Source of the DNA: Thiogranum sp.
GTDB lineage: Bacteria > Pseudomonadota > Gammaproteobacteria > DSM-19610
Assembly (NCBI GenBank): GCA_030148805.1
Contig: JASBSS010000035.1
Coordinates: 1 to 64,000, forward strand
Direction: 5' to 3'
Length of the DNA: 64,000 nucleotides
Position 1 is the first letter of the stretch; every line of letters starts with the position of its first letter. The notes beneath the pieces are model-generated. The model saw only the letters and a program-made list of their open reading frames with translations. It was not told the DNA's origin and searched no databases. The translations under genes were made by a program, and so were the position numbers. Positions 1 through 64,000 of the stretch are shown here, piece after piece.

Positions 1-152
1 GAGGCGAGGAAAAAACGTAACAGCCTGATTGGAAGTGTCATAAATTTGGCGGGGGTGTGACCCGGTTCAAATTAAAAAGTCGTGGCTTTCTAAACTTCAG
101 TATAAAGCGTCCGATAACTCGATTCGAACCATAGGAGATAAAGAGACGTTAA

Positions 153-181
153 TTGACAACAATTTGGTGTTGTCCTCTAAT
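153..181 (+). promoter_or_regulatory. Sigma-70 promoter of the pil operon
   Basis: A consensus -35 (TTGACA, 153-158) is followed after 17 bases by TCTAAT (176-181), five of six matches to the -10 consensus. Transcription would start near 188, giving a leader of about 45 bases before pilM. The surrounding 230 bases are much more AT-rich than the genes and contain no open frame worth calling. Confidence 0.6.
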
Positions 182-197
182 CCTTAACAGTATCAAT

Positions 198-215
198 ACA
201 CTGTAATTATAGTGT
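198..215. promoter_or_regulatory. 18-bp near-palindrome in the pilM leader
   Basis: ACACTGTAATTATAGTGT is a perfect palindrome apart from one symmetric pair. It lies just after the predicted transcription start and 18 bases before the pilM start codon, so it could be an operator. Its right half also contains TATAGT, which could be the -10 of a second promoter with TTAACA upstream. No regulator is implied by the sequence alone. Confidence 0.35.
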
Positions 216-220
216 TTTAA

Positions 221-1302
<1,082 letters not shown>

Positions 1303-1303
<1 letters not shown>

Positions 1304-1878
1304 TGGCACATATCAACCTCCTACCCTGGCGCGAGGAACTGCGCAAAGAGAAACAACAGCAGTTCGCCGTGGTCACCGGCGGCACCGCCATTCTCGCGGC
1401 CCTGCTGGTGTTGCTGGCACACATGCAGATCGGCGGCATGATCGACTACCAGAACCTGCGCAATCAGTTCCTCACCACCGAAATCGCCTCGCTGGACAAG
1501 AAGATCGCCAAGATCAAGGATCTGGAGAAGACCAAGGCGGCGCTGCTAGCGCGCATGGACATCATCCAGCAGCTGCAGCACAGCCGACCGCAGAGCGTGC
1601 ACCTGATGGACCAGCTGGTGGAAACGCTGCCCGACGGCGTCTATCTGAACAAGATCAGCCAACAGGGCAAGGACCTGACGCTGAGCGGTATCGCGCAGTC
1701 CAACGCCCGCGTCTCGGCCTACATGCGCAATATCGACAACTCGCTGTGGATGAGCAAGCCGAAACTGGATGTCATCGAAACCAAGGACGGGGACCAGCGC
1801 CGCACGGCCTCTTTCGTATTGCGCGCCAGTCAGACCACCCCGGAGAAAAAGGACGAAAACGGGGAGGATAAAGGCTGA
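1303..1878 (+). CDS. pilN: Type IV pilus assembly protein PilN
   Basis: Bitopic inner-membrane protein of the pilus alignment complex. The N-terminus carries the conserved INLLPWR motif that docks into PilM, then one hydrophobic segment (about residues 23-41), a coiled-coil stretch rich in Lys/Glu (about 55-90) and a periplasmic ferredoxin-like domain. Its 191 residues match the family. The start codon overlaps the pilM stop and the stop overlaps the pilO start. PilN forms heterodimers with PilO in the periplasm. Confidence 0.95.
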
Positions 1879-2477
1879 TGAATCTGTCCGAACTCAACGA
1901 CCTGGATATCAACAACATCGCCAACTGGCCGATGCCGGCGCGCGTGTTCGTCGTCGCCCTGGCCTTTGTCGCCGTCATCGGTCTTGGCTATTGGGTGGAT
2001 ATCAAGGACCAGCGCGCCGCCCTGCAGCAGGCCGAGGCCAAGGAGCAGGAGCTGCGTCAGACCTTCGAGCTCAAGGCCAAGAAAGCGGCCAACCTGAAGG
2101 CCTACGAGCAGCAGCTGGCCGAAATGAAGGAGTCCTTCGGCGCCATGTTGCGGCAGCTGCCGAACAAGACCGAAGTCGCCGAGCTGTTGGTGGACATCTC
2201 CCAGACCGGCCTGGCCGCGGGCCTGGAATTCGAGCTGTTCAAACCCCAGGCCGAAGTACCCAAGGACTTCTACGCCGAATTGCCCATCAGCATCCGCGTC
2301 AAGGGTGACTACCACGAATTCGGCAATTTCATCAGCGGGGTGGCGGCGCTGCCGCGCATCGTCACCGTGCACGACGTCAACATCGAACCCGACAAGAAAG
2401 ACGGCAAGCTGACCATGGACATCCTGGCCAAGACCTACCGTTATCTGGACGAACAGGAAGAAGGGGGTGTCCAGTGA
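1878..2477 (+). CDS. pilO: Type IV pilus assembly protein PilO
   Basis: Inner-membrane partner of PilN. The 199 residues comprise a short cytoplasmic N-terminus, one membrane segment (about residues 22-38), a coiled coil (about 45-85) and a periplasmic domain ending in a beta strand-rich region. It shares one base with pilN and four with pilP. The PilN/PilO dimer links cytoplasmic PilM to the lipoprotein PilP and so to the secretin PilQ. Confidence 0.95.
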   Translation: MNLSELNDLDINNIANWPMPARVFVVALAFVAVIGLGYWVDIKDQRAALQQAEAKEQELRQTFELKAKKAANLKAYEQQLAEMKESFGAMLRQLPNKTEVAELLVDISQTGLAAGLEFELFKPQAEVPKDFYAELPISIRVKGDYHEFGNFISGVAALPRIVTVHDVNIEPDKKDGKLTMDILAKTYRYLDEQEEGGVQ

Positions 2478-3013
2478 AGCGCCTGAGAAAGACCGCATGG
2501 GCCCTGAGCGCCGCTGTCGCCGCCGCCGCGCTGAGCGGTTGTGGCGCCAAGAGCACGGAAGATCTGCGCAGCTATGTGGAAAACGTCAAGGCGCAGCAGC
2601 GCTCGCATATCGATCCGCTGCCGGAGTTCTCACCCTACGAGACCCATCTTTACGCCGCGGCCAACGAACGCGATCCGTTCACGCCGCCGGTGTACTCGGC
2701 GCCCCATTCCAAGGTGGCCAAAGGCAGCAACAACGGGATTTCACCGGATTTCAATCGGCCGCGCGAACCGCTCGAAGCGGAGCCGCTCGATAGCCTGCGC
2801 ATGGTCGGCACCCTGGAGCGCAACGGCAATTCGTGGGCACTGGTGCGCATGAGCGACAGCACGATCTACCGTGTCAAGCCGGGCAACTACATCGGCCAGA
2901 ACTACGGCAAGATCATCAAGATCACCGAATCCGAAGTGGAAGTTGCCGAGATCGTGCCGGACGGCCTCGGGGGATGGATGGAACGTCAGGCAGCCCTGGC
3001 ACTGAGCGAGTAA
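2474..3013 (+). CDS. pilP: Type IV pilus lipoprotein PilP
   Basis: Periplasmic lipoprotein that couples PilN/PilO to the secretin PilQ. The N-terminus is a lipoprotein signal with lipobox LSGC (Cys23). An unstructured linker follows, then the compact C-terminal beta domain (from about residue 75, ending GGWMERQAALAL). The start is GTG at 2474, overlapping the pilO stop by four bases. The 179-residue length is typical. Confidence 0.94.
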   Translation: MKRLRKTAWALSAAVAAAALSGCGAKSTEDLRSYVENVKAQQRSHIDPLPEFSPYETHLYAAANERDPFTPPVYSAPHSKVAKGSNNGISPDFNRPREPLEAEPLDSLRMVGTLERNGNSWALVRMSDSTIYRVKPGNYIGQNYGKIIKITESEVEVAEIVPDGLGGWMERQAALALSE

Positions 3014-3028
3014 TTGGAGAATAACACG

Positions 3029-5185
3029 ATGAACGCAACACTTATGACATGGAAATCTGTTTCGCAAGGTGCGCATCTGCTCACGCGGCGAATGGTCTGG
3101 AGCCTGTTCGTGCTCGCCACGGCCATGGCGTTGCTCGCCGTCGGTTCCAACGCCCGCGCTGCCGACGCCCCCCGGTTGAACGCGCTGGAAAAGATCGATT
3201 TCGCCGGTCTGCCCGGCAATCAGGTGCAGATCACGCTGGAGTTCAGCGGCTCGGCGTCCAATCCGGCCAGCTTCACCATCGACAACCCGGCGCGCATCGC
3301 CTTCGATCTGCCGGCGACCAAAAACGATCTGAGTAAACGCTCCCAGCCGATCGGTATCGGCCCGGCGAAAAGCGTGACCGCGGTGGAAGTCAAGGGCCGC
3401 ACGCGCGTGGTGCTCAACCTGTTTGAAATGGTGCCCTACGAAACCCGTGCCGAGGGCAACAAGCTTTTCGTCACCCTGGGCCGCACCGGCGCCATGACCA
3501 GCGCGCCCGCTGGCGCATCGGTTGCAGCGGCCAGCACGGCGACCGCCACGGGTAAACCCGAGGTCACCAACGTCGACTTTCGCCGTGGCGACCAGGGCGA
3601 GGGACGCATCATCATCACGCTGTCCGATCCCTCCATCCCCGTGGACATGCACCAGGAAGCGGGCAAGGTGGTCGTGGACATGAAGGGCGCGGCCTTGCCG
3701 CAGGAACTGCAGCGCCGGCTGGATGTCACCGACTTCGCCACACCGGTGAAACTCATCGACACCGAAAGCACCCGCGACGGCACCCACATGGTGATCACCG
3801 CCATCGGCGATTACGACCACCTGGCCTATCAGGCCGACAACCAGTTCACGGTGGAAATCCGCCCCACCACCAAAGAGGAGAAGCAAGCGCGCAAGAAACA
3901 GGAGTTCGGTTACACCGGCGAGCGCCTCTCGCTCAACTTCCAGGATATCGAGGTGCGTTCCGTGTTGCAGCTGCTGGCCGACTTCACCGGCAGCAACATC
4001 GTGGTCAGCGATACCGTCAGCGGCAATCTGACCCTGCGCATGCAGAACGTGCCCTGGGATCAGGCCCTGGACATCGTGCTCAAGACCAAGGGACTGGCCA
4101 AGCGCCAGAACGGCAACGTGATGCTGGTGGCGCCGAGCGAGGAGATCGCCGCGCGCGAGAAACTCGAACTGGAATCGCAAAAACAGATCGAGGAACTGGC
4201 GCCGCTGTATTCCGATTATATCCAGATCAACTACGCCAAGGCGGACGATCTGGCCAAGCTCCTGAAGAACAAGGACAGCTCGCTGATGTCCGAGCGCGGC
4301 AAGGCCACCATCGACGAGCGCACCAATACGCTGCTGGTGCAGGATACCGCGGAGAAGCTGGGCGAGATCCGCAAGCTGGTGGCACGCCTGGACGTGCCGG
4401 TGCGCCAGGTACTGATCGAATCGCGCATCGTCATTGCCAACAACGACTTCTCACGCGACCTGGGCGTGAAGTTCGGCGCCAGCACCTATCGCGGCTACAA
4501 CAACAACGAAGACTTCATCGCCATCGGCGGCAAGCAACCCGGCGACACCAATTTCGGCGGCACCACGGCCTTCGAGACCCCCGGCGGCAGCGGCCTGGAA
4601 GGCCTGCTGGTCAACCTGCCGGTGGCCAATCCGTCCGGTTCGCTCGGCATCGCCCTGGGCAAGGTCGGCAGCCAGTTGTTGCAGCTCGAACTCAGCGCCA
4701 TGCAACTGGAGAATCGCGGCGAGATCGTTTCCAGCCCGCGCGTGATCACTTCCAATCAGCAGGAGGCGACCATCCAGCAGGGTGTCGAGATCCCTTATCA
4801 GCAGGCCACCTCCAGCGGCGCCACCTCGGTGAGCTTCAAGGAGGCGGTGCTGCAGCTGAAAGTCACCCCGCAGATCACCCCGGACGATCGCATCATCATG
4901 GATCTGCAGGTGAACAAGGACAGCGTTGGCGAAGTGTTCAACAACGTGCCGAGCATCGACACCCGCAACGTCAACACCCGGGTACTGGTCGACAATGGCG
5001 AGACGCTGGTGCTCGGCGGCATTTACGAACAGACCAAGGGGAAACAGACCGAGCGCGTACCCTTCTTCGGCTCGCTGCCGGGGGTCGGGTGGTTGTTCCG
5101 CACCGAGTCGAAGACCGACGCGAAGCAGGAACTGCTGATCTTTGTCACCCCCAAGATCATCAAGCAGGGGCTAGCGCAGAACTAA
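3029..5185 (+). CDS. pilQ: Type IV pilus secretin PilQ
   Basis: Outer-membrane secretin that forms the gated pore for the pilus fibre. I chose ATG at 3029, with GGAGA eight bases upstream, over the in-frame TTG at 3014. The protein is 718 residues: a long signal peptide, two peptidoglycan-binding AMIN-type domains (about 40-130 and 170-260), a secretin N0/N1 region beginning near LNFQDIEVRSVLQLL, and the C-terminal secretin barrel with the ending VPFFGSLPGVGWLF and LIFVTPKII. It is the last core gene of the pil operon. Confidence 0.96.
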   Translation: MNATLMTWKSVSQGAHLLTRRMVWSLFVLATAMALLAVGSNARAADAPRLNALEKIDFAGLPGNQVQITLEFSGSASNPASFTIDNPARIAFDLPATKNDLSKRSQPIGIGPAKSVTAVEVKGRTRVVLNLFEMVPYETRAEGNKLFVTLGRTGAMTSAPAGASVAAASTATATGKPEVTNVDFRRGDQGEGRIIITLSDPSIPVDMHQEAGKVVVDMKGAALPQELQRRLDVTDFATPVKLIDTESTRDGTHMVITAIGDYDHLAYQADNQFTVEIRPTTKEEKQARKKQEFGYTGERLSLNFQDIEVRSVLQLLADFTGSNIVVSDTVSGNLTLRMQNVPWDQALDIVLKTKGLAKRQNGNVMLVAPSEEIAAREKLELESQKQIEELAPLYSDYIQINYAKADDLAKLLKNKDSSLMSERGKATIDERTNTLLVQDTAEKLGEIRKLVARLDVPVRQVLIESRIVIANNDFSRDLGVKFGASTYRGYNNNEDFIAIGGKQPGDTNFGGTTAFETPGGSGLEGLLVNLPVANPSGSLGIALGKVGSQLLQLELSAMQLENRGEIVSSPRVITSNQQEATIQQGVEIPYQQATSSGATSVSFKEAVLQLKVTPQITPDDRIIMDLQVNKDSVGEVFNNVPSIDTRNVNTRVLVDNGETLVLGGIYEQTKGKQTERVPFFGSLPGVGWLFRTESKTDAKQELLIFVTPKIIKQGLAQN

Positions 5186-5202
5186 AGGGAATTGTCCGGT
5201 CG

Positions 5203-5220
5203 GCGGCGCCGCGGCGCCGC
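5203..5220. repeat. 18-bp GC-only palindrome after pilQ
   Basis: GCGGCGCCGCGGCGCCGC is a perfect palindrome 18 bases after the pilQ stop. It has no following T-tract, so it is not a classical terminator. It may reduce read-through or protect the 3' end of the pil mRNA. Confidence 0.4.
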
Positions 5221-5263
5221 ACCACGGACGCGGCAGACAGACAGGTCAAAGGATACTAAAACC

Positions 5264-6916
5264 ATGTACAAGACGATGAGCAAGGCATTCGCTGTAATTA
5301 TCGCCACGGCGGCACTGGCCGCGTGCGGCGGCGGCGGCAGAAGCGATTCGAGCGGTTCCGGCTCGGGCGCAGGTGGTGGCGGCGGCGGTGGAACAACTCC
5401 CGCACCGGCGGTGACCATGACGTTGAATGCCGGCTTGACGTCGCTTTCTGCTGGCGGCAGCACGTCTTTGAACGCCGTGCTGACCGACGACCTGGGCAAC
5501 CCCTACGTGCAGGAAGTCGACGTCAGTTTCTCTTCACCCTGTATCGGCACCAATCAGGCCACCGTCAATTCCCCGGTGACCACCGCGACCGGCACGGCCA
5601 ACACCACCTACACCGCGCAAGGCTGCACGGGTAACGACACCGTGACCGCCAGCACCGTGATCGACGGATCCACCGTATCGGCTTCCGTGACCATCAATGT
5701 GGCGGCGGCCACGCTGGGCTCGATCGAGTTCGTCTCGGCCAGCCCCACCAATATCGCGCTCAAGGGCATGGGCGGCGCCGGGCAGTCGGAAGCCTCGACC
5801 GTCACCTTCCGGGTGCGCGATACGGCCAGCGCGCCGATTGCCAACCAGTCGGTAACCTTCACCCTGAACACCTCGGTGGGCGGATTGCAGTTCAGCCCGG
5901 GCAGCAACACGGCCACCAGCGGTTCAGACGGCCTGGTGCAGACCATCGTACAGTCCGGCACCGTGGCCACCCCGGTTCGCGTCACCGCGACCGTCGACGC
6001 CACCGGCATCAGCAGCCAATCGGACCAGTTGGTGGTCACCACCGGTATTCCCGACAACAACAGCTTCTCGCTGAGCGCGGCGACCCTGAATCCCGAAGCC
6101 TGGAACGTCGACGGCGTCCAGGTGGCGATCACCGCAAGACTCGCCGACCGTTTCAACAACCTGGTACCGGATGGGACCACCGTCGTGTTCACCACCGAAG
6201 GCGGCGCCATCGGCGGCTCCTGCCAGACCATCAGCGGCGCCTGCAGCGTCAACTGGACCAGCCAGAACCCGCGCCCATCGACCGATTCGCTCAACGGCAC
6301 CACCGGCAACGCCGGCCGCGTCACCATCCGCGCCACCGCCGTCGGCGAGGAATCCTTCACCGATCAGAACGGTAACGGTACCTATGACGTGGGCGAGCCC
6401 TTCGATGACCTGCCCGAAGCGTTCCTCGACGAAAACGAAGACGGTATTTACCAGCTCAGCGAACCGTTCGCCGACTTCAACAGCGACGGCACCTACAACA
6501 CACCGGACGGCGCCTACAACGGCGTGGTCTGCAACAGCAGCAGCTGCACGGTGTCGACGCTGAACGTGCGTGACTCGGTCACCCTGGTGATGTCCGGCTC
6601 CAGCGCCTCCATCACCATGCCCGCGACCCTCACCGCGCCGACCAGCTTCACCGTGGACGTGGTCGACGTCAACGGTCAGGTGATGCCCGCCGGCACCGTG
6701 GTGAGCGTGACCACCGACAATGGGAAGATCTCCGGCCCGGGCTCGTTCACCATTCCCAGCACGGCGACCAACTGCAATCTGAACCCGGGCGCGTCGTCCT
6801 GCCGCTTCACCTTTTCGGTGGCGGCCGATACGACTCCCAGCAGTGGTATTCTGACCCTCTCGGTGCTCACCCCCGGCGGGCTGAACACCATCAGCACCGC
6901 GACGGTGAACGACTAA
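5264..6916 (+). CDS. Secreted Ig-like repeat lipoprotein
   Basis: Probable surface or periplasmic lipoprotein of unknown role. ATG at 5264 is preceded by AAAGGA; a longer in-frame start at 5192 would put an Arg-rich stretch before the signal and is rejected. Residues 1-21 form a lipoprotein signal with lipobox LAAC (Cys21). A Gly/Ser linker (to about residue 45) and several Big/invasin-type Ig-like domains rich in Thr, Val and Ser follow. Near residues 365-420 are two or three acidic Asp/Asn loops of the form DxNxDGxY, resembling calcium-binding repeats. It lies 78 bases after pilQ and just before a strong terminator, so co-transcription with pil is likely; an adhesin or pilus-accessory role is inference. 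The C-terminus ends within an Ig-like domain. Confidence 0.8.
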   Translation: MYKTMSKAFAVIIATAALAACGGGGRSDSSGSGSGAGGGGGGGTTPAPAVTMTLNAGLTSLSAGGSTSLNAVLTDDLGNPYVQEVDVSFSSPCIGTNQATVNSPVTTATGTANTTYTAQGCTGNDTVTASTVIDGSTVSASVTINVAAATLGSIEFVSASPTNIALKGMGGAGQSEASTVTFRVRDTASAPIANQSVTFTLNTSVGGLQFSPGSNTATSGSDGLVQTIVQSGTVATPVRVTATVDATGISSQSDQLVVTTGIPDNNSFSLSAATLNPEAWNVDGVQVAITARLADRFNNLVPDGTTVVFTTEGGAIGGSCQTISGACSVNWTSQNPRPSTDSLNGTTGNAGRVTIRATAVGEESFTDQNGNGTYDVGEPFDDLPEAFLDENEDGIYQLSEPFADFNSDGTYNTPDGAYNGVVCNSSSCTVSTLNVRDSVTLVMSGSSASITMPATLTAPTSFTVDVVDVNGQVMPAGTVVSVTTDNGKISGPGSFTIPSTATNCNLNPGASSCRFTFSVAADTTPSSGILTLSVLTPGGLNTISTATVND

Positions 6917-6936
6917 ATCCGCGGGGACGGCTCAAC

Positions 6937-7018
6937 CCTGGCGCCCAGGGGCGTATTTGCACTGGCGCCGGATGTCCAGCAAACTGCCCGGATGAATCGT
7001 CCGGGCATTTTTTTGTCG
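6937..7018. repeat. Direct repeat copy 1: decayed aroK 5' end
   Basis: This stretch matches 12300-12389, the region spanning the aroK start. The core 6955-7007 and 12318-12371 agree at 49 of 54 aligned positions with one single-base gap. It includes an ATG at 6992 followed by codons for the same first five residues as AroK (MNRPG) before the frame degenerates. The two copies bracket ttrBCA. Confidence 0.85.
6985..7014 (+). terminator. Intrinsic terminator after the pil operon
   Basis: A perfect 8-bp stem (TGCCCGGA/TCCGGGCA) with a 7-base loop is followed by seven T residues at 7008-7014. It closes the pil-lipoprotein unit. The stem is part of repeat copy 1; the matching stem at the true aroK start has one mismatch and overlaps the start codon. 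Confidence 0.85.
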
Positions 7019-7044
7019 AACCTATTATTACGGCCCCCGAACAC

Positions 7045-7067
7045 GCGGCGGCGTTCCTAGCCGCCGC
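7045..7067. repeat. GC-rich hairpin beyond the ttrA stop
   Basis: GCGGCGGC and GCCGCCGC pair perfectly around a 7-base loop, starting 13 bases beyond the ttrA stop on the minus strand. There is no T-tract on either side, so mRNA 3'-end protection is more likely than classical termination. Confidence 0.4.
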
Positions 7068-7079
7068 CACGGAGTTCCG

Positions 7080-10000
7080 CTAGAGCTTCTCGATCTTGGC
7101 CGGTAGCCCTTGCCGCGCCACGCTGCCGACCACCCAGTCCGTCAATACGCAATAGCCGGAGCGTTTGGGGTCGGCAAATCCCAGGTCGTTGATGCTGACG
7201 CCGTTACCCGCGCCGCCGTCGGCCGGCAGCACTTGCTTGCCGATGCGCTGGACGCTGGCACCGAGTTGACGGTGACCAAAACCGTGCTCGATGCCGAGTA
7301 CGCCGCGCTTAATGCCGGAACGGACTTGCGCGATGGCCTCGACGCTTCCACCCGGGGTCGTGACCCGAACGGCTTCGCCGGAACGGACTCCCAGTCGCTC
7401 GGCATCGCTGCGGTGCAAGCCGATGGTGTTGCTCGGATGAATGGCGCGCAATGACTGTGCGTCGATGGTGTGACTCGATTGCAGTTGGGATTTGGTGCTC
7501 ACCGCCTGAAACGGCCATTCCGTCGGCGGAAACGCCGCCGCCAAGGGCGACCCATCGGCGAGTGCGGGTGGCACCCAAGTCGGGGTGCCGACAAAGTACT
7601 CCCCGGTCAAGGAATGGCGGGCCGTGGCCAAGTGCTCGTCATAGATTTGCATTGGCTTGTCATACCGGTGGCGCAACAGCTCGCCTTCGTAAGAGCGATC
7701 GCCGTTCTCAAACCGGCCGCCGCGGGCATAAACGTACGCCACCTTGCGCCATTCATCTGGCTTCAAGGTTTGCTGCAACGTGGATGCGATGCGCGTGACG
7801 CCGCTGAGCGCAATATCCTCGTCGCTGGCGTCGGGCACCGGCCGCCCGTCAAAGGCGACGTTGGCGGCCGCGCGCAGGTAGAAGTCCTCTGCGCTCTGGA
7901 GGGGATATTGCTTGCCATCCTTGTCGGTTATCGCATTGTCTCCGAATCCCGGCAAGCCCATGCGTTTTGCTACTGCGATGAAAAATGTTTCCATGTCGAT
8001 GGGGCGGCCTTCGGCGTTCTTCGTCTGCGCCGGTTCCACTACCGGCCAGCGCGCCGTGCTGACCTTGGTGAGGTGCGCGCCCCAGGCACTGGCCCAACCC
8101 CAGCTCTCATACAACACCGAATCGGGCACGATGTAATCAGCATAGGCATTGGACTCATTGATGAAGGGGTCGATGGAAACGATCAGCGGCAATGCCTTGG
8201 GATCGGCTAGTTTCTCCTTGATCTGTTCACGCAATCCGGCGACGCCATACAGCGGGTTGGAACTCCAGAGAATCAGCGCCTTCAGCGGATAGGGGTATTC
8301 GTTCAGCGCCGAGGGCAGAAACTCGGAAGTCATGGTGGGAGACAGAGAATACCAAGGTGCCTTAGCCGGGTAAGGGTTTTCGCCTTTAGCCAGTTTGCGC
8401 TTGTATTCGGTACTTTTCTCGTAGGGCGCGTTACGGCCGAGGCCCACGCCCTTAGGTTTCACCGCGCCGGCAAACTTCTTCAAGTTATAGCGCGGTCCCG
8501 GCGCGATCTCTTTGAACTTGCCGCCACCGGCACCGGTGCCGCCTTTGACATTAAGATTCCCCACCAAGGCGTTGAGCATGACGATGGCGTACGCGTTATA
8601 AAATCCGTTGCTGGCCATGGTCCCGCCATGGCAGTCAACCGCCGCGCGTTTTCCATGGGAGGTGAACTCATCGGCCAGCTCGATAATGGTATCGACGGAA
8701 ATGCCGCAAGCCTCGGCGTATTCCTGCAGCGTATGCCCCCGGGCCTCGTCTCGCAATAATGCCAAGCTGCTTTTGACCGCGATTTCCGTTCCACCCGGGA
8801 CCTTTATACTCCCCTCGTAGAAGAGGACGGCTTCTTGCACGGCGCCTTGGGGCAGGGCTTGGCCGGACGCCGGGTCTATGACCATAATTTCCTCGGCATT
8901 CCCCGCCACCACGTCGGCTGCTCGCAAGAACTTGCCACGCTCCGGATGGTTCTCCTGCACAATCACCAGGTGCGAAGCGTTGGACCATCCGGCTTCTCCG
9001 GCAACGGCGGCTGCGGCGGCACTGGGGCGTGAAAGAAAACCGGCGTCGTACCGGTCGTTCTCCAGAATCCAGCGAATCATGGCCATGACCAGCGCGCCGT
9101 CGGTACCCGGTTTGATAGGAATCCAGCGACTGCGCTCGCCGCTGGAGAGATTGTCGCTGTTGGTGAGCACCGGATCGACAACCACGTACTTCAGTTTGCC
9201 GTCGCTGCGCGCCTTGGCGAGTAACTGACCCTGGCGCTTGAACGGATTACCGGCGCTGGCAGGTGCAGTGCCGATGAATAACAGAAACTCTGAGTTCGAG
9301 AAATCCGGCTTCAAATGGGGCATCTTTTTCCATTCGCCCAGCAGGGCCGCATAGCCCGCCCGCATGGACAAGCCACAATAGGAGCGATGACCGGCGAAAT
9401 TCACCGTGCCGAAACTCTGCTTGGCGAAACGCGCCGCAAACCGCAGCCGGCCGTCCTTGAAGGCGGGCATTACCGCCAACTGGTTCGCCTTGGGGCCGAA
9501 CTCGGGCTGCTCCGGATCGATCGGGGTTTCCAGGTCACGAATCGCTTGCAGACCTTCAACGCGGCCTTCACCGAACAGGTCTCCCCCCGCCACCACTTCC
9601 TCCACTAACTGTTCGAACGAAATAGGCGCCCATTGACCGCTGCCCCGCTTGCCGACCCGCTTGAGGGGCACGCGTACCCGCTGCGCGGCATCGAGCTTTT
9701 CCAGCACCGCATTGCCGCGCCCACAGGCCGTCGAACGGGCCACTAAGCCGCGCTCCTGGTAGCGACTTAGGGCCTGGAAGCTGTCGCTGACCGAGGTCTC
9801 ATAGGGCAGAAAGGGATCGGACGAAAGCACATGATACGGGTTGCCGGTGACTCTCAGCACCTTGTTGCGAGCATTGTCGACGCGCACTCGAACCCCGCAG
9901 ATGGTGGTGCAGCCCATGCACAGGGTATAAGCCACCGTCTGTTCGGGATTGGGAGTGAGGTGACCAGTGACGGGATCCACCGCAAACTCCGGCTTCGGCG

Positions 10001-10148
10001 CATTGCCGGAAATCCGGTCGGCGCTCTGGCGCTCGCCCAGCAAGCCCTTAAGCATCTCGTTGGCAGTATGGCTGTACCCATACCCGAAAGCGCCCAGGGC
10101 ACCGACGGCGGTGGCCCCTTTTATGAAATTGCGCCGTGAAGCGGACAT
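7080..10148 (-). CDS. ttrA: Tetrathionate reductase catalytic subunit TtrA
   Basis: Molybdopterin guanine dinucleotide enzyme that reduces tetrathionate to thiosulfate in the periplasm. The 1022 residues match the length of the characterised Salmonella TtrA, and I recognise extended shared segments, for example VGKRGSGQWAPISFEQLVEE and the C-terminus ending RQGLPAKIEKL. A twin-arginine signal (RRNFIKG, Arg5-Arg6) directs export. Cys77, Cys80, Cys84 and Cys142 would hold one [4Fe-4S] cluster, and Cys258 in SYCGL is the likely molybdenum ligand. It is the last gene of ttrBCA, 38 bases after ttrC. Related polysulfide or thiosulfate reductases are shorter and less similar. Confidence 0.92.
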   Translation of the reverse strand: MSASRRNFIKGATAVGALGAFGYGYSHTANEMLKGLLGERQSADRISGNAPKPEFAVDPVTGHLTPNPEQTVAYTLCMGCTTICGVRVRVDNARNKVLRVTGNPYHVLSSDPFLPYETSVSDSFQALSRYQERGLVARSTACGRGNAVLEKLDAAQRVRVPLKRVGKRGSGQWAPISFEQLVEEVVAGGDLFGEGRVEGLQAIRDLETPIDPEQPEFGPKANQLAVMPAFKDGRLRFAARFAKQSFGTVNFAGHRSYCGLSMRAGYAALLGEWKKMPHLKPDFSNSEFLLFIGTAPASAGNPFKRQGQLLAKARSDGKLKYVVVDPVLTNSDNLSSGERSRWIPIKPGTDGALVMAMIRWILENDRYDAGFLSRPSAAAAAVAGEAGWSNASHLVIVQENHPERGKFLRAADVVAGNAEEIMVIDPASGQALPQGAVQEAVLFYEGSIKVPGGTEIAVKSSLALLRDEARGHTLQEYAEACGISVDTIIELADEFTSHGKRAAVDCHGGTMASNGFYNAYAIVMLNALVGNLNVKGGTGAGGGKFKEIAPGPRYNLKKFAGAVKPKGVGLGRNAPYEKSTEYKRKLAKGENPYPAKAPWYSLSPTMTSEFLPSALNEYPYPLKALILWSSNPLYGVAGLREQIKEKLADPKALPLIVSIDPFINESNAYADYIVPDSVLYESWGWASAWGAHLTKVSTARWPVVEPAQTKNAEGRPIDMETFFIAVAKRMGLPGFGDNAITDKDGKQYPLQSAEDFYLRAAANVAFDGRPVPDASDEDIALSGVTRIASTLQQTLKPDEWRKVAYVYARGGRFENGDRSYEGELLRHRYDKPMQIYDEHLATARHSLTGEYFVGTPTWVPPALADGSPLAAAFPPTEWPFQAVSTKSQLQSSHTIDAQSLRAIHPSNTIGLHRSDAERLGVRSGEAVRVTTPGGSVEAIAQVRSGIKRGVLGIEHGFGHRQLGASVQRIGKQVLPADGGAGNGVSINDLGFADPKRSGYCVLTDWVVGSVARQGLPAKIEKL

Positions 10149-10186
10149 GTCATGTTCTCCTGAAGTCTTTCATCAATGTTCGTGGA

Positions 10187-11266
10187 TCAGCGCCCGATCC
10201 GCGGTGGGTCGCCCCGCCAGGGCAGGAAGCTGGTTATCGCCAGCAACAACAACACCCATAGCCCCAGCGTACCGACCAGCCCCGCCATACCTTCGGCGCC
10301 CGGCGGCAGCTCATAGGGAAAAAAACCGGCGCCGGTTTTGGGAATACGCTGACCATCGATGAACATGCTCCAGCGTAACCACCAGCTCCCCGCGAGCGCT
10401 AACGCGCCGGCCAGCAGCGGCAGACGCCTGGCCAACAACAAGGGCACCAGGGTGCCCACACCCAGCCATAGCAGCGTGAACAACAGCGGATGGTATTCGC
10501 TGGCCAGGCGCAGGGCGACGGCGCCCGAGACCGACCAGCCGAACCGACCGGCCAGTAGCCAGGCGGCGGCCAACCACAGCGTCAGTCCGGAACAAGCCGC
10601 CACGACGCGGGCCAAGCGGGCATCAGTGGAGGCCTCCGCGCCCAATAACCGGCCCAGCAGCAGGCTCAATCCGGCGGCGCCGGCAAAGGCCGTGGTGATA
10701 AACAGCAACGGCATGAACGGCGAGTGCCACAGCGCCCGGGTAGCGACCACGGCCATTTCGACACCGGTATACAGCGCCACCAGGAGGGCCGCGATGGCTG
10801 TCGCCAAACCGACCAGTCGCACGGCAAGCGGCGCGGCGCGCCCGCCAAGAGCCAGGACACGGGCGATGCGCGCCATCATGCCGCTGCGCCCTCCGGCCTG
10901 GGCGGCCAGACCCGGCCGATAGATCAGCCACGCATAGGCCATCAGGCAGAGCACGTAGACCGGCAGGAAAAACGAACCCCACGACATCCATGAAGCGGGG
11001 GTTACGTGCAAATAGAAGTTATAAAAACGCGACGGCTGATGCAGATCGGCCACGAGTGCGATCGGCGCCACGATCCCGCAACTGAGTGCCACCACCAACG
11101 CCACGTGCGCCAGTCCATCCCATTCGCGGCGGCGGAACACGAATGCCGGCAGCGTCAGAAAGAAGGCCGCATAACTCAATCCGATCAGGAAAAAGTACTG
11201 GACACCCCAGGGCAACCAGGCGACATCATGTGCCACATTGATGAGTTCAACAATTTCACCGTTCAT
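10187..11266 (-). CDS. ttrC: Tetrathionate reductase membrane subunit TtrC
   Basis: NrfD/PsrC-family integral membrane quinol dehydrogenase that passes electrons to TtrB and anchors the complex. Its 359 residues contain about nine hydrophobic helices, beginning with VQYFFLIGLSYAAFFLTLPA and ending in a helix just before a basic C-terminus. The start codon overlaps the ttrB stop in an ATGA arrangement, so translation is coupled. Family and operon position make the assignment firm, although NrfD-like proteins are poorly distinguished by sequence alone. Confidence 0.88.
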   Translation of the reverse strand: MNGEIVELINVAHDVAWLPWGVQYFFLIGLSYAAFFLTLPAFVFRRREWDGLAHVALVVALSCGIVAPIALVADLHQPSRFYNFYLHVTPASWMSWGSFFLPVYVLCLMAYAWLIYRPGLAAQAGGRSGMMARIARVLALGGRAAPLAVRLVGLATAIAALLVALYTGVEMAVVATRALWHSPFMPLLFITTAFAGAAGLSLLLGRLLGAEASTDARLARVVAACSGLTLWLAAAWLLAGRFGWSVSGAVALRLASEYHPLLFTLLWLGVGTLVPLLLARRLPLLAGALALAGSWWLRWSMFIDGQRIPKTGAGFFPYELPPGAEGMAGLVGTLGLWVLLLLAITSFLPWRGDPPRIGR

Positions 11267-11997
11267 TGTGCGAACTCCCCGTGAATCGCTTCTTTGCGCC
11301 AGAGCGTGGGCTCGCCTTCGACTTTACTCTGGAATCTTTCATCCAGGCCGACGTAGTAGACTTGCGGTCGGGTTTTCATTTCAGGGCGCAGCCCCTTGGT
11401 GGGAAGTTCGGCCACGAGCCGCGACACGGTGCTGTCGGGGTCCTTCAAATCGCCGAAGATCCGCGCTCCGCCAACGCAGGTTTCCACACAGGCAGGCAAC
11501 AGCCCGGCCTCGACCCGATGCACACAGAAGGTGCATTTGTCCGCCGCCTGGGTTTCGGGGTTGATGAAGCGTGCGTCGTAGGGACATGCCTGGACGCAAT
11601 ATCCGCAGCCCACGCAGCGCTCGTTGTCCACCACGACAATGCCGTCATTACGCTGGTAGGTCGCCCCCACGGGACAGACCGGCACGCAGGGGGGATTTTC
11701 GCAGTGATTACAGAGTCGCGGCAGAACCACGCTACGCACTTGGTCTTGCAGCTCAACCTCGTAGTTGGAAACGATGGTGCGGAATTTCCCCAAGGGCACG
11801 GCGTTTTCCATCCCGCACGCCACGGTGCACGCCTGGCAACCGATACACTTGCGCAAGTCCACCACCATCGCCCAGCGATTCGAGTCCGAGCCTCGGGGGC
11901 GCTCACCGGCGCTAGCCCACCCGGCCGGGCCCACGGATGTCGGACCCAAGACCGCCGCGGCGGCACCCTTGAGAAAGTTTCGCTTGGTTTTATCCAT
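11263..11997 (-). CDS. ttrB: Tetrathionate reductase iron-sulfur subunit TtrB
   Basis: Electron-transfer subunit between TtrC and TtrA. Sixteen cysteines form four [4Fe-4S] sites: 51/54/57/61, 96/99/104/108, 128/131/134/138 and 155/158/170/174. The body closely follows Salmonella TtrB, for example LCNHCENPPCVPVCPV. The export signal reads KRNFLKG, with Lys-Arg in place of the usual Arg-Arg; the same variant is known in the Salmonella protein. It is first in the operon, with GAGG ahead of the start and an FNR-type promoter about 115-165 bases upstream. No ttrR/ttrS two-component genes are nearby. Confidence 0.92.
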   Translation of the reverse strand: MDKTKRNFLKGAAAAVLGPTSVGPAGWASAGERPRGSDSNRWAMVVDLRKCIGCQACTVACGMENAVPLGKFRTIVSNYEVELQDQVRSVVLPRLCNHCENPPCVPVCPVGATYQRNDGIVVVDNERCVGCGYCVQACPYDARFINPETQAADKCTFCVHRVEAGLLPACVETCVGGARIFGDLKDPDSTVSRLVAELPTKGLRPEMKTRPQVYYVGLDERFQSKVEGEPTLWRKEAIHGEFAQ

Positions 11998-12113
11998 GAT
12001 TAGGGCCTCGTATGGGGCGGATATGGCTGTCAGGCGCGCAGCACCACCGCCTGCATGTCAAGTTTGGGCATCGCCATTACCAAATGGCTTTAGTAAATTC
12101 GAATATTCAAACT

Positions 12114-12162
12114 TTAATAAAACAATAGCAGCCTGGACGGCCGTAGCCTTGACGCATGTCAA
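12114..12162 (-). promoter_or_regulatory. FNR-type class II promoter of ttrBCA
   Basis: TTGAC-N4-GTCAA at 12149-12162 fits the FNR/ANR consensus TTGAT-N4-ATCAA. On the minus strand, an extended -10 (TGCTATTGT, 12130-12122) follows at the distance that puts the FNR site centre close to -41.5 for a start near 12114. That is the usual class II activation geometry. The region 12003-12299 holds no convincing gene. Confidence 0.6.
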
Positions 12163-12299
12163 CCTCACTGACATCAGCATCGTTTGCCGAGGGGTGGGGC
12201 GTCGTTAGGCCCGGCGCAGACCGCCACGCCCTTTCAATTTTTCCCGATTCATGTATTCGCCGCTTCGGTAAGCGACTGACATAACAGGTTTCTTAGGCG

Positions 12300-12389
12300 C
12301 CTGGCGCTTCGACTTGCATTTGCACTGGCGCCGGATTTCTGGCAAAACTGCGCGGATGAATCGTCCGGGCAGCTTTTTTCTGGTCGGCC
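12300..12389. repeat. Direct repeat copy 2: functional aroK 5' end
   Basis: Partner of the repeat at 6937-7018. Copy 2 contains the intact aroK start (12356) and its first codons. The hairpin equivalent to the copy 1 terminator is present with one G-G mismatch, and the aroK ATG lies in its loop. The distance between copies is about 5.36 kb, the length of the ttr segment. Confidence 0.85.
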
Positions 12390-12877
12390 CTATGGGGGCA
12401 GGCAAATCCACCATAGGTCGCCAATTGGCGCGCGCGCTGCAGCTTGAATTTGTCGACAGCGATCGCGAAATCGAGCTACGCACCGGCGTCGATATTCCGC
12501 TGATCTTCGAGCTGGAGGGCGAAAGCGGTTTTCGTCGCCGCGAGCGCCGGGTGATCGAAATCATTACCGCCCGCCAAGACATCGTGCTGGCCACCGGGGG
12601 CGGCGCCATACTCGACCCGGACAACCGCAAGTGGCTGGCGAGCAGAGGTAAAGTCATCTACTTACACACCACCGTCGAACAGCAGCTGGAGCGCACCGCA
12701 CACGACCGCAATCGGCCCTTGCTGCAAACCGAGGATCCACGCGCCAAGCTCGAAGAGCTGATGCGTACCCGGGACCCCCTGTATCGCGAAATCGCCGATT
12801 GGGTCATTGAAACCGATGCCTGCCGGGTACGCGATGTCGTCCAACAGATCGTTCAGAGCCTGAACAACAACCCCTGA
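12356..12877 (+). CDS. aroK: Shikimate kinase I
   Basis: Phosphorylates shikimate at the 3-hydroxyl in the aromatic amino-acid pathway. ATG at 12356 gives 173 residues beginning [14 protein letters not shown], as expected for AroK. Seen motifs are the Walker A loop GPMGAGKST, the substrate-binding DSDREIE segment, GGGA in the shikimate-binding region and the lid arginines in RPLL. No clear Shine-Dalgarno precedes the start, which lies inside a hairpin loop, so initiation may be structure-dependent. aroB follows 81 bases downstream. Confidence 0.95.
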
Positions 12878-12958
12878 ACACCCCTGCTTTTTGCCCAAAT
12901 CTTATAAAATCAGCAATATACTTTGGCGCGCAGGCGGCTTTACATTATGCTAGGCGTG

Positions 12959-14053
12959 ATGAACAAGACCCTGCACCTCGATCTCGGCGAGCGCGGCTAC
13001 CCGATATTCATCGGGCCACGGCTGCTCGGGCAAGCCGACTGCTACCGCCCCTATATTCGGGGCCGGCAAGTGATGCTGGTCAGCAACGAAACCGTGGCCC
13101 CGCTCTACCTGGACTCGGTGCGCCAGACGCTGAGTGAGTACCAACTGGCCGAGGTCATTCTGCCAGACGGCGAGAAGTACAAGACGCTGGAAGTCCTGCA
13201 GCGCATCTACGACGGTCTGTTGCAGCACCGCTTCAACCGCAACTGCTCGTTGATCGCGCTCGGCGGTGGCGTGGTCGGCGACATGACCGGTTTCGCCGCG
13301 GCGACTTATCAGCGCGGCGTGGACTTCATCCAGATCCCCACCACCTTGCTGGCCCAGGTCGATTCGTCGGTCGGCGGCAAGACCGGCGTCAACCACCCGC
13401 TGGGCAAGAACATGATCGGCGCCTTCCATCAGCCGCGGGCGGTGCTGGCCGATACCGACACCCTGGCGACACTCGATGCGCGGCAACTGTCGGCGGGGCT
13501 TGCCGAGGTGATCAAGTACGGCCTGATCATGGACGCGGAGTTCTTCGCCTGGCTGGAGACACATATCGAACGCCTGCTGGCGCGCGACACCGAGGCGCTG
13601 GTCTACGCCATCGAGCGCTCCTGCCGTTGCAAGGCCGAGATCGTGGCGGCCGACGAACGCGAAAGCGGCCAACGGGCGTTGCTCAATCTCGGCCATACCT
13701 TCGGCCATGCGATCGAAACCGGCATGGGTTATGGCAACTGGCTGCATGGCGAGGCCGTGGCCACGGGCATGGCCATGGCCGCCGATCTTTCGGCCCGTCA
13801 CGGCTGGCTAGCGGCCGCCGACCTGCAGCGGGTGCGAGAGCTGCTCACGCGCGCGCGGCTGCCGGTCGAGCCACCTCCGGAGCTGGAGCCGCGGCGCTTC
13901 AGCGAACTGATGGCGGTGGACAAGAAAGCCCTGGACAGCGGCCTGAGGCTGGTCTTGTTGCACGCCGTCGGCGAAGCGGTGGTTTGCGGCGACTACGACG
14001 CCGGTCTGCTGCAACAGACGCTCGCCGATCGCGTTTCCATGACGGGGTCATGA
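12959..14053 (+). CDS. aroB: 3-Dehydroquinate synthase
   Basis: NAD-dependent, metal-requiring cyclisation of DAHP to 3-dehydroquinate, second step of the shikimate pathway. ATG at 12959, with AGGCG in front, gives 364 residues starting [19 protein letters not shown], the family's usual start; an ATG at 12947 is less likely. Motifs include [21 protein letters not shown], the [17 protein letters not shown] signature and the metal-binding histidines in [11 protein letters not shown] and LHGE. It overlaps dgt by four bases. Confidence 0.96.
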
Positions 14054-15231
14054 GCACCCGGCCGAGTGAGATCACTTATCCTCAAGGCCTGGCGCCCTAC
14101 GCCACGGTCGACGCCGTCTCGCGCGGCCGTCATTACCCCGAACCCGCGCCCAGTTATCGCAGCGAATTCCAGCGCGACCGCGACCGGATCATCCACGCCG
14201 CGGCCTTTCGCCGACTGGAGTACAAAACCCAGGTTTTCGTCAATCACGAGGGTGACCTGTTCCGCACCCGGCTGACGCATTCCATCGAAGTCGCCCAGAT
14301 CGCCCGTTCCATCGCCCGCGCGCTGCGGCTCAATGAAGACCTCACCGAGGCCATCGCGCTGGCGCACGATCTGGGTCACACCCCCTTCGGTCATGCCGGG
14401 CAGGACGCTCTCAACGAATGCATGCAGGATTACGGCGGCTTCGAGCACAACCTGCAATCCCTGCGGGTGGTGGACAAACTGGAGGAAAAGTATGCCGACT
14501 TCCCCGGACTCAATCTGAGTTACGAGACACGCGAAGGCATCCTCAAACACTGCTCGCTGAAAAACGCCGCGGAACTCGGCGACGTCGGCGCCCGTTTTCT
14601 CCGCAAGCAGCAGCCGGGGCTGGAAGCACAGCTGACCAATCTGGCCGACGAAATCGCCTACAACAGTCACGATGTCGACGACGGGCTGCGCGCCGGGCTG
14701 ATCAGCATTCAACAGCTGCAGGAAATCCCGCTGTTCAACGACCAGTATGAAGAGGTCCGGCAGCGCTATCCGGATCTGTCGCAGCGGCGGGTCATCCACG
14801 AGGTCGTGCGTCGTCTGATCAACTGCCAGGTCGTCGATCTGGTGCAGACCAGCAGCGAGCTCCTGCAGCGATACCATCCGCCGGACCTCGAAGCGGTGCG
14901 CCATCATTCGCAGCCGTTGATCGCTTTCAGCCCCGGCATGCGCGAACGCAACCTGGAGCTGAAACGCTTTCTGCGCACCCAGCTGTATCGGCACTATCGC
15001 GTGCACCGCATGAGCGTCAAGGCCCTGCGCGTCATTCGCGAGCTGTTCGCGGCCTTTTTCGGCGATCCCCGCCTGTTGCCCGACGAGGCGCAGGCCAAGG
15101 TCCAGGACCTGCGCCGGCGCAAGGGCGAAGCCGGTCAGGCCCGCGCGGTCGCCGATTACATCGCCGGCATGACCGATCGCTATGCGATCAAGGAACATCA
15201 GCGCGTTTATAATCCGGGAGAGCTGACTTGA
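14050..15231 (+). CDS. dgt: dGTPase-like HD-domain triphosphohydrolase
   Basis: Cytoplasmic HD-superfamily enzyme expected to hydrolyse dNTPs to nucleoside and tripolyphosphate. ATG at 14050 overlaps the aroB stop and gives 393 residues. HD metal-binding motifs are visible in [11 protein letters not shown] and [15 protein letters not shown], followed by a later [15 protein letters not shown] motif. The length and motifs fit the shorter Dgt-like subfamily rather than the 505-residue E. coli Dgt, so substrate preference is uncertain. Confidence 0.9.
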
Positions 15232-15258
15232 GGCCGGCCGCCACGCCCGTCACCACTT

Positions 15259-15504
15259 ATGCGCATTTACATGCAAATCCCACCCAGCGACGCGGGAGCA
15301 CCAAAGTTCTATCACCTGCACCTGCAGGAGGATCTGCTCGAGGGCTGGACCCTGATCCGCGAGTGGGGCTATCAAGGTGCCCGGGGGCGCCTGGTGCGCG
15401 ATCATTTTCCCGACCGGGAAAGCGCCGAGGCGGCGATGCTTAAACACCGCGACGCCCAGCTCGGCAAAGGCTATCAAGTGGTATTCTTGCAGGCACAGTC
15501 ATGA
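15259..15504 (+). CDS. WGR-domain mini-protein
   Basis: An 81-residue protein consisting of little more than one WGR domain. Visible hallmarks are FYHLHLQEDLLEGWTLIREW followed by GYQGARGRL, with a short helix after it (RESAEAAMLKHRDAQ). WGR domains occur in PARPs and in small bacterial proteins of unknown function and may bind nucleic acid. It lies between dgt and the damX-like gene, which it overlaps by four bases. No function can be assigned beyond the domain. Confidence 0.8.
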   Translation: MRIYMQIPPSDAGAPKFYHLHLQEDLLEGWTLIREWGYQGARGRLVRDHFPDRESAEAAMLKHRDAQLGKGYQVVFLQAQS

Positions 15505-17339
15505 GCAGCGCCGAGGACCTCGGGCCCTCCCGGGATTACCTGAATACCTACGGCCTCACCTGCGAACCCTTCGCCGATGCCCGCGACGGCCGTTTTTTCT
15601 ACGCCGGAGCCGCGCTCATGCAGCGGCTCGACCTGCTCAGCCATTTGACCCAGTTCGGCGACGCGGCGATCCTGGTGGCAGGCCCGAGCGGCAGCGGCAA
15701 ATCCACCCTGCTCGCCCGCTTCGTCGCCGAACGGGCGAAACAGTGGCGCCTATGCGCCATCCATGCCGAGGAATTCGAGCACTTCGAGCAACGCCTGGGC
15801 GATGCGCTGGGCATCGGCGAAAGCGCGTCGCCCGCGCAGTTGCTCTCGCAGTGGGCGAGTCAGAGCGATGTCTCGCAGCTGGCGGTCATCGTCATCGACG
15901 ACGCACAGCAGTTACCGGCACAGGCGCTGCAAACGCTGCGCGATCTGCTCACGCAGGCCCAAGGCAGTCGCCTGCGCCTGATTGCGTTTCTCACGCCGCC
16001 CGCGCTGGCGGAGGTCCGACAGGCCCTGGAAGCCGGGGCAGCGCCGGCGAACACGCAGTTGCTGGAAATCCCCAAGCTGTCCGAGGAGGAGACCGCCGCC
16101 TACCTGATGTATCGGCTGGCGGTGGCCGGCTACAGCGGCGAAAGCCCGTTCAACGCCACCGAGGTGCGCGCCATCTGCAAAGCCGCGGACGGCCGCCCCG
16201 GCGCGATCAACCGGCTCGCGCACGAGGCGATGCAGGAACACCAGATGCGCGCCGGCGGCAAAACCGCGCGCGCGGCGCCGCCACGCCCCGGCAAGCGCAC
16301 CGCCTGGGGCGTGGCACTGGTACTGACACTGGGACTGGCAGCCTATCTCGGCTGGCAGAGCCAGATACCGCAGCCGCCTACCGGCTCCCCCGCTCCGCCC
16401 CGAAGCGGCGGGGAGGAGACGCGGCCATTGTTCCTGCCCAAGGAGCCACCCCAGGATACCCGCGCCGCAACCGGCCAAGCCGAACGACCGCCGCCCGCCG
16501 AGGCGCCGGCACCCGCGACCGTCGACACCGAGGCAGCGGCCGCCACCACCCAGCCCCCGGTACCACCGACGGCCATCACGCCGTCGCCGCGGGCCGACTC
16601 CGTCCTCCCGGCGGAGACCGCGCCGGCGGATATCCAGGCCGCGGACCCTGCCGCTGCGGCGCAGTCTCCCCTGGCGGCTGGCCGCGACACGGCCCCGCCC
16701 GCGCCCGACCGGAGCGCCTTGCCCGGTAACCTCGAGGCCCCGGGTCTCGCTGAAGCGCCGCCGCCCGCCACCCCACACAGCCCCGAGACTTCTGTGGAGA
16801 ACCCGCCCCCGTCGACGCCCGGTGCACGCGCTGGCGTCACCGAATCGCCGCGCGGCGCAGCCACCGCAACCTCCCTCGCAGGTGCTTCCACACCCCCGGT
16901 TGCGCCAACCGAAGCGCAAAAACCCACCCAATCCGCAGCTCCGAGCACCCAGGCTCCGGCCGCTGCGACGCCGGATGGCGCGACACCCGCGGCGCGACCG
17001 GACGCCAGCGGATCCGAGCCAAGCCCGGCCACGACACCGCACCGCGAGGACTGGCTGTTGCAGCAACCGTCCGATCATTTCACTTTGCAGCTGTTGGGTT
17101 CGCGGCAGCAGGCTTCGATTCTGCGCTATATCCGCGCCAACGGACTGGACCCGGCACGCAGCGCCTACTATCGCGGTGTGTTCCAGGGCGGGGATTGGTA
17201 TGTGCTGGTCTATGGCGCCTATCCCGACCGGGCCGCGGCCTTGGCCGCGCGCGCCCAACTGCCCGCCCGGGTGCAGCGGGAAAAACCCTGGCCGCGATCG
17301 CTGGCTGACGTGCACCAAGCGATCCGCGGCGCGCCCTGA
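15501..17339 (+). CDS. damX: DamX-like AAA ATPase with SPOR domain
   Basis: Cell-division-associated inner-membrane protein in the position damX usually occupies after aroKB. Its 612 residues comprise an ExeA-like AAA domain (Walker A GPSGSGKST, 61-69; Walker B AVIVIDDAQQ), one membrane helix (about 268-285), a roughly 230-residue Pro/Ala/Thr-rich periplasmic linker, and a C-terminal SPOR domain (about 526-600) for binding denuded septal peptidoglycan. The AAA part is absent from E. coli DamX but common in other gammaproteobacterial homologues. The linker is of low complexity and probably varies between strains. Confidence 0.85.
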   Translation: MSSAEDLGPSRDYLNTYGLTCEPFADARDGRFFYAGAALMQRLDLLSHLTQFGDAAILVAGPSGSGKSTLLARFVAERAKQWRLCAIHAEEFEHFEQRLGDALGIGESASPAQLLSQWASQSDVSQLAVIVIDDAQQLPAQALQTLRDLLTQAQGSRLRLIAFLTPPALAEVRQALEAGAAPANTQLLEIPKLSEEETAAYLMYRLAVAGYSGESPFNATEVRAICKAADGRPGAINRLAHEAMQEHQMRAGGKTARAAPPRPGKRTAWGVALVLTLGLAAYLGWQSQIPQPPTGSPAPPRSGGEETRPLFLPKEPPQDTRAATGQAERPPPAEAPAPATVDTEAAAATTQPPVPPTAITPSPRADSVLPAETAPADIQAADPAAAAQSPLAAGRDTAPPAPDRSALPGNLEAPGLAEAPPPATPHSPETSVENPPPSTPGARAGVTESPRGAATATSLAGASTPPVAPTEAQKPTQSAAPSTQAPAAATPDGATPAARPDASGSEPSPATTPHREDWLLQQPSDHFTLQLLGSRQQASILRYIRANGLDPARSAYYRGVFQGGDWYVLVYGAYPDRAAALAARAQLPARVQREKPWPRSLADVHQAIRGAP

Positions 17340-17460
17340 TCCGGCACGCAGAAGGCAGGCGGTCCATCCCCTAGAGAAAACAGGGTATCAATCCCAAAAC
17401 ACTGGCGCCTGAGGCCTATCTACATTATTCTTTTCGGCCCTAATTTTAGTCATCGGGTGC

Positions 17461-17489
17461 CACCCACCCCGCCCGGGTGTGGGTGTTTT
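17461..17489 (+). terminator. Probable terminator before gltB
   Basis: CACCCAC pairs with GTGGGTG with further pairing inside, followed by TTTT at 17486-17489. It lies 120 bases after the damX-like stop and would separate that unit from gltB. The T-tract is short. Confidence 0.5.
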
Positions 17490-17546
17490 CGTGCGCGTAC
17501 GACGCATGATCTCCGAGTAAAATGAGCAAGTTACAGAGGTTCGGAC

Positions 17547-20500
17547 ATGAGTCACGGGGCTATTCCGCAGAAGCAGGGCCTGTATGACCCGCAAAATGAG
17601 CACGACGCCTGTGGCGTCGGCTTCGTTGCCCATATCAAAGGCGAGCCCAGCCACGCGATCATCCGCCAGGGCCTGCAGGTACTGGAAAACCTGACCCACC
17701 GCGGCGCCGTGGGCGCGGACAAGCTCGCCGGTGACGGTGCCGGCCTCCTGATTCAGATTCCCGACGCCTTCCTGCACGCCGAATGCGCCAGTCTTTCCAT
17801 CGAGCTGCCGCCGGCGGGCCGCTACGCCGTGGGCATGATCTTCCTGCCGCGCCACGATCGCACCCGCGCCGAATGCGAGGCGTTGATCGAGCGCACCCTG
17901 GCCGAGGAAGGCCAGGTGCTGCTCGGCTGGCGCGATGTGCCCACCGACAACAGCAGCCTGGGCGAGAGCGTGCTGGCGGTCGAACCGGTGATCCGCCAGC
18001 TGTTCGTCGGCTGCGGCGAAAACTGCGCCGACCAGGACGAATTCGAACGCAAACTGTTCGTCATCCGCAAGCTGGTCGAACGCCAGGTCAGCGAATCGGA
18101 CTGGCCGCAGCGTGAGAATTTCTATGTGCCCTCGCTGTCCAGTCGCACGCTGTTATATAAAGGTATGTTGCTGGCCAACCAGGTCGACAGCTATTACCGG
18201 GACCTCAAGGACGAACGCATGGTCTCGGCGCTGGCACTGGTACACCAGCGCTTCTCCACCAACACGTTCCCCTCGTGGGATCTGGCCCACCCCTTCCGCA
18301 TGATCGCCCACAACGGCGAAATCAATACCGTGCGCGGCAACGTCAACTGGATGCGCGCGCGCCGGTATTCGATGTCCTCGGAACTGTTTGGCGAGGACAT
18401 GGCCAAGGTCTGGCCGCTGATCGCCGAGGGCCAGTCCGATTCGGCCTGTTTCGACAATGCCCTGGAACTGCTGGTGGCCGGCGGTTACTCGCTGGCCCAC
18501 GCCATGATGATGCTGATCCCCGAGGCCTGGGCCGGCAACCCGCTGATGGACGAAAAGCGCCGTGCGTTCTACGAATATCACGCTGCGTTGATGGAGCCGT
18601 GGGACGGCCCGGCGGCGGTAGCCTTCACCGACGGGCGCCAGATCGGCGCCACGCTCGACCGCAACGGCCTGCGGCCGGCCCGCTATCTGATCACCGACGA
18701 CGACCTGGTGGTGATGGCTTCGGAAATGGGCGTCTTACCCATACCGGCCGAGCGCATCGTCAAGAAATGGCGCCTGCAGCCTGGCAAGATGTTCCTCATC
18801 GACATGGAACAGGGCCGGATCATCGACGACGCCGAAATCAAGGCGGATCTGTCGTCCAGCCATCCCTATCAGCAATGGCTCGACAAGACCCAGGTCCATC
18901 TGAAGAACCTGCCGGCCGATGTCAGCGGCGACGGCGGCGATCGCGCCACCCTACTCGATCGCCAGCAGGCCTTCGGCTATACCCAGGAAGACCTGAAAAT
19001 GCTGATGACGCCGATGGCGGTCAGCGGCCAGGAGGCAATCGGCTCGATGGGCTCGGACAGCCCGGTGGCGGTGCTCTCGAACAAGGCCAAACCGCTGTTC
19101 AACTACTTCAAGCAGAATTTCGCCCAGGTCACCAACCCGCCCATCGACCCGATCCGCGAAGAACTGGTGATGTCGCTGGTGTCCTTGATCGGGCCCCGGC
19201 CCAACCTGCTCGGACTGCACTCGGGTGGCGAGCACATGCGCCTGGAAGTCAGTCAACCCATCCTGACCAACAAGGACCTGGAGCGCATCCGCAACATCGA
19301 GAAAGCCACCAAGGGTGCGTTCCGCACCTGCACGCTGGATATCTGCTATCCGGCCGACTGGGGTGCCGCCGAAATGGCCCGCGCCGTGGACGATCTGTGC
19401 GACGCCGCCGAACAGGCGGTGCTGGAAGACTACAACATTCTCATTCTGTCGGACCGCTCGGTGAGCGCCGAACGCCTGCCGATACCGGCACTGCTGGCCA
19501 CTTCCGCGGTGCATCACCATCTGGTGCGCCGCGGGTTGCGCACCGCCACCGGGCTGGTGGTGGAAACCGGCGCGGCGCGCGAAGTGCATCAGTTCGCGGT
19601 ACTGGCCGGTTACGGCGCCGAGGCGATCAACCCGTATCTGGCCTTCGAGACGCTGGCGGCGATGAAAGACGAGCTGCCGGAATCGCTCGACGAAGCGGAA
19701 ATCAGCAAGCGCTACATCAAGGCGATCGGCAAAGGTCTGTTGAAAGTCTTCTCCAAGATGGGCATCTCCACCTACCAGTCGTACTGCGGCGCGCAGATTT
19801 TCGACGCCGTCGGCCTGAAATCCGGGTTCATCGAAAAATATTTCACCGGAACCGCCAGTCTGATCGAGGGCGTCGGGATCGAGGAAATCGCCGAGGAAGC
19901 GGTCCGCTGGCATCGCGACGCGTATGGCAGCAACCCCATCTACGCCAACGCCCTGGACGTCGGCGGCGACTACGCCTTCCGTATCCGTGGCGAAGACCAT
20001 ATGTGGACGCCGGATACCATCGCCAAGTTGCAGCACTCCACCCGCGCCAACGACGCCGCGACCTTCGCCGAGTTCTCGCGCCTGGTGGACGAGCAGAACG
20101 AGAATCTGCGCACTCTGCGCGGTCTGTTCGAGTTCAAATTCGACGCCGAGCCGGTGCCGCTGGACGAAGTCGAGCCGGCCAAGAACATCGTCAAGCGTTT
20201 CGCCACCGGCGCCATGTCCTTCGGCTCGATTTCGCGCGAGGCACATACCACGCTGGCGATCGCCATGAACCGCATCGGGGGCAAATCCAACACCGGCGAG
20301 GGTGGCGAGGAACGCGCGCGTTTCAAACCCTTGCCCAACGGCGACTCGGAACGCTCGGCGATCAAGCAGGTGGCCTCCGGGCGTTTTGGCGTGACCGCCG
20401 AATACCTGGTCAACGCCGACGATATCCAGATCAAAATGGCCCAGGGCGCCAAGCCCGGCGAAGGCGGCCAGCTGCCCGGCCATAAAGTGGACGCCGTGAT

Positions 20501-22184
20501 CGCCACCGTGCGCCATTCGACGCCTGGCGTGGGCTTGATTTCTCCGCCACCGCACCATGACATCTATTCCATCGAAGATCTGGCGCAGCTGATCCACGAT
20601 CTGAAGAATGTCAATCCGAACGCGCGCATCAGTGTCAAACTGGTTTCGGAAGTCGGCGTCGGCACGGTGGCCGCAGGGGTGTCGAAAGCGCACGCCGACC
20701 ACGTCACCATCGCCGGCTACGACGGCGGCACCGGCGCCTCGCCGCTGACCTCGATCCGCCACGCCGGCAGCCCCTGGGAACTCGGGCTGGCCGAGACCCA
20801 CCAGACGCTGGTGCTCAACCGGCTGCGCGGACGCATCGCGGTACAGGTCGACGGCGGCATGCGCACCGGCCGCGATGTGGTCATCGGCGCCTTGCTGGGT
20901 GCCGACGAATTCGGCTTTGCCACCGCGCCGCTGATCGTCGAAGGCTGCATCATGATGCGTAAATGCCACCTCAATACCTGCCCGGTCGGTGTGGCCACCC
21001 AGGATCCGCAGCTGCGCAAACTGTTCACTGGCAAGCCCGAACACGTGGTGAATTATTTCTTCTTCGTGGCCGAGGAGATCCGTCAGCTGATGGCCAACCT
21101 GGGTTTCCGCAAATTCGACGACATGATCGGTCGCAGCGACAAGCTGAACATGCGCGCGGCCATCAATCACTGGAAGGCGCGCGGGCTGGACTACTCGCGC
21201 ATACTCTACACGCCCCCGGCGGGACCCGATGTCGCGATCCACAACAGCGAGCAACAGGATCACGGTCTCGTCAAGGCGCTCGATAATCGTCTGATCGAAC
21301 AGGCCGCCCCCGCGCTCGAGCGTGGTGAAGCCGTCAGCATCGAGACACCGATCAGCAACGTCAACCGTTCGGTCGGCGCCATGCTTTCCGGGCGGGTCGC
21401 CGAGCGCTTCGGCCACGAGGGTCTGCCGGACGACACCATCCACATCAAGCTCAACGGCGTCGCCGGTCAGAGTTTCGGCGCCTGGAGCGCGCACGGCGTG
21501 ACCCTGGAGCTGGAAGGCGAAGGCAACGATTACGTCGGCAAGGGGCTGTCGGGCGGACGCCTCATCGTCTATCCGCCGAGCGAATGTCCGATTGTGCCGC
21601 ATGAGAACATCATCATCGGCAACACCGTGCTGTACGGCGCCATCGCCGGCGAATGCTATTTCCGTGGTGTGGCCGGCGAACGCTTCGCCGTGCGCAACTC
21701 CGGCGCCACCGCCGTGGTCGAAGGCGTCGGCGACCATGGCTGTGAATACATGACCGGCGGCGTGGTCGTGGTATTGGGCGAAACCGGTCGCAACTTCGCC
21801 GCCGGGATGAGCGGTGGCATTGCCTATGTCCTGGACGAGAGCGGCAGCTTCCGCCAACGCTGCAATCTCGCCATGGTGGAACTCGAGCCGGTGCCGGAAG
21901 AAGACGCCGCGCTGGAGGCGCTGGAGCATCAGGGCGGCGACCTGGAAACGCACGGCAAAGTGGACATCAAGACGGATATGACGCGCTTTGACGCCTTACG
22001 CCTGCGCCGCTTGATAGAAAAGCACGCACGCTACACCGGCAGCACCAGTGCACAGCGGATTCTCGACAATTGGAGCGACTCGCTGACCAAGTTCGTCAAG
22101 GTCATGCCGGTCGACTACCGCCGCGCGCTGGAAGAGATGAAACAGGCGCAGACGCAGCAGCTCGCCGCGGCGGCGAGCGGCTGA
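17547..22184 (+). CDS. gltB: Glutamate synthase large subunit
   Basis: NADPH-dependent GOGAT alpha subunit: transfers the glutamine amide to 2-oxoglutarate. The 1545 residues start MSHGAIPQ behind AGAGG. The propeptide ends before Cys22 (DACGVGF), which becomes the N-terminal nucleophile of the class II glutamine amidotransferase domain. The FMN-binding synthase domain follows (from about residue 880), then the [3Fe-4S] cysteines in [15 protein letters not shown], and a C-terminal beta-helix GXGXG domain. It pairs with gltD, 129 bases downstream, as the main route for ammonia assimilation at low nitrogen. Confidence 0.97.
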
Positions 22185-22313
22185 GCGCACTCACTGAAAC
22201 TTATCGGGCATGGTTCACGCGCTACCCGCGCCGACGCACTCAGAGATCCGCCGAGTGCGGGCGAACCGCTCTGGTCGTAACCTGAAACTTAAGACACGAT
22301 AGCTGACAGTCAT

Positions 22314-23765
<1,452 letters not shown>

Positions 23766-23817
23766 TGCCGGCCGGAAAGATTTTCACCCTCGCCGATGCC
23801 CCTACCCCGCTTCAAGC

Positions 23818-23893
23818 GTATTCGGGCCGGGACAAGGTTTTTGGTGCATGCGCTCTACGCCCTAAGCCAAAAACCTTGTCCCGGCCCGAATAC
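23818..23893. repeat. Perfect 27-bp inverted repeat, 22-base loop
   Basis: Left arm 23818-23844 and right arm 23867-23893 are perfect reverse complements, beginning GTATTCGGGCCGGGACAAGG. There is no downstream T-tract. It lies in the 238-base gap between gltD and hemE. It could be a very stable RNA hairpin, a miniature repeat element or a protein-binding site. Confidence 0.9.
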
Positions 23894-24003
23894 ACCTGCA
23901 CCACCGCAAAGAGGGAAGCCGCCCCATCGATAGCCGTCAACCCCGGCTATCGACCGACTCACTGCGATCGGGCACACCCCCCCAAGCCACCCCAAAACGA
24001 CCC

Positions 24004-25068
24004 ATGGCCGAACTGAAAAACGACCGCTTCCTGCGCGCCCTGATGCGCCAGCCCGTCGACGTCACTCCCGTGTGGATGATGCGCCAGGCCGGCCGCTACC
24101 TGCCCGAATACCGCCAGACCCGGCAGCGCGCCGGCAGCTTCATGGACCTTTGCGGCAACCCCGAACTGGCCTGCGAAGTCACCCTGCAACCCCTGGCGCG
24201 CTTCCCCCTGGACGCCGCCATCCTCTTCTCCGATATCCTCACCATTCCCGATGCCATGGGCCTGGGACTGTATTTCGAAGAAGGCGAAGGGCCGCGCTTC
24301 AAGCATCCCCTGCGGCGCGAAAAAGAAATCCTCGCCCTGGGCGTGCCGGATCCGGAGCAGGAACTGAAATACGTCATGGACGCCGTGCGCCTGATCCGGC
24401 GCGAACTCGACGGCCGGGTGCCTTTGATCGGCTTCTCCGGCAGCCCCTGGACGCTGGCCACCTACATGGTGGAAGGCGGGTCGAGCAAGGATTTCCGCAC
24501 CATCAAGGCCATGATGTACGAGAACCCGCGTCTGCTCGACAAACTGCTGGCCACGGTGGCCGAGTCGGTGGCCCTGTACCTGAACGCGCAAATCCAGGCG
24601 GGCGCCCAGGCGGTGATGATCTTCGACACCTGGGGCGGCGCCCTGACGCCGGACGACTACTGCCACTTCTCCCTGCAACCGATGGCGCAGATCATCGACG
24701 CGCTCACGCGCCAGCACGAAGACCGCAAAGTCCCGGTAATCCTGTTCACCAAGAACGGCGGCCAATGGCTGGAAGCCATGACCGATACCGGCGCCGACGC
24801 GCTCGGCCTGGACTGGACCACCAATCTGGGTGATGCCCGGCGACGCGTCGGCGACCAGGTGGCGCTGCAGGGCAATCTGGACCCCTCGGTGCTGTATGCC
24901 TCACCCGAGCATATCCGGGAACAGGTCGCCAAGGTGCTCGCCAGCTACGGCGCCGGCAGCGGCCATGTGTTCAACCTCGGTCACGGCATCCACCCGGGCA
25001 TCAAACCGGAAAACGCCGGCGCCATGATCGCGGCGGTGCACGAACTCAGCCGGCCCTATCACCGCTAA
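24004..25068 (+). CDS. hemE: Uroporphyrinogen decarboxylase
   Basis: Decarboxylates uroporphyrinogen III to coproporphyrinogen III in heme biosynthesis. The 354 residues begin [19 protein letters not shown]. The substrate-binding signature [17 protein letters not shown] is followed by a second signature, [13 protein letters not shown]. It ends six bases before the convergent antiporter gene. Confidence 0.97.
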
Positions 25069-25074
25069 TCCCGC

Positions 25075-26937
25075 TCAGGGACGCGCCTCGGAGGCCGCAC
25101 GCTCCTTTTTCGCCGCCTGGGCTTTGGCCGTTTTTTCCGCCTCGCTCTCGTCCGGGAGGCTCAGACTGATGATGCGCCAACCCGCTTCGGGCTGCATCTT
25201 GCCCCCGGCGACGAATATCTGCAGCCGGCCGCGCGGGGTGACGGCGAACAGACAGATGAACTGGCCCTCGCGCGCCATGTAGTCGTCGAAGCCGAACTCC
25301 TCGCTCAAGGTCGTGGTGCGGAACTCGGCGCTCTGACTCAGCAGACTCGCCAGCTTGGCGTAACTGGTGTCCTCGCCGAACAGCAGGTAGCCGCGCACTT
25401 CCATGGCGGTCTTGTGTTTCTCGCCGACTTTTTTCTCCTGCGCGGTCGGCAGGGTGAAAATCTGGTTGCGACCGAAGTCCTGGCGGTAGTGCAAGGCCGC
25501 CAGGGAGTTGAGTTCCGCCGAGGGCGACACGGCCATCAGACGCCCGATGCCGGACAGGTCCAGATGGCGCTCGGCGTGTTCCGACAAGGGGTTTCCGTAA
25601 TAGGTGGGCAAGCCGTCCATGCGCGCGGCGCGGATATTGTCCCAGTTGCTGTCGGCCAGCAGCACCCGGAACTCCTGCTCGTGCAGCGCGCGGGCCAGGG
25701 CGCGCGCCACCGGGTTGGCACCGATCAGCAGCACGCCGTTGGGCGCCGGTTCGGAAATCCCCAAAAGTTTCGCCAGCACCCGGGTGGTGGTGCTGTAGAC
25801 CACCACCGTGCCGATGATCACCAGGAAGGTGACCGGCACGATCTGGGGGGCGGCCAACACGCCCTGCTCCTCCAGGCGCAGGGCGAACAGGGCCGAGACG
25901 GCCGCGGCGACGATCCCGCGCGGCGCGAACCAGGCCATCAGCGTGCGTTCGCGCCAATTCAGGCTCGAGCCGAGCGTCGACAGGGCCACGCCCAGCGGGC
26001 GCGCCACCAGCAACACCGCGGCCAACACGCCCAGCGCCGGCAACCCCAGCGACTCCAATTCCGCGACCTGCAGACGTGCGGCCAGGATGATGAACAGTCC
26101 GGAGATCAGCAGCACGCTCAGACTCTCCTTGAAACTGAGCAGTTCTTCGGTGTGTACGCCGCGCATATTGGCCAGCCACATGCCCATGACCGTCACCGCC
26201 AGCAGACCGGACTCGTGCTGCAGGACATTGGAGAAGGTGAACACACCGAACAGGACCAGCAGCGTGGCCACATTCACCAGATAGTCCGGCAGCAGGTAAT
26301 TGCGCAATACCAGGCCCCAGGCGTAACCGGCCGCCGCGCCGGCCACACCACCGATGCCGATCAGCTTGATGAACGCCAGCAGCGTCAGCGCCAACGCATG
26401 CCCGGTCTGCTGCGCGACGATGAACTCGTAGACCAGCACCGCCGCGAACGCGCCGATGGGGTCGATGACAATGCCCTCCCAGCGCAACAGACTGGCCACC
26501 TTGGCGGTGGGGCGCACGCTGCGCAACATCGGCAGGATGACCGTCGGGCCGGTAACCACCGTGATACCGCCGAACAGCAGCGCCAGGGACCAGTCGAAAC
26601 CCAGCAGCCAGCGCGAGGCCAGGGTGGCCACGGCCCAGGAAACCAGCATGCCCACGCTGACGAGATTGCGCACCACGCCTTCCAGGCCGCGGATCTCGTT
26701 CAGGCGCAGGGTCAGACTGCCTTCGAAGAGAATGATGGCCACCGACAGCGAGACGAAGGGGAACAGCAAATCACCGAACAAGGCCTGCACGTCCAGCCAG
26801 CCGGTCACCGGTCCCGCCACCAGACCGGCCAGCAGCAGAAACAAAATGGCCGGTAACCGCAGCCACCAGGCGATCCACTGGCTGGCCAGGGCGATCAGTC
26901 CGATGCCCGTGAGGGCGATGAGAGTCGTATCATCCAT
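25075..26937 (-). CDS. CPA1-type Na+/H+ antiporter with TrkA-N domain
   Basis: Inner-membrane monovalent cation/proton exchanger. The 620 residues have about twelve membrane helices over the first 400, including the conserved acidic exchange region GIVIDPIGA. A cytoplasmic Rossmann-type TrkA-N domain follows (about 408-520, VLLIGANPVARALARAL), then a TrkA-C-like region and a charged tail rich in Lys/Glu/Ala. Ion preference cannot be read from the sequence. Confidence 0.88.
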   Translation of the reverse strand: MDDTTLIALTGIGLIALASQWIAWWLRLPAILFLLLAGLVAGPVTGWLDVQALFGDLLFPFVSLSVAIILFEGSLTLRLNEIRGLEGVVRNLVSVGMLVSWAVATLASRWLLGFDWSLALLFGGITVVTGPTVILPMLRSVRPTAKVASLLRWEGIVIDPIGAFAAVLVYEFIVAQQTGHALALTLLAFIKLIGIGGVAGAAAGYAWGLVLRNYLLPDYLVNVATLLVLFGVFTFSNVLQHESGLLAVTVMGMWLANMRGVHTEELLSFKESLSVLLISGLFIILAARLQVAELESLGLPALGVLAAVLLVARPLGVALSTLGSSLNWRERTLMAWFAPRGIVAAAVSALFALRLEEQGVLAAPQIVPVTFLVIIGTVVVYSTTTRVLAKLLGISEPAPNGVLLIGANPVARALARALHEQEFRVLLADSNWDNIRAARMDGLPTYYGNPLSEHAERHLDLSGIGRLMAVSPSAELNSLAALHYRQDFGRNQIFTLPTAQEKKVGEKHKTAMEVRGYLLFGEDTSYAKLASLLSQSAEFRTTTLSEEFGFDDYMAREGQFICLFAVTPRGRLQIFVAGGKMQPEAGWRIISLSLPDESEAEKTAKAQAAKKERAASEARP

Positions 26938-26958
26938 AGGTGGGGTCCCGCGCGGCGT

Positions 26959-27840
26959 TCAGCCGCTTACTTCGCTCAGAAGGCTGTCGACAATCCCTTG
27001 GGCCTGCGACAAATAACCGCCGCCGAACAGATTGAAGTGGTTGAGCACATGATACAGGTTGTAGAGTTTTTTGCGCGTCGCGTAGCCCGGCGGCAACGGC
27101 CAGGCCTGGGCATACGCGGCGTAGAACTCGCGGCTGAAACCGCCGAACAATTCGGTCATCGCCAGATCGGTTTCACGGTCGCCGAAATAGACCGCCGGGT
27201 CGAACAGCACCGGTTGGCCGTCGCGCGTGTAGGCGTAGTTGCCCGACCATAGGTCCCCGTGCAGGAGCGATGCGACCGGTGCGTGATCCTGTAGAAGCGC
27301 TGGCAGCGCCTCAAGCAGACGAGCCCCCCGTTCCGCCAGCCGCCTGCCGGCACCGTGTTCGGCGGCCAGTTGCAGTTGAAAACCCAACCGGTGCCGGCGC
27401 CAGAAATCCAGCCAGTCCGCGCACTGCGGATTCGGCTGCGGTGTCGATCCGATGGTGTTGTCGCGGTGCCAGCCGAATTGGGCGGCGCTCACCCGGTGCA
27501 GCGCCGCCAGCCTCTCGCCGAGCGCGGCGGCCGAGCCGCTGGCGCATAGATCGAGATATTCCGTGACCAGAAACGCCTGGGCGCCGGCGACGCCGCGTGC
27601 CAGTGGACGCGGGATGCGCAAGCTGCCGGCGGCGGCCAGCGCCTCCAGGCCTTCGGCTTCGGCGGCGAACATCTCCTGGCTGTCGGCGCTGTTGAGCTTG
27701 ACGAACAGCGGACCCTGATTGGAATCCACCCGATACGCCCGATTGATGCTGCCGCCGCCGACGCCGCTGGGCGCGCACAGGCGCAGGCCGCTGCCGAGGC
27801 ACTCGCCGAGCGCCTGTTCGATCGTCTGCCAGACATCCAT
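26959..27840 (-). CDS. Fructosamine-kinase family protein
   Basis: Aminoglycoside-phosphotransferase-like kinase of the fructosamine/ketosamine-3-kinase family (E. coli YniA-like), proposed to repair glycated amines. ATG at 27840 gives 293 residues; an upstream in-frame start adds 13 residues and is less likely. The catalytic loop LLHGDLWSGNYAY and DPAVYFGDRETDLAM metal-binding segment are intact. The substrate is not known for most bacterial members. Confidence 0.87.
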   Translation of the reverse strand: MDVWQTIEQALGECLGSGLRLCAPSGVGGGSINRAYRVDSNQGPLFVKLNSADSQEMFAAEAEGLEALAAAGSLRIPRPLARGVAGAQAFLVTEYLDLCASGSAAALGERLAALHRVSAAQFGWHRDNTIGSTPQPNPQCADWLDFWRRHRLGFQLQLAAEHGAGRRLAERGARLLEALPALLQDHAPVASLLHGDLWSGNYAYTRDGQPVLFDPAVYFGDRETDLAMTELFGGFSREFYAAYAQAWPLPPGYATRKKLYNLYHVLNHFNLFGGGYLSQAQGIVDSLLSEVSG

Positions 27841-27883
27841 GCTCGGGATTATTGACGGCGCCGCCACCGGCGGCAACAACGGA

Positions 27884-28477
27884 CTACAGTTTCAGCCGCT
27901 GGTGAAGCGGGCTGCTGCGCGGGAAATGGGCACGGAGAAAGGCCATCTGGTCGGCCAGCACCCGCTTGCCCTGGAGATAGATGTATTCGGCATGGGTGGG
28001 TTTGAACGGTACCGCCAGCAGCTCCATGCCGGCCTCCTCGGGACGCCGCCCGGCTTTGTGGTTGTTGCAGCGGCGACAGGCGGTGACCACGTTGGTCCAG
28101 ATGTCGCGGCCGTTCTGGCTGATGGGCGTCACGTGGTCGCGCGACAGATCGCGCACCTGGAAGCGCTCGCCGCAATACATGCACAGATAGGCGTCGCGCT
28201 TGAACAGCGCCGGATTGTTCAGCGGCGGCACGTACCGGGCCCGCGCCTTGACCAGGACTTTGTTGCTGCCGTGGGTGGCGATAATGGAGTTGACGTCGAT
28301 GTAGCTGCGCCGACCGGTGCGCGCGCAGACCCCGCCGTGCACCCGGTAGAGCAGGCTGCCGCAGCTGTAGGCCACCTGCCCCAGGTGATACAACCTTACC
28401 GCATCCTGGTAATTGACCCATTCCAGCGGCATGCCCGAGGCGTCGGTTCTGAGCACTTGGTGACGTAAATCGTACAC
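27884..28477 (-). CDS. HNH endonuclease family protein
   Basis: A 197-residue protein with a complete HNH core: a CxxC pair (CMYCGERF), the DH pair in SRDHVTPIS, an Asn in WTNVV and a second CxxC (CRRCNNHK) for zinc. The N-terminal 80 residues are conserved-looking but unassigned. Small stand-alone HNH proteins of this kind are common on proteobacterial chromosomes; their biological role is unclear. An inverted repeat lies 18 bases upstream of the start. Confidence 0.85.
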   Translation of the reverse strand: MYDLRHQVLRTDASGMPLEWVNYQDAVRLYHLGQVAYSCGSLLYRVHGGVCARTGRRSYIDVNSIIATHGSNKVLVKARARYVPPLNNPALFKRDAYLCMYCGERFQVRDLSRDHVTPISQNGRDIWTNVVTACRRCNNHKAGRRPEEAGMELLAVPFKPTHAEYIYLQGKRVLADQMAFLRAHFPRSSPLHQRLKL

Positions 28478-28494
28478 ACTGTACCTCTCTGGTC

Positions 28495-28514
28495 GGTATA
28501 ACGCTTGTTATCCC
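28495..28514. promoter_or_regulatory. Inverted repeat upstream of the HNH gene
   Basis: GGTATAAC and GTTATCCC form 8-bp arms with one mismatch around a 4-base spacer, 18 bases upstream of the HNH start and in the divergent gap to pntA. It is a possible operator; no regulator is identified. Confidence 0.3.
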
Positions 28515-28704
28515 AGAAATTCAGTAGTATGTAAACGGTCAGGGCGCACAATTCACGGTTCCGTCACGCCCCGGACGGCGTTTCCTCGGCCCCGTGAATC
28601 CAGTATCATCCGGCTTTTTGCCGCTCCGGCCGGTCGGGCCGGTGCGCGGCCGTGAAGACGGCCCGCGCCCTGTGCCGCCGGCCCATACAGCACGGGAGAT
28701 AGTG

Positions 28705-29838
28705 ATGCCGATACGTCTAGGCGTCCCGAAAGAAACACAAGCAGGCGAGCGCCGCGTGGCGCTGGTTCCGGCGGTCGTCGACCGGTTGGTCAAACTGGGC
28801 GTGGAAGTGCTGGTGGAGACCGGTGCCGGCGACGGCAGTTACTACCCCGACGCCAGTTTCGCCAGCGCGACGATTGTGCCTTCGGCTACAGAACTCTACC
28901 AGCAAGCGGACCTGGTGGTCAGCGTGCAGCCGCCGGCGGTGGAGGCCCTGCAACAGATGCAAGCGGGCAGCGTGCTGGCTGGCATGCTGCAGCCCCATCG
29001 CTATCCCGAGCGGGTCGCCCAGCTGCGCGACGGCAACATCACCAGTTTTGCCCTCGAACTGATTCCGCGCATTTCGCGTGCCCAGAGCATGGACGTGCTG
29101 TCGTCGCAGGCGGCGGTGGCCGGCTACAAGGCGGCGCTGATGGCGGCCGATCGTCGCGGCGCCTTCTTCCCCATGCTGACCACCGCCGCGGGCACCATCC
29201 GCCCGGCCAAGGTGCTGGTGATCGGCGCCGGCGTGGCCGGCCTGCAGGCCATCGCCACGGCGCGCCGCCTGGGCGCGATGGTCGAGGGCTACGATGTGCG
29301 CGGCGCCACCCGCGAGCAGGTCGAGTCGCTGGGCGCTAAATTCGTCGACACCGGTGTTTCGGCTGAAGGCAGCGGCGGCTATGCACGCGAACTCACCGAT
29401 GAGGAAAAGCGCCAGCAGCAGGAGGTGCTCGACAAGCACATCGCCGCCGCCGACGCGGTGATCACCACGGCGGCCATTCCCGGCCGGCCGGCGCCCAAGA
29501 TCATCCGCCGCGACGTGGTCGAGCAGATGAAGCCGGGCGCGGTCATCATCGATCTGGCCGCCGAAAGCGGGGGCAATTGCGAGCTCACCGAGCCCGGTCG
29601 CCAGATCGAGCACCGCCAGGTGATCGTCTACGGACCGCTGAACGTGCCGAGCGAACTGGCGGTGCACGCCTCGGAGATGTACGCCAAGAACCTGCTCAAC
29701 TTTCTCTCGCCGATGATCAGCGAGGGCGAGTTTCGGCCCGACTGGGAAGATGCGGTCATCAGCGACAGCACCCTGACCCGCGACGGTGAAATCAAGCACG
29801 CGCCGACGCGCGAGCTCGTAGAAGGAAACACGCCATGA
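28705..29838 (+). CDS. pntA: Transhydrogenase alpha-1 subunit PntAa
   Basis: Soluble NAD(H)-binding domain I of the proton-translocating transhydrogenase. ATG at 28705 with GGGAG in front gives 377 residues starting MPIRLGVPKETQ; a start at 28594 is rejected. The NAD-binding GAGVAGLQAIATARRLGA and alanine-dehydrogenase-like fold are visible. The alpha chain is split, so this gene lacks the membrane segment, which is encoded next. It overlaps the following gene by four bases. Confidence 0.94.
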   Translation: MPIRLGVPKETQAGERRVALVPAVVDRLVKLGVEVLVETGAGDGSYYPDASFASATIVPSATELYQQADLVVSVQPPAVEALQQMQAGSVLAGMLQPHRYPERVAQLRDGNITSFALELIPRISRAQSMDVLSSQAAVAGYKAALMAADRRGAFFPMLTTAAGTIRPAKVLVIGAGVAGLQAIATARRLGAMVEGYDVRGATREQVESLGAKFVDTGVSAEGSGGYARELTDEEKRQQQEVLDKHIAAADAVITTAAIPGRPAPKIIRRDVVEQMKPGAVIIDLAAESGGNCELTEPGRQIEHRQVIVYGPLNVPSELAVHASEMYAKNLLNFLSPMISEGEFRPDWEDAVISDSTLTRDGEIKHAPTRELVEGNTP

Positions 29839-30128
29839 TCGAAGGTTTTACCGCCCTGTACATTTTCATGCTGGCCGGCTTCACCGGTTATGAAATCATT
29901 TCGCGGGTGCCTGTGATACTGCACACCCCCTTGATGTCCGGTTCGAACTTCGTCCACGGTATCGTGCTGGTCGGCGCCATGGTGGCCATGGGGCATGCGG
30001 TCACCGGGGTGGAGAAATTCGTCGGCTTTATCGGCGTCATGCTGGCCGCCGGCAATGCCGTCGGCGGCTACGTGGTGACCGAGCGCATGCTGGAGATGTT
30101 CAAGAGCAGCAAAGGGGCCGCCAAATGA
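29835..30128 (+). CDS. pntAb: Transhydrogenase alpha-2 subunit PntAb
   Basis: A 97-residue membrane protein with about three helices. It corresponds to the membrane part of E. coli PntA as a separate chain, the usual layout in three-gene transhydrogenases. It overlaps pntA and pntB by four bases each, consistent with stoichiometric coupled translation. Confidence 0.92.
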   Translation: MIEGFTALYIFMLAGFTGYEIISRVPVILHTPLMSGSNFVHGIVLVGAMVAMGHAVTGVEKFVGFIGVMLAAGNAVGGYVVTERMLEMFKSSKGAAK

Positions 30129-31495
30129 ATCTGTTGATCCAGCTCAGCTATTTCGCCGCGGCGGTGTTGTTCATCGTCGGCCTCAAGCGCATGAGCTCCC
30201 CGGTCACGGCACGCGGCGGCATCATCTGGGCCGGCGCCGGCATGGTGGTCGCCACCCTGATCACCCTGTTCTGGCCGGACATGCACAACTACGGCTGGAT
30301 GCTGCTGGCGCTGGTCATCGGCGGCGGCCTGGCCTGGTATACCGGCAAGAAGGTCGCCATGACCGACATGCCACAGATGATCGCCATCTACAACGGCATG
30401 GGCGGCGGCGCCGCGGCCGCCATCGCCGCGGTGGAACTGTTGCGCGGCGACTTCCACGCCACCTCCTTCCAGGTGCTGGCGGTCATCGGCGCTCTCATCG
30501 GTTCGGTGGCCTTCTCCGGCTCGATGGTCGCCTTCGCCAAATTGCAGGGGTTGATGAAACGCTCGCTGGTATTTCCCAACCAGCAACTGATCAACCTGGC
30601 GATCTTCGGCGGCGCGCTGCTGCTGGGTCTGGTGTTGATGGGCGCGGATCAGCCGGCCGGCTTCGCCATCTTTCTGTTCTTCCTGCTGGCGCTGGTGTTC
30701 GGCGTACTGATGACGCTGCCGATCGGCGGCGCCGACATGCCGGTGGTGATTTCTCTGTACAACGCACTCACCGGTCTGGCCGTCGCCTTCGAAGGTTTCG
30801 TGCTCGGTAACGCCGCCATGATCATCGCCGGCACGGTGGTCGGTTCGGCCGGCACGCTGTTGACCCAATTGATGGCCAAGGCGATGAACCGTTCGCTGAC
30901 GAATGTCCTGTTCTCCGGCTTCGGCTCGGGCGCAGGCGCGGCCGCCGAAGCCGGTCCCGAAGGCAGCATGAAGGAAGTCGACGCCACCGACGCCGCCGTG
31001 ATGATGGCCTATGCCGAGAAGGTGATTATCGTGCCGGGTTACGGCATGGCGGTGGCGCAGGCGCAGCACAAGATCTGGGAATTCGCCCAGCTATTGGAAA
31101 GCCGCGGCGTGAGCGTCAAGTTCGCCATCCATCCGGTGGCCGGGCGCATGCCCGGGCATATGAACGTGCTGCTGGCCGAAGCCGGCGTGCCCTACGACAA
31201 GATCTACGACCTGGAGGAAATCAACAACGAATTCAGCCAGGCCGATGTCGCCCTGGTGATCGGCGCCAACGACGTCGTCAACCCGGTGGCGCGCAGCAAT
31301 CCGGAAAGCCCCATCTATGGCATGCCGATACTCGACGCCGACCGCGCCAAGAATGTCATTGTGGTCAAGCGCGGCAAGGGCAAGGGTTTCTCTGGCGTGG
31401 AAAACGCACTGTTCTTCCTCGACAACACGCGCATGCTCTATGGCGACGGTCAGGAAGTGGCGGGCAAACTGATTGCCGAAGCCAAGCAGCTTTGA
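30125..31495 (+). CDS. pntB: Transhydrogenase beta subunit PntB
   Basis: Membrane domain plus NADP(H)-binding domain III of the transhydrogenase, which makes NADPH at the expense of proton-motive force. The 456 residues have about eight helices in the first 260, then a Rossmann domain with VPGYGMAVAQAQH and GANDVVNP motifs. NADPH produced here would feed GltBD and other biosynthesis. Confidence 0.95.
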   Translation: MNLLIQLSYFAAAVLFIVGLKRMSSPVTARGGIIWAGAGMVVATLITLFWPDMHNYGWMLLALVIGGGLAWYTGKKVAMTDMPQMIAIYNGMGGGAAAAIAAVELLRGDFHATSFQVLAVIGALIGSVAFSGSMVAFAKLQGLMKRSLVFPNQQLINLAIFGGALLLGLVLMGADQPAGFAIFLFFLLALVFGVLMTLPIGGADMPVVISLYNALTGLAVAFEGFVLGNAAMIIAGTVVGSAGTLLTQLMAKAMNRSLTNVLFSGFGSGAGAAAEAGPEGSMKEVDATDAAVMMAYAEKVIIVPGYGMAVAQAQHKIWEFAQLLESRGVSVKFAIHPVAGRMPGHMNVLLAEAGVPYDKIYDLEEINNEFSQADVALVIGANDVVNPVARSNPESPIYGMPILDADRAKNVIVVKRGKGKGFSGVENALFFLDNTRMLYGDGQEVAGKLIAEAKQL

Positions 31496-31573
31496 GGCGC
31501 TAGCCGGCGTTACGCCACACCAGAAGGACAGTCCCGCTGGGCGCGTGCCCGCACCCAGCGGCGGTACGCCGCC

Positions 31574-33772
31574 GTGAGTCGGCGCGAGCCGCGCATCGTC
31601 GAAGTCGCGGTGCCTTCTCCCTTGTACCGCGGCTTCGACTACCGGCTGGCCAGCGGGATGCCAACGCCGGCGGCCGGTTGTCGGGTCAAGGTGCCCTTCG
31701 GTCGCCGTCAGCTCGTCGGCATCGTCCTGCAGGTCAAGGCCGAGTCCGACCTGCCGCGCGCCAAGCTCAAGCCCGTCGCCGAAATTCTCGACAGCTCCCC
31801 GACGCTGCCGGAGGAACTCTTCCGCCTGCTGTGCTGGACCGCGAACTACTATCACCACCCTATTGGTGAGACCTTCTCCACGGCGCTGCCGGCGACCTTG
31901 CGCCGAGCACGCCCGACACCGGCCGACGCCGACCGCGGCTGGCGGCTGACGCCAGGCGGACGCGAACAACTCGCGGCGGGCGGCGGGCGCGGCAAACGCC
32001 AGGCCGAGGTGCTCGGACGCCTGGCCGAACATCCCGCGGGGCTGGCGCGCGACGCCCTGCCGGTGCCGCTGAGCGTCATCAAATCCCTGCAGACCAGGGG
32101 CTGGATCGCCGCGTGCAGGCTCGATCCAGAGCCCGTGCAGCCGGCGCCAGGCGCCGTGCGAGCGCAGCCGCCCCGATTGAATGAACACCAGCAACAGGCG
32201 GTGACCCGGATCCAGGCAGACGCCGAGCGCTTCGGGTGTTTTCTGCTCGAGGGCGTGACCGGCAGCGGCAAGACCGAGGTGTATCTCCAGCTCATTGCGC
32301 CACTGCTGGCACGCAAACGCCAGGTACTGGTCCTGGTGCCTGAGATCGGCCTCACGCCCCAGCTGGTGGCGCGTTTCGGGGAGCGCTTCGGCATACCCGT
32401 CTGTACCCTGCATTCGGGCCTGAGCGAGGGCCAGCGTCTGCAGGCGTGGCGACGCACCGGCGCGGGCGAGGCGCTGCTGATCCTGGGCACACGCTCGGCA
32501 CTGTTCACGCCGCTGAAGCGGCCCGGCCTGCTGATTGTCGACGAGGAACACGACGCCTCGCTGAAACAACAGGACGGCTTGCGTTATTCGGCGCGCGACC
32601 TGGCGGTCTGGCGCGCGCGCCAGTGGCAGATCCCGGTGGTGCTCGGCTCGGCCACACCGTCGCTGGAAAGTCTCTACAACGTCCAACAAGGGCGCTATGT
32701 CCACCTGCGGCTACCGCGGCGCGCCGGCAACGCCCGCCCGCCGCGGCTGCGGCTGATCGATCTGCGCACCCAGACGCTGCGCGCCCTGCTCAGCGAAGCG
32801 CTGATCCGGCGCATGCGCGAACACCTCGCCGCGGGCGACCAGGTGCTGCTGTTTCTCAACCGGCGCGGCTACGCCCCGGTCCTGCTCTGCCACGCCTGCG
32901 GCTGGGTGGCCGATTGCCAGCGCTGCGACGCGCGCATGACACTGCACCAGCAGCAGCGGGAGCTGCGCTGTCACCATTGTGGCAGCCAGCGTCCGGTGGA
33001 CCCCTATTGTCCGGCGTGTGGCAGCAGCGAACTGCTGGGGCTCGGCGAAGGCACGGAACGCGTCGAACAGACACTGCGCGAGCTTTTCGGCGACTATCCG
33101 CTGCGGCGCATCGACCGCGACACCACCCGCCGCAAGGGCGCGTTGGAAGACGCGCTGGCGGCGGCGCAGCGAGGTGACGCCCGTATTTTGCTGGGCACGC
33201 AGATGCTCGCCAAGGGGCACCACTTCCCGGGGGTGACGCTGGTGGCGGTATTGGACGCCGACCGCGGGCTGTTCAGCGGCGATTTTCGCGCCGCCGAACG
33301 CCTGGCACAGCAAATCATCCAGGTCGCCGGCCGCGCCGGACGGGCGGATCGCCCGGGCGAGGTCCTGATTCAGACCCACCAACCCGAGCACCCTCTGTTG
33401 GTGCAGCTCACCACCGAGGGCTATCCCGCTTTCGCCGCCGCCGCACTGGCAGAACGCCGGCAGGCCGGCCTGCCACCCTATGCCTGCATGGCGCTGTTGC
33501 GTGCCGAGGCCGTGAACCCGGCGCCACCGCACGAGTTCCTCCAGGAGGCGGCGGAACTCGCCGCGCAGCCCGGCAACGTGCAGGTGTGGGGGCCGGTCAG
33601 CGCCCCCATGGAGCGGCGCGCCGGGCGCTATCGGGCGCAACTGCTGCTACAGGCGACGCGCCGGCGCGACCTGCAACAACTGCTCGATACCTGGGTGGCG
33701 CGCCTGGACGGGTTGAAGAGCGCGCGACGGGTGCGCTGGTCGCTCGACGTCGATCCGCTCGATACCTATTGA
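31574..33772 (+). CDS. priA: Primosomal protein N' (PriA helicase)
   Basis: DEAH-type 3'-5' helicase that restarts stalled replication forks. It starts at GTG 31574 and has 732 residues. Domains are the N-terminal DNA-binding region, helicase lobe 1 with Walker A GVTGSGKTE and Walker B DEEH, and the zinc-binding insertion with four CxxC pairs (CHACGWVADCQRC, CHHCGSQ, CPACG). Helicase lobe 2 and the C-terminal domain follow. Confidence 0.95.
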   Translation: MSRREPRIVEVAVPSPLYRGFDYRLASGMPTPAAGCRVKVPFGRRQLVGIVLQVKAESDLPRAKLKPVAEILDSSPTLPEELFRLLCWTANYYHHPIGETFSTALPATLRRARPTPADADRGWRLTPGGREQLAAGGGRGKRQAEVLGRLAEHPAGLARDALPVPLSVIKSLQTRGWIAACRLDPEPVQPAPGAVRAQPPRLNEHQQQAVTRIQADAERFGCFLLEGVTGSGKTEVYLQLIAPLLARKRQVLVLVPEIGLTPQLVARFGERFGIPVCTLHSGLSEGQRLQAWRRTGAGEALLILGTRSALFTPLKRPGLLIVDEEHDASLKQQDGLRYSARDLAVWRARQWQIPVVLGSATPSLESLYNVQQGRYVHLRLPRRAGNARPPRLRLIDLRTQTLRALLSEALIRRMREHLAAGDQVLLFLNRRGYAPVLLCHACGWVADCQRCDARMTLHQQQRELRCHHCGSQRPVDPYCPACGSSELLGLGEGTERVEQTLRELFGDYPLRRIDRDTTRRKGALEDALAAAQRGDARILLGTQMLAKGHHFPGVTLVAVLDADRGLFSGDFRAAERLAQQIIQVAGRAGRADRPGEVLIQTHQPEHPLLVQLTTEGYPAFAAAALAERRQAGLPPYACMALLRAEAVNPAPPHEFLQEAAELAAQPGNVQVWGPVSAPMERRAGRYRAQLLLQATRRRDLQQLLDTWVARLDGLKSARRVRWSLDVDPLDTY

Positions 33773-33838
33773 AGCTACGCTGTTGAATACCGCGCGACAG
33801 CGAGGATAATAGACGCCTTTGCCGACCAACCGACCGCA

Positions 33839-35599
33839 ATGAAACCGCTGCTTTCCCAACTGCTCGCCTCCGCTGTTTCCAGCCTCCAGACTCAGGGCGA
33901 CCTGCCCGCCGACACCCCGGTGACCATCAATCTGGAGCGCGCCCGCGACCGCCGGCACGGGGATTTCGCCAGCAATCTGGCCATGGTCCTGTGCAAAGCC
34001 GCCGGCGCCAAGCCGCGCGATCTGGCGCAGAAACTGGTGGCCGCCCTGCCCGCCAGCGACCAGATGGAAAAAGTGGAAATCGCCGGGCCCGGTTTCATCA
34101 ATTTTTTTCTCAGCGATTCAGCCTGGCACGCCAGCCTCGGGCAGATATTGCAACAGCGGTCGCTCTACGGACGCAGCGACCTGGGCGCGGGCAAGGCCGT
34201 GCAGGTGGAGTTCGTCTCGGCCAATCCCACCGGCCCGCTGCACGTCGGCCACGGGCGCGGTGCCGCCTATGGCGCGTGCGTGGCCGATCTGCTCGAAGCC
34301 GTGGGCTACAAGGTCCACCGGGAATACTATGTCAACGATGCCGGCCGCCAGATGGACATTCTCGCCACCAGCGTGTATCTGCGCTATCTGGATTTGTGTG
34401 GCGAGACACTGACCTTCCCCGCCAATGGCTACAAAGGCGACTACGTCTGGGATATTGCCGCCAGCCTGCACCGGCGCCATGGCGACGCCCTGCGCGTCAA
34501 CGCACAGGCGTTGTTTGCCGAGGTGCCCGACGACGAGCCGCAGGGCGGCGACAAGGAAGCGCATATCGACGGCCTGATCGAACGCACCCGCAGTCTGCTG
34601 GGCGAGGAACGCTACCGCGAGACCTTCGACCTGGGACTGGAGACCATACTCGATGACATTCGGCGCGACCTGGAAGGTTTCGGCGTGCGTTACGACGAGT
34701 GGTTCTCGGAACGCTCCCTGGCCGAAAGCGGTGCGGTTCAGCGGGCGATAGAACGCCTGGGCGAAGCCGGACATACCTACGAGCAAGACGGCGCGCTGTG
34801 GTTCCGTTCGACCGACTTCGGCGACGAGAAGGACCGCGTCGTTGTGCGCGACAACGGCCAGACGACCTATTTCGCCTCCGACATCGCCTACCACATGAAC
34901 AAGCTCGAGCGCGGCTACGAACGGGTGATCGACATCTGGGGCGCCGATCACCATGGGTATGTGCCGCGCGTCAAGGCGGCCCTCACCGCGCTGGGGGACG
35001 ACGCCGCCAAGCTGGATGTGCTGTTGGTGCAATTCGCGATCCTTTATCGTGGCGGCGAACGGGTGCAGATGTCGACCCGCTCCGGCGAATTCGTCACCCT
35101 GCGCGAACTGCGCCAGGAAGTGGGCAACGACGCGGCGCGGTTTTTCTATGTCATGCGCAAGTGCGAGCAACACATGGACTTCGACCTGGATCTGGCCAAA
35201 TCCGAGTCGAGCGACAACCCGGTGTACTACATCCAATACGCGCATGCGCGTGTGGCCAGCGTATTCCGTCAGCTGAAGGAAAAAGAGCTGAGCTGGAACC
35301 CGGACAATGGCGCAGCCCATCTGTCACGCCTGAGCGAGAGCCACGAGGACGCCCTGATGGTGAATCTCTCGCGCTACCCGGAAGTGGTGGAGGCGGCCGC
35401 GCTCGGCCATGAACCCCATCAGTTGGCGCATTATCTGCGCGATCTGGCCAACGAATTCCATACCTACTACAACGCCCACCAGTTTCTGGTCGAGGACGCC
35501 GATCTGCGCGATGCCAGACTCAACCTCATCGCCGCCACCCGCCAGGTGATCGCCAACGGCCTCGGACTGCTCGGCGTCAGCGCGCCGGAGCGCATGTAG
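33839..35599 (+). CDS. argS: Arginyl-tRNA synthetase
   Basis: Class I aminoacyl-tRNA synthetase charging tRNA-Arg; 586 residues. The HIGH equivalent is HVGH in [13 protein letters not shown] and the KMSKS equivalent is the MSTRSG segment, as usual for ArgS. An N-terminal tRNA-recognition domain and a C-terminal helical anticodon-binding domain are present. A SPOR-domain gene follows 11 bases later, a common arrangement. Confidence 0.96.
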
Positions 35600-35610
35600 G
35601 CGGGTCACCG

Positions 35611-36195
35611 TTGGCACGCCGCACGCGTCGACGCCGCACCCGTGACAGCCACCGCAGGCCGGCGCCACCCTGGCTGTGGGCGGTCGGCGGTCTCGCGCTT
35701 GGCCTGCTGGTGGCCTTTTTGGTGTTTCTGCAGATGCGGCCGGCCGCGGAGCCGGCCGCCCCAGTGGCGCAAGTCCTGCCGGTGCCAAGCGCGCCCACGC
35801 CGCCGCCCGGCGTCAAACCCACACCCCCGCCCCCGCCCCCGCCGGCCAAGCCACGCTTTGATTTTTACAATCTGCTGCCGGAGATGGAGGTGATCGTGCC
35901 CGACGAGGAGATCGCCGGCAAACCCTCCGCCGCCGGCGTCAAACGGGTGGAGGAACCCGGCACCTACCTGCTGCAGGCCGGCTCGTTCCGCAGCCGCGAA
36001 CAAGCCGAGCAGTTGCGCGCGCGACTGGCGTTGCTGGGACTGGAAACCAGCGTGCAGACGGTCAGCGTGGATAACGCCCAGACCTGGCACCGGGTCCGGG
36101 TCGGCCCCTTCAGCAATCTCAAGGAACTGAACGACGCACGCGGGTTGCTGCAGCAAAACGGCGTCGACGCCATTCTCATCCGCTTGAAGACCTGA
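35611..36195 (+). CDS. FtsN-like SPOR-domain protein
   Basis: Bitopic inner-membrane protein expected to bind septal peptidoglycan. The start is probably TTG at 35611, with AGGCGGG upstream. The 194 residues comprise a strongly basic N-terminus (MARRTRRRRTRD), one membrane helix (about 22-42), a Pro-rich linker and a C-terminal SPOR domain (about 110-190). It is shorter than E. coli FtsN, and the essential-N region cannot be identified, so FtsN function is inference. Confidence 0.82.
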   Translation: MARRTRRRRTRDSHRRPAPPWLWAVGGLALGLLVAFLVFLQMRPAAEPAAPVAQVLPVPSAPTPPPGVKPTPPPPPPPAKPRFDFYNLLPEMEVIVPDEEIAGKPSAAGVKRVEEPGTYLLQAGSFRSREQAEQLRARLALLGLETSVQTVSVDNAQTWHRVRVGPFSNLKELNDARGLLQQNGVDAILIRLKT

Positions 36196-36377
36196 GTTGC
36201 GCCGGCTTATCCGCGCGAACTCTCGTGCCGCCGAGCGCGCGCAGCGCCCCCATCGGCGACCGGCCTGAGCGTCCCCCGGCGGGATGCAACGCGCCGGACC
36301 CCCTCACGGCGACACCGTCAGCCTGTCGCCGACGCGTTCGCCGCCACCGGGTCGAACGCGCCACCCGGCGGGCAGCC

Positions 36378-38261
36378 TCAGTCCTCGTGATAGGTATAAC
36401 CGCTGAGGCCGGCTTCAAGCTCCGCCAGGTACTGCCTCGCCTGCGCCGGATCGAGGTCGGCACCGTTGACCCGCTGGCGGTAGACGGCGCGCAGACGTTT
36501 CGGCTCGAAGTGCACGTAACGCAACAGTTCATCGGCCCGATCGCCGTGTTCCGCCTGGCACAGGCGGTGCCCGCCATCGGCATCGATTTCCAGATTCACG
36601 GTGTCGGTATCGCCGAACAGATTGTGCATGTCGCCGAGAATCTCCTGATAGGCGCCGACCATGAAGAAGCCCAACAGATAGTCCTCTTCCAGGGTCAGGG
36701 CATGCAGCGGCAAGGTGTTCTCGATACCGTCGCCGCTGACATAAAGATCGATGCGACCGTCGGAATCGCAAGTCAGATCCTCGATACAGGCGCGTCGCCC
36801 GGGCGCTTCGTCGAGTCTTTGCAACGGAACGATGGGAAAGATCTGGTCGATGGCCCACACATCGGGCAGTGACTGGAAGATGGACAGATTGCAGAACACC
36901 TTGTCGGCCAGCTTCAGACGCAAGGCATCGAGCAGATCGCGCTGTTCCCGGTTGGCGGGATTCAAGTGGCGCTGCAAACGCGTCAAGGCGGAAAAGTAGA
37001 GCTTCTCACCGAGGGCACGCTGCGCCAGATCGATCTGTCCGAGGGTGAACTGGCTGTGCAGATCCTGCAAGGTCTGACCGAGTTCGTGATGACTTTCCAG
37101 CGCCGGCGTGGTTTCCAGGTTCCGGCAAAGCTCCTGCATCCGCCGCAGCACCGCCGGTGCGTGCGCATCCGGCGTGGCCACGCCATCGGCGTCCTGGGCG
37201 CGTTCGATATCGATCACATTGGTGATCAGGAACGCATGGTGCGCGGTCATGGCACGACCCGACTCGGTGAAGACATCGGGGTGCTGCAAGCGCTCCCGTT
37301 CACAAGCCGCGGCGATACCGCCGACCACCGCCTGGGCATACTGGTCGAGCGAGTAGTTCATCGAGCAGAAACTGCGCGAGGCGGTCCCCTCGTAGTCCAC
37401 GCCCAGGCCGCCGCCCACATCCAGCACCCGGACCGGCACCCCCAGGGCGTGCAGGTCGGTGAAAAAACGCCCCGCCTCCTGAACGCCGCGTTCGATATCG
37501 CGCAGATTCGCCAGCTGCGAGCCGAGATGAAAGTGCAGCAGCTGCAACTGGGTCAGCAGATTGTGCGCGCGCAACTGTTCGACCAGTTGCAGCACCTGGG
37601 AAGCGTGCAGGCCGAATTTCGATTTGTCGCCGCCAGTGTTCTGCCAATTACCGGCACCGATCGAGGCCATGCGCACGCGCACGCCCAGCAGCGGCTGCAC
37701 CCCCAGTTCCTGCGACTGACGCAGGATCTCCTTGAGCTCGGAGAGTTTCTCCACCACCAGATAGATACGCAAGCCAAGGCGGCGGGCGATCAACGCCAGG
37801 CGGATGTACTCGCGGTCCTTGTAACCGTTACAGACGATGACGCCGCCGGGCGGCGCCAGCCCCAGGACCGCCATCAACTCCGGTTTGCTGCCCGCCTCCA
37901 GGCCCACGCGCGCACCGCCATGCTGGAAGATCTCACTGACCACGCTGAACTGCTGATTGACCTTGATGGGGTAGACCGCCGTGTAGGCACCGGTGTAGCG
38001 GGCCTGCGTGCGCGCCTTTTCGAAGGCCGCGCACAGGCGGTCGAGGCGGTTACGGATGATGCCACCGCAGCGCACCAGCACCGGCCAGCTGAGGCCGGAG
38101 TGACGGATTTCGGCGGCCAGCTGGCACAGATCGACCTGCGTTTCGCTCTGTGCCCCATCGGGCCGCACCACCAGGTGACCCTGGGCGTTGATGTCGATAT
38201 AGCCATCGCTCCAGCCGGGCAGATTGTAGAGCTGGCGTGCTTGTTCTAGGGTCCAGGACAT
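36378..38261 (-). CDS. speA: Biosynthetic arginine decarboxylase
   Basis: PLP enzyme converting arginine to agmatine, the first step of the alternative putrescine route. The 627 residues are typical of SpeA. The PLP lysine is probably Lys100 in YPIKVNQQ, and the glycine-rich phosphate-binding LDVGGGLGVDY and product-site CSMNYS/ESGRAM segments are present. It is divergent from speE across 111 bases, so a shared control region is possible. Confidence 0.95.
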   Translation of the reverse strand: MSWTLEQARQLYNLPGWSDGYIDINAQGHLVVRPDGAQSETQVDLCQLAAEIRHSGLSWPVLVRCGGIIRNRLDRLCAAFEKARTQARYTGAYTAVYPIKVNQQFSVVSEIFQHGGARVGLEAGSKPELMAVLGLAPPGGVIVCNGYKDREYIRLALIARRLGLRIYLVVEKLSELKEILRQSQELGVQPLLGVRVRMASIGAGNWQNTGGDKSKFGLHASQVLQLVEQLRAHNLLTQLQLLHFHLGSQLANLRDIERGVQEAGRFFTDLHALGVPVRVLDVGGGLGVDYEGTASRSFCSMNYSLDQYAQAVVGGIAAACERERLQHPDVFTESGRAMTAHHAFLITNVIDIERAQDADGVATPDAHAPAVLRRMQELCRNLETTPALESHHELGQTLQDLHSQFTLGQIDLAQRALGEKLYFSALTRLQRHLNPANREQRDLLDALRLKLADKVFCNLSIFQSLPDVWAIDQIFPIVPLQRLDEAPGRRACIEDLTCDSDGRIDLYVSGDGIENTLPLHALTLEEDYLLGFFMVGAYQEILGDMHNLFGDTDTVNLEIDADGGHRLCQAEHGDRADELLRYVHFEPKRLRAVYRQRVNGADLDPAQARQYLAELEAGLSGYTYHED

Positions 38262-38372
38262 GGGCTTGAGATATCCATTGGGGGTGGCGGCGGTTTTTCT
38301 ATATACTCGCGAACACGGGCTCGCCCCGCATTGTAGAAAATTTCATCATCAACCCCAATCAGTTTCGATGCC

Positions 38373-39242
38373 ATGACCACACCCCCGCTAGACGACGACT
38401 CCGCCTGGTTTTCCGAACTCGGCGAAAAAGAGGGCCTGGCCTTCTCGCTGCGAGTCCATGGGCGGCTGCACGCCGAGCAAAGCCCCTATCAGCATATTGA
38501 AATCTGGGATACGCACACATTCGGCAAACTGATGACCATCGACGGCTTCGTGATGCTTACCAGCCGCGACAACTTTCTGTATCACGAGATGATGTCCCAC
38601 CCGGCCCTGTTCACCCACCCGGCGCCCAGGCGGGTGGTCATCATCGGCGGCGGGGATTGCGGCACGCTCCGGGAGGTGCTCAAGCATCCCGGCGTCGAAC
38701 ACGCCTTGCAGGTGGATATCGACGAGCGTGTGACCCGTCTTTCGGAACAGTACTTCCCGGAGCTGTGCGAATCCAACCAGGATCCGCGCGCCGAACTGTA
38801 TTTCGGCGACGGCATCCAGTGGATGAAAGAGGCCGCTCCCGGCAGCGTCGATCTGGTGATCGTTGACAGCACCGATCCCATCGGTCCCGCCGAAGGCCTC
38901 TTCAGCGCCGCTTTCTACCGTGATGTCTACCGCGCCCTGGGCGAGGACGGCCTGGTGGTGCAACAAAGCGAATCGCCCCTGCTGCACTACGACAGCATCA
39001 TCCGCCCCATGCACGCGGCCATGCGCGCGGCGGGATTCAGCCATACGCTCACCCTGCCCTTCCCGCAGCCGGTCTATCCCTCCGGGTGGTGGAGCGCCAC
39101 GCTGGCCGGCAAGCGCGACGTGACGGAGTTCCGCGAGCGCGACGCCCGGGCCAAAGGCTTCGCCACCCGTTACTACAACGCCGCCATTCATCGCGGCGCG
39201 CTCGCGCAACCGGAATTCTTTCTCTCCGAGCGCGCCGACTGA
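38373..39242 (+). CDS. speE: Spermidine synthase
   Basis: Aminopropyltransferase making spermidine from putrescine and decarboxylated SAM. The 289 residues have the usual N-terminal beta domain and Rossmann fold. The catalytic aspartate lies in VDSTDPIGPAEGLF. The dcSAM-binding loop reads GGGDCGTLRE, with Cys where most homologues have Gly. Pairing with speA supports the assignment. Confidence 0.93.
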   Translation: MTTPPLDDDSAWFSELGEKEGLAFSLRVHGRLHAEQSPYQHIEIWDTHTFGKLMTIDGFVMLTSRDNFLYHEMMSHPALFTHPAPRRVVIIGGGDCGTLREVLKHPGVEHALQVDIDERVTRLSEQYFPELCESNQDPRAELYFGDGIQWMKEAAPGSVDLVIVDSTDPIGPAEGLFSAAFYRDVYRALGEDGLVVQQSESPLLHYDSIIRPMHAAMRAAGFSHTLTLPFPQPVYPSGWWSATLAGKRDVTEFRERDARAKGFATRYYNAAIHRGALAQPEFFLSERAD

Positions 39243-39255
39243 AACCGCCCGGCGG

Positions 39256-40047
39256 TCAATAAACCCTGAGACGGTCCAGCCGCAGGCGCTCGCGCTCGTC
39301 GAACAGGCGGCGCACGCCCAGGCGCACCGCCGCCAGGGTGCCGAAGCCGGCGCCCCCGGTGATCAGGAACATGATCATGATCTGGTATTTGACCGCCTCC
39401 ACCGGTGGCGCGCCGGCGAGGATCTGGCCGGTCATCATCCCCGGCAGGCTGACCAGCCCGGCCGCGGCCATGGCGTTGATGATCGGAATCACGCCACTGC
39501 GGAACACCTGTTGGCGGATGCCCGAAACCGCCTCCGCGGCGCTGTGCCCGAGCAGCAGTCGCGCCTCGATAGTCTCGCGCTGTTCCCAGGCGCTCTGGGT
39601 GAGACGGTCCAGGGCCAGGGCGATACTGCTCATGGTATTGCCCAGCAGCATCCCCAGCAGCGGTATGGCGTATTGCGGCTGATACCAGGGGTCATGGCCA
39701 ACGACCACGACCAACGCGAACAGGGCGATGCTGAACGAGGAGATGAACATCGACAGCACGCCGATCCCATAACCCCAGGCACCGCCAAAGCGCCGATGCT
39801 GGCGCGCCATGACCTCGTAGCCCGCGACCGCCAGCATGACCGCCGCCAGCAGCCCGACCCATAACAGGCTGACATTGGCGAACAACGCCTTCAGGACCAG
39901 ACCGATCAAGGTCAGCTGCACCGCGGTGCGCAGGGCGGCCACCAGCAGCTGGCGCGCCAAACCCGGGTACATGTCGCGGGCGGTGACGGCCAGCAGCAGA
40001 ACCAACAACGCCGCGATGGCGAGATCCCATGCGCTCAAGGTGGTCAT
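39256..40047 (-). CDS. fetB: FetB-type ABC exporter permease
   Basis: Membrane subunit of the UPF0014/FetAB (YbbLM) exporter linked to iron homeostasis and peroxide resistance in E. coli. ATG at 40047 gives 263 residues with about seven helices and the family segments PLLGMLLGNTMSSIALALD and IPIINAMAAAGLVSLPGMMT. It overlaps fetA by four bases. The transported substrate is not shown by sequence. Confidence 0.88.
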   Translation of the reverse strand: MTTLSAWDLAIAALLVLLLAVTARDMYPGLARQLLVAALRTAVQLTLIGLVLKALFANVSLLWVGLLAAVMLAVAGYEVMARQHRRFGGAWGYGIGVLSMFISSFSIALFALVVVVGHDPWYQPQYAIPLLGMLLGNTMSSIALALDRLTQSAWEQRETIEARLLLGHSAAEAVSGIRQQVFRSGVIPIINAMAAAGLVSLPGMMTGQILAGAPPVEAVKYQIMIMFLITGGAGFGTLAAVRLGVRRLFDERERLRLDRLRVY

Positions 40048-40631
40048 GCGGCCAACTCCCCCTCGGCGTTCATCGCCAAACTGCGCGCGCACAGGCGCCG
40101 GCGTTGCTCGCGGTCGTGACTTACCCACAGGCAGGCAGCCCCGGAATCGGCGAGGTATTGCCCGATCAGCGCCTCCACGCGTTCGCTGCTCGCAGCGTCG
40201 AGGTTGGCCGTCGGCTCGTCCAGCAACAGGACCTCCGGCCGACCCGCGAGCACCCGCAACAGCGCCAGGCGCTGGCGTTCGCCGCTCGACAGCCGCTCGA
40301 CCGACCAGTCCGCGGCCTGGGGGTCCAGACCCAGGCGGGCAAACGGTACCGCGCCGGGATCGGCGAAGTGCTCGCCCACGGTCGCCGCCCACCAACGGCT
40401 CTCGGCCGGCAGCAGCGCCACCCGGCGACGCCACAGGGCCGCGGGCACCTGCTCGCGGCGCGTGCCCTTGAGGCTGACCGCACCCTCGCTGGGGTCGAGA
40501 TCGACCAACGCGCGCAACAGCCGTGTCTTGCCGCAACCGCTGGGACCCCACAGGCAGACCCGTTCACCGGCTTGCAGCCTGAACGACACCGGGGGACGCC
40601 CGCCGCTGCGCAGACTCTCGACTTCAAACAT
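40044..40631 (-). CDS. fetA: FetA-type ABC exporter ATPase
   Basis: Cytoplasmic ATP-binding subunit partnered with FetB. ATG at 40631, behind AAGG, gives 195 residues; a longer frame start is rejected. Walker A GPSGCGKTR, the signature LSSGERQRLALLR and Walker B VLLLDEPTANLD are intact, followed by the switch His in WVSHD. The small size is normal for this family. Confidence 0.88.
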   Translation of the reverse strand: MFEVESLRSGGRPPVSFRLQAGERVCLWGPSGCGKTRLLRALVDLDPSEGAVSLKGTRREQVPAALWRRRVALLPAESRWWAATVGEHFADPGAVPFARLGLDPQAADWSVERLSSGERQRLALLRVLAGRPEVLLLDEPTANLDAASSERVEALIGQYLADSGAACLWVSHDREQRRRLCARSLAMNAEGELAA

Positions 40632-40733
40632 TCCGGCCTTCCTTAAACCTCTGCAATCCGCCACTTTACCGCAAAGGCCGCGGCAGGTAATGTCGGCTGG
40701 CGATGACGCCATGAAATCAGCAGGGAGAAGTCG

Positions 40734-40970
40734 ATGTCAGAACCCGTAGTCGCGAGCAAAACCCCTTTTTCGGTCGAGCTGGAGCCCGGCACCTACTGGT
40801 GGTGCGCCTGTGGTCGCTCCGCCACCCAGCCGTTTTGCGACGGTTCGCACAAAGGAACCGGATTCAGCCCGGTGAAGCTGGAGATCGAGGAGAAAACCAA
40901 GGTGTGGCTGTGTGGCTGCAAACAGACGCAGGACGCCCCATTCTGCGATGGCAGTCACAAGGATCTTTGA
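40734..40970 (+). CDS. Double CDGSH iron-sulfur protein
   Basis: A 78-residue protein with two CDGSH zinc-finger-like motifs: CxC at 24/26 with Cys35 and His39, and CxC at 60/62 with Cys71 and His75. Each would bind one [2Fe-2S] cluster through three Cys and one His. Such proteins are proposed to act in electron or cluster transfer. It is monocistronic here and convergent with amtB. Confidence 0.92.
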   Translation: MSEPVVASKTPFSVELEPGTYWWCACGRSATQPFCDGSHKGTGFSPVKLEIEEKTKVWLCGCKQTQDAPFCDGSHKDL

Positions 40971-40976
40971 CCCTGG

Positions 40977-41006
40977 AAAAAAGAAACGGGCGCCGAGGCG
41001 CCCGTT
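40977..41006 (-). terminator. Intrinsic terminator of porin-glnK-amtB
   Basis: A perfect 10-bp stem (AACGGGCGCC/GGCGCCCGTT, 40985-41006) is followed on the minus strand by TTTCTTTTTT. It starts 37 bases after the amtB stop. The tract is on the wrong side to serve the plus-strand CDGSH gene. Confidence 0.8.
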
Positions 41007-41042
41007 GTAACGACTACCCTGCTGGCGTTCCAGCCGGGTATT

Positions 41043-42311
41043 CTAGAGGCCGGAGCCGCGAGCTCCTGTAAACTCGGGGTAGGCCTCGACACCGCATTCG
41101 CCGAGGTCGGTACCTTCGTACTCCTCCTCCTCGCTGACGCGAATGCCCATCACCGCTTTGATCACCATCCAGGCGATAAAGCTGGTCACGAAGGTCCAGA
41201 TGAAGATGGTCACCAGACCGGTCAGCTGCGCCGTCAGGCTGGCCTCCGGGTTGGTGATCGCCACGGCGATCAGACCCCACATGCCGACCACGCCGTGCAC
41301 CGAGATGGCACCGACCGGATCGTCAATCTTCATCTTGTCCAGGGTAAGAATGGAGAAGACCACCAGCACGCCGCCGATCGCGCCGATCACGGTCGAGAGC
41401 AGCGGGGAACCGGCCAGCGGTTCAGCGGTGATCGCCACCAGGCCGGCCAAGGCCCCGTTGAGCGCCATGGTCAGATCGGTTTTACCGAACATCAGGCGCG
41501 CGGTCATCATCGCGGCGATAACGCCGCCGGCCGCCGCCATGTTGGTGTTGACGAACACCAACGCGGTGGCATTGGCTTCGCCGACATCGGAGATCTTGAG
41601 TTCCGAACCCCCGTTGAAGCCAAACCAGCCGAGCCAGAGGATGAAAGTGCCGAGTGTCGCCAAGGGCAAATTGGCACCCGGTATCGGATTGATTTCGCCG
41701 TTGGGTCCGTATTTACCCTTGCGCGCTCCCAGCAACAGCACACCCGCCAGCGCCGCGGTCGCACCGCACAGATGCACCACGCCTGAACCGGCAAAGTCGT
41801 TGAAGCCCAACCCGTCGAGAAAGCCGCCGCCCCATTTCCAATAGCCCTGCATCGGATAGATGAAACCGGTCATGACTACGGCGAACACCAGGAATGCCCA
41901 CAGCTTCATGCGCTCGGCCACCGCGCCGGAGACAATGGACATGGCCGTGGCCACAAAGACCACTTGGAAAAAGAAGTCGGACAGGTTGGAGTAATAAGGT
42001 GCGCCGTCGCCGCCGGCGACCACGGCCGCGACTTCGTTATCGGCCTTGCCGAGGATGCCGTGCAGACCCGGCCACCAGCTGTTGACCGCCCCGTCGCCGG
42101 GATACATGATGCCGTAGCCCATCAGCATGTACATGATGCAGGCGATGGCATACAGCGAGATGTTCTTGGTCAGAATCTCGGCGGTATTCTTGGCGCGCAC
42201 CAAGCCGGCCTCGAGCATGGCGAAGCCCGCCGCCATCCACATGACGAGTGCGCCGGTTACGAGAAAATAAAACGTATCCAGCGCGTATTTTGTTTCTAGA
42301 ATTGCTTCCAC
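41043..42311 (-). CDS. amtB: Ammonium transporter
   Basis: Trimeric inner-membrane ammonia channel. The 422 residues have about eleven helices. The conserved ammonium-binding and twin-histidine residues are visible in FNDFAGSGVVHLCG and ISVHGVVGMWG. The C-terminal cytoplasmic tail, including ISVHGVVG-distal helices and an acidic stretch, is where GlnK docks. There is no obvious cleaved signal peptide. It is the last gene of the porin-glnK-amtB unit. Confidence 0.95.
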   Translation of the reverse strand: MEAILETKYALDTFYFLVTGALVMWMAAGFAMLEAGLVRAKNTAEILTKNISLYAIACIMYMLMGYGIMYPGDGAVNSWWPGLHGILGKADNEVAAVVAGGDGAPYYSNLSDFFFQVVFVATAMSIVSGAVAERMKLWAFLVFAVVMTGFIYPMQGYWKWGGGFLDGLGFNDFAGSGVVHLCGATAALAGVLLLGARKGKYGPNGEINPIPGANLPLATLGTFILWLGWFGFNGGSELKISDVGEANATALVFVNTNMAAAGGVIAAMMTARLMFGKTDLTMALNGALAGLVAITAEPLAGSPLLSTVIGAIGGVLVVFSILTLDKMKIDDPVGAISVHGVVGMWGLIAVAITNPEASLTAQLTGLVTIFIWTFVTSFIAWMVIKAVMGIRVSEEEEYEGTDLGECGVEAYPEFTGARGSGL

Positions 42312-42355
42312 TTTTCGATCCTCCGCAACTGTGAAAAAGCTGCCTGTTGGATAAG

Positions 42356-42742
<387 letters not shown>

Positions 42743-42772
42743 TTAGGTACGTACGGTTTCGCTGGGAAGTAA

Positions 42773-43483
42773 TTAAAAGTCTTTGGACCAGCCGACCCAG
42801 AAGTTAGGGTTGTCGTCCGCGGAAACGCCAGTGACATCATCGGTCTGCTCGTAATTGACACTAAAGGAACCGAAGTCGCCGGCGTCCTTGCTGACAGCGA
42901 CGCCCCAGTGCGTGTAGCTCAGATCGCCAACGCCCGCCTTACCATCGTCGGTGAAGTCGTAGTAGCCAATCTGAAAAGACGGCGCGAAGCCCTCATAAGA
43001 CCAATCCGGCGAAAAACTGAGGCCATAGTGCAGGTCGCCCTCCTGGAAAGGGCCGGGACCATTGGCTTCGGCGTTCACCGTGTAGGCAACAGACGCCGAC
43101 AGCGGCCCGAAACCCAGACCCAGGGCCACTTCGCCATAGTCCAGATCGCCACCTTGGGCATCACCGCCGGCACCCGGGTACCAATAGTACAGATAACTCA
43201 CGTCATAGCTGACGCTGCCCATTTCGCCGGCATAGCCCGCGTAACCGTCCACTTCCATATCTTCCTTGCCGCCGAAATCGACGTTGGACATCCAGGTGCC
43301 GAGGTAGAGGCCGGATTCATGACTGTAATCGACGCTGCCCGAAATGGCCGCCGCGTCGCCGGTCTGCGAAACACCGCGGAAAAGGTAGTTACTGGCCACT
43401 CCCAAACTGGCGCTCATGTCGGCCTGGGCGACACCGGTAGCCGCCAGCAGTGCGGAGGCGATTATGGAATTTGTATATTTCAT
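42773..43483 (-). CDS. TorF-family putative porin
   Basis: Probable outer-membrane beta-barrel. The 236 residues start with a cleavable signal peptide (about 1-21, ending AQA), then alternating beta strands such as ASNYLFRGVSQTGD, the hallmark of this family, and end in a terminal Phe (WVGWSKDF), typical of barrels. It is the first gene before glnK-amtB under a sigma-54 promoter. Passage of a nitrogen compound is a reasonable inference; the substrate is unknown. Confidence 0.8.
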   Translation of the reverse strand: MKYTNSIIASALLAATGVAQADMSASLGVASNYLFRGVSQTGDAAAISGSVDYSHESGLYLGTWMSNVDFGGKEDMEVDGYAGYAGEMGSVSYDVSYLYYWYPGAGGDAQGGDLDYGEVALGLGFGPLSASVAYTVNAEANGPGPFQEGDLHYGLSFSPDWSYEGFAPSFQIGYYDFTDDGKAGVGDLSYTHWGVAVSKDAGDFGSFSVNYEQTDDVTGVSADDNPNFWVGWSKDF

Positions 43484-43585
43484 CGTGTGAGGACTCCTAT
43501 ATCCCGCTGAATAACTTTATGAATGGGTAAACTACCAGCGACCTTGCGGCAAACTGTGCGTCCACCTCAGGTGTACGCGCTTCTT

Positions 43586-43602
43586 TTGCAGGTACCGTGC
43601 CA
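43586..43602 (-). promoter_or_regulatory. Sigma-54 promoter of porin-glnK-amtB
   Basis: On the minus strand TGGCAC-N5-CTGCA has the invariant GG and GC exactly ten bases apart. One position differs from the TGGCAC-N5-TTGCW consensus. Transcription would start near 43576, about 93 bases before the porin gene. Confidence 0.75.
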
Positions 43603-43665
43603 GCATGAAATATGTTTAATTATTAATTAGATAAATGGCAATACGCACAAATGCAATACTCCTCA

Positions 43666-43723
43666 TGCACCAACTAGGTGCGCATTATTTAGGTGCATAA
43701 AAAGGACGCACCAAATCTGTGCC
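43666..43723 (-). promoter_or_regulatory. Two NtrC-binding sites
   Basis: TGCACC-AACTA-GGTGCG (43666-43682) matches the NtrC core GCACY-N5-RGTGC fully. A second copy, GCACC-AAATC-TGTGC (43708-43722), matches nine of ten. Their centres fall near -98 and -139 of the predicted start, 41 bp apart, resembling an enhancer such as glnAp2. Confidence 0.75.
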
Positions 43724-43778
43724 GATTCTCCGGCGCGGACGGATGGACGCTCGGCGCCGCCTCGGCTATCGTATGAGG

Positions 43779-44030
43779 ATGCTTGACGCCAAACTTCTGG
43801 ATGACATCGCCCGGCGCCTCAACAACGCCATTCCCGCCGCCGCGCGCGAGCTGCATGACGACCTGGAGAAGAACCTGCGGGCCGCCACGCAGTCGGTGTT
43901 TTCGCGCCTCGATCTGGTCACCCGCGAGGAGTTCGACGTGCAGTGCAAGGTCCTGGCGCGCTCGCGGGCGAAAATCGAACAACTGGAACGACAAGTGGCC
44001 GAACTGGAAGCACGGTTGCTCAAGAAGTAG
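43779..44030 (+). CDS. ubiK: Ubiquinone biosynthesis accessory factor UbiK
   Basis: Small YqiC/UbiK-family protein that assists aerobic ubiquinone synthesis with UbiJ. From ATG 43779 it is 83 residues (MLDAKLLDDIARRL); ATG 43773 is also possible. The conserved helix LDLVTREEFDVQ and C-terminal coiled coil (IEQLERQVAELEARLLKK) are the family hallmarks. It is divergent from the porin promoter and precedes comM. Confidence 0.88.
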   Translation: MLDAKLLDDIARRLNNAIPAAARELHDDLEKNLRAATQSVFSRLDLVTREEFDVQCKVLARSRAKIEQLERQVAELEARLLKK

Positions 44031-44246
44031 TTCTGCGGCCAGACGGCCAGAACCCACCGTCGACCCTTGGCGCCGCCCCACCGATAGGCGGCCATCGCAT
44101 CAGGGACAGCGCTGCCTCGCGCTCCTTTTGGGGCAGCGCCCACCCGCCACTCCGACTGCGATGACCCAGGCGCCCCCGGTATTGCCAGGCCCGACGCAAA
44201 TCCCTTATTGTTGCTGACCAACGACCGCCTCCAGGGAAGGACGCGC

Positions 44247-45740
44247 ATGTCGCTCGCCGTCGCCTATAGCCGCGCCCAACTGGGCGCACAGGCGCTGCTG
44301 GTCAGCGTCGAAGTCCATATCGCCAATGGTTTGCCCTCGTTGGCGATGGTCGGTCTGCCGGAAGCCGCCGTGCGCGAAAGCCGCGAAAGGGTGCGCAGCG
44401 CACTGCTCAACAGCGGCTATGATTTCCCGCCCAAGCGCATCACGGTCAATCTGGCTCCGGCCGACCTGCCCAAGCAGGGCGGCCGCTACGACCTCGCCAT
44501 CGCCCTGGGCATCCTCGCCGCGTCGGCCCAGATCCCCTCGGCGCCGCTGAGCGAGTGTGAGTTCATCGCCGAACTGGCCCTCAATGGGGAACTGCGTGCC
44601 GTACGCGGCGTCTTGCCCGGCGTGCTGGCGGCGCGCGCCGCCGGACGCCGCCTGATCTGCGCCCCCGGCAATGGCGCCGAAGCGGCCCTGGTCGACACCG
44701 CCAGCGTGCATGTCGCCCGCCAGTTGCAGGAAATCTGTTGCCGCATCGATTGCCTGGACTCGCTTCCGGCCGCCGCCACGGCGCCCTACGACGACGCCGG
44801 CGAGATCGCGGATCTCTCTGAGGTACGCGGCCAACCCCGGGCCAAGCGCGCGCTCGAAGTCGCCGCCAGCGGCGGCCACCATCTGCTCCTCATGGGCCCG
44901 CCGGGCACCGGCAAGACGCTGCTCGCCAGCCGTCTGCCCGGCATTCTGCCGCCGCTAAGCGATGACGAAGCGCTCGAAAGCGCGGCCCTGGCCTCGCTGG
45001 CACAGCGTGACTTCGACCCCACGGCCTGGAAACGCCGGCCCTTTCGCAGCCCGCACCACACCGCCTCGGCCGCGGCGCTCGCTGGCGGGGGCCGCAATCC
45101 GCGTCCGGGAGAGATTTCGCTGGCACACCGCGGTGTGTTGTTTCTCGACGAGCTGCCCGAATTCAAACGCCATGTGCTGGAAGTGTTGCGCGAACCGCTG
45201 GAGAGCGGCAAGGTGAACGTGGCCCGCGCCGGCTACCAGGCGCAATTCCCGGCGCGCTTTCTCTTGGTTGCCGCGATGAACCCCTGCCCCTGCGGCTACT
45301 TCGGCGACGGCAGCGAGCGCTGCCGCTGCACCCGCGATCAGGTGGTGCGTTACCGCCAGCGGGTCTCCGGTCCGCTGCTGGATCGCATCGATCTGCACGT
45401 GGAGGTTCCGCGCGTCACCTGGTCCACCTTGCAGACGCCGGCGGGCGAAACCAGTGCCACGGTTCGCGAACGCGTCAGCCGGGCACGTCAGACCCAGCTC
45501 GCCCGGGGCTGTCTCAATGCCCACTTGTCGCTCCAGCAAAGCGAACGCTGCTGCCGCCTGCGGGCGGCCGACCGACACCTGCTCGAACAGGCCGTGGAAC
45601 GCTTCAACCTGTCGCCGCGCGCGGTGCACCGCATTCTCAAACTCGCCCGCACCATCGCCGATCTGGCCGCGAGCACCGATATTGCCGCAACGCATCTGCA
45701 GGAAGCCATCGGCTATCGGTGTCTGGACCGAGCGCTTTGA
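44247..45740 (+). CDS. comM: ComM/YifB-family AAA+ ATPase
   Basis: Mg-chelatase-like AAA+ helicase that promotes branch migration during natural transformation. ATG at 44247, after GGGAAGG, gives 497 residues. There is an N-terminal LON-like domain (MSLAVAYSRAQLGAQ), then Walker A GPPGTGKTLL, Walker B LFLDELPEF and a C-terminal lid domain. With the type IV pilus genes at the start of the window, it is compatible with natural competence, though no other competence genes are seen. Confidence 0.93.
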   Translation: MSLAVAYSRAQLGAQALLVSVEVHIANGLPSLAMVGLPEAAVRESRERVRSALLNSGYDFPPKRITVNLAPADLPKQGGRYDLAIALGILAASAQIPSAPLSECEFIAELALNGELRAVRGVLPGVLAARAAGRRLICAPGNGAEAALVDTASVHVARQLQEICCRIDCLDSLPAAATAPYDDAGEIADLSEVRGQPRAKRALEVAASGGHHLLLMGPPGTGKTLLASRLPGILPPLSDDEALESAALASLAQRDFDPTAWKRRPFRSPHHTASAAALAGGGRNPRPGEISLAHRGVLFLDELPEFKRHVLEVLREPLESGKVNVARAGYQAQFPARFLLVAAMNPCPCGYFGDGSERCRCTRDQVVRYRQRVSGPLLDRIDLHVEVPRVTWSTLQTPAGETSATVRERVSRARQTQLARGCLNAHLSLQQSERCCRLRAADRHLLEQAVERFNLSPRAVHRILKLARTIADLAASTDIAATHLQEAIGYRCLDRAL

Positions 45741-45981
45741 ACCCGACACCAGCAGCGTGCATACGCCTGCTCATCGTCAAGCGCCCAGGCAATCCAGTGA
45801 CGCGCGAACGGGTACACTCCTGACGGCACAGTCGCCCGACACCCACGCGTTGCTGATAGCACGAACCCCAACCTCCGCCCCTGCGCGGACACTAAAACCC
45901 CGCGCATTGCAATACTGACGCCCCGCACCGAGGGCGGCTACAATACTCCCATGCGCAGTACCCCCTACCGCCCCTAACTCC

Positions 45982-47979
45982 ATGGCCAACCTCAACCCCG
46001 AGCAACGCGCCGCCGTGCGCGAAGTCAGCACGCCGCTGCTGGTACTGGCCGGCGCCGGCAGCGGCAAGACGCGCGTGATCACGGAGAAGATCGCCTATCT
46101 GATCGGCCAGTGCGCGCTGCCGGCCAAGCATATACTTGCCGTGACCTTCACCAACAAGGCCGCGCGGGAAATGCGTGAACGCGTGGGCAAGCTGCTTAGC
46201 GACGAGGTCGGCCGGGGCTTGCAGGTCTCGACCTTTCACACCCTCGGCATGCGCATGTTGCGGCGTGAGGCCCCCGGCCTCGGTTACAAAAGCAACTTCT
46301 CCATTTTCGACGCGCACGACAGCCTGCACCTGATTGACGAGCTGTTACGCAAGGGCGCCGGCGCATTTACCGCCGATGCACTACGCAACCGCATCTCGGA
46401 GTGGAAAAACGAGCTGGTATTACCCGCCCAGGCGCTGCAACAGGCCGACAGCGAGTTCGATACCGCCGCGGCCTTGCTCTACGAACAGTATCAACGCCAC
46501 CTGAAAGCCTACAACGCGCTGGATTTCGACGACCTGATTCTGCAACCCGTCCTGGCACTGCAAAACGACGCTCAGGTGCGCGAACACTGGCGCAACCGCG
46601 TGCGCCATCTGCTGGTGGACGAATACCAGGACACCAATACGGCCCAGTACCGGTTGGTGCAATTGCTGGTGGGGCAGACCACGCCCTTCACCGCGGTCGG
46701 CGACGACGACCAGTCGATCTATGCCTGGCGCGGGGCCAACCCCGAGAACCTGCAGCGCCTGCAGGCCGACTTTCCGCGGCTACAAGTGATCAAGCTCGAA
46801 CAGAACTACCGTTCCGCCGGCTGTATTCTCAAGTGCGCCAATCACCTGATCGCCAACAACCCGCATCTGTTCGAAAAGCGTCTCTGGAGCGCGCTCGGCT
46901 ATGGCAGCCCGCTGAAGATCATCGCCTGCCGCGACGGCGAGCACGAAGCCGAGCGCGTGGTCTCGGAGATACTCCACCACCAGTTCACGCACAACTCACG
47001 CCACGGCGACTATGCCATCCTGTATCGCGGCAACCATCAGTCGCGCCCCTTCGAAAAGGTGTTGCGCGAGCACAGTATCGCCTACCACTTGAGCGGCGGC
47101 ACCTCGTTTTTTGAATACACCGAAGTCAAGGATCTGCTGGCGTACCTGCGGCTGCTGGTCAATGAAGACGACGATCGGGCATTTTTGCGCGTGGTCAACA
47201 CACCGCGGCGCGAGTTGGGCGCGGCAACGCTGGAAAAACTCGGCGCCTACGCCGCGGCACACGAACTGAGTCTGCTGGCGGCGTGCTTCGAAAGCGGCCT
47301 CGAAGCCGTGCTCAACCGCCGCGCCACCAGTCGCTTGCGCGAATTCGCCGAATGGGTGGTGGCGTTGGCCGACGGCGCGCGACGCGGTGCCGCCATGCCC
47401 GTGATCCGTCAGTTGATCGAGGACATCGACTACGCCGACTGGCTGCGCGACAATGCCAAGGAGCCCGCCGAGGCCGAACGGCGGCAGCGGAACGTCGACG
47501 ACCTGCTCGATTGGTTGGAGCGCCTGGCCGAACCAGGCGACGAGTCGCGCGACCTGGCGGCCATTGTCAGCCGCATCGCTCTGCTCGATCGCCTCGATCG
47601 CGACGACGAAGGCAACGCCGAGTGCGTTCGCCTGATGACCTTTCACGCCGCCAAAGGACTGGAATTCCCGCATGCCTTCATGGTCGGCATGGAGGAAAAT
47701 CTGCTGCCGCATCGCAGCAGCATCGAGGCCGACGACATGAGCGAGGAACGTCGCCTGGCTTATGTCGGCATCACCCGGGCGCAAAAAAGCCTGACATTGA
47801 CCTACGCCAGCCGTCGTCGCCGCGCCGGAGAATGGGAGAGCTGCGAGCCCAGCCGCTTTCTGGCCGAGCTGCCACAGGAGGATGTGGAGTGGGAGCGACC
47901 GGGCGCGGTCATCAACCCAGAAAAGCGCAAGGCGCGCGCGCAGGCGCATCTGGCGCAACTCAAGGGCCTGCTCTCCTGA
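45982..47979 (+). CDS. rep: ATP-dependent DNA helicase Rep
   Basis: Superfamily 1A 3'-5' helicase acting at replication forks. The 665 residues align throughout with E. coli Rep. Motif I is AGAGSGKTRVITEK, motif II VDEYQDTN, motif III GDDDQSIYAWRGA, motif IV NYRSAG, motif V LMTFHAAKGLEFP and motif VI AYVGITRAQK. It is closer to Rep than to UvrD or PcrA, and has the Rep partner gene for cytochrome c5 convergent downstream. Confidence 0.95.
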   Translation: MANLNPEQRAAVREVSTPLLVLAGAGSGKTRVITEKIAYLIGQCALPAKHILAVTFTNKAAREMRERVGKLLSDEVGRGLQVSTFHTLGMRMLRREAPGLGYKSNFSIFDAHDSLHLIDELLRKGAGAFTADALRNRISEWKNELVLPAQALQQADSEFDTAAALLYEQYQRHLKAYNALDFDDLILQPVLALQNDAQVREHWRNRVRHLLVDEYQDTNTAQYRLVQLLVGQTTPFTAVGDDDQSIYAWRGANPENLQRLQADFPRLQVIKLEQNYRSAGCILKCANHLIANNPHLFEKRLWSALGYGSPLKIIACRDGEHEAERVVSEILHHQFTHNSRHGDYAILYRGNHQSRPFEKVLREHSIAYHLSGGTSFFEYTEVKDLLAYLRLLVNEDDDRAFLRVVNTPRRELGAATLEKLGAYAAAHELSLLAACFESGLEAVLNRRATSRLREFAEWVVALADGARRGAAMPVIRQLIEDIDYADWLRDNAKEPAEAERRQRNVDDLLDWLERLAEPGDESRDLAAIVSRIALLDRLDRDDEGNAECVRLMTFHAAKGLEFPHAFMVGMEENLLPHRSSIEADDMSEERRLAYVGITRAQKSLTLTYASRRRRAGEWESCEPSRFLAELPQEDVEWERPGAVINPEKRKARAQAHLAQLKGLLS

Positions 47980-47987
47980 GCAGGCCC
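47964..47987. repeat. Hairpin across the rep stop codon
   Basis: GGGCCTGCTC and GAGCAGGCCC pair perfectly around a 4-base loop, spanning the rep stop. It lies in the 25-base gap of convergent genes rep and cytochrome c5. No T-tract follows, so any terminator function is weak or Rho-assisted. Confidence 0.45.
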
Positions 47988-48004
47988 TGAGCGAGCCGTG
48001 TCGA

Positions 48005-48484
48005 CTACTGTCCGCTTTGGGACAGCATGTACTCGATGGCGTTCTTCAGCTCGTCGCTGGAGCATTCGCCGCAGGTGCCTTTCGGCGGCATGGCATTCAG
48101 CCCGTTGGTGGCGTGCTTGAGCAAGGTGTCGATGCCCTGGGCCGCGCGCGGCGACCAGGCGGCCTTGTCACCGACCTTAGGTGCGCCCGCCACACCCGTG
48201 GCATGACAGGCGGCGCAATGGGCATGGAAGACGTCTTCGCCGCTGCGCGGGCCCGCGGCGGCGGCAGGGGCGGCCGCCGGTGCCGGTGCGCTGCCGACAT
48301 TGACCTGGCCCACCGGCTTGATGTTTTCCTCGATTTTCGACTGCATGCGGGCGTCAGCCTCGGGGCTGGTGGGAATATCGTCGGTCACCATGTCGGCGAG
48401 AAAAAAGAAAACCAGCGCGATCACCACCAGTGCCGCCAGCACGCCAATAAAATTACCGAAAAATACCTTATCTTCGTGGCTCAC
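48005..48484 (-). CDS. Membrane-anchored cytochrome c5
   Basis: Class I monoheme c-type cytochrome of the c5 family, probably an electron carrier near terminal oxidases. The 159 residues have an uncleaved N-terminal membrane anchor (about 9-30), an Ala/Pro linker, heme motif CAACH (Cys90, Cys93, His94), a likely axial Met132 and the c5-type disulfide pair Cys138/Cys141 (CGEC). Confidence 0.9.
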   Translation of the reverse strand: MSHEDKVFFGNFIGVLAALVVIALVFFFLADMVTDDIPTSPEADARMQSKIEENIKPVGQVNVGSAPAPAAAPAAAAGPRSGEDVFHAHCAACHATGVAGAPKVGDKAAWSPRAAQGIDTLLKHATNGLNAMPPKGTCGECSSDELKNAIEYMLSQSGQ

Positions 48485-48687
48485 GTAAAAGCTCCGAAAT
48501 TCAGTTGGTTATTAGAGAAGGCTCGGTCACGCGGGCGCGACACGAGGGCAAGCTGGCGCCAAAGTATATCCGCAAATGCCTGTTCATTAAAGCAAACCCG
48601 TTTTTGTCCTCAAGGATACCGGGCGCCGGCCGCTGACCTCCCAGAGGGAAATTGACTCGGCTAGCGGAAGGCCCGGAGGCTAACGCT

Positions 48688-48984
48688 ATGCAAGTCGATG
48701 CAACCTTTTCGCCCAACCCGCCGGCTTCCCAGCCGGTCGCGCGCAGCGACGTCCAACCCCGCGAACAGGCTTCAAGCCGCCCCGTCGAACGCCCGGCCCA
48801 GGATCAGGCCACGGAAAACCGGCAACACCCCGCCGCCACGGAGCATCAAGCCGTGGAGGCCGGCAAGCGCCCGGAAAACGAGCGCCGCGAAGCGCGCGCC
48901 GACGACGACCGGCCGCCGCCGGTGGCGCAGCGTGGCCCCGCCGATCCCGCCCGGATCGGCGAACTGCTGGATGTTCTGGCCTAG
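48688..48984 (+). CDS. Uncharacterised hydrophilic small protein
   Basis: A 98-residue protein with an ideal GGAGG eleven bases before ATG 48688. It is very rich in Pro, Arg, Glu, Gln and Ala and probably disordered, with a short hydrophobic end (IGELLDVLA). I recognise no domain. It lies ten bases before the rod-like gene and is probably co-transcribed with it. Confidence 0.65.
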   Translation: MQVDATFSPNPPASQPVARSDVQPREQASSRPVERPAQDQATENRQHPAATEHQAVEAGKRPENERREARADDDRPPPVAQRGPADPARIGELLDVLA

Positions 48985-48993
48985 GCCGCCGAC

Positions 48994-49230
48994 ATGAAGC
49001 TAGACGGCATCTATTCCCAGGCAATGAGCGGCATCCAGCGCGGCCTGGGCAGCGCCCGTCAGCACGCCGCCGAGATTGCCGACGCCGGCCGGCCTGGCAG
49101 CGACAGCGGCACCAATCTGATCGAACCCATGGTCGGGCTCAAGCTCGATCGCCTGCAGGTTCAGGCATCCAGCGCGGTGCTGCGAGCCTACGACAGCATG
49201 CTCGGGACCTTGTTCGACAAAAAAGCCTGA
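48994..49230 (+). CDS. Miniature flagellar-rod-like protein
   Basis: A 78-residue protein that looks like the two ends of a flagellar rod/hook protein joined together. The N-terminal IYSQAMSGIQRGLGSARQ and AEIADAGRPG recall the rod-protein N-motif (SGIQ...ANIAN...TPG), and the C-terminal LIEPMVGLKLDRLQVQASS plus the SMLGTLFDKKA end recall the conserved rod C-motif. The axial middle domain is missing. No flagellar gene is near. Role unknown; short stand-alone proteins of this type occur in other gammaproteobacteria. Confidence 0.7.
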   Translation: MKLDGIYSQAMSGIQRGLGSARQHAAEIADAGRPGSDSGTNLIEPMVGLKLDRLQVQASSAVLRAYDSMLGTLFDKKA

Positions 49231-49445
49231 CCGCCCGAGGCTTGGCCGTGCGGGACCAGGGGGTGGCCGGATCGACGCGCGTTTTTCCTCGCGATGCTTC
49301 AGGTAGGCCCGTCGGCTGCCCGAACGCGGAAACATCCACCACGCCCAAAATTGAAAACGGTACCGGCAGGCGTGGCTGGTCGCGAAGACACGCCAACCAA
49401 AAAACGGCCATCGGGCCCGGCAATCGGTCTGACTTGACGCCGATT

Positions 49446-51263
49446 TCAGGACGCCGCGGAACCCTGTCCGTCGTTGATATAGGCGCGCCACCCCCCAAAG
49501 GCGGAGATATCCACGGCACCGTCGAGTCCACAGGGCTCGCAAATGAATCCGGTGACCCAGCTGCCGTCGGCCAGTTGCACCTTGCCAAGCCCCAATGGCG
49601 CGGGAACCTGGTGCAGGAAATCCGCCACCGCCGCGCGCGGCAACGCCCAGACTTCAACCTCGATAGCTGTGCTGTGCGGCGTGCGCACCAGCGCCGGACG
49701 CGCTGGCGGTCCGCCCGGCAGGGCATAGAGTCGATAGTCGGCCGAGGTTCGGGTGCGCCGCAGCAGCCGAGCGCCGCGCTGGGTCAACTGGCTGTTGAGC
49801 GGTAAACCGGACAGATGGGCGCCACAGACCGCCAGGGGCATGGCCGCGCTCGACGTCGGAGTGCTCCTGCCAAGGGGTGGCGGCAACGCGGTGGCGACGG
49901 CGCCGCAGCCGATATCGGCACTGCGATGCAGGCGATCGCCCACCGCCAGCAGCGCGTGATCGGCCCCGGCCGGCGCGAACAGGGTCACGCCGAACGGCAG
50001 GCCGTCGCGCTGGAACCCCGCCGGGACCGCCACGGCGCTGCAATCGAGCAGATTCATGAAATTGGTGTAGTAGCCCAGCTCGGTGTTGAGTCGCACCGGA
50101 TCGGCGTTCACCGCGTCGATGCGATAGATGCTGCCGGCGGTCGGCGTCAGCAGCATGTCGATCTCCTGCCACAACCGATCACAACGACGCTTGTAAGCCA
50201 TCAGGCGATACTGTGCCTTGAAGGCGTCCACCGCGCTGGGCCGGCGGCCGGCGGCGATGATTTCGTGTGTCACCGGCAACAGCGCCTGCGGCTGCTGCTC
50301 GATAAAGGACTCGATGGCCGCGTAGCGCTCGCTCACCCAAGGCCCTTCGTACAACAGTCGCGCCGCGGCCAGAAACGGCTCGAAGTCGACGCTCACCACT
50401 TCAGCACCAAGCGCCGCCAGTCGCTGCCTGGCCTGGGCAAACAGCGCCGCAGTGTCGTCGTTGGCGAAGAATTTGAGCTGATCGTCCCGCGGTACCCCAA
50501 CGCGCCGGCCCTCGACCAAGGTGTCTGTCCGGTCCACGGGCAACGCTCGGGCATAGGGATCCTCGCCATCGAACTGCGCCGCTACCTGTAGCACACGGTG
50601 CGCGTCATCGCTGCATAGCGAGAAGACCGAAACACAATCGAGCGAGCGACAGGCGGGCACGAGGCCGCGGGTGCTGAGCAGGCCGCGCGTGGGCTTCAGA
50701 CCCACGATGTTGTTGAACGCCGCCGGCACCCGGCCCGAGCCGGCCGTATCCGTGCCCAGGGCAAAGCTCACCAGCCCCCGGGCCACCGCCACCGCCGAGC
50801 CCGAACTCGATCCGCCCGCTATATAGCGCCGGTCAAAACTGTTCTCGCACGCCCCATAGGGCGAGCGCGTACCCACCAGACCGGTGGCAAACTGATCCAG
50901 ATTGGTCTTGCCCACCGGCACCGCGCCCGCCTCGATCAACCGCTCCACCACGAACGCCGAGCGCGGCGGCGTGTACGCATAGGCCGGACAGGCCGCCGTC
51001 GTGGGCACACCCGCCAGGTCGATGTTGTCCTTGATCGCAAACGGAATCCCGTACAACGGCCGGTCCTGCGGCGAATGGCCCGCCAGCGCTTCCAGATACG
51101 GCTCAATCTGCGCCGGCGTCAACCGGGTGATCCAGACATTGCCGTCGGCGTTGGCCGCCAGCCGCCGCTCCAGTTGCGCGAACAACGCCTGCGGGGTGAA
51201 ACAACGCCGGCGATAGGCGTCGAGCAAGGTTGCGATATCCAGACTTTGGTTGGCTTCAATCAT
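49446..51263 (-). CDS. atzF: Allophanate hydrolase
   Basis: Amidase-signature enzyme cleaving allophanate to ammonia and CO2. ATG at 51263 gives 605 residues. The Ser-cisSer-Lys centre is visible: Lys in FAIKDNIDLAGVPTT and the serines in GGSSSGSAVAVA and GTDTAGSGRVPAAF. The C-terminal domain (from about residue 450) is the allophanate-hydrolase-specific part. It overlaps the carboxylase gene by eight bases and is the last gene of the operon, making the final nitrogen-releasing step. Confidence 0.93.
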   Translation of the reverse strand: MIEANQSLDIATLLDAYRRRCFTPQALFAQLERRLAANADGNVWITRLTPAQIEPYLEALAGHSPQDRPLYGIPFAIKDNIDLAGVPTTAACPAYAYTPPRSAFVVERLIEAGAVPVGKTNLDQFATGLVGTRSPYGACENSFDRRYIAGGSSSGSAVAVARGLVSFALGTDTAGSGRVPAAFNNIVGLKPTRGLLSTRGLVPACRSLDCVSVFSLCSDDAHRVLQVAAQFDGEDPYARALPVDRTDTLVEGRRVGVPRDDQLKFFANDDTAALFAQARQRLAALGAEVVSVDFEPFLAAARLLYEGPWVSERYAAIESFIEQQPQALLPVTHEIIAAGRRPSAVDAFKAQYRLMAYKRRCDRLWQEIDMLLTPTAGSIYRIDAVNADPVRLNTELGYYTNFMNLLDCSAVAVPAGFQRDGLPFGVTLFAPAGADHALLAVGDRLHRSADIGCGAVATALPPPLGRSTPTSSAAMPLAVCGAHLSGLPLNSQLTQRGARLLRRTRTSADYRLYALPGGPPARPALVRTPHSTAIEVEVWALPRAAVADFLHQVPAPLGLGKVQLADGSWVTGFICEPCGLDGAVDISAFGGWRAYINDGQGSAAS

Positions 51264-54200
51264 TTTTCGACGCCTCGGTTTCCAGAACCACGATCGCCCG
51301 CCCCGCCTGCACGGCCTTGCCCTGACGGCACAACAGCTGCCTGACCCTGCCGGGTGCATCGGCTTCGACTGCGATCTCCATTTTCATTGCTTCGACCACC
51401 ACCAGGGTGTCGCCCGCGGCGACGCGCTGACCGAGCGCCACGGCAATCTTCCAGACGCTGCCGGTGACCGGCGAGGCGACCCACCGGCAACCGTCCGGCG
51501 GCGCCGACGCGCCCGGATCCGGCGCGCACTGCGAGGCCGGCGTCTGCGGATCCTCGGGCAGGCCGAGCTGCGCCCACCGCTCGCGCTCGGCGTCAAAGGC
51601 TGCCTGTTGGCGATGCTTGAAGGCGGCGATGCTCTCGGCGTTGACGGACAGAAAGCGGTGGTAATCCCGTAGATTCAGCTCACTGTCCTCGACCCGCAAA
51701 CGCAGCCGGCCGAGCGTGAAGTCCTCGCGCATGCGCGCCAGTTCCGCGCTAGTCACGGGAAAGAAACGGATCTGGTCAAAAAAGCGCAGCAGCCACTGTT
51801 TGCCGTCGCGGAAGTCGGCGCTCTGCCGGTAACGGTTCCACATCTGCAAAGTGCGCCCGACAAACTGATAGCCCCCCGGACCTTCCATACCGTAGACACA
51901 CAGATAGGCACCGCCGATACCGACCGCGTTTTCCGGCGTCCAGGTGCGCGCCGGATTGTACTTGGTCGTGACTAGCCGATGGCGCGGATCCAGCGGCGTC
52001 GCCACCGGGGCACCGAGATAGACATCCCCGAGCCCCATTACCAGATAGGTGGCGTTGAAGACGATTTGCTGGACCTGCTCGATCGACTCCAGCCCGTTGA
52101 TACGGCGGATGAACTCGATATTGCTCGGACACCAGGGCGCGTCGGCGCGCACCGACTGCATATACTTTTCTATCGCCAGGCGCGTTGACGGATCGTCCCA
52201 CGACAGCGGCAGGTGCACGATGCGGCTGGGGACCACCATGTCCTCGACCGGCGGCAACTCCGCCTCGGCCTCCAGCAGACGCTCCAACAGTTGGGCCTGG
52301 CCGAGACGCTGGCTGTCAAAATGCACCTGCAGCGAACGGATCCCCGGCGTGAGATCCACGATTCCCGCGATTTGTTGTCGCTCGATCCAGCGCATCAGGG
52401 CGTGAGCGCGCAGACGCAGGTTCAAATCGAGGACCGGCGGTCCGTATTCGATCAGCAGGTTACGGTCGCCCGCCTGACGATAGCAGACCGCCGGTCCGTG
52501 CTCAGTGGCGGCAAGTTGATGCAGCACGGGTGAACCTGCCGTCGCGGCTAACGGGAGTGGGTGAACCGTCGCACACTGGGGCGTGAGCGTCGCGATCATC
52601 CGCTGCTGCGCCAACTCGGCCTGGCGCGCCGTCGCGATATCGATGCGGTGGAAACGGATCCGGTCTCCGGGGCGTAGCTGTCCGAGCTTCCACAGCTCCG
52701 CCTGGGCCAACGTGGCCGGACAGACAAAGCCGCCGAGACTCGGCCCGTCCGGACCGAGGATGACCGGCATGTCGCCGGTGAAGTCGATACTGCCGACAGC
52801 GTAGGCGTTGTCGTGGAGATTCGACGGATGCAACCCGGCCTCGCCGCCGTCGCTGCGGGCCCACTGCGGCTTGGGCCCGATCAGGCGGACGCCGGTGCGG
52901 CTGGAGTTATAGTGCACCTCCCAGTCGATGGCGAAAAACGTCTCGATATCCTCGGGGGTGAAGAAATCCGGCGCGCCATGGGGGCCATACAGGACCGCGA
53001 TTTCCCACCTGTCGCCATAGTGGGGTATCAAGGCATCCGGCAGCGCACGGCAATCGCCATCCAGCCCCGCCGCCTGGTGCAGACGCAACACGTCGCCCAC
53101 TTGCAGCGGCCGCCCGCCGTGGCCACCGAACTGCCCCAAGGTGAAGGTCGATCGGCTGCCCATGTATTCGGGCACATCGAAGCCCCCTTTCACCGCCAGA
53201 TAGGTACGACTGCCGCCACCACCAATGGAACCCAGCTCGAGCACACCGCCGGCGGGGACGACCAGCGGGCGCCAATACTCCACCGGCTCGCCATCGAGCC
53301 GCGCCTGCATGCGCGCGCCGCCCAGCGCCACCACGCTCTGGGCCTTGAACCGCAGGGTCGGTCCGGTGACCGTCAGCTCCAGCGCCGCCGCCCCCGGCGG
53401 ATTGCCGAGCACCCGATTGACCAACCGAAACGCCAGATTGTCCATGGGACCGGAAGGTGGCACGCCGATGTTCCAGTAACCCTGCCGACCCGGATAGTCC
53501 TGGATCATCGACTGGGTGCCCGCCGCCAAGACATCCACCCCGAGCGAGCGGTAGGCGAAGTGTTCCAGCCAGCGGGTGTCGTGGGCGGCGGCGGCGAAGG
53601 TCGGCGCCGCGACAATCTGTCGCAGGTAGGCCAGATTGGTCTCGATGCCGTGCACGGCCGTGCGCGCCAGAGCGTCGCTCAGCGCCTGCAGTGCCGCGTC
53701 TCTGTCAGGCGCGTGAACGATCAATTTTGCCAACATGGGGTCGTACCAGGACGACACCTCGCTGCCACGCTCGATCCAGGTCTCGATCCGCGCCGCTTCG
53801 GCAAAGCGAAGCTCGGTCACCACGCCGGCCGCGGGTTGAAAGTGTTTGCCGGGATCCTCCGCATAAAGGCGGACCTGGATGGCGTGGCCGCGCGGCCGAT
53901 GACGGTAGTCGGCGAGAAAACCGCTCTCGCCGGCCGCGGCGCGCAGCATCCATTCGACCAGATCGACGTCGGTCGCCGCCTCGGTGACCCCGTGTTCCAC
54001 CTGCAGGCGCGTGTTCACCTCGAGAAAATAACACTCGCCCGCGTCCCGGTCGTAGACAAACTCCACCGTACCGGCCGAGCGATAGCTCACCGCGCGCCCG
54101 AGCGCCACCGCCTGGCGCTGAACCCGCGCCCGCAGGGCCTCGTCGATCCCCGGCGCGGGCGTCTCCTCGACGATCTTCTGATTGCGCCGCTGCAACGAGC

Positions 54201-54882
54201 AGTCACGCTCGCCCAAGGCCACTACGCCACCCTGGCCGTCGCCGAAAATCTGCACCTCGATGTGACGGGCGCTGTGCACGTACTTCTCCAGGAATATGCC
54301 ACCCTGGCTGAAGTTGCTGCGCGCCAGCCTTTCCACCGATGGGAAGGCCTGCTCGAGTTGCGCCTGGTCGTGGCACAATTGCATCCCGATACCGCCACCG
54401 CCGGCCGTGCTCTTGAGCATCAGCGGATAACCGACACGCGTGGCCTCGCGCCGCGCGTGCGCCAGATTCTGCAGCAGCCCGCTTCCCGGCAGCAGCGGCA
54501 CCTCCGCTTGCGTGGCCAGCTCGCGCGCGCTGTGTTTGAGCCCGAAGGCGCGCATCTGCGCGGGGGTCGGGCCGATGAAGGCCAGGCCGGCGCTTTCGCA
54601 GGCCTGCGCGAATTGCGGATTCTCGCTGAGAAACCCGTAGCCGGGATGGATCGCGTCGGCACCGCTGCTGCGCGCCGCCTGGATGATCCGCTCGCCGTCG
54701 AGATAGCTCTGCGCGGCCGGTGCCGGGCCGATGCACAGCGCCTGGTCGGCGTCGCGCACGTGCAGCGAATGGGCGTCGGCCTCGGAGTACACTGCCACCG
54801 AAGCGATACCGAGACGTTTCAGGCTACGAATGATACGACAGGCGATAGCGCCGCGATTGGCGATCAGGACTTTTTCGAACAT
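51256..54882 (-). CDS. Urea/guanidine carboxylase, biotin-dependent
   Basis: ATP-dependent biotin carboxylase of the urea carboxylase family. ATG at 54882 gives 1208 residues: an N-terminal biotin carboxylase domain (1-450; ATP-binding GGGGIGMQLCH), a KipA/KipI-like carboxyltransferase region (about 490-1080, GYWNIGVPPSGPMD), and a C-terminal biotinyl domain with Lys in VEAMKMEIA. Proteins of this family encoded with the DUF1989 pair have been shown to carboxylate guanidine, giving carboxyguanidine, rather than urea. Given the neighbours, guanidine is my preferred substrate; urea is possible as a side substrate. Confidence 0.93.
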   Translation of the reverse strand: MFEKVLIANRGAIACRIIRSLKRLGIASVAVYSEADAHSLHVRDADQALCIGPAPAAQSYLDGERIIQAARSSGADAIHPGYGFLSENPQFAQACESAGLAFIGPTPAQMRAFGLKHSARELATQAEVPLLPGSGLLQNLAHARREATRVGYPLMLKSTAGGGGIGMQLCHDQAQLEQAFPSVERLARSNFSQGGIFLEKYVHSARHIEVQIFGDGQGGVVALGERDCSLQRRNQKIVEETPAPGIDEALRARVQRQAVALGRAVSYRSAGTVEFVYDRDAGECYFLEVNTRLQVEHGVTEAATDVDLVEWMLRAAAGESGFLADYRHRPRGHAIQVRLYAEDPGKHFQPAAGVVTELRFAEAARIETWIERGSEVSSWYDPMLAKLIVHAPDRDAALQALSDALARTAVHGIETNLAYLRQIVAAPTFAAAAHDTRWLEHFAYRSLGVDVLAAGTQSMIQDYPGRQGYWNIGVPPSGPMDNLAFRLVNRVLGNPPGAAALELTVTGPTLRFKAQSVVALGGARMQARLDGEPVEYWRPLVVPAGGVLELGSIGGGGSRTYLAVKGGFDVPEYMGSRSTFTLGQFGGHGGRPLQVGDVLRLHQAAGLDGDCRALPDALIPHYGDRWEIAVLYGPHGAPDFFTPEDIETFFAIDWEVHYNSSRTGVRLIGPKPQWARSDGGEAGLHPSNLHDNAYAVGSIDFTGDMPVILGPDGPSLGGFVCPATLAQAELWKLGQLRPGDRIRFHRIDIATARQAELAQQRMIATLTPQCATVHPLPLAATAGSPVLHQLAATEHGPAVCYRQAGDRNLLIEYGPPVLDLNLRLRAHALMRWIERQQIAGIVDLTPGIRSLQVHFDSQRLGQAQLLERLLEAEAELPPVEDMVVPSRIVHLPLSWDDPSTRLAIEKYMQSVRADAPWCPSNIEFIRRINGLESIEQVQQIVFNATYLVMGLGDVYLGAPVATPLDPRHRLVTTKYNPARTWTPENAVGIGGAYLCVYGMEGPGGYQFVGRTLQMWNRYRQSADFRDGKQWLLRFFDQIRFFPVTSAELARMREDFTLGRLRLRVEDSELNLRDYHRFLSVNAESIAAFKHRQQAAFDAERERWAQLGLPEDPQTPASQCAPDPGASAPPDGCRWVASPVTGSVWKIAVALGQRVAAGDTLVVVEAMKMEIAVEADAPGRVRQLLCRQGKAVQAGRAIVVLETEASKND

Positions 54883-54935
54883 GGCCGATTTCTGGTTTTC
54901 CGAAGCTGGCCGGGCCGTCCCAGCGCGTCTGCGAA

Positions 54936-54957
54936 GCCGGCGGGTCGTCCCGCCGGC
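54936..54957 (-). repeat. GC-rich hairpin before the carboxylase gene
   Basis: GCCGGCGGG and CCCGCCGGC pair perfectly around TCGT in the 82-base gap between the second DUF1989 gene and the carboxylase gene. This is the longest gap among the enzyme genes. It may stabilise or partly terminate the mRNA and set enzyme ratios. Confidence 0.4.
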
Positions 54958-54964
54958 CGATCCC

Positions 54965-55633
54965 TCAAGGCTGCCAGAGCAACACCTCGACCGGGGTCGG
55001 GTTGTAGGCATTGCAGGGATTGTTCAGCTGGGGACAATTGGATATCAGCAGCAGAACATCCATTTCCGCGCGCATCTCCACATAGCGCCCCGCAGCGGAG
55101 ATCCCGTCGGCGAAACACAGCTCGCCGTCCTCGCTCACCGGGACGTTCATGAAGAAATTGATATTGCTCGGCAGATCCCGCTTGCTCATGCCCTGATCAT
55201 GCGCCGCCAGCGCCAGCAGGAAACTGTCGCTGCAGGCGTGCATATGGCGTTTGTCCAGAGCGTAGCGCACGCTGTTGCTTTCGGCCGAGCAGGCACCGCC
55301 CAGGGTATCGTGACGGCCACAGGTATCGGCGACGATGGTCAACATCGGATTGCCCAGATTCGACAACAAGCGGCTACCGGTTCCGAGGTAGATATTGCCC
55401 TGGGCGCGCACCGTGTGGTTCGCGTCATAACGCTCTTCGGTATCCGCGGCATTGTAGAACAAGGTATCCACCGCCTGATTGCCTTCAAGGTCCAGGATAC
55501 GCAAAATCTGGCCACGCTCGACGGTATGCAGAAACGGCTCACCGGCCGGTATGATCCGGCGAAAGAAGGCCTCTTCGTTTCTGAGTGAACTCTCGCAAAG
55601 GCTGGCGTGCATGACGGTATCCCCTTCAGGCAT
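54965..55633 (-). CDS. Carboxyguanidine deiminase subunit (UAAP2, DUF1989)
   Basis: Second of two DUF1989 proteins long annotated as urea amidolyase-associated protein 2. ATG at 55633, overlapping the previous gene by eight bases, gives 222 residues. Conserved Cys/His/Asp residues are seen in [34 protein letters not shown] and FFMNVPV. The pair was shown in other bacteria to form a carboxyguanidine deiminase (CgdAB), converting carboxyguanidine to allophanate. Confidence 0.88.
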
Positions 55634-56366
55634 AGAAGCGCTCCGTATTGATATAAGCGCGCTGGTTCTCGGGACAGCGCAAGCGGCATGGGTCGTCCGC
55701 CGCCGCCACGCCCGACTTCCAGGCGGTAAGCGCAACCGGCCTCGGGGCGTAAGCGATCGCCGGATCCAACGGATGCTGGCAGGTCGACAGCACCACCAGC
55801 CCTGTCATCTCGAAGCGCAGATCGACCAGATCGCCCGCGCGCGAATGCTCCGGACAGAAATGCATGTCGCCCGCGGCGTCGACGGTCACCTTGCTGAACA
55901 AATTCAAGTTGGCCACCAGGTCGCGTCTGCCCAGGCCGTACTTGGCCAGCTCATTGAGCAGACTGTCGTAGCCGTTACGGTGATAGTCGTTGCGCAAACT
56001 CTGGTAGTTGCCCTCGCCATACCTCGCCTTGACGCCCGCGGCGTCGGAAACGCCGCACAAGGTATCGTGCCAACCGCAGGTATCGGCCGCGAACGAACAG
56101 ATCACCCGTCCCATATCGGTATAGCACGCATGCCCCGCGGTCAAGAACGCAGTGTGCTGGCCTTTGAGCGTGTCCGCCATGTTGTAGCGCTCCTGGGTGT
56201 TCTCCCAGTTGTAACACAGCAAAGAGACATTGGCCCCGCCTTGCAGATCGGTGATGCGCAAGCTGTTGCCGCGACGCACCACCCCCGACCAATGCGCGCC
56301 ACCAGGCACCTCTTCCTCCCACAACACGAGGGCGGCATCCAGTGTCGGAGCCGGATTTTCAGACAT
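55626..56366 (-). CDS. Carboxyguanidine deiminase subunit (UAAP1, DUF1989)
   Basis: First of the DUF1989 pair, 246 residues. It shares with its partner the motifs [30 protein letters not shown] and NLFSKVTV, placing both in one fold, and probably forms a hetero-oligomer with it. It overlaps the regulator gene by eight bases upstream and the partner by eight downstream, so production of both is likely coupled. Which of the two is CgdA or CgdB I leave open. Confidence 0.88.
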
Positions 56367-56844
56367 TGCAAGTTTCTCCTGTTACGCTTGGGTGGGCCGC
56401 CGGCAACGGGTGCACCGGCGGGAGAATCACCGTGGTCAACTGCAGCCGCCCGGTGGTGACGCCGCGGCAGGTGAGCATCCGGTCGAAGATCGACTGCAAC
56501 CGCGCCGCCGGTCCCTGCACCAGAATCACCTCCATGGTGTGCGCGTGGATCAGATGCACGTGCAGCGAACTGATCACTTCCGTCAAATGCGCGTGCTGCA
56601 AATCGGCCAGTTGTTTCTGCAGGCCGGGTGTCGAATTGTCATAGACCAGGGTGATGGTGCCGGCCATGATTTCCTCGCCCAGCTGTTGTTGGTGTTCCGC
56701 CAGCTGCTTGTTGATCATTTCGGCGATCGCCTGCGAGCGGCTTTCGAAGCCGCGCGCCGCGACCATCTGATCGAGGGCCCGGAGCAAGGGCTGGGGCAGC
56801 GACACGCTGACACGGCTGACTCCGCTTTTGACGCCTTCGTTCAT
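56359..56844 (-). CDS. NikR-like ribbon-helix-helix regulator
   Basis: Transcription factor with an N-terminal ribbon-helix-helix DNA-binding domain (RVSVSLPQPLLRALDQMVAA, 11-30; then RSQAIAEMI) and a C-terminal ACT-like metal/ligand domain. The 161 residues exceed E. coli NikR by a C-terminal tail. Relative to E. coli NikR the ligands His76, His87 and His89 correspond to His84, His95 and His97, but the essential Cys95 is Thr103. Nickel sensing of the classical kind is therefore doubtful. Its place inside the guanidine operon and a palindrome of NikR geometry upstream suggest it controls this operon. Confidence 0.85.
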   Translation of the reverse strand: MNEGVKSGVSRVSVSLPQPLLRALDQMVAARGFESRSQAIAEMINKQLAEHQQQLGEEIMAGTITLVYDNSTPGLQKQLADLQHAHLTEVISSLHVHLIHAHTMEVILVQGPAARLQSIFDRMLTCRGVTTGRLQLTTVILPPVHPLPAAHPSVTGETCNV

Positions 56845-56890
56845 GACGCAAGCCCTCCCCTAGGGGCACCATGGCGTAGCGCGGGGGCGA

Positions 56891-57838
56891 TCAAAACACG
56901 CTCCCCACTTCATCCTTGACCGAGACCATGCGCACCATATTGAGCTGATCCTCGTTCAGCCCGGGTTCGGCCGCCGGCGGGTGAATCAATTTCTCGATAT
57001 GCCGGCGCGTGGCGAGAAACTCCGGCGCCAGCAGCTGCTCGGGCCGGCGCGGCTGCGCCACCGGCACCTCGATCAGTTCGCTGACCTCGCCGGGGTGCGC
57101 CTTGAGCACCAGAATCCGATCGGCGAGAAACACCGCCTCGTCGAGATCGTGGGTGATAAAGACAATGGTGATGTCGATGTTGGCCCAGATCTCCATCAGA
57201 TAAGCCTGCATGCGCGCCCGCGTTTGCGCATCCAGCGCCCCGAAGGGTTCGTCCATCAACAGAATGCGCGGCTGATTGGCCAGGGCGCGGGCGATCGCCA
57301 CGCGTTGTTTCATGCCGCCGGACAACTGGTGCGGGTAACAGCGGGCGAACTTGTTCAGGCCGACCAGATCGATCCATTGCATGGCCTCCTCCTCGGCGGC
57401 CAGACGCCCGCGACCGGCCATTTCGAGGCCGAACATGACGTTTTTCTTCACCGTCAGCCAGGGAAACAGGGTATAGCCCTGGAAGACCATGCCGCGATCG
57501 GGACCGGGCCCGGCGACGGCCTTGCCGTCGAGCAGTACGCGACCGCTATCGTGGCTTTCCAAACCGGCGAGGATGCGGATCAAGGTCGACTTGCCGCAGC
57601 CGGAAGGCCCGATCACGCAGACAAACTCGCGCCGACGGGTTTTGAAATTGATATCCCGCAGCGCCGTGACGGGACCCTGCGCGGTGGCAAAGGTCTTGCC
57701 CAGGCCCTCCACTTCGAGCAGCACCGGGCGGCGGCGCAGACGCGCGAGGCGCTCGCGCACCGCCGGCGACTGATCGCGGTAACTGGGTAGCTCGAGCGCG
57801 GGCGCCTCGCCCCGGCAGTTGCGCACTTCGCCATTCAT
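56891..57838 (-). CDS. ABC transporter ATPase (guanidine/urea operon)
   Basis: ATP-binding subunit of the nitrate/taurine (SsuB/TauB) importer type. ATG at 57838 gives 315 residues. Walker [10 protein letters not shown], signature [15 protein letters not shown], Walker [13 protein letters not shown] and switch His in FITHD are all intact. A C-terminal extension of about 70 residues follows the core. It overlaps the permease by four bases. Substrate inferred from context. Confidence 0.9.
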
Positions 57839-58800
57839 CCGCGCGCCGCCGTCTTCTGCCAGGGGAAGATCCGCCGGCCGAGCCAGGCCAGCAGCAGATC
57901 GGTCGCCAAGCCGATGATGCCGATCATCATGATTGCCGCATACACGTTGTCGAAGTTCTTGTAGCGCGCCTGCTGGGTGATGAACCAGGTGATGCCCGAG
58001 CTGGTACCGATCAGTTCGGCGACGATCAGATAGGTCCAGGCCCAGCCCAGCAGCACGCGCATGTCGCGAAACAGATCGGTGACAATGCCGGGGATCACCA
58101 CGCGCAACAGCAATGCCGGATTGCGCGCCCCCAGGGTCTGCGCGGCCTCCAGCAGGGTGGGATCGAGCTTGCGCGTGGTATTGGCGACCACCAGGACCTG
58201 CTGGAAGAAGGTGCCGATGAAAATAATGGCGATTTTCGGTGCCTGGTAGATCCCGAGAATCGCCACCGCAAGAGCGCCGAAGGCGGGCGCCGGCAGATAG
58301 CGGAAGAACTCCACGAACGGCTCGAACAACCGTGAGACGAAATCGAAAGTGCCGGCGAGAATGCCCAACGGCACCCCGATCAGCGAGGACAGCACAAACC
58401 CCCAGAAGATCACCTGGATGCTCTCCCACAGACTCTCGTGCAGCCACTTTTCGCTGCGCCGCTGCGGCGGGTCGGTGAAGGCAGTATAGAAAGCGCGCGC
58501 CACCTCGTGCGGCGCCGGGAGATAGATCGGGTTGGCCGCATAGCCAACCGGTGGCGCGCGCCGCTGTTGCTGCGCCCGCGCCACTTCCGCGGCGAAGGCC
58601 GCGCGCTCGAGCTGCATGCCGGGGCGCAGATAGGTGACGCTGCCCGGATCGGTGATCGCCACCTGCGGATGCCAGATCCAGGGCACATAGCTGACCAGCG
58701 ACCAGAGCAACAACGGCAACACGAAACTCATCATTCCGGTGACACGCCGGGCTCGCGGCGGCAGGCTGGCGCGCACGGCAAACCATGGGGACCCCGACAT
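57835..58800 (-). CDS. ABC transporter permease (guanidine/urea operon)
   Basis: Binding-protein-dependent permease with 321 residues and about six to seven helices. The first helix (residues 24-40) is followed by a roughly 90-residue loop absent from simpler homologues. The EAA motif for ATPase contact is [13 protein letters not shown]. It lies 42 bases after the binding-protein gene. Confidence 0.9.
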
Positions 58801-58842
58801 CGCGCCTGTTCCGGCGTCTGCTCTAAGACCTGGGCGCCGGCG

Positions 58843-59826
58843 CTACAGAGCGCCGATCAGCGACGGGTCGATGTAGGCACCGACCGGCTGCGGCCGCTTG
58901 TAGACCTTGTTGGCGATGTTGAAGTCGTCGGCGATCTGGCTCGAGCCGTACAGCGAAGAGAAGCCGCCGCCTTTGAGGAAGTGCGCGCGGGCCTCTTGCA
59001 GCGTCAACAGCCTGGTGCCGGCGAGAAAGGTCCTGTACTCGGCCGGCGGCACGCCCACGCGCGCGGCCATGATGTTCACCGCGTCTTCATGGGTCGCCGG
59101 ATCGCGAACATAGTCCACCACCCGATACCAGACCTTGAGCACCTTCAGCCATTGATCGCGCTTGGCCGCCAGGCTTTCCGGCGACACGCTCAAGACATCG
59201 TAGATCAGACCCGGTTCGTCGGCGCTGGTGTAAATGGGTTTGGAGCCGGGCACCAGTTGCAGCGCCGAACCCGAGTTCGGCTGCCAGGCGCAGACCGCGT
59301 CGACCTCGCCCGAGGCCAGCACCTGCGGCGTCTCGTTGGTCGGCACGTTCACCAGCTCGACGTCGGTCTCGCTCATGCCGGCTTTCTTCAGGCCGTTGAG
59401 CAACAGTAGGTGATCGACGAAGCCGATCTCCACGCCGATCTTTTTGCCCTTGAGCGCCGCCAGCGATTCGATCCCCGGGGCGCCGATCACCATGTCGTTG
59501 CCGTTGCTGTAGTCGTTGATCAGGATCATCACGCTTTCGGCGCCGCTGGCACCGGTGACCAGGGCATCGCCGTTGGTCATGCTGACCGCGTCGAGTTGAC
59601 CGGCGGCGAAGGCGTCCATCGAAGCCACGTAGTCGAACCATTCGAACTTGACGTCGACGCCGGCTTCCTGGAACCAGCCTTTGTCCAGCGCCACCTCCCA
59701 CGCCACCCAGCCCGGCCAGTCGCTGTAACCGATCTTGAGCGGTTCAGCGCCGGCGGTCGGCGTAAGCAGGACAAACAGCAGGGCGGAAAACATAACTCTC
59801 AGGCGCGTGGCCAGGCGTGTATTCAT
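58843..59826 (-). CDS. ABC transporter substrate-binding protein
   Basis: Periplasmic NMT1/SsuA-like binding protein; 327 residues with a signal peptide (about 1-27, cleavage after AGA). The fold is shown by [20 protein letters not shown], a start typical of urea-carboxylase-associated binding proteins. It is the first gene of the eight-gene operon, behind a sigma-54 promoter. GGAG lies ten bases before the start. Guanidine or a related compound is the likely ligand, by context only. Confidence 0.88.
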
Positions 59827-59831
59827 GGGCG

Positions 59832-59879
59832 GCTCCGACGGGTATTACGAAAGTGTTGTTAGGTATTACCCGTCGGAGC
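59832..59879. promoter_or_regulatory. Large palindrome, candidate NikR-like operator
   Basis: Arms 59832-59848 and 59863-59879 are 17 bp each, with a single mismatch, around 14 bases; the outer 13 bp are perfect. Inside are GTATTA (59842-59847) and TATTAC (59864-59869) separated by 16 bases, the spacing of the E. coli NikR site GTATGA-N16-TCATAC. The palindrome covers the predicted sigma-54 start near 59866, so the upstream arm would be mostly untranscribed; a DNA operator is favoured over an RNA hairpin. Confidence 0.6.
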
Positions 59880-59892
59880 AAGCGACGTGCCA
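59877..59892 (-). promoter_or_regulatory. Sigma-54 promoter of the guanidine operon
   Basis: The minus strand reads TGGCAC-GTCGC-TTGCT, a perfect match to the -24/-12 consensus TGGCAC-N5-TTGCW. The predicted start is near 59866, 40 bases before the binding-protein gene. It overlaps the outer edge of the palindrome by three bases. Confidence 0.88.
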
Positions 59893-59968
59893 AGGCGAGA
59901 AAAACAAGTAACCTGTTGTTTTTTAATTATGTAATTTCATCTCGCCCGGACCTGGCAGCACCCTCGCA

Positions 59969-60004
59969 CGCGCCGCTTTGGTGCCGCCGCACAAGCGCGG
60001 TGCG
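59969..60004 (-). promoter_or_regulatory. Two NtrC-like sites of the guanidine operon
   Basis: GCGCC-GCTTT-GGTGC (within 59969-59985) and GCACA-AGCGC-GGTGC (within 59988-60004) each match nine of ten core positions of GCACY-N5-RGTGC. Their centres are near -111 and -130 of the predicted start, a normal distance for NtrC enhancers. The rest of the 310-base gap up to the tRNA holds nothing else I can identify. Confidence 0.6.
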
Positions 60005-60136
60005 CACCGACCGGTTCCTGCGAACACCCGCCGGCATGCTCAGGGTGCTGGTAAAATTCAGGGTATCTCGTAGAATGGCGCCTTTCCCCAGGTTCGGCGT
60101 CACCGCCGCGACACCGTGGAAAAAGCGAAAACCCAC

Positions 60137-60213
60137 GCGCCCGTAGCTCAGCTGGATAGAGTGTCGGCCTCCGAAGCCGAAGGTCACAGGTTCGACTCCT
60201 GTCGGGCGCGCCA
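60137..60213 (+). tRNA. tRNA-Arg (anticodon CCG)
   Basis: A full cloverleaf of 77 bases: acceptor GCGCCCG/CGGGCGC with discriminator G and encoded CCA, D arm GCTCAG..., anticodon stem TCGGC/GCCGA with loop CT-CCG-AA, and T arm with GGTTCGACTCC. It decodes CGG codons. Mobile elements and low-GC DNA begin right after it, making it a candidate integration site. Confidence 0.96.
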
Positions 60214-60351
60214 TTACCATTATTTAATTAATAACAACAGCAAGATAGCGGCATTCTCGGACGGGGTTTGCTGCTTGGCTACACCCCAGGGCACACTTTT
60301 CGTTATTGTGCTCTAGCCTATGATGGCACTCAGCGAGGAGCCTGCTGAAGC

Positions 60352-60389
60352 ATGCTCTTCTTACCCGCCGCATTGGCGAATCTCTCATT
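60352..60389 (+). pseudogene. csrA-like 5' scrap
   Basis: Codons at 60360-60389 read LTRRIGESLI, the signature N-terminus of the RNA-binding regulator CsrA, preceded by an ATG at 60352 and GAGGAG. One base is missing between the ATG and this segment, so the frame is broken. Similarity stops after about thirteen codons, shortly before the IS3 element at 60421. It appears to be a non-functional remnant. Confidence 0.5.
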
Positions 60390-60439
60390 GACCGTACCCC
60401 TGAATCAGTGCCATCTCTGATGTGGGAAAGTTAATCATA

Positions 60440-60714
60440 TCAGGCCGCCTGTTTCGCGAACACGGCCGGTGGCTGGCCATTCAGTGAACGGTGAGGCCGC
60501 ACTTCGTTGTAATGCACACGCCAGTCCTCGATGGTGCGTCTGGCATCAGCCAGGTCACGAAACCAATAGAGGTTCAGACACTGATCCCGGAACTTGCCAT
60601 TGAAACTCTCGACAAAGGCGTTCTGGGTGGGTTTGCCCGGCTGGATGAAGTGCGACTTCACGCCCGTCCTCCGGCTCCAGAAAAACAGCGCCTTGCTGGT
60701 GAACTCCGGACCGT
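60440..60714 (-). pseudogene. IS3 orfB transposase, 3' part
   Basis: C-terminal part of the DDE transposase, beginning inside the motif GPEFTSKAL and containing the catalytic Glu in [15 protein letters not shown] and the ending [18 protein letters not shown]. It joins exactly to the 5' part at 62281: together they read VCDNG then PEFTS. Alone it is non-functional. Confidence 0.9.
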
Positions 60715-60745
60715 AATACAAACGGAAGCATGGTGCGAGATCAGC

Positions 60746-60802
60746 CATTTGTATCAGAATCATTGATGACCAAACCAATGATCCGTAAAGGAGATACAAA
60801 TG
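60746..60802 (+). promoter_or_regulatory. Nested hairpin at the IS110 transposase start
   Basis: CATTTGTATC (60746-60755) pairs perfectly with GATACAAATG (60793-60802), which contains the start codon. Inside it, ATCATTG (60759-60765) pairs with CAATGAT (60776-60782). The Shine-Dalgarno AAAGGAG lies in the enclosed region. The structure would hide the start codon and could limit transposase synthesis. Confidence 0.55.
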
Positions 60803-62041
60803 ACTGATGCCAATAAGTCTAGCGCAAATCAGGTCCTTATTGCGATTGACATCGCTAAACAGAGCCACGATGCCGTCATTGCCTGGCCGTCCGGCCGGAC
60901 AAAGGCAGTGAAAATCGCCAACTCGTTGGCGGGATACGAGCGGTTGATAAGTTACGCGGATACCGATCCGCGCTCATTGTGCGTAGCATTTGAGCCGACG
61001 GCCGATTATCACCGCAATATCGCTTATTGGCTTCAGGCGCATGGTGTCCATTGCTGTCTTGTCTCGTCATTGGCCTGTGCGCGCGCCAGGGAAATGCTGT
61101 TCAAGACCTGGGATAAGCATGATCGTAAAGATGCGCATGTCATTCTGTATCTGATGCAGCAGAGTTTGATGCAGCCCTTCTACGACCCACTTGTGGCAGA
61201 GACGATGGATATCCAGGAACTGTCTAACACGTACCACCAGATATCGCTCGCCAGAACACGCTGCCAACACAGCCTGGTTAACCACTATCTGACCTTGTAC
61301 TTTCCCGAGATGGAACGTTACCTGCACAATTCGAGGTCGGAGTGGTTCTGCCGTTTGTTGCTGCGTTACCCGACACCGCGCTCGATTACGCGTCACAAGC
61401 CAGCGGCGTTCGTGAAACACGCCTGGGATGTGGTTGGCCGAAAGGTCGCCAAACAACGCTTCCTGGAGGAGCTCTACGAAACAGCCGCGTCGTCGATCGG
61501 GCTCCCAGTCGATCCGACCAGTCTGGCCGTAAGAACCTTTAAACTGCAGTTGGAACGCTATCTGACATTGAGCCTGCAGCGCAGCGAGCTGGAGAAAACC
61601 GCCGACAACATCCTGCTTCAGCGCGACGACTACCGGCTGCTCAGGACCTTGCCTGGGGTCGGCCCAGTTATCGCGTTAATGATCATAGCGGAAAGCGGCG
61701 ATCTGAAACGCTTCCGTCACTACCGCCAATATCTAAATTTCTGCGGCTTCAACCTGTCCGCGGCACAAAGTGGACAACAGCAGGGGCGTTACCAGCTATC
61801 CAAGCGCGGCAATGCGCGTTTGCGATACGCCTATTGGCTGGCGGCGGTGAGCGCCACGCGGCAGCGCGAAAACAGCTTTCGATACAAGTATGAATGCTAT
61901 ATCCGCGATGATCCCGACAACGCCGATCTTAAGCGAAAAGCGCGTGTGGCTGTGGCGACGAAGATGGCTCGCGTCGCTCATGCTCTTGTCAAACAGAATA
62001 CCGATTATCGTGGATTTTACGAGTTCGGTCATGGGACGTAA
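60800..62041 (+). CDS. IS110-family transposase
   Basis: Recombinase of the DEDD type with 413 residues. The RuvC-like N-terminal domain has Asp17 (LIAIDIAKQ), Glu65 (AFEPTADYH), Asp108 and Asp111 (DKHDRKDAH). The C-terminal Tnp_20 domain starts near [14 protein letters not shown] and has a candidate serine nucleophile, Ser324, in SAAQSG. The gene is intact and begins with AAAGGAG seven bases before ATG. IS110 enzymes use a bridge RNA encoded in the element's non-coding end for target choice. Confidence 0.93.
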
Positions 62042-62280
62042 CTCAGTCGGGCCGTCAGGGCGCCTCGCGACCCTGTAGATAATGCTCTACGCTCATGACC
62101 TTCTAAACATGCTGTGTTAAGTCCTGTTGGGCCACACAAGATGGACCCGTGTACATTATGGTGAGCAAACCTTTATCGAAGGGGGCTGGGCTGCTGAGCG
62201 TTACGAACGCTGGTCATGACATCGCCACCAGGCATGCCATAGGAGATTCTTATGCAAAATGACTTGACTCCGCTGGTAGT
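62042..62280 (+). other. IS110 3' non-coding end, candidate bridge RNA region
   Basis: These 239 bases hold no gene. Hairpin potential is visible: CAGGG/CCCTG near 62055-62075, and a perfect AGCGTT/AACGCT around a three-base loop near 62197-62211. A long structured non-coding end is where IS110-group elements carry their guide RNA. No loop-to-target match was established. Confidence 0.35.
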
Positions 62281-62828
62281 CCGTTGTCGCAGACAATGAT
62301 CTTCGGTAATCCGCGGCGCTCGGCCAGCTCATCAAGATAACGCGCCACGCGCTGCCCGGAGATCGAGGTATCGACCACCTGGCCGACACACTCGCGACTG
62401 AAGTCATCGACGATGTTGAGTGTCCGGAAGCGTCTGCCACCCGCCAGTTGGTCGCTGAGAAAGTCCATAGACCAGCGCTCGTTGATGCCATTCGGAACCA
62501 GCATCGGTATCCGTGGCCGCTTCAGCTTCTTGCGCTTCTTGGTGCGCACCTGAAGTCCTTCCTCGCAGTACAGTCGGTAGGTGCGTTTACGGTTCTGCAC
62601 CAGTCCTTCGGTCTTAAGCATGTCGTGCAGGGTCGGATAGCCGTACTTCGGATACTGCTCGGCCAGCGCCTTCAGACGGTCTCGCAGCGCGCTGTCGTCC
62701 GGCCGGCAAGACTGGTAACGCAGCACGGAGCGGGACAGCTCCAGGAGGCGACACGCCCGCCGCTCGGACAACCCCAGCTCGCTCACCACGTGACCGGCAG
62801 CCAGCCTACGGACAGCGGGCGTTACCAT
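62281..62828 (-). pseudogene. IS3 orfB transposase, 5' part
   Basis: N-terminal part of the IS3 transposase, from ATG 62828 (MVTPAVRRLAAGHVVSELGL) through the HTH-21-like domain and the first catalytic Asp in RWSMDFLSDQL to the second in IVCDNG, where the IS110-family insertion cuts it. Its start overlaps the orfA end at a run of seven A residues on the minus strand, a typical -1 frameshift site. Confidence 0.9.
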
Positions 62829-63088
62829 TTTTTTGAAGCGATCTCCTTGAGTGCCGCCTTGTCCAGCTCGGCCTCGGCCAGCAGTCGCTTCAAACGCGCG
62901 TTCTCGGCCTCCAGTTCCCGCAGGCGCTTGGCCTCGGATACCTCCATGCCGCCGAACTTCGCCTTCCAGCGGTAGAGCGTGTTCTCCGTCACGCCATGGC
63001 GACGCGACAGGTCAGCCATCGCGGCGCCGGCCTCGTACTCCTTCAGGATCGAAATAATCTGTTCTTCGGTGTAACGCTTGCGCTTCAT
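62822..63088 (-). CDS. IS3-family orfA
   Basis: Helix-turn-helix DNA-binding protein of the IS3 element; 88 residues from ATG 63088 (MKRKRYTEEQIISILKE), with GGGAGG ahead. It ends with a leucine-zipper-like helix (LRELEAENARLKRLLAEAEL) and KKW. The gene is intact, but with orfB split the element cannot move by itself. Confidence 0.9.
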   Translation of the reverse strand: MKRKRYTEEQIISILKEYEAGAAMADLSRRHGVTENTLYRWKAKFGGMEVSEAKRLRELEAENARLKRLLAEAELDKAALKEIASKKW

Positions 63089-63129
63089 ATCGGGACCTCC
63101 CTGGGTCACAATTATAGGGAAATCCCACA

Positions 63130-63319
63130 TACGACATGGCTCGGATTACGGGGGTACGGTCATCCTTATACTTAAAGATTTCCATAAGCTCGGATATTCT
63201 ATTAGATGCCATCTTTAAGAAGGGGGCATGATAAGGCACCGGATGCGATGCACAGATAACTCAAGAATAGCTTTTACTCATAGCGTATAATGCTTCCTTA
63301 TAAGCTCGTTCATCATAAA
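63130..63319. other. Low-GC gap with a possible truncated ORF
   Basis: The 190 bases between the IS3 end and the methyltransferase gene are AT-rich. On the minus strand an ATG at 63239 opens a frame of about thirty codons that runs into the IS3 end; it could be a gene start cut off by the insertion. No function can be assigned. Confidence 0.3.
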
Positions 63320-64000
63320 CTACTTCGTAAAAAGAACATTTTCGAAATCGCCATCGTACCCAAGCTCGTCAAAAAAGTACCCCAACATACTAATTGGATA
63401 CTCAACAAAGCGCCCTCTACGCATAACCCAATAGCTAGACCAATACCTGCCAGCCATATCGCAAAACATCTCCTTAGACACCCCTGCTCGCGCCATACCG
63501 TACGGCCATAACTCAGACATCACCGGGACATTAGTCCCTAATACCCGCTTCGCGCCTCGAAAGACATGTGCCTCATACCCTTGCACATCAACCCATATCA
63601 GCGAAATATTCTGTGTAAAATTTTCATCCACACTTTCCAACAATTTATCAAGTTGATCAGCCTTAACTTTGATGACTTCCCTGCGGGACTCGTTGTATAA
63701 TTCTGTTGCGCACCCACTATCCGAATCAACTCGTACGCGATGGTCACCAAAATTATCGCTGCTTAGTTCGAATTCCAGCGTTGCGTTACCATCGGAAACC
63801 GCGTACGGCAAAATAACGAAATTTTCCTCCAACCCATTTAGCGCGATGTTTTTTTGGAGTAATCTAAAGTTCCTTGGTTCAGGCTCAATAGCGATCGCCC
63901 GCTTCACTTCGCCCTCATTAAGCATACCAATGGATATAACACCATTATTTGCACCAACATCAAGCAATGTCCCCAAACCTTTAGAAGGAACTTTCTGAAC
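63320..64000 (-). CDS. FkbM-family methyltransferase (5' end outside window)
   Basis: SAM-dependent methyltransferase of the FkbM type, often acting on surface polysaccharides or glycans. The SAM-binding start LLDVGANNGVISIGML, the acidic AIEPEPRNF and WVDVQGYEAHVFRG are the family marks. The frame stays open to the window edge, so the N-terminus is missing. Its base composition is clearly more AT-rich than that of the genes before the tRNA, which suggests horizontal acquisition. Confidence 0.85.
   Translation of the reverse strand, partial: VQKVPSKGLGTLLDVGANNGVISIGMLNEGEVKRAIAIEPEPRNFRLLQKNIALNGLEENFVILPYAVSDGNATLEFELSSDNFGDHRVRVDSDSGCATELYNESRREVIKVKADQLDKLLESVDENFTQNISLIWVDVQGYEAHVFRGAKRVLGTNVPVMSELWPYGMARAGVSKEMFCDMAGRYWSSYWVMRRGRFVEYPISMLGYFFDELGYDGDFENVLFTK

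Follow-up and report, generated by a model that had tools for sequence, protein, structure and literature searches.

A NikR-like regulator as a candidate protein sensor of guanidine at the promoter position of the Guanidine-I riboswitch

A guanidine-assimilation operon of Thiogranum sp. carries a palindromic operator on its predicted transcription start and encodes a NikR-like regulator, and sequence comparison indicates that the two stand where related operons have the Guanidine-I riboswitch. It is quite probable that the promoter combines NtrC/sigma-54 activation with a nickel-blind NikR-like repressor that is released by guanidine or a guanidine derivative and replaces Guanidine-I. The evidence leans, less firmly, towards the wider proposal that a NikR-derived clade of nickel-blind repressors acts as a guanidine sensor and has been exchanged repeatedly with Guanidine-I at the same promoter position. 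At the sequence level, comparison of related loci supports the promoter layout, the conservation of the operator, the loss of nickel ligands and the replacement of the riboswitch. A guanidine-sensing regulatory protein was not known according to a 2025 review, and no earlier report of a NikR-family regulator in guanidine metabolism was found in the open-licence literature; among proteins that might sense guanidine, the NikR-like protein is the strongest candidate so far. Both an operator and a promoter can be assigned to this candidate, for which nature supplies dozens of replicates, and the loci appear to offer a case in which a protein sensor and an RNA sensor have repeatedly taken each other's place at a single promoter position.

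Gene content and pathway assignment

The window, that is, the whole stretch of 64,000 nucleotides that was analysed, contains the following operon, listed in gene order.

58843..59826, minus strand: ABC transporter substrate-binding protein (SsuA/NMT1-like; weak TIGR03427)
57835..58800, minus strand: ABC transporter permease (profile matches)
56891..57832, minus strand: ABC transporter ATPase (profile matches; start codon approximate)
56359..56844, minus strand: NikR-like regulator (RHH_1 and NikR_C), Thr at the Cys95 position, member of the guanidine-operon clade
55626..56366, minus strand: UAAP1, carboxyguanidine deiminase subunit CgdA (TIGR03425, 355 bits)
54965..55633, minus strand: UAAP2, carboxyguanidine deiminase subunit CgdB (TIGR03424, 336 bits)
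54910..54956, minus strand: Guanidine-II (mini-ykkC) riboswitch between the CgdB and carboxylase genes (RF01068, 39.6 bits; gathering score 32)
51256..54882, minus strand: guanidine carboxylase, carrying the annotation urea carboxylase; its residue at K. lactis position 1330 is Asp
49446..51266, minus strand: allophanate hydrolase (assigned from its place in the operon and from homologous neighbours)

As judged from its sequence, this is an operon for guanidine assimilation and not for urea or nickel. The carboxylase has Asp aligned to K. lactis Asn1330, and the residue at position 1330 separates guanidine from urea carboxylases (PMC11410670; PMC12186494). This diagnostic Asp is accompanied by CgdA, CgdB and allophanate hydrolase (the last assigned by context and neighbours), which together make up the guanidine carboxylase pathway, and the Guanidine-II element inside the operon marks it as part of a guanidine riboswitch regulon. 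Guanidine-I is absent from the operon, and none was found in the window genome. By a crude scan for ACGR hairpins, Guanidine-II-like hairpin pairs occur in 27 of 47 operons of the same gene order. Guanidine-II is not universal in operons of this order, and because such pairs occur in just these 27, guanidine may act through the NikR-like protein alone in the remainder.

Several features of the surroundings are recorded here. A tRNA-Arg(CCG) gene lies beside the window operon (60137-60213, plus strand), and the operon of the nearest relative (L028) also adjoins a tRNA (6631-6704). Transposase genes occupy 60440-63130 of the window, namely an integrase-core (rve) fragment, an IS110-family gene and further transposase-like open reading frames. 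Genes for a creatininase-family protein and a type III glutamine synthetase (GS-III) often lie between the ATPase and NikR-like genes of related loci (for example, L029, 7851-9998), and they are also found behind Guanidine-I in L120 and L113; the window has neither.

Promoter architecture

The promoter elements lie upstream of the substrate-binding-protein gene, whose ATG is at 59826 on the minus strand.

59988..60004, minus strand: NtrC-like site CGCACCGCGCTTGTGCG, centre -130
59970..59984, minus strand: weaker NtrC-like site GCAC-N7-GCGC, centre -111, one mismatch, read directly
59877..59892, minus strand: sigma-54 promoter TGGCACGTCGCTTGCT, 11/11 scored positions matching
about 59866, minus strand: predicted transcription start, inferred, 12 nt past the -12 C (59878)
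59832..59879, no strand assigned: 48-bp palindrome (inverted-repeat search, RNA folding and arm comparison)
59842..59869, minus strand: core operator GTAATAC-N14-GTAATAC (GTATTAC-N14-GTATTAC on the plus strand), 6-16-6 geometry as in NikR operators, about -4 to +25

A sequence-only reading of this region had proposed a perfect TGGCAC-N5-TTGCT element followed by a 48-bp palindrome covering the start, and both are borne out. Direct reading of the minus strand gives TGGCAC-GTCGC-TTGCT at 59892-59877, from which the usual -12 rule places the start at about 59866, an A within the upstream arm of the palindrome. The palindrome, the sole inverted repeat of the region, consists of two 17-nt arms (59832-59848 and 59863-59879) that are complementary at 16/17 positions around a 14-nt centre. 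Two NtrC-like sites had also been placed near -111 and -130; the distal one is an exact GCAC-N7-GTGC (60003-59989), but the proximal one is weak. Across related loci, 18 of the 66 upstream regions contain GCAC-N7-GTGC, whereas 0.6 would be expected. The window genome encodes one RpoN and one NtrC above the curated cut-off, so that a -24/-12 element, an upstream NtrC-like site and both cognate proteins coincide, as in a sigma-54/NtrC promoter, the activity of which is predicted.

Conservation and extent of the operator

Eighty loci encoding NikR-like relatives were collected, and the regions 5' of their transporter genes were aligned. An operator matching at least 12 of 14 positions within 300 nt upstream was present in 66 of 69 orthologous promoters compared with 2 of 690 shuffles, a frequency that is conditional on the presence of the regulator, since the loci were chosen via its gene; the count becomes 67 of 69 with L067, which was added after its start codon proved misplaced. 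A sigma-54 element with at least 10/11 matches precedes the operator in 64 of the 66 promoters and in none of 690 shuffles. Measured from the T of TGG, the operator of related loci lies in most cases at a spacing of 22-23 or 28-29 bp, and both groups of spacings place it on the start site. The lack of conservation beside orthologous operons had been named as a result that would overturn the earlier proposal; instead, a 28-bp core is found at the start site nearly everywhere.

The conserved element spans 28 bp, GTAWTAC-N14-GTAWTAC (ATATTAC-N14-GTAATAC in Thiobacillus-like genomes), and contains a conserved GTAWTA-N16-TAWTAC, which is the operator geometry of NikR, with two 6-bp half-sites 16 bp apart. 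Beyond this core, outer-arm complementarity in related loci falls to chance level after 1-2 nt. The functional unit, as far as comparison of sequences can define it, is the 28-bp core (59869-59842), and the outer 10-bp arms of the window palindrome are incidental. The original proposal of the whole 48-bp palindrome as the unit thus stands for its inner part, but not for its arms.

The 3.78-Mb genome contains a single exact match to the operator pattern, at 59842-59869, and because of this uniqueness and its conservation relative to shuffles, the operator is not a chance occurrence. Among 1.83 Mb of related loci there are 77 strong operators (at least 13/14), 70 of which lie at a transporter gene and a further 6 at genes for CgdA (4), a carboxylase (1) or a permease (1). 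A genome-wide NikR-like regulon was considered and rejected, as matches with at most two mismatches numbered 9 compared with 12 for a control pattern.

An RNA hairpin that masks the Shine-Dalgarno sequence, or an attenuator, might also produce such a palindrome: a transcript holding both arms of the 48-nt palindrome folds strongly (z -3.9), and the Shine-Dalgarno GGAG lies within the 3' arm. However, the palindrome is split by the predicted start. Since the start falls inside the upstream arm, mRNA from about 59866 cannot form the hairpin (z +0.6 when folded from there), in agreement with the sequence-only reading. Moreover, the pairing of the outer arms is unconserved even in L028, which is without the left outer arm, and a search for an upstream sigma-70-type promoter found none. 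The hairpin was rejected on the position of the start and the unconserved arms, and is scarcely credible as an explanation. A Guanidine-I or other riboswitch under the palindrome was likewise rejected, none having been found there. The initial suggestion of a repressor-type DNA operator on a sigma-54/NtrC promoter is supported by the conservation of the core and by the genomic RpoN and NtrC.

A NikR-like clade that lacks the nickel site

The regulator has the NikR family fold, with Pfam RHH_1 and NikR_C both above cut-off; its best Foldseek matches are all NikR, with a TM score of up to 0.96 for the C-domain. It nonetheless belongs to a clade separate from canonical NikR (support 99). In E. 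coli NikR, nickel is bound by His87, His89, Cys95 and His76 (PMC7055735), and the corresponding HHHC set is present in 19/19 canonical NikRs in contrast to 0/88 clade members. Nearly all members have Thr, Met or Leu at the Cys95 position, and all three His residues are kept in 19/88; the window protein reads HHHT and does not carry the full ligand set of a nickel sensor. A new conserved pocket for guanidinium was not recognized.

It is very improbable that the regulator is an ordinary nickel-responsive NikR, although it has the RHH and NikR_C domains, exceeds the NCBIfam thresholds NF003381 and NF002815, and retains three His ligands in the window protein. Against that assignment, Cys95 is missing in 88/88 clade members, just 19/88 have all three His, and the protein misses the cut-off of the TIGR02793 nikR equivalog (85.7 vs 175.5 bits). 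Its gene neighbours are guanidine-assimilation genes, and the genome holds a single exact operator, which does not fit the control of nickel uptake or nickel enzymes; the carboxylase pathway also differs from the nickel-dependent guanidinase route (PMC12186494). The name 'nickel-responsive regulator NikR', under which such proteins are annotated in these operons, is probably wrong.

Exchange with the Guanidine-I riboswitch

A class sample of 369 genomes included 29 with CgdA above cut-off. The NikR-like gene lies beside CgdA in 8 of these, none of which has Guanidine-I, and 20 of the other 21 have Guanidine-I (Fisher 2e-6). The remaining genome (G299) has neither, its contig ending before the promoter, and one Guanidine-I genome (G213) encodes a NikR-like protein as well, though on a different contig that lacks CgdA. 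Strict exclusion per genome, first suggested by the 29-genome sample, was rejected, as Guanidine-I was present in 20 of 50 further regulator genomes: 1 of the 29 with CgdAB-carboxylase in the regulator operon and 19 of the 21 others (p 1e-10). On this sequence evidence, the regulator and Guanidine-I exclude each other at the level of the transcription unit rather than of the whole genome. Nine loci have their deiminase and carboxylase genes in a separate unit (L037, L041, L042, L048, L054, L079, L083, L086 and L095), and in each of them Guanidine-I lies directly 5' of CgdA.

Some loci contain two adjoining guanidine operons with different sensors (L041, L042, L054, L079 and L083, and also L037, L048 and L095). 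In these pairs, the transporter, creatininase, GS-III and NikR-like genes lie behind a sigma-54 element and an operator-type site, and CgdAB-carboxylase is under Guanidine-I.

The riboswitch side of the comparison is consistent with replacement at one position. The 20 riboswitch leaders all score below 13 against the operator, with 12/14 in L126 and at most 10 in the others, and sigma-54-like elements precede 16 of the 20 riboswitches. A transporter of the same type (about 70% identical) has Guanidine-I and no operator in L120. The sole transporter promoter among the 69 with no operator at all, that of L061, has Guanidine-I in the place of the operator (4735-4841) and retains a NikR-like gene (10001-10486), and is possibly an intermediate of the exchange. 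On a carboxylase tree with loci labelled by their actual control type, control changes 8-11 times, and neighbours may differ, as L117 with a riboswitch and L137 with an operator do; the tree was built with FastTree and arbitrarily rooted, so the direction of change is not readable from it. Several of these comparisons rest on draft genomes.

Proposed mechanism and candidate ligand

In the proposed mechanism, NtrC and sigma-54 would switch the operon on when nitrogen is short, and a NikR-family repressor, the product of a gene of this operon, would bind the 28-bp operator on the start and block transcription until guanidine, or a close derivative, most likely at the C-terminal domain, releases it. 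Guanidine-II, deeper in the operon, would act as a second checkpoint that controls the carboxylase gene. Low nitrogen and guanidine would both be required, as in an AND gate. We infer from the comparison that the NikR-like protein binds the operator, that it represses rather than activates, and that guanidine is its ligand. The sequence-only reading had already envisaged an AND gate in which nitrogen starvation is joined by a second signal releasing a repressor, an idea that the present data favour; because the nickel site is lost and the regulator occupies the position of a guanidine riboswitch, that signal is now most likely guanidine-related and not nickel.

The repressor might instead bind the operator and sense another ligand, such as a pathway intermediate, methylguanidine, a creatinine-like compound or a nitrogen-status metabolite. 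In many loci the regulator occurs with the creatininase-family and GS-III genes, sometimes without a nearby carboxylase, and in some genomes its operon consists only of transporter, creatininase-like and GS-III genes; furthermore, Guanidine-II riboswitches do not discriminate between guanidine and methylguanidine (PMC12508155). However, the set of transporter, creatininase and GS-III genes also lies behind Guanidine-I in L120, and a more distant version of it in L113, and Guanidine-I is specific for guanidine (PMC12508155). The in-operon cases, in addition, place the whole guanidine pathway under the NikR-like regulator. A different ligand is unlikely on balance, though a serious alternative.

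Activation, or mere tuning, of the promoter by the bound protein is improbable. In favour of such a role, the binding position shifts by about 6 bp between the two spacing groups (22-23 vs 28-29), and mechanism is not readable from sequence. On the other hand, a site at -4 to +25 is typical of a repressor, and sigma-54 activators work from upstream, where the NtrC-like sites occur.

Comparison with known systems

Among the nearest known counterparts are the NikR proteins of E. coli, H. pylori and P. horikoshii, ribbon-helix-helix (RHH) nickel repressors with which the regulator shares the two-domain RHH and NikR_C organization and a palindromic operator with 6-bp halves 16 bp apart. The operator of E. 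coli NikR is GTATGA-N16-TCATAC (PMC7055735), whereas the half-site here is GTAWTA; the HHHC ligands are found in none of the 88 clade members, and the targets belong to guanidine assimilation instead of nickel uptake. An inducible pathway would be expected here, which is opposite in sign to co-repression by nickel.

Promoters for nitrogen scavenging under NtrC and sigma-54 share the -24/-12 element and the NtrC-like sites upstream of it, but the operator at +1 in the window would add a second, substrate-linked condition.

The riboswitch-run guanidine carboxylase operons of Vreelandella boliviensis, Raoultella terrigena and Klebsiella michiganensis contain the same kinds of gene, with Guanidine-II placed after cgdB and before the carboxylase gene (PMC12508155), and sigma-54-like promoters are shared by the riboswitch operons sampled. 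In the characterised V. boliviensis operon, Guanidine-I is at the start and Guanidine-II before the carboxylase (PMC12508155), whereas the window operon has, in place of a first-position Guanidine-I, a start-site operator and a regulator gene of its own.
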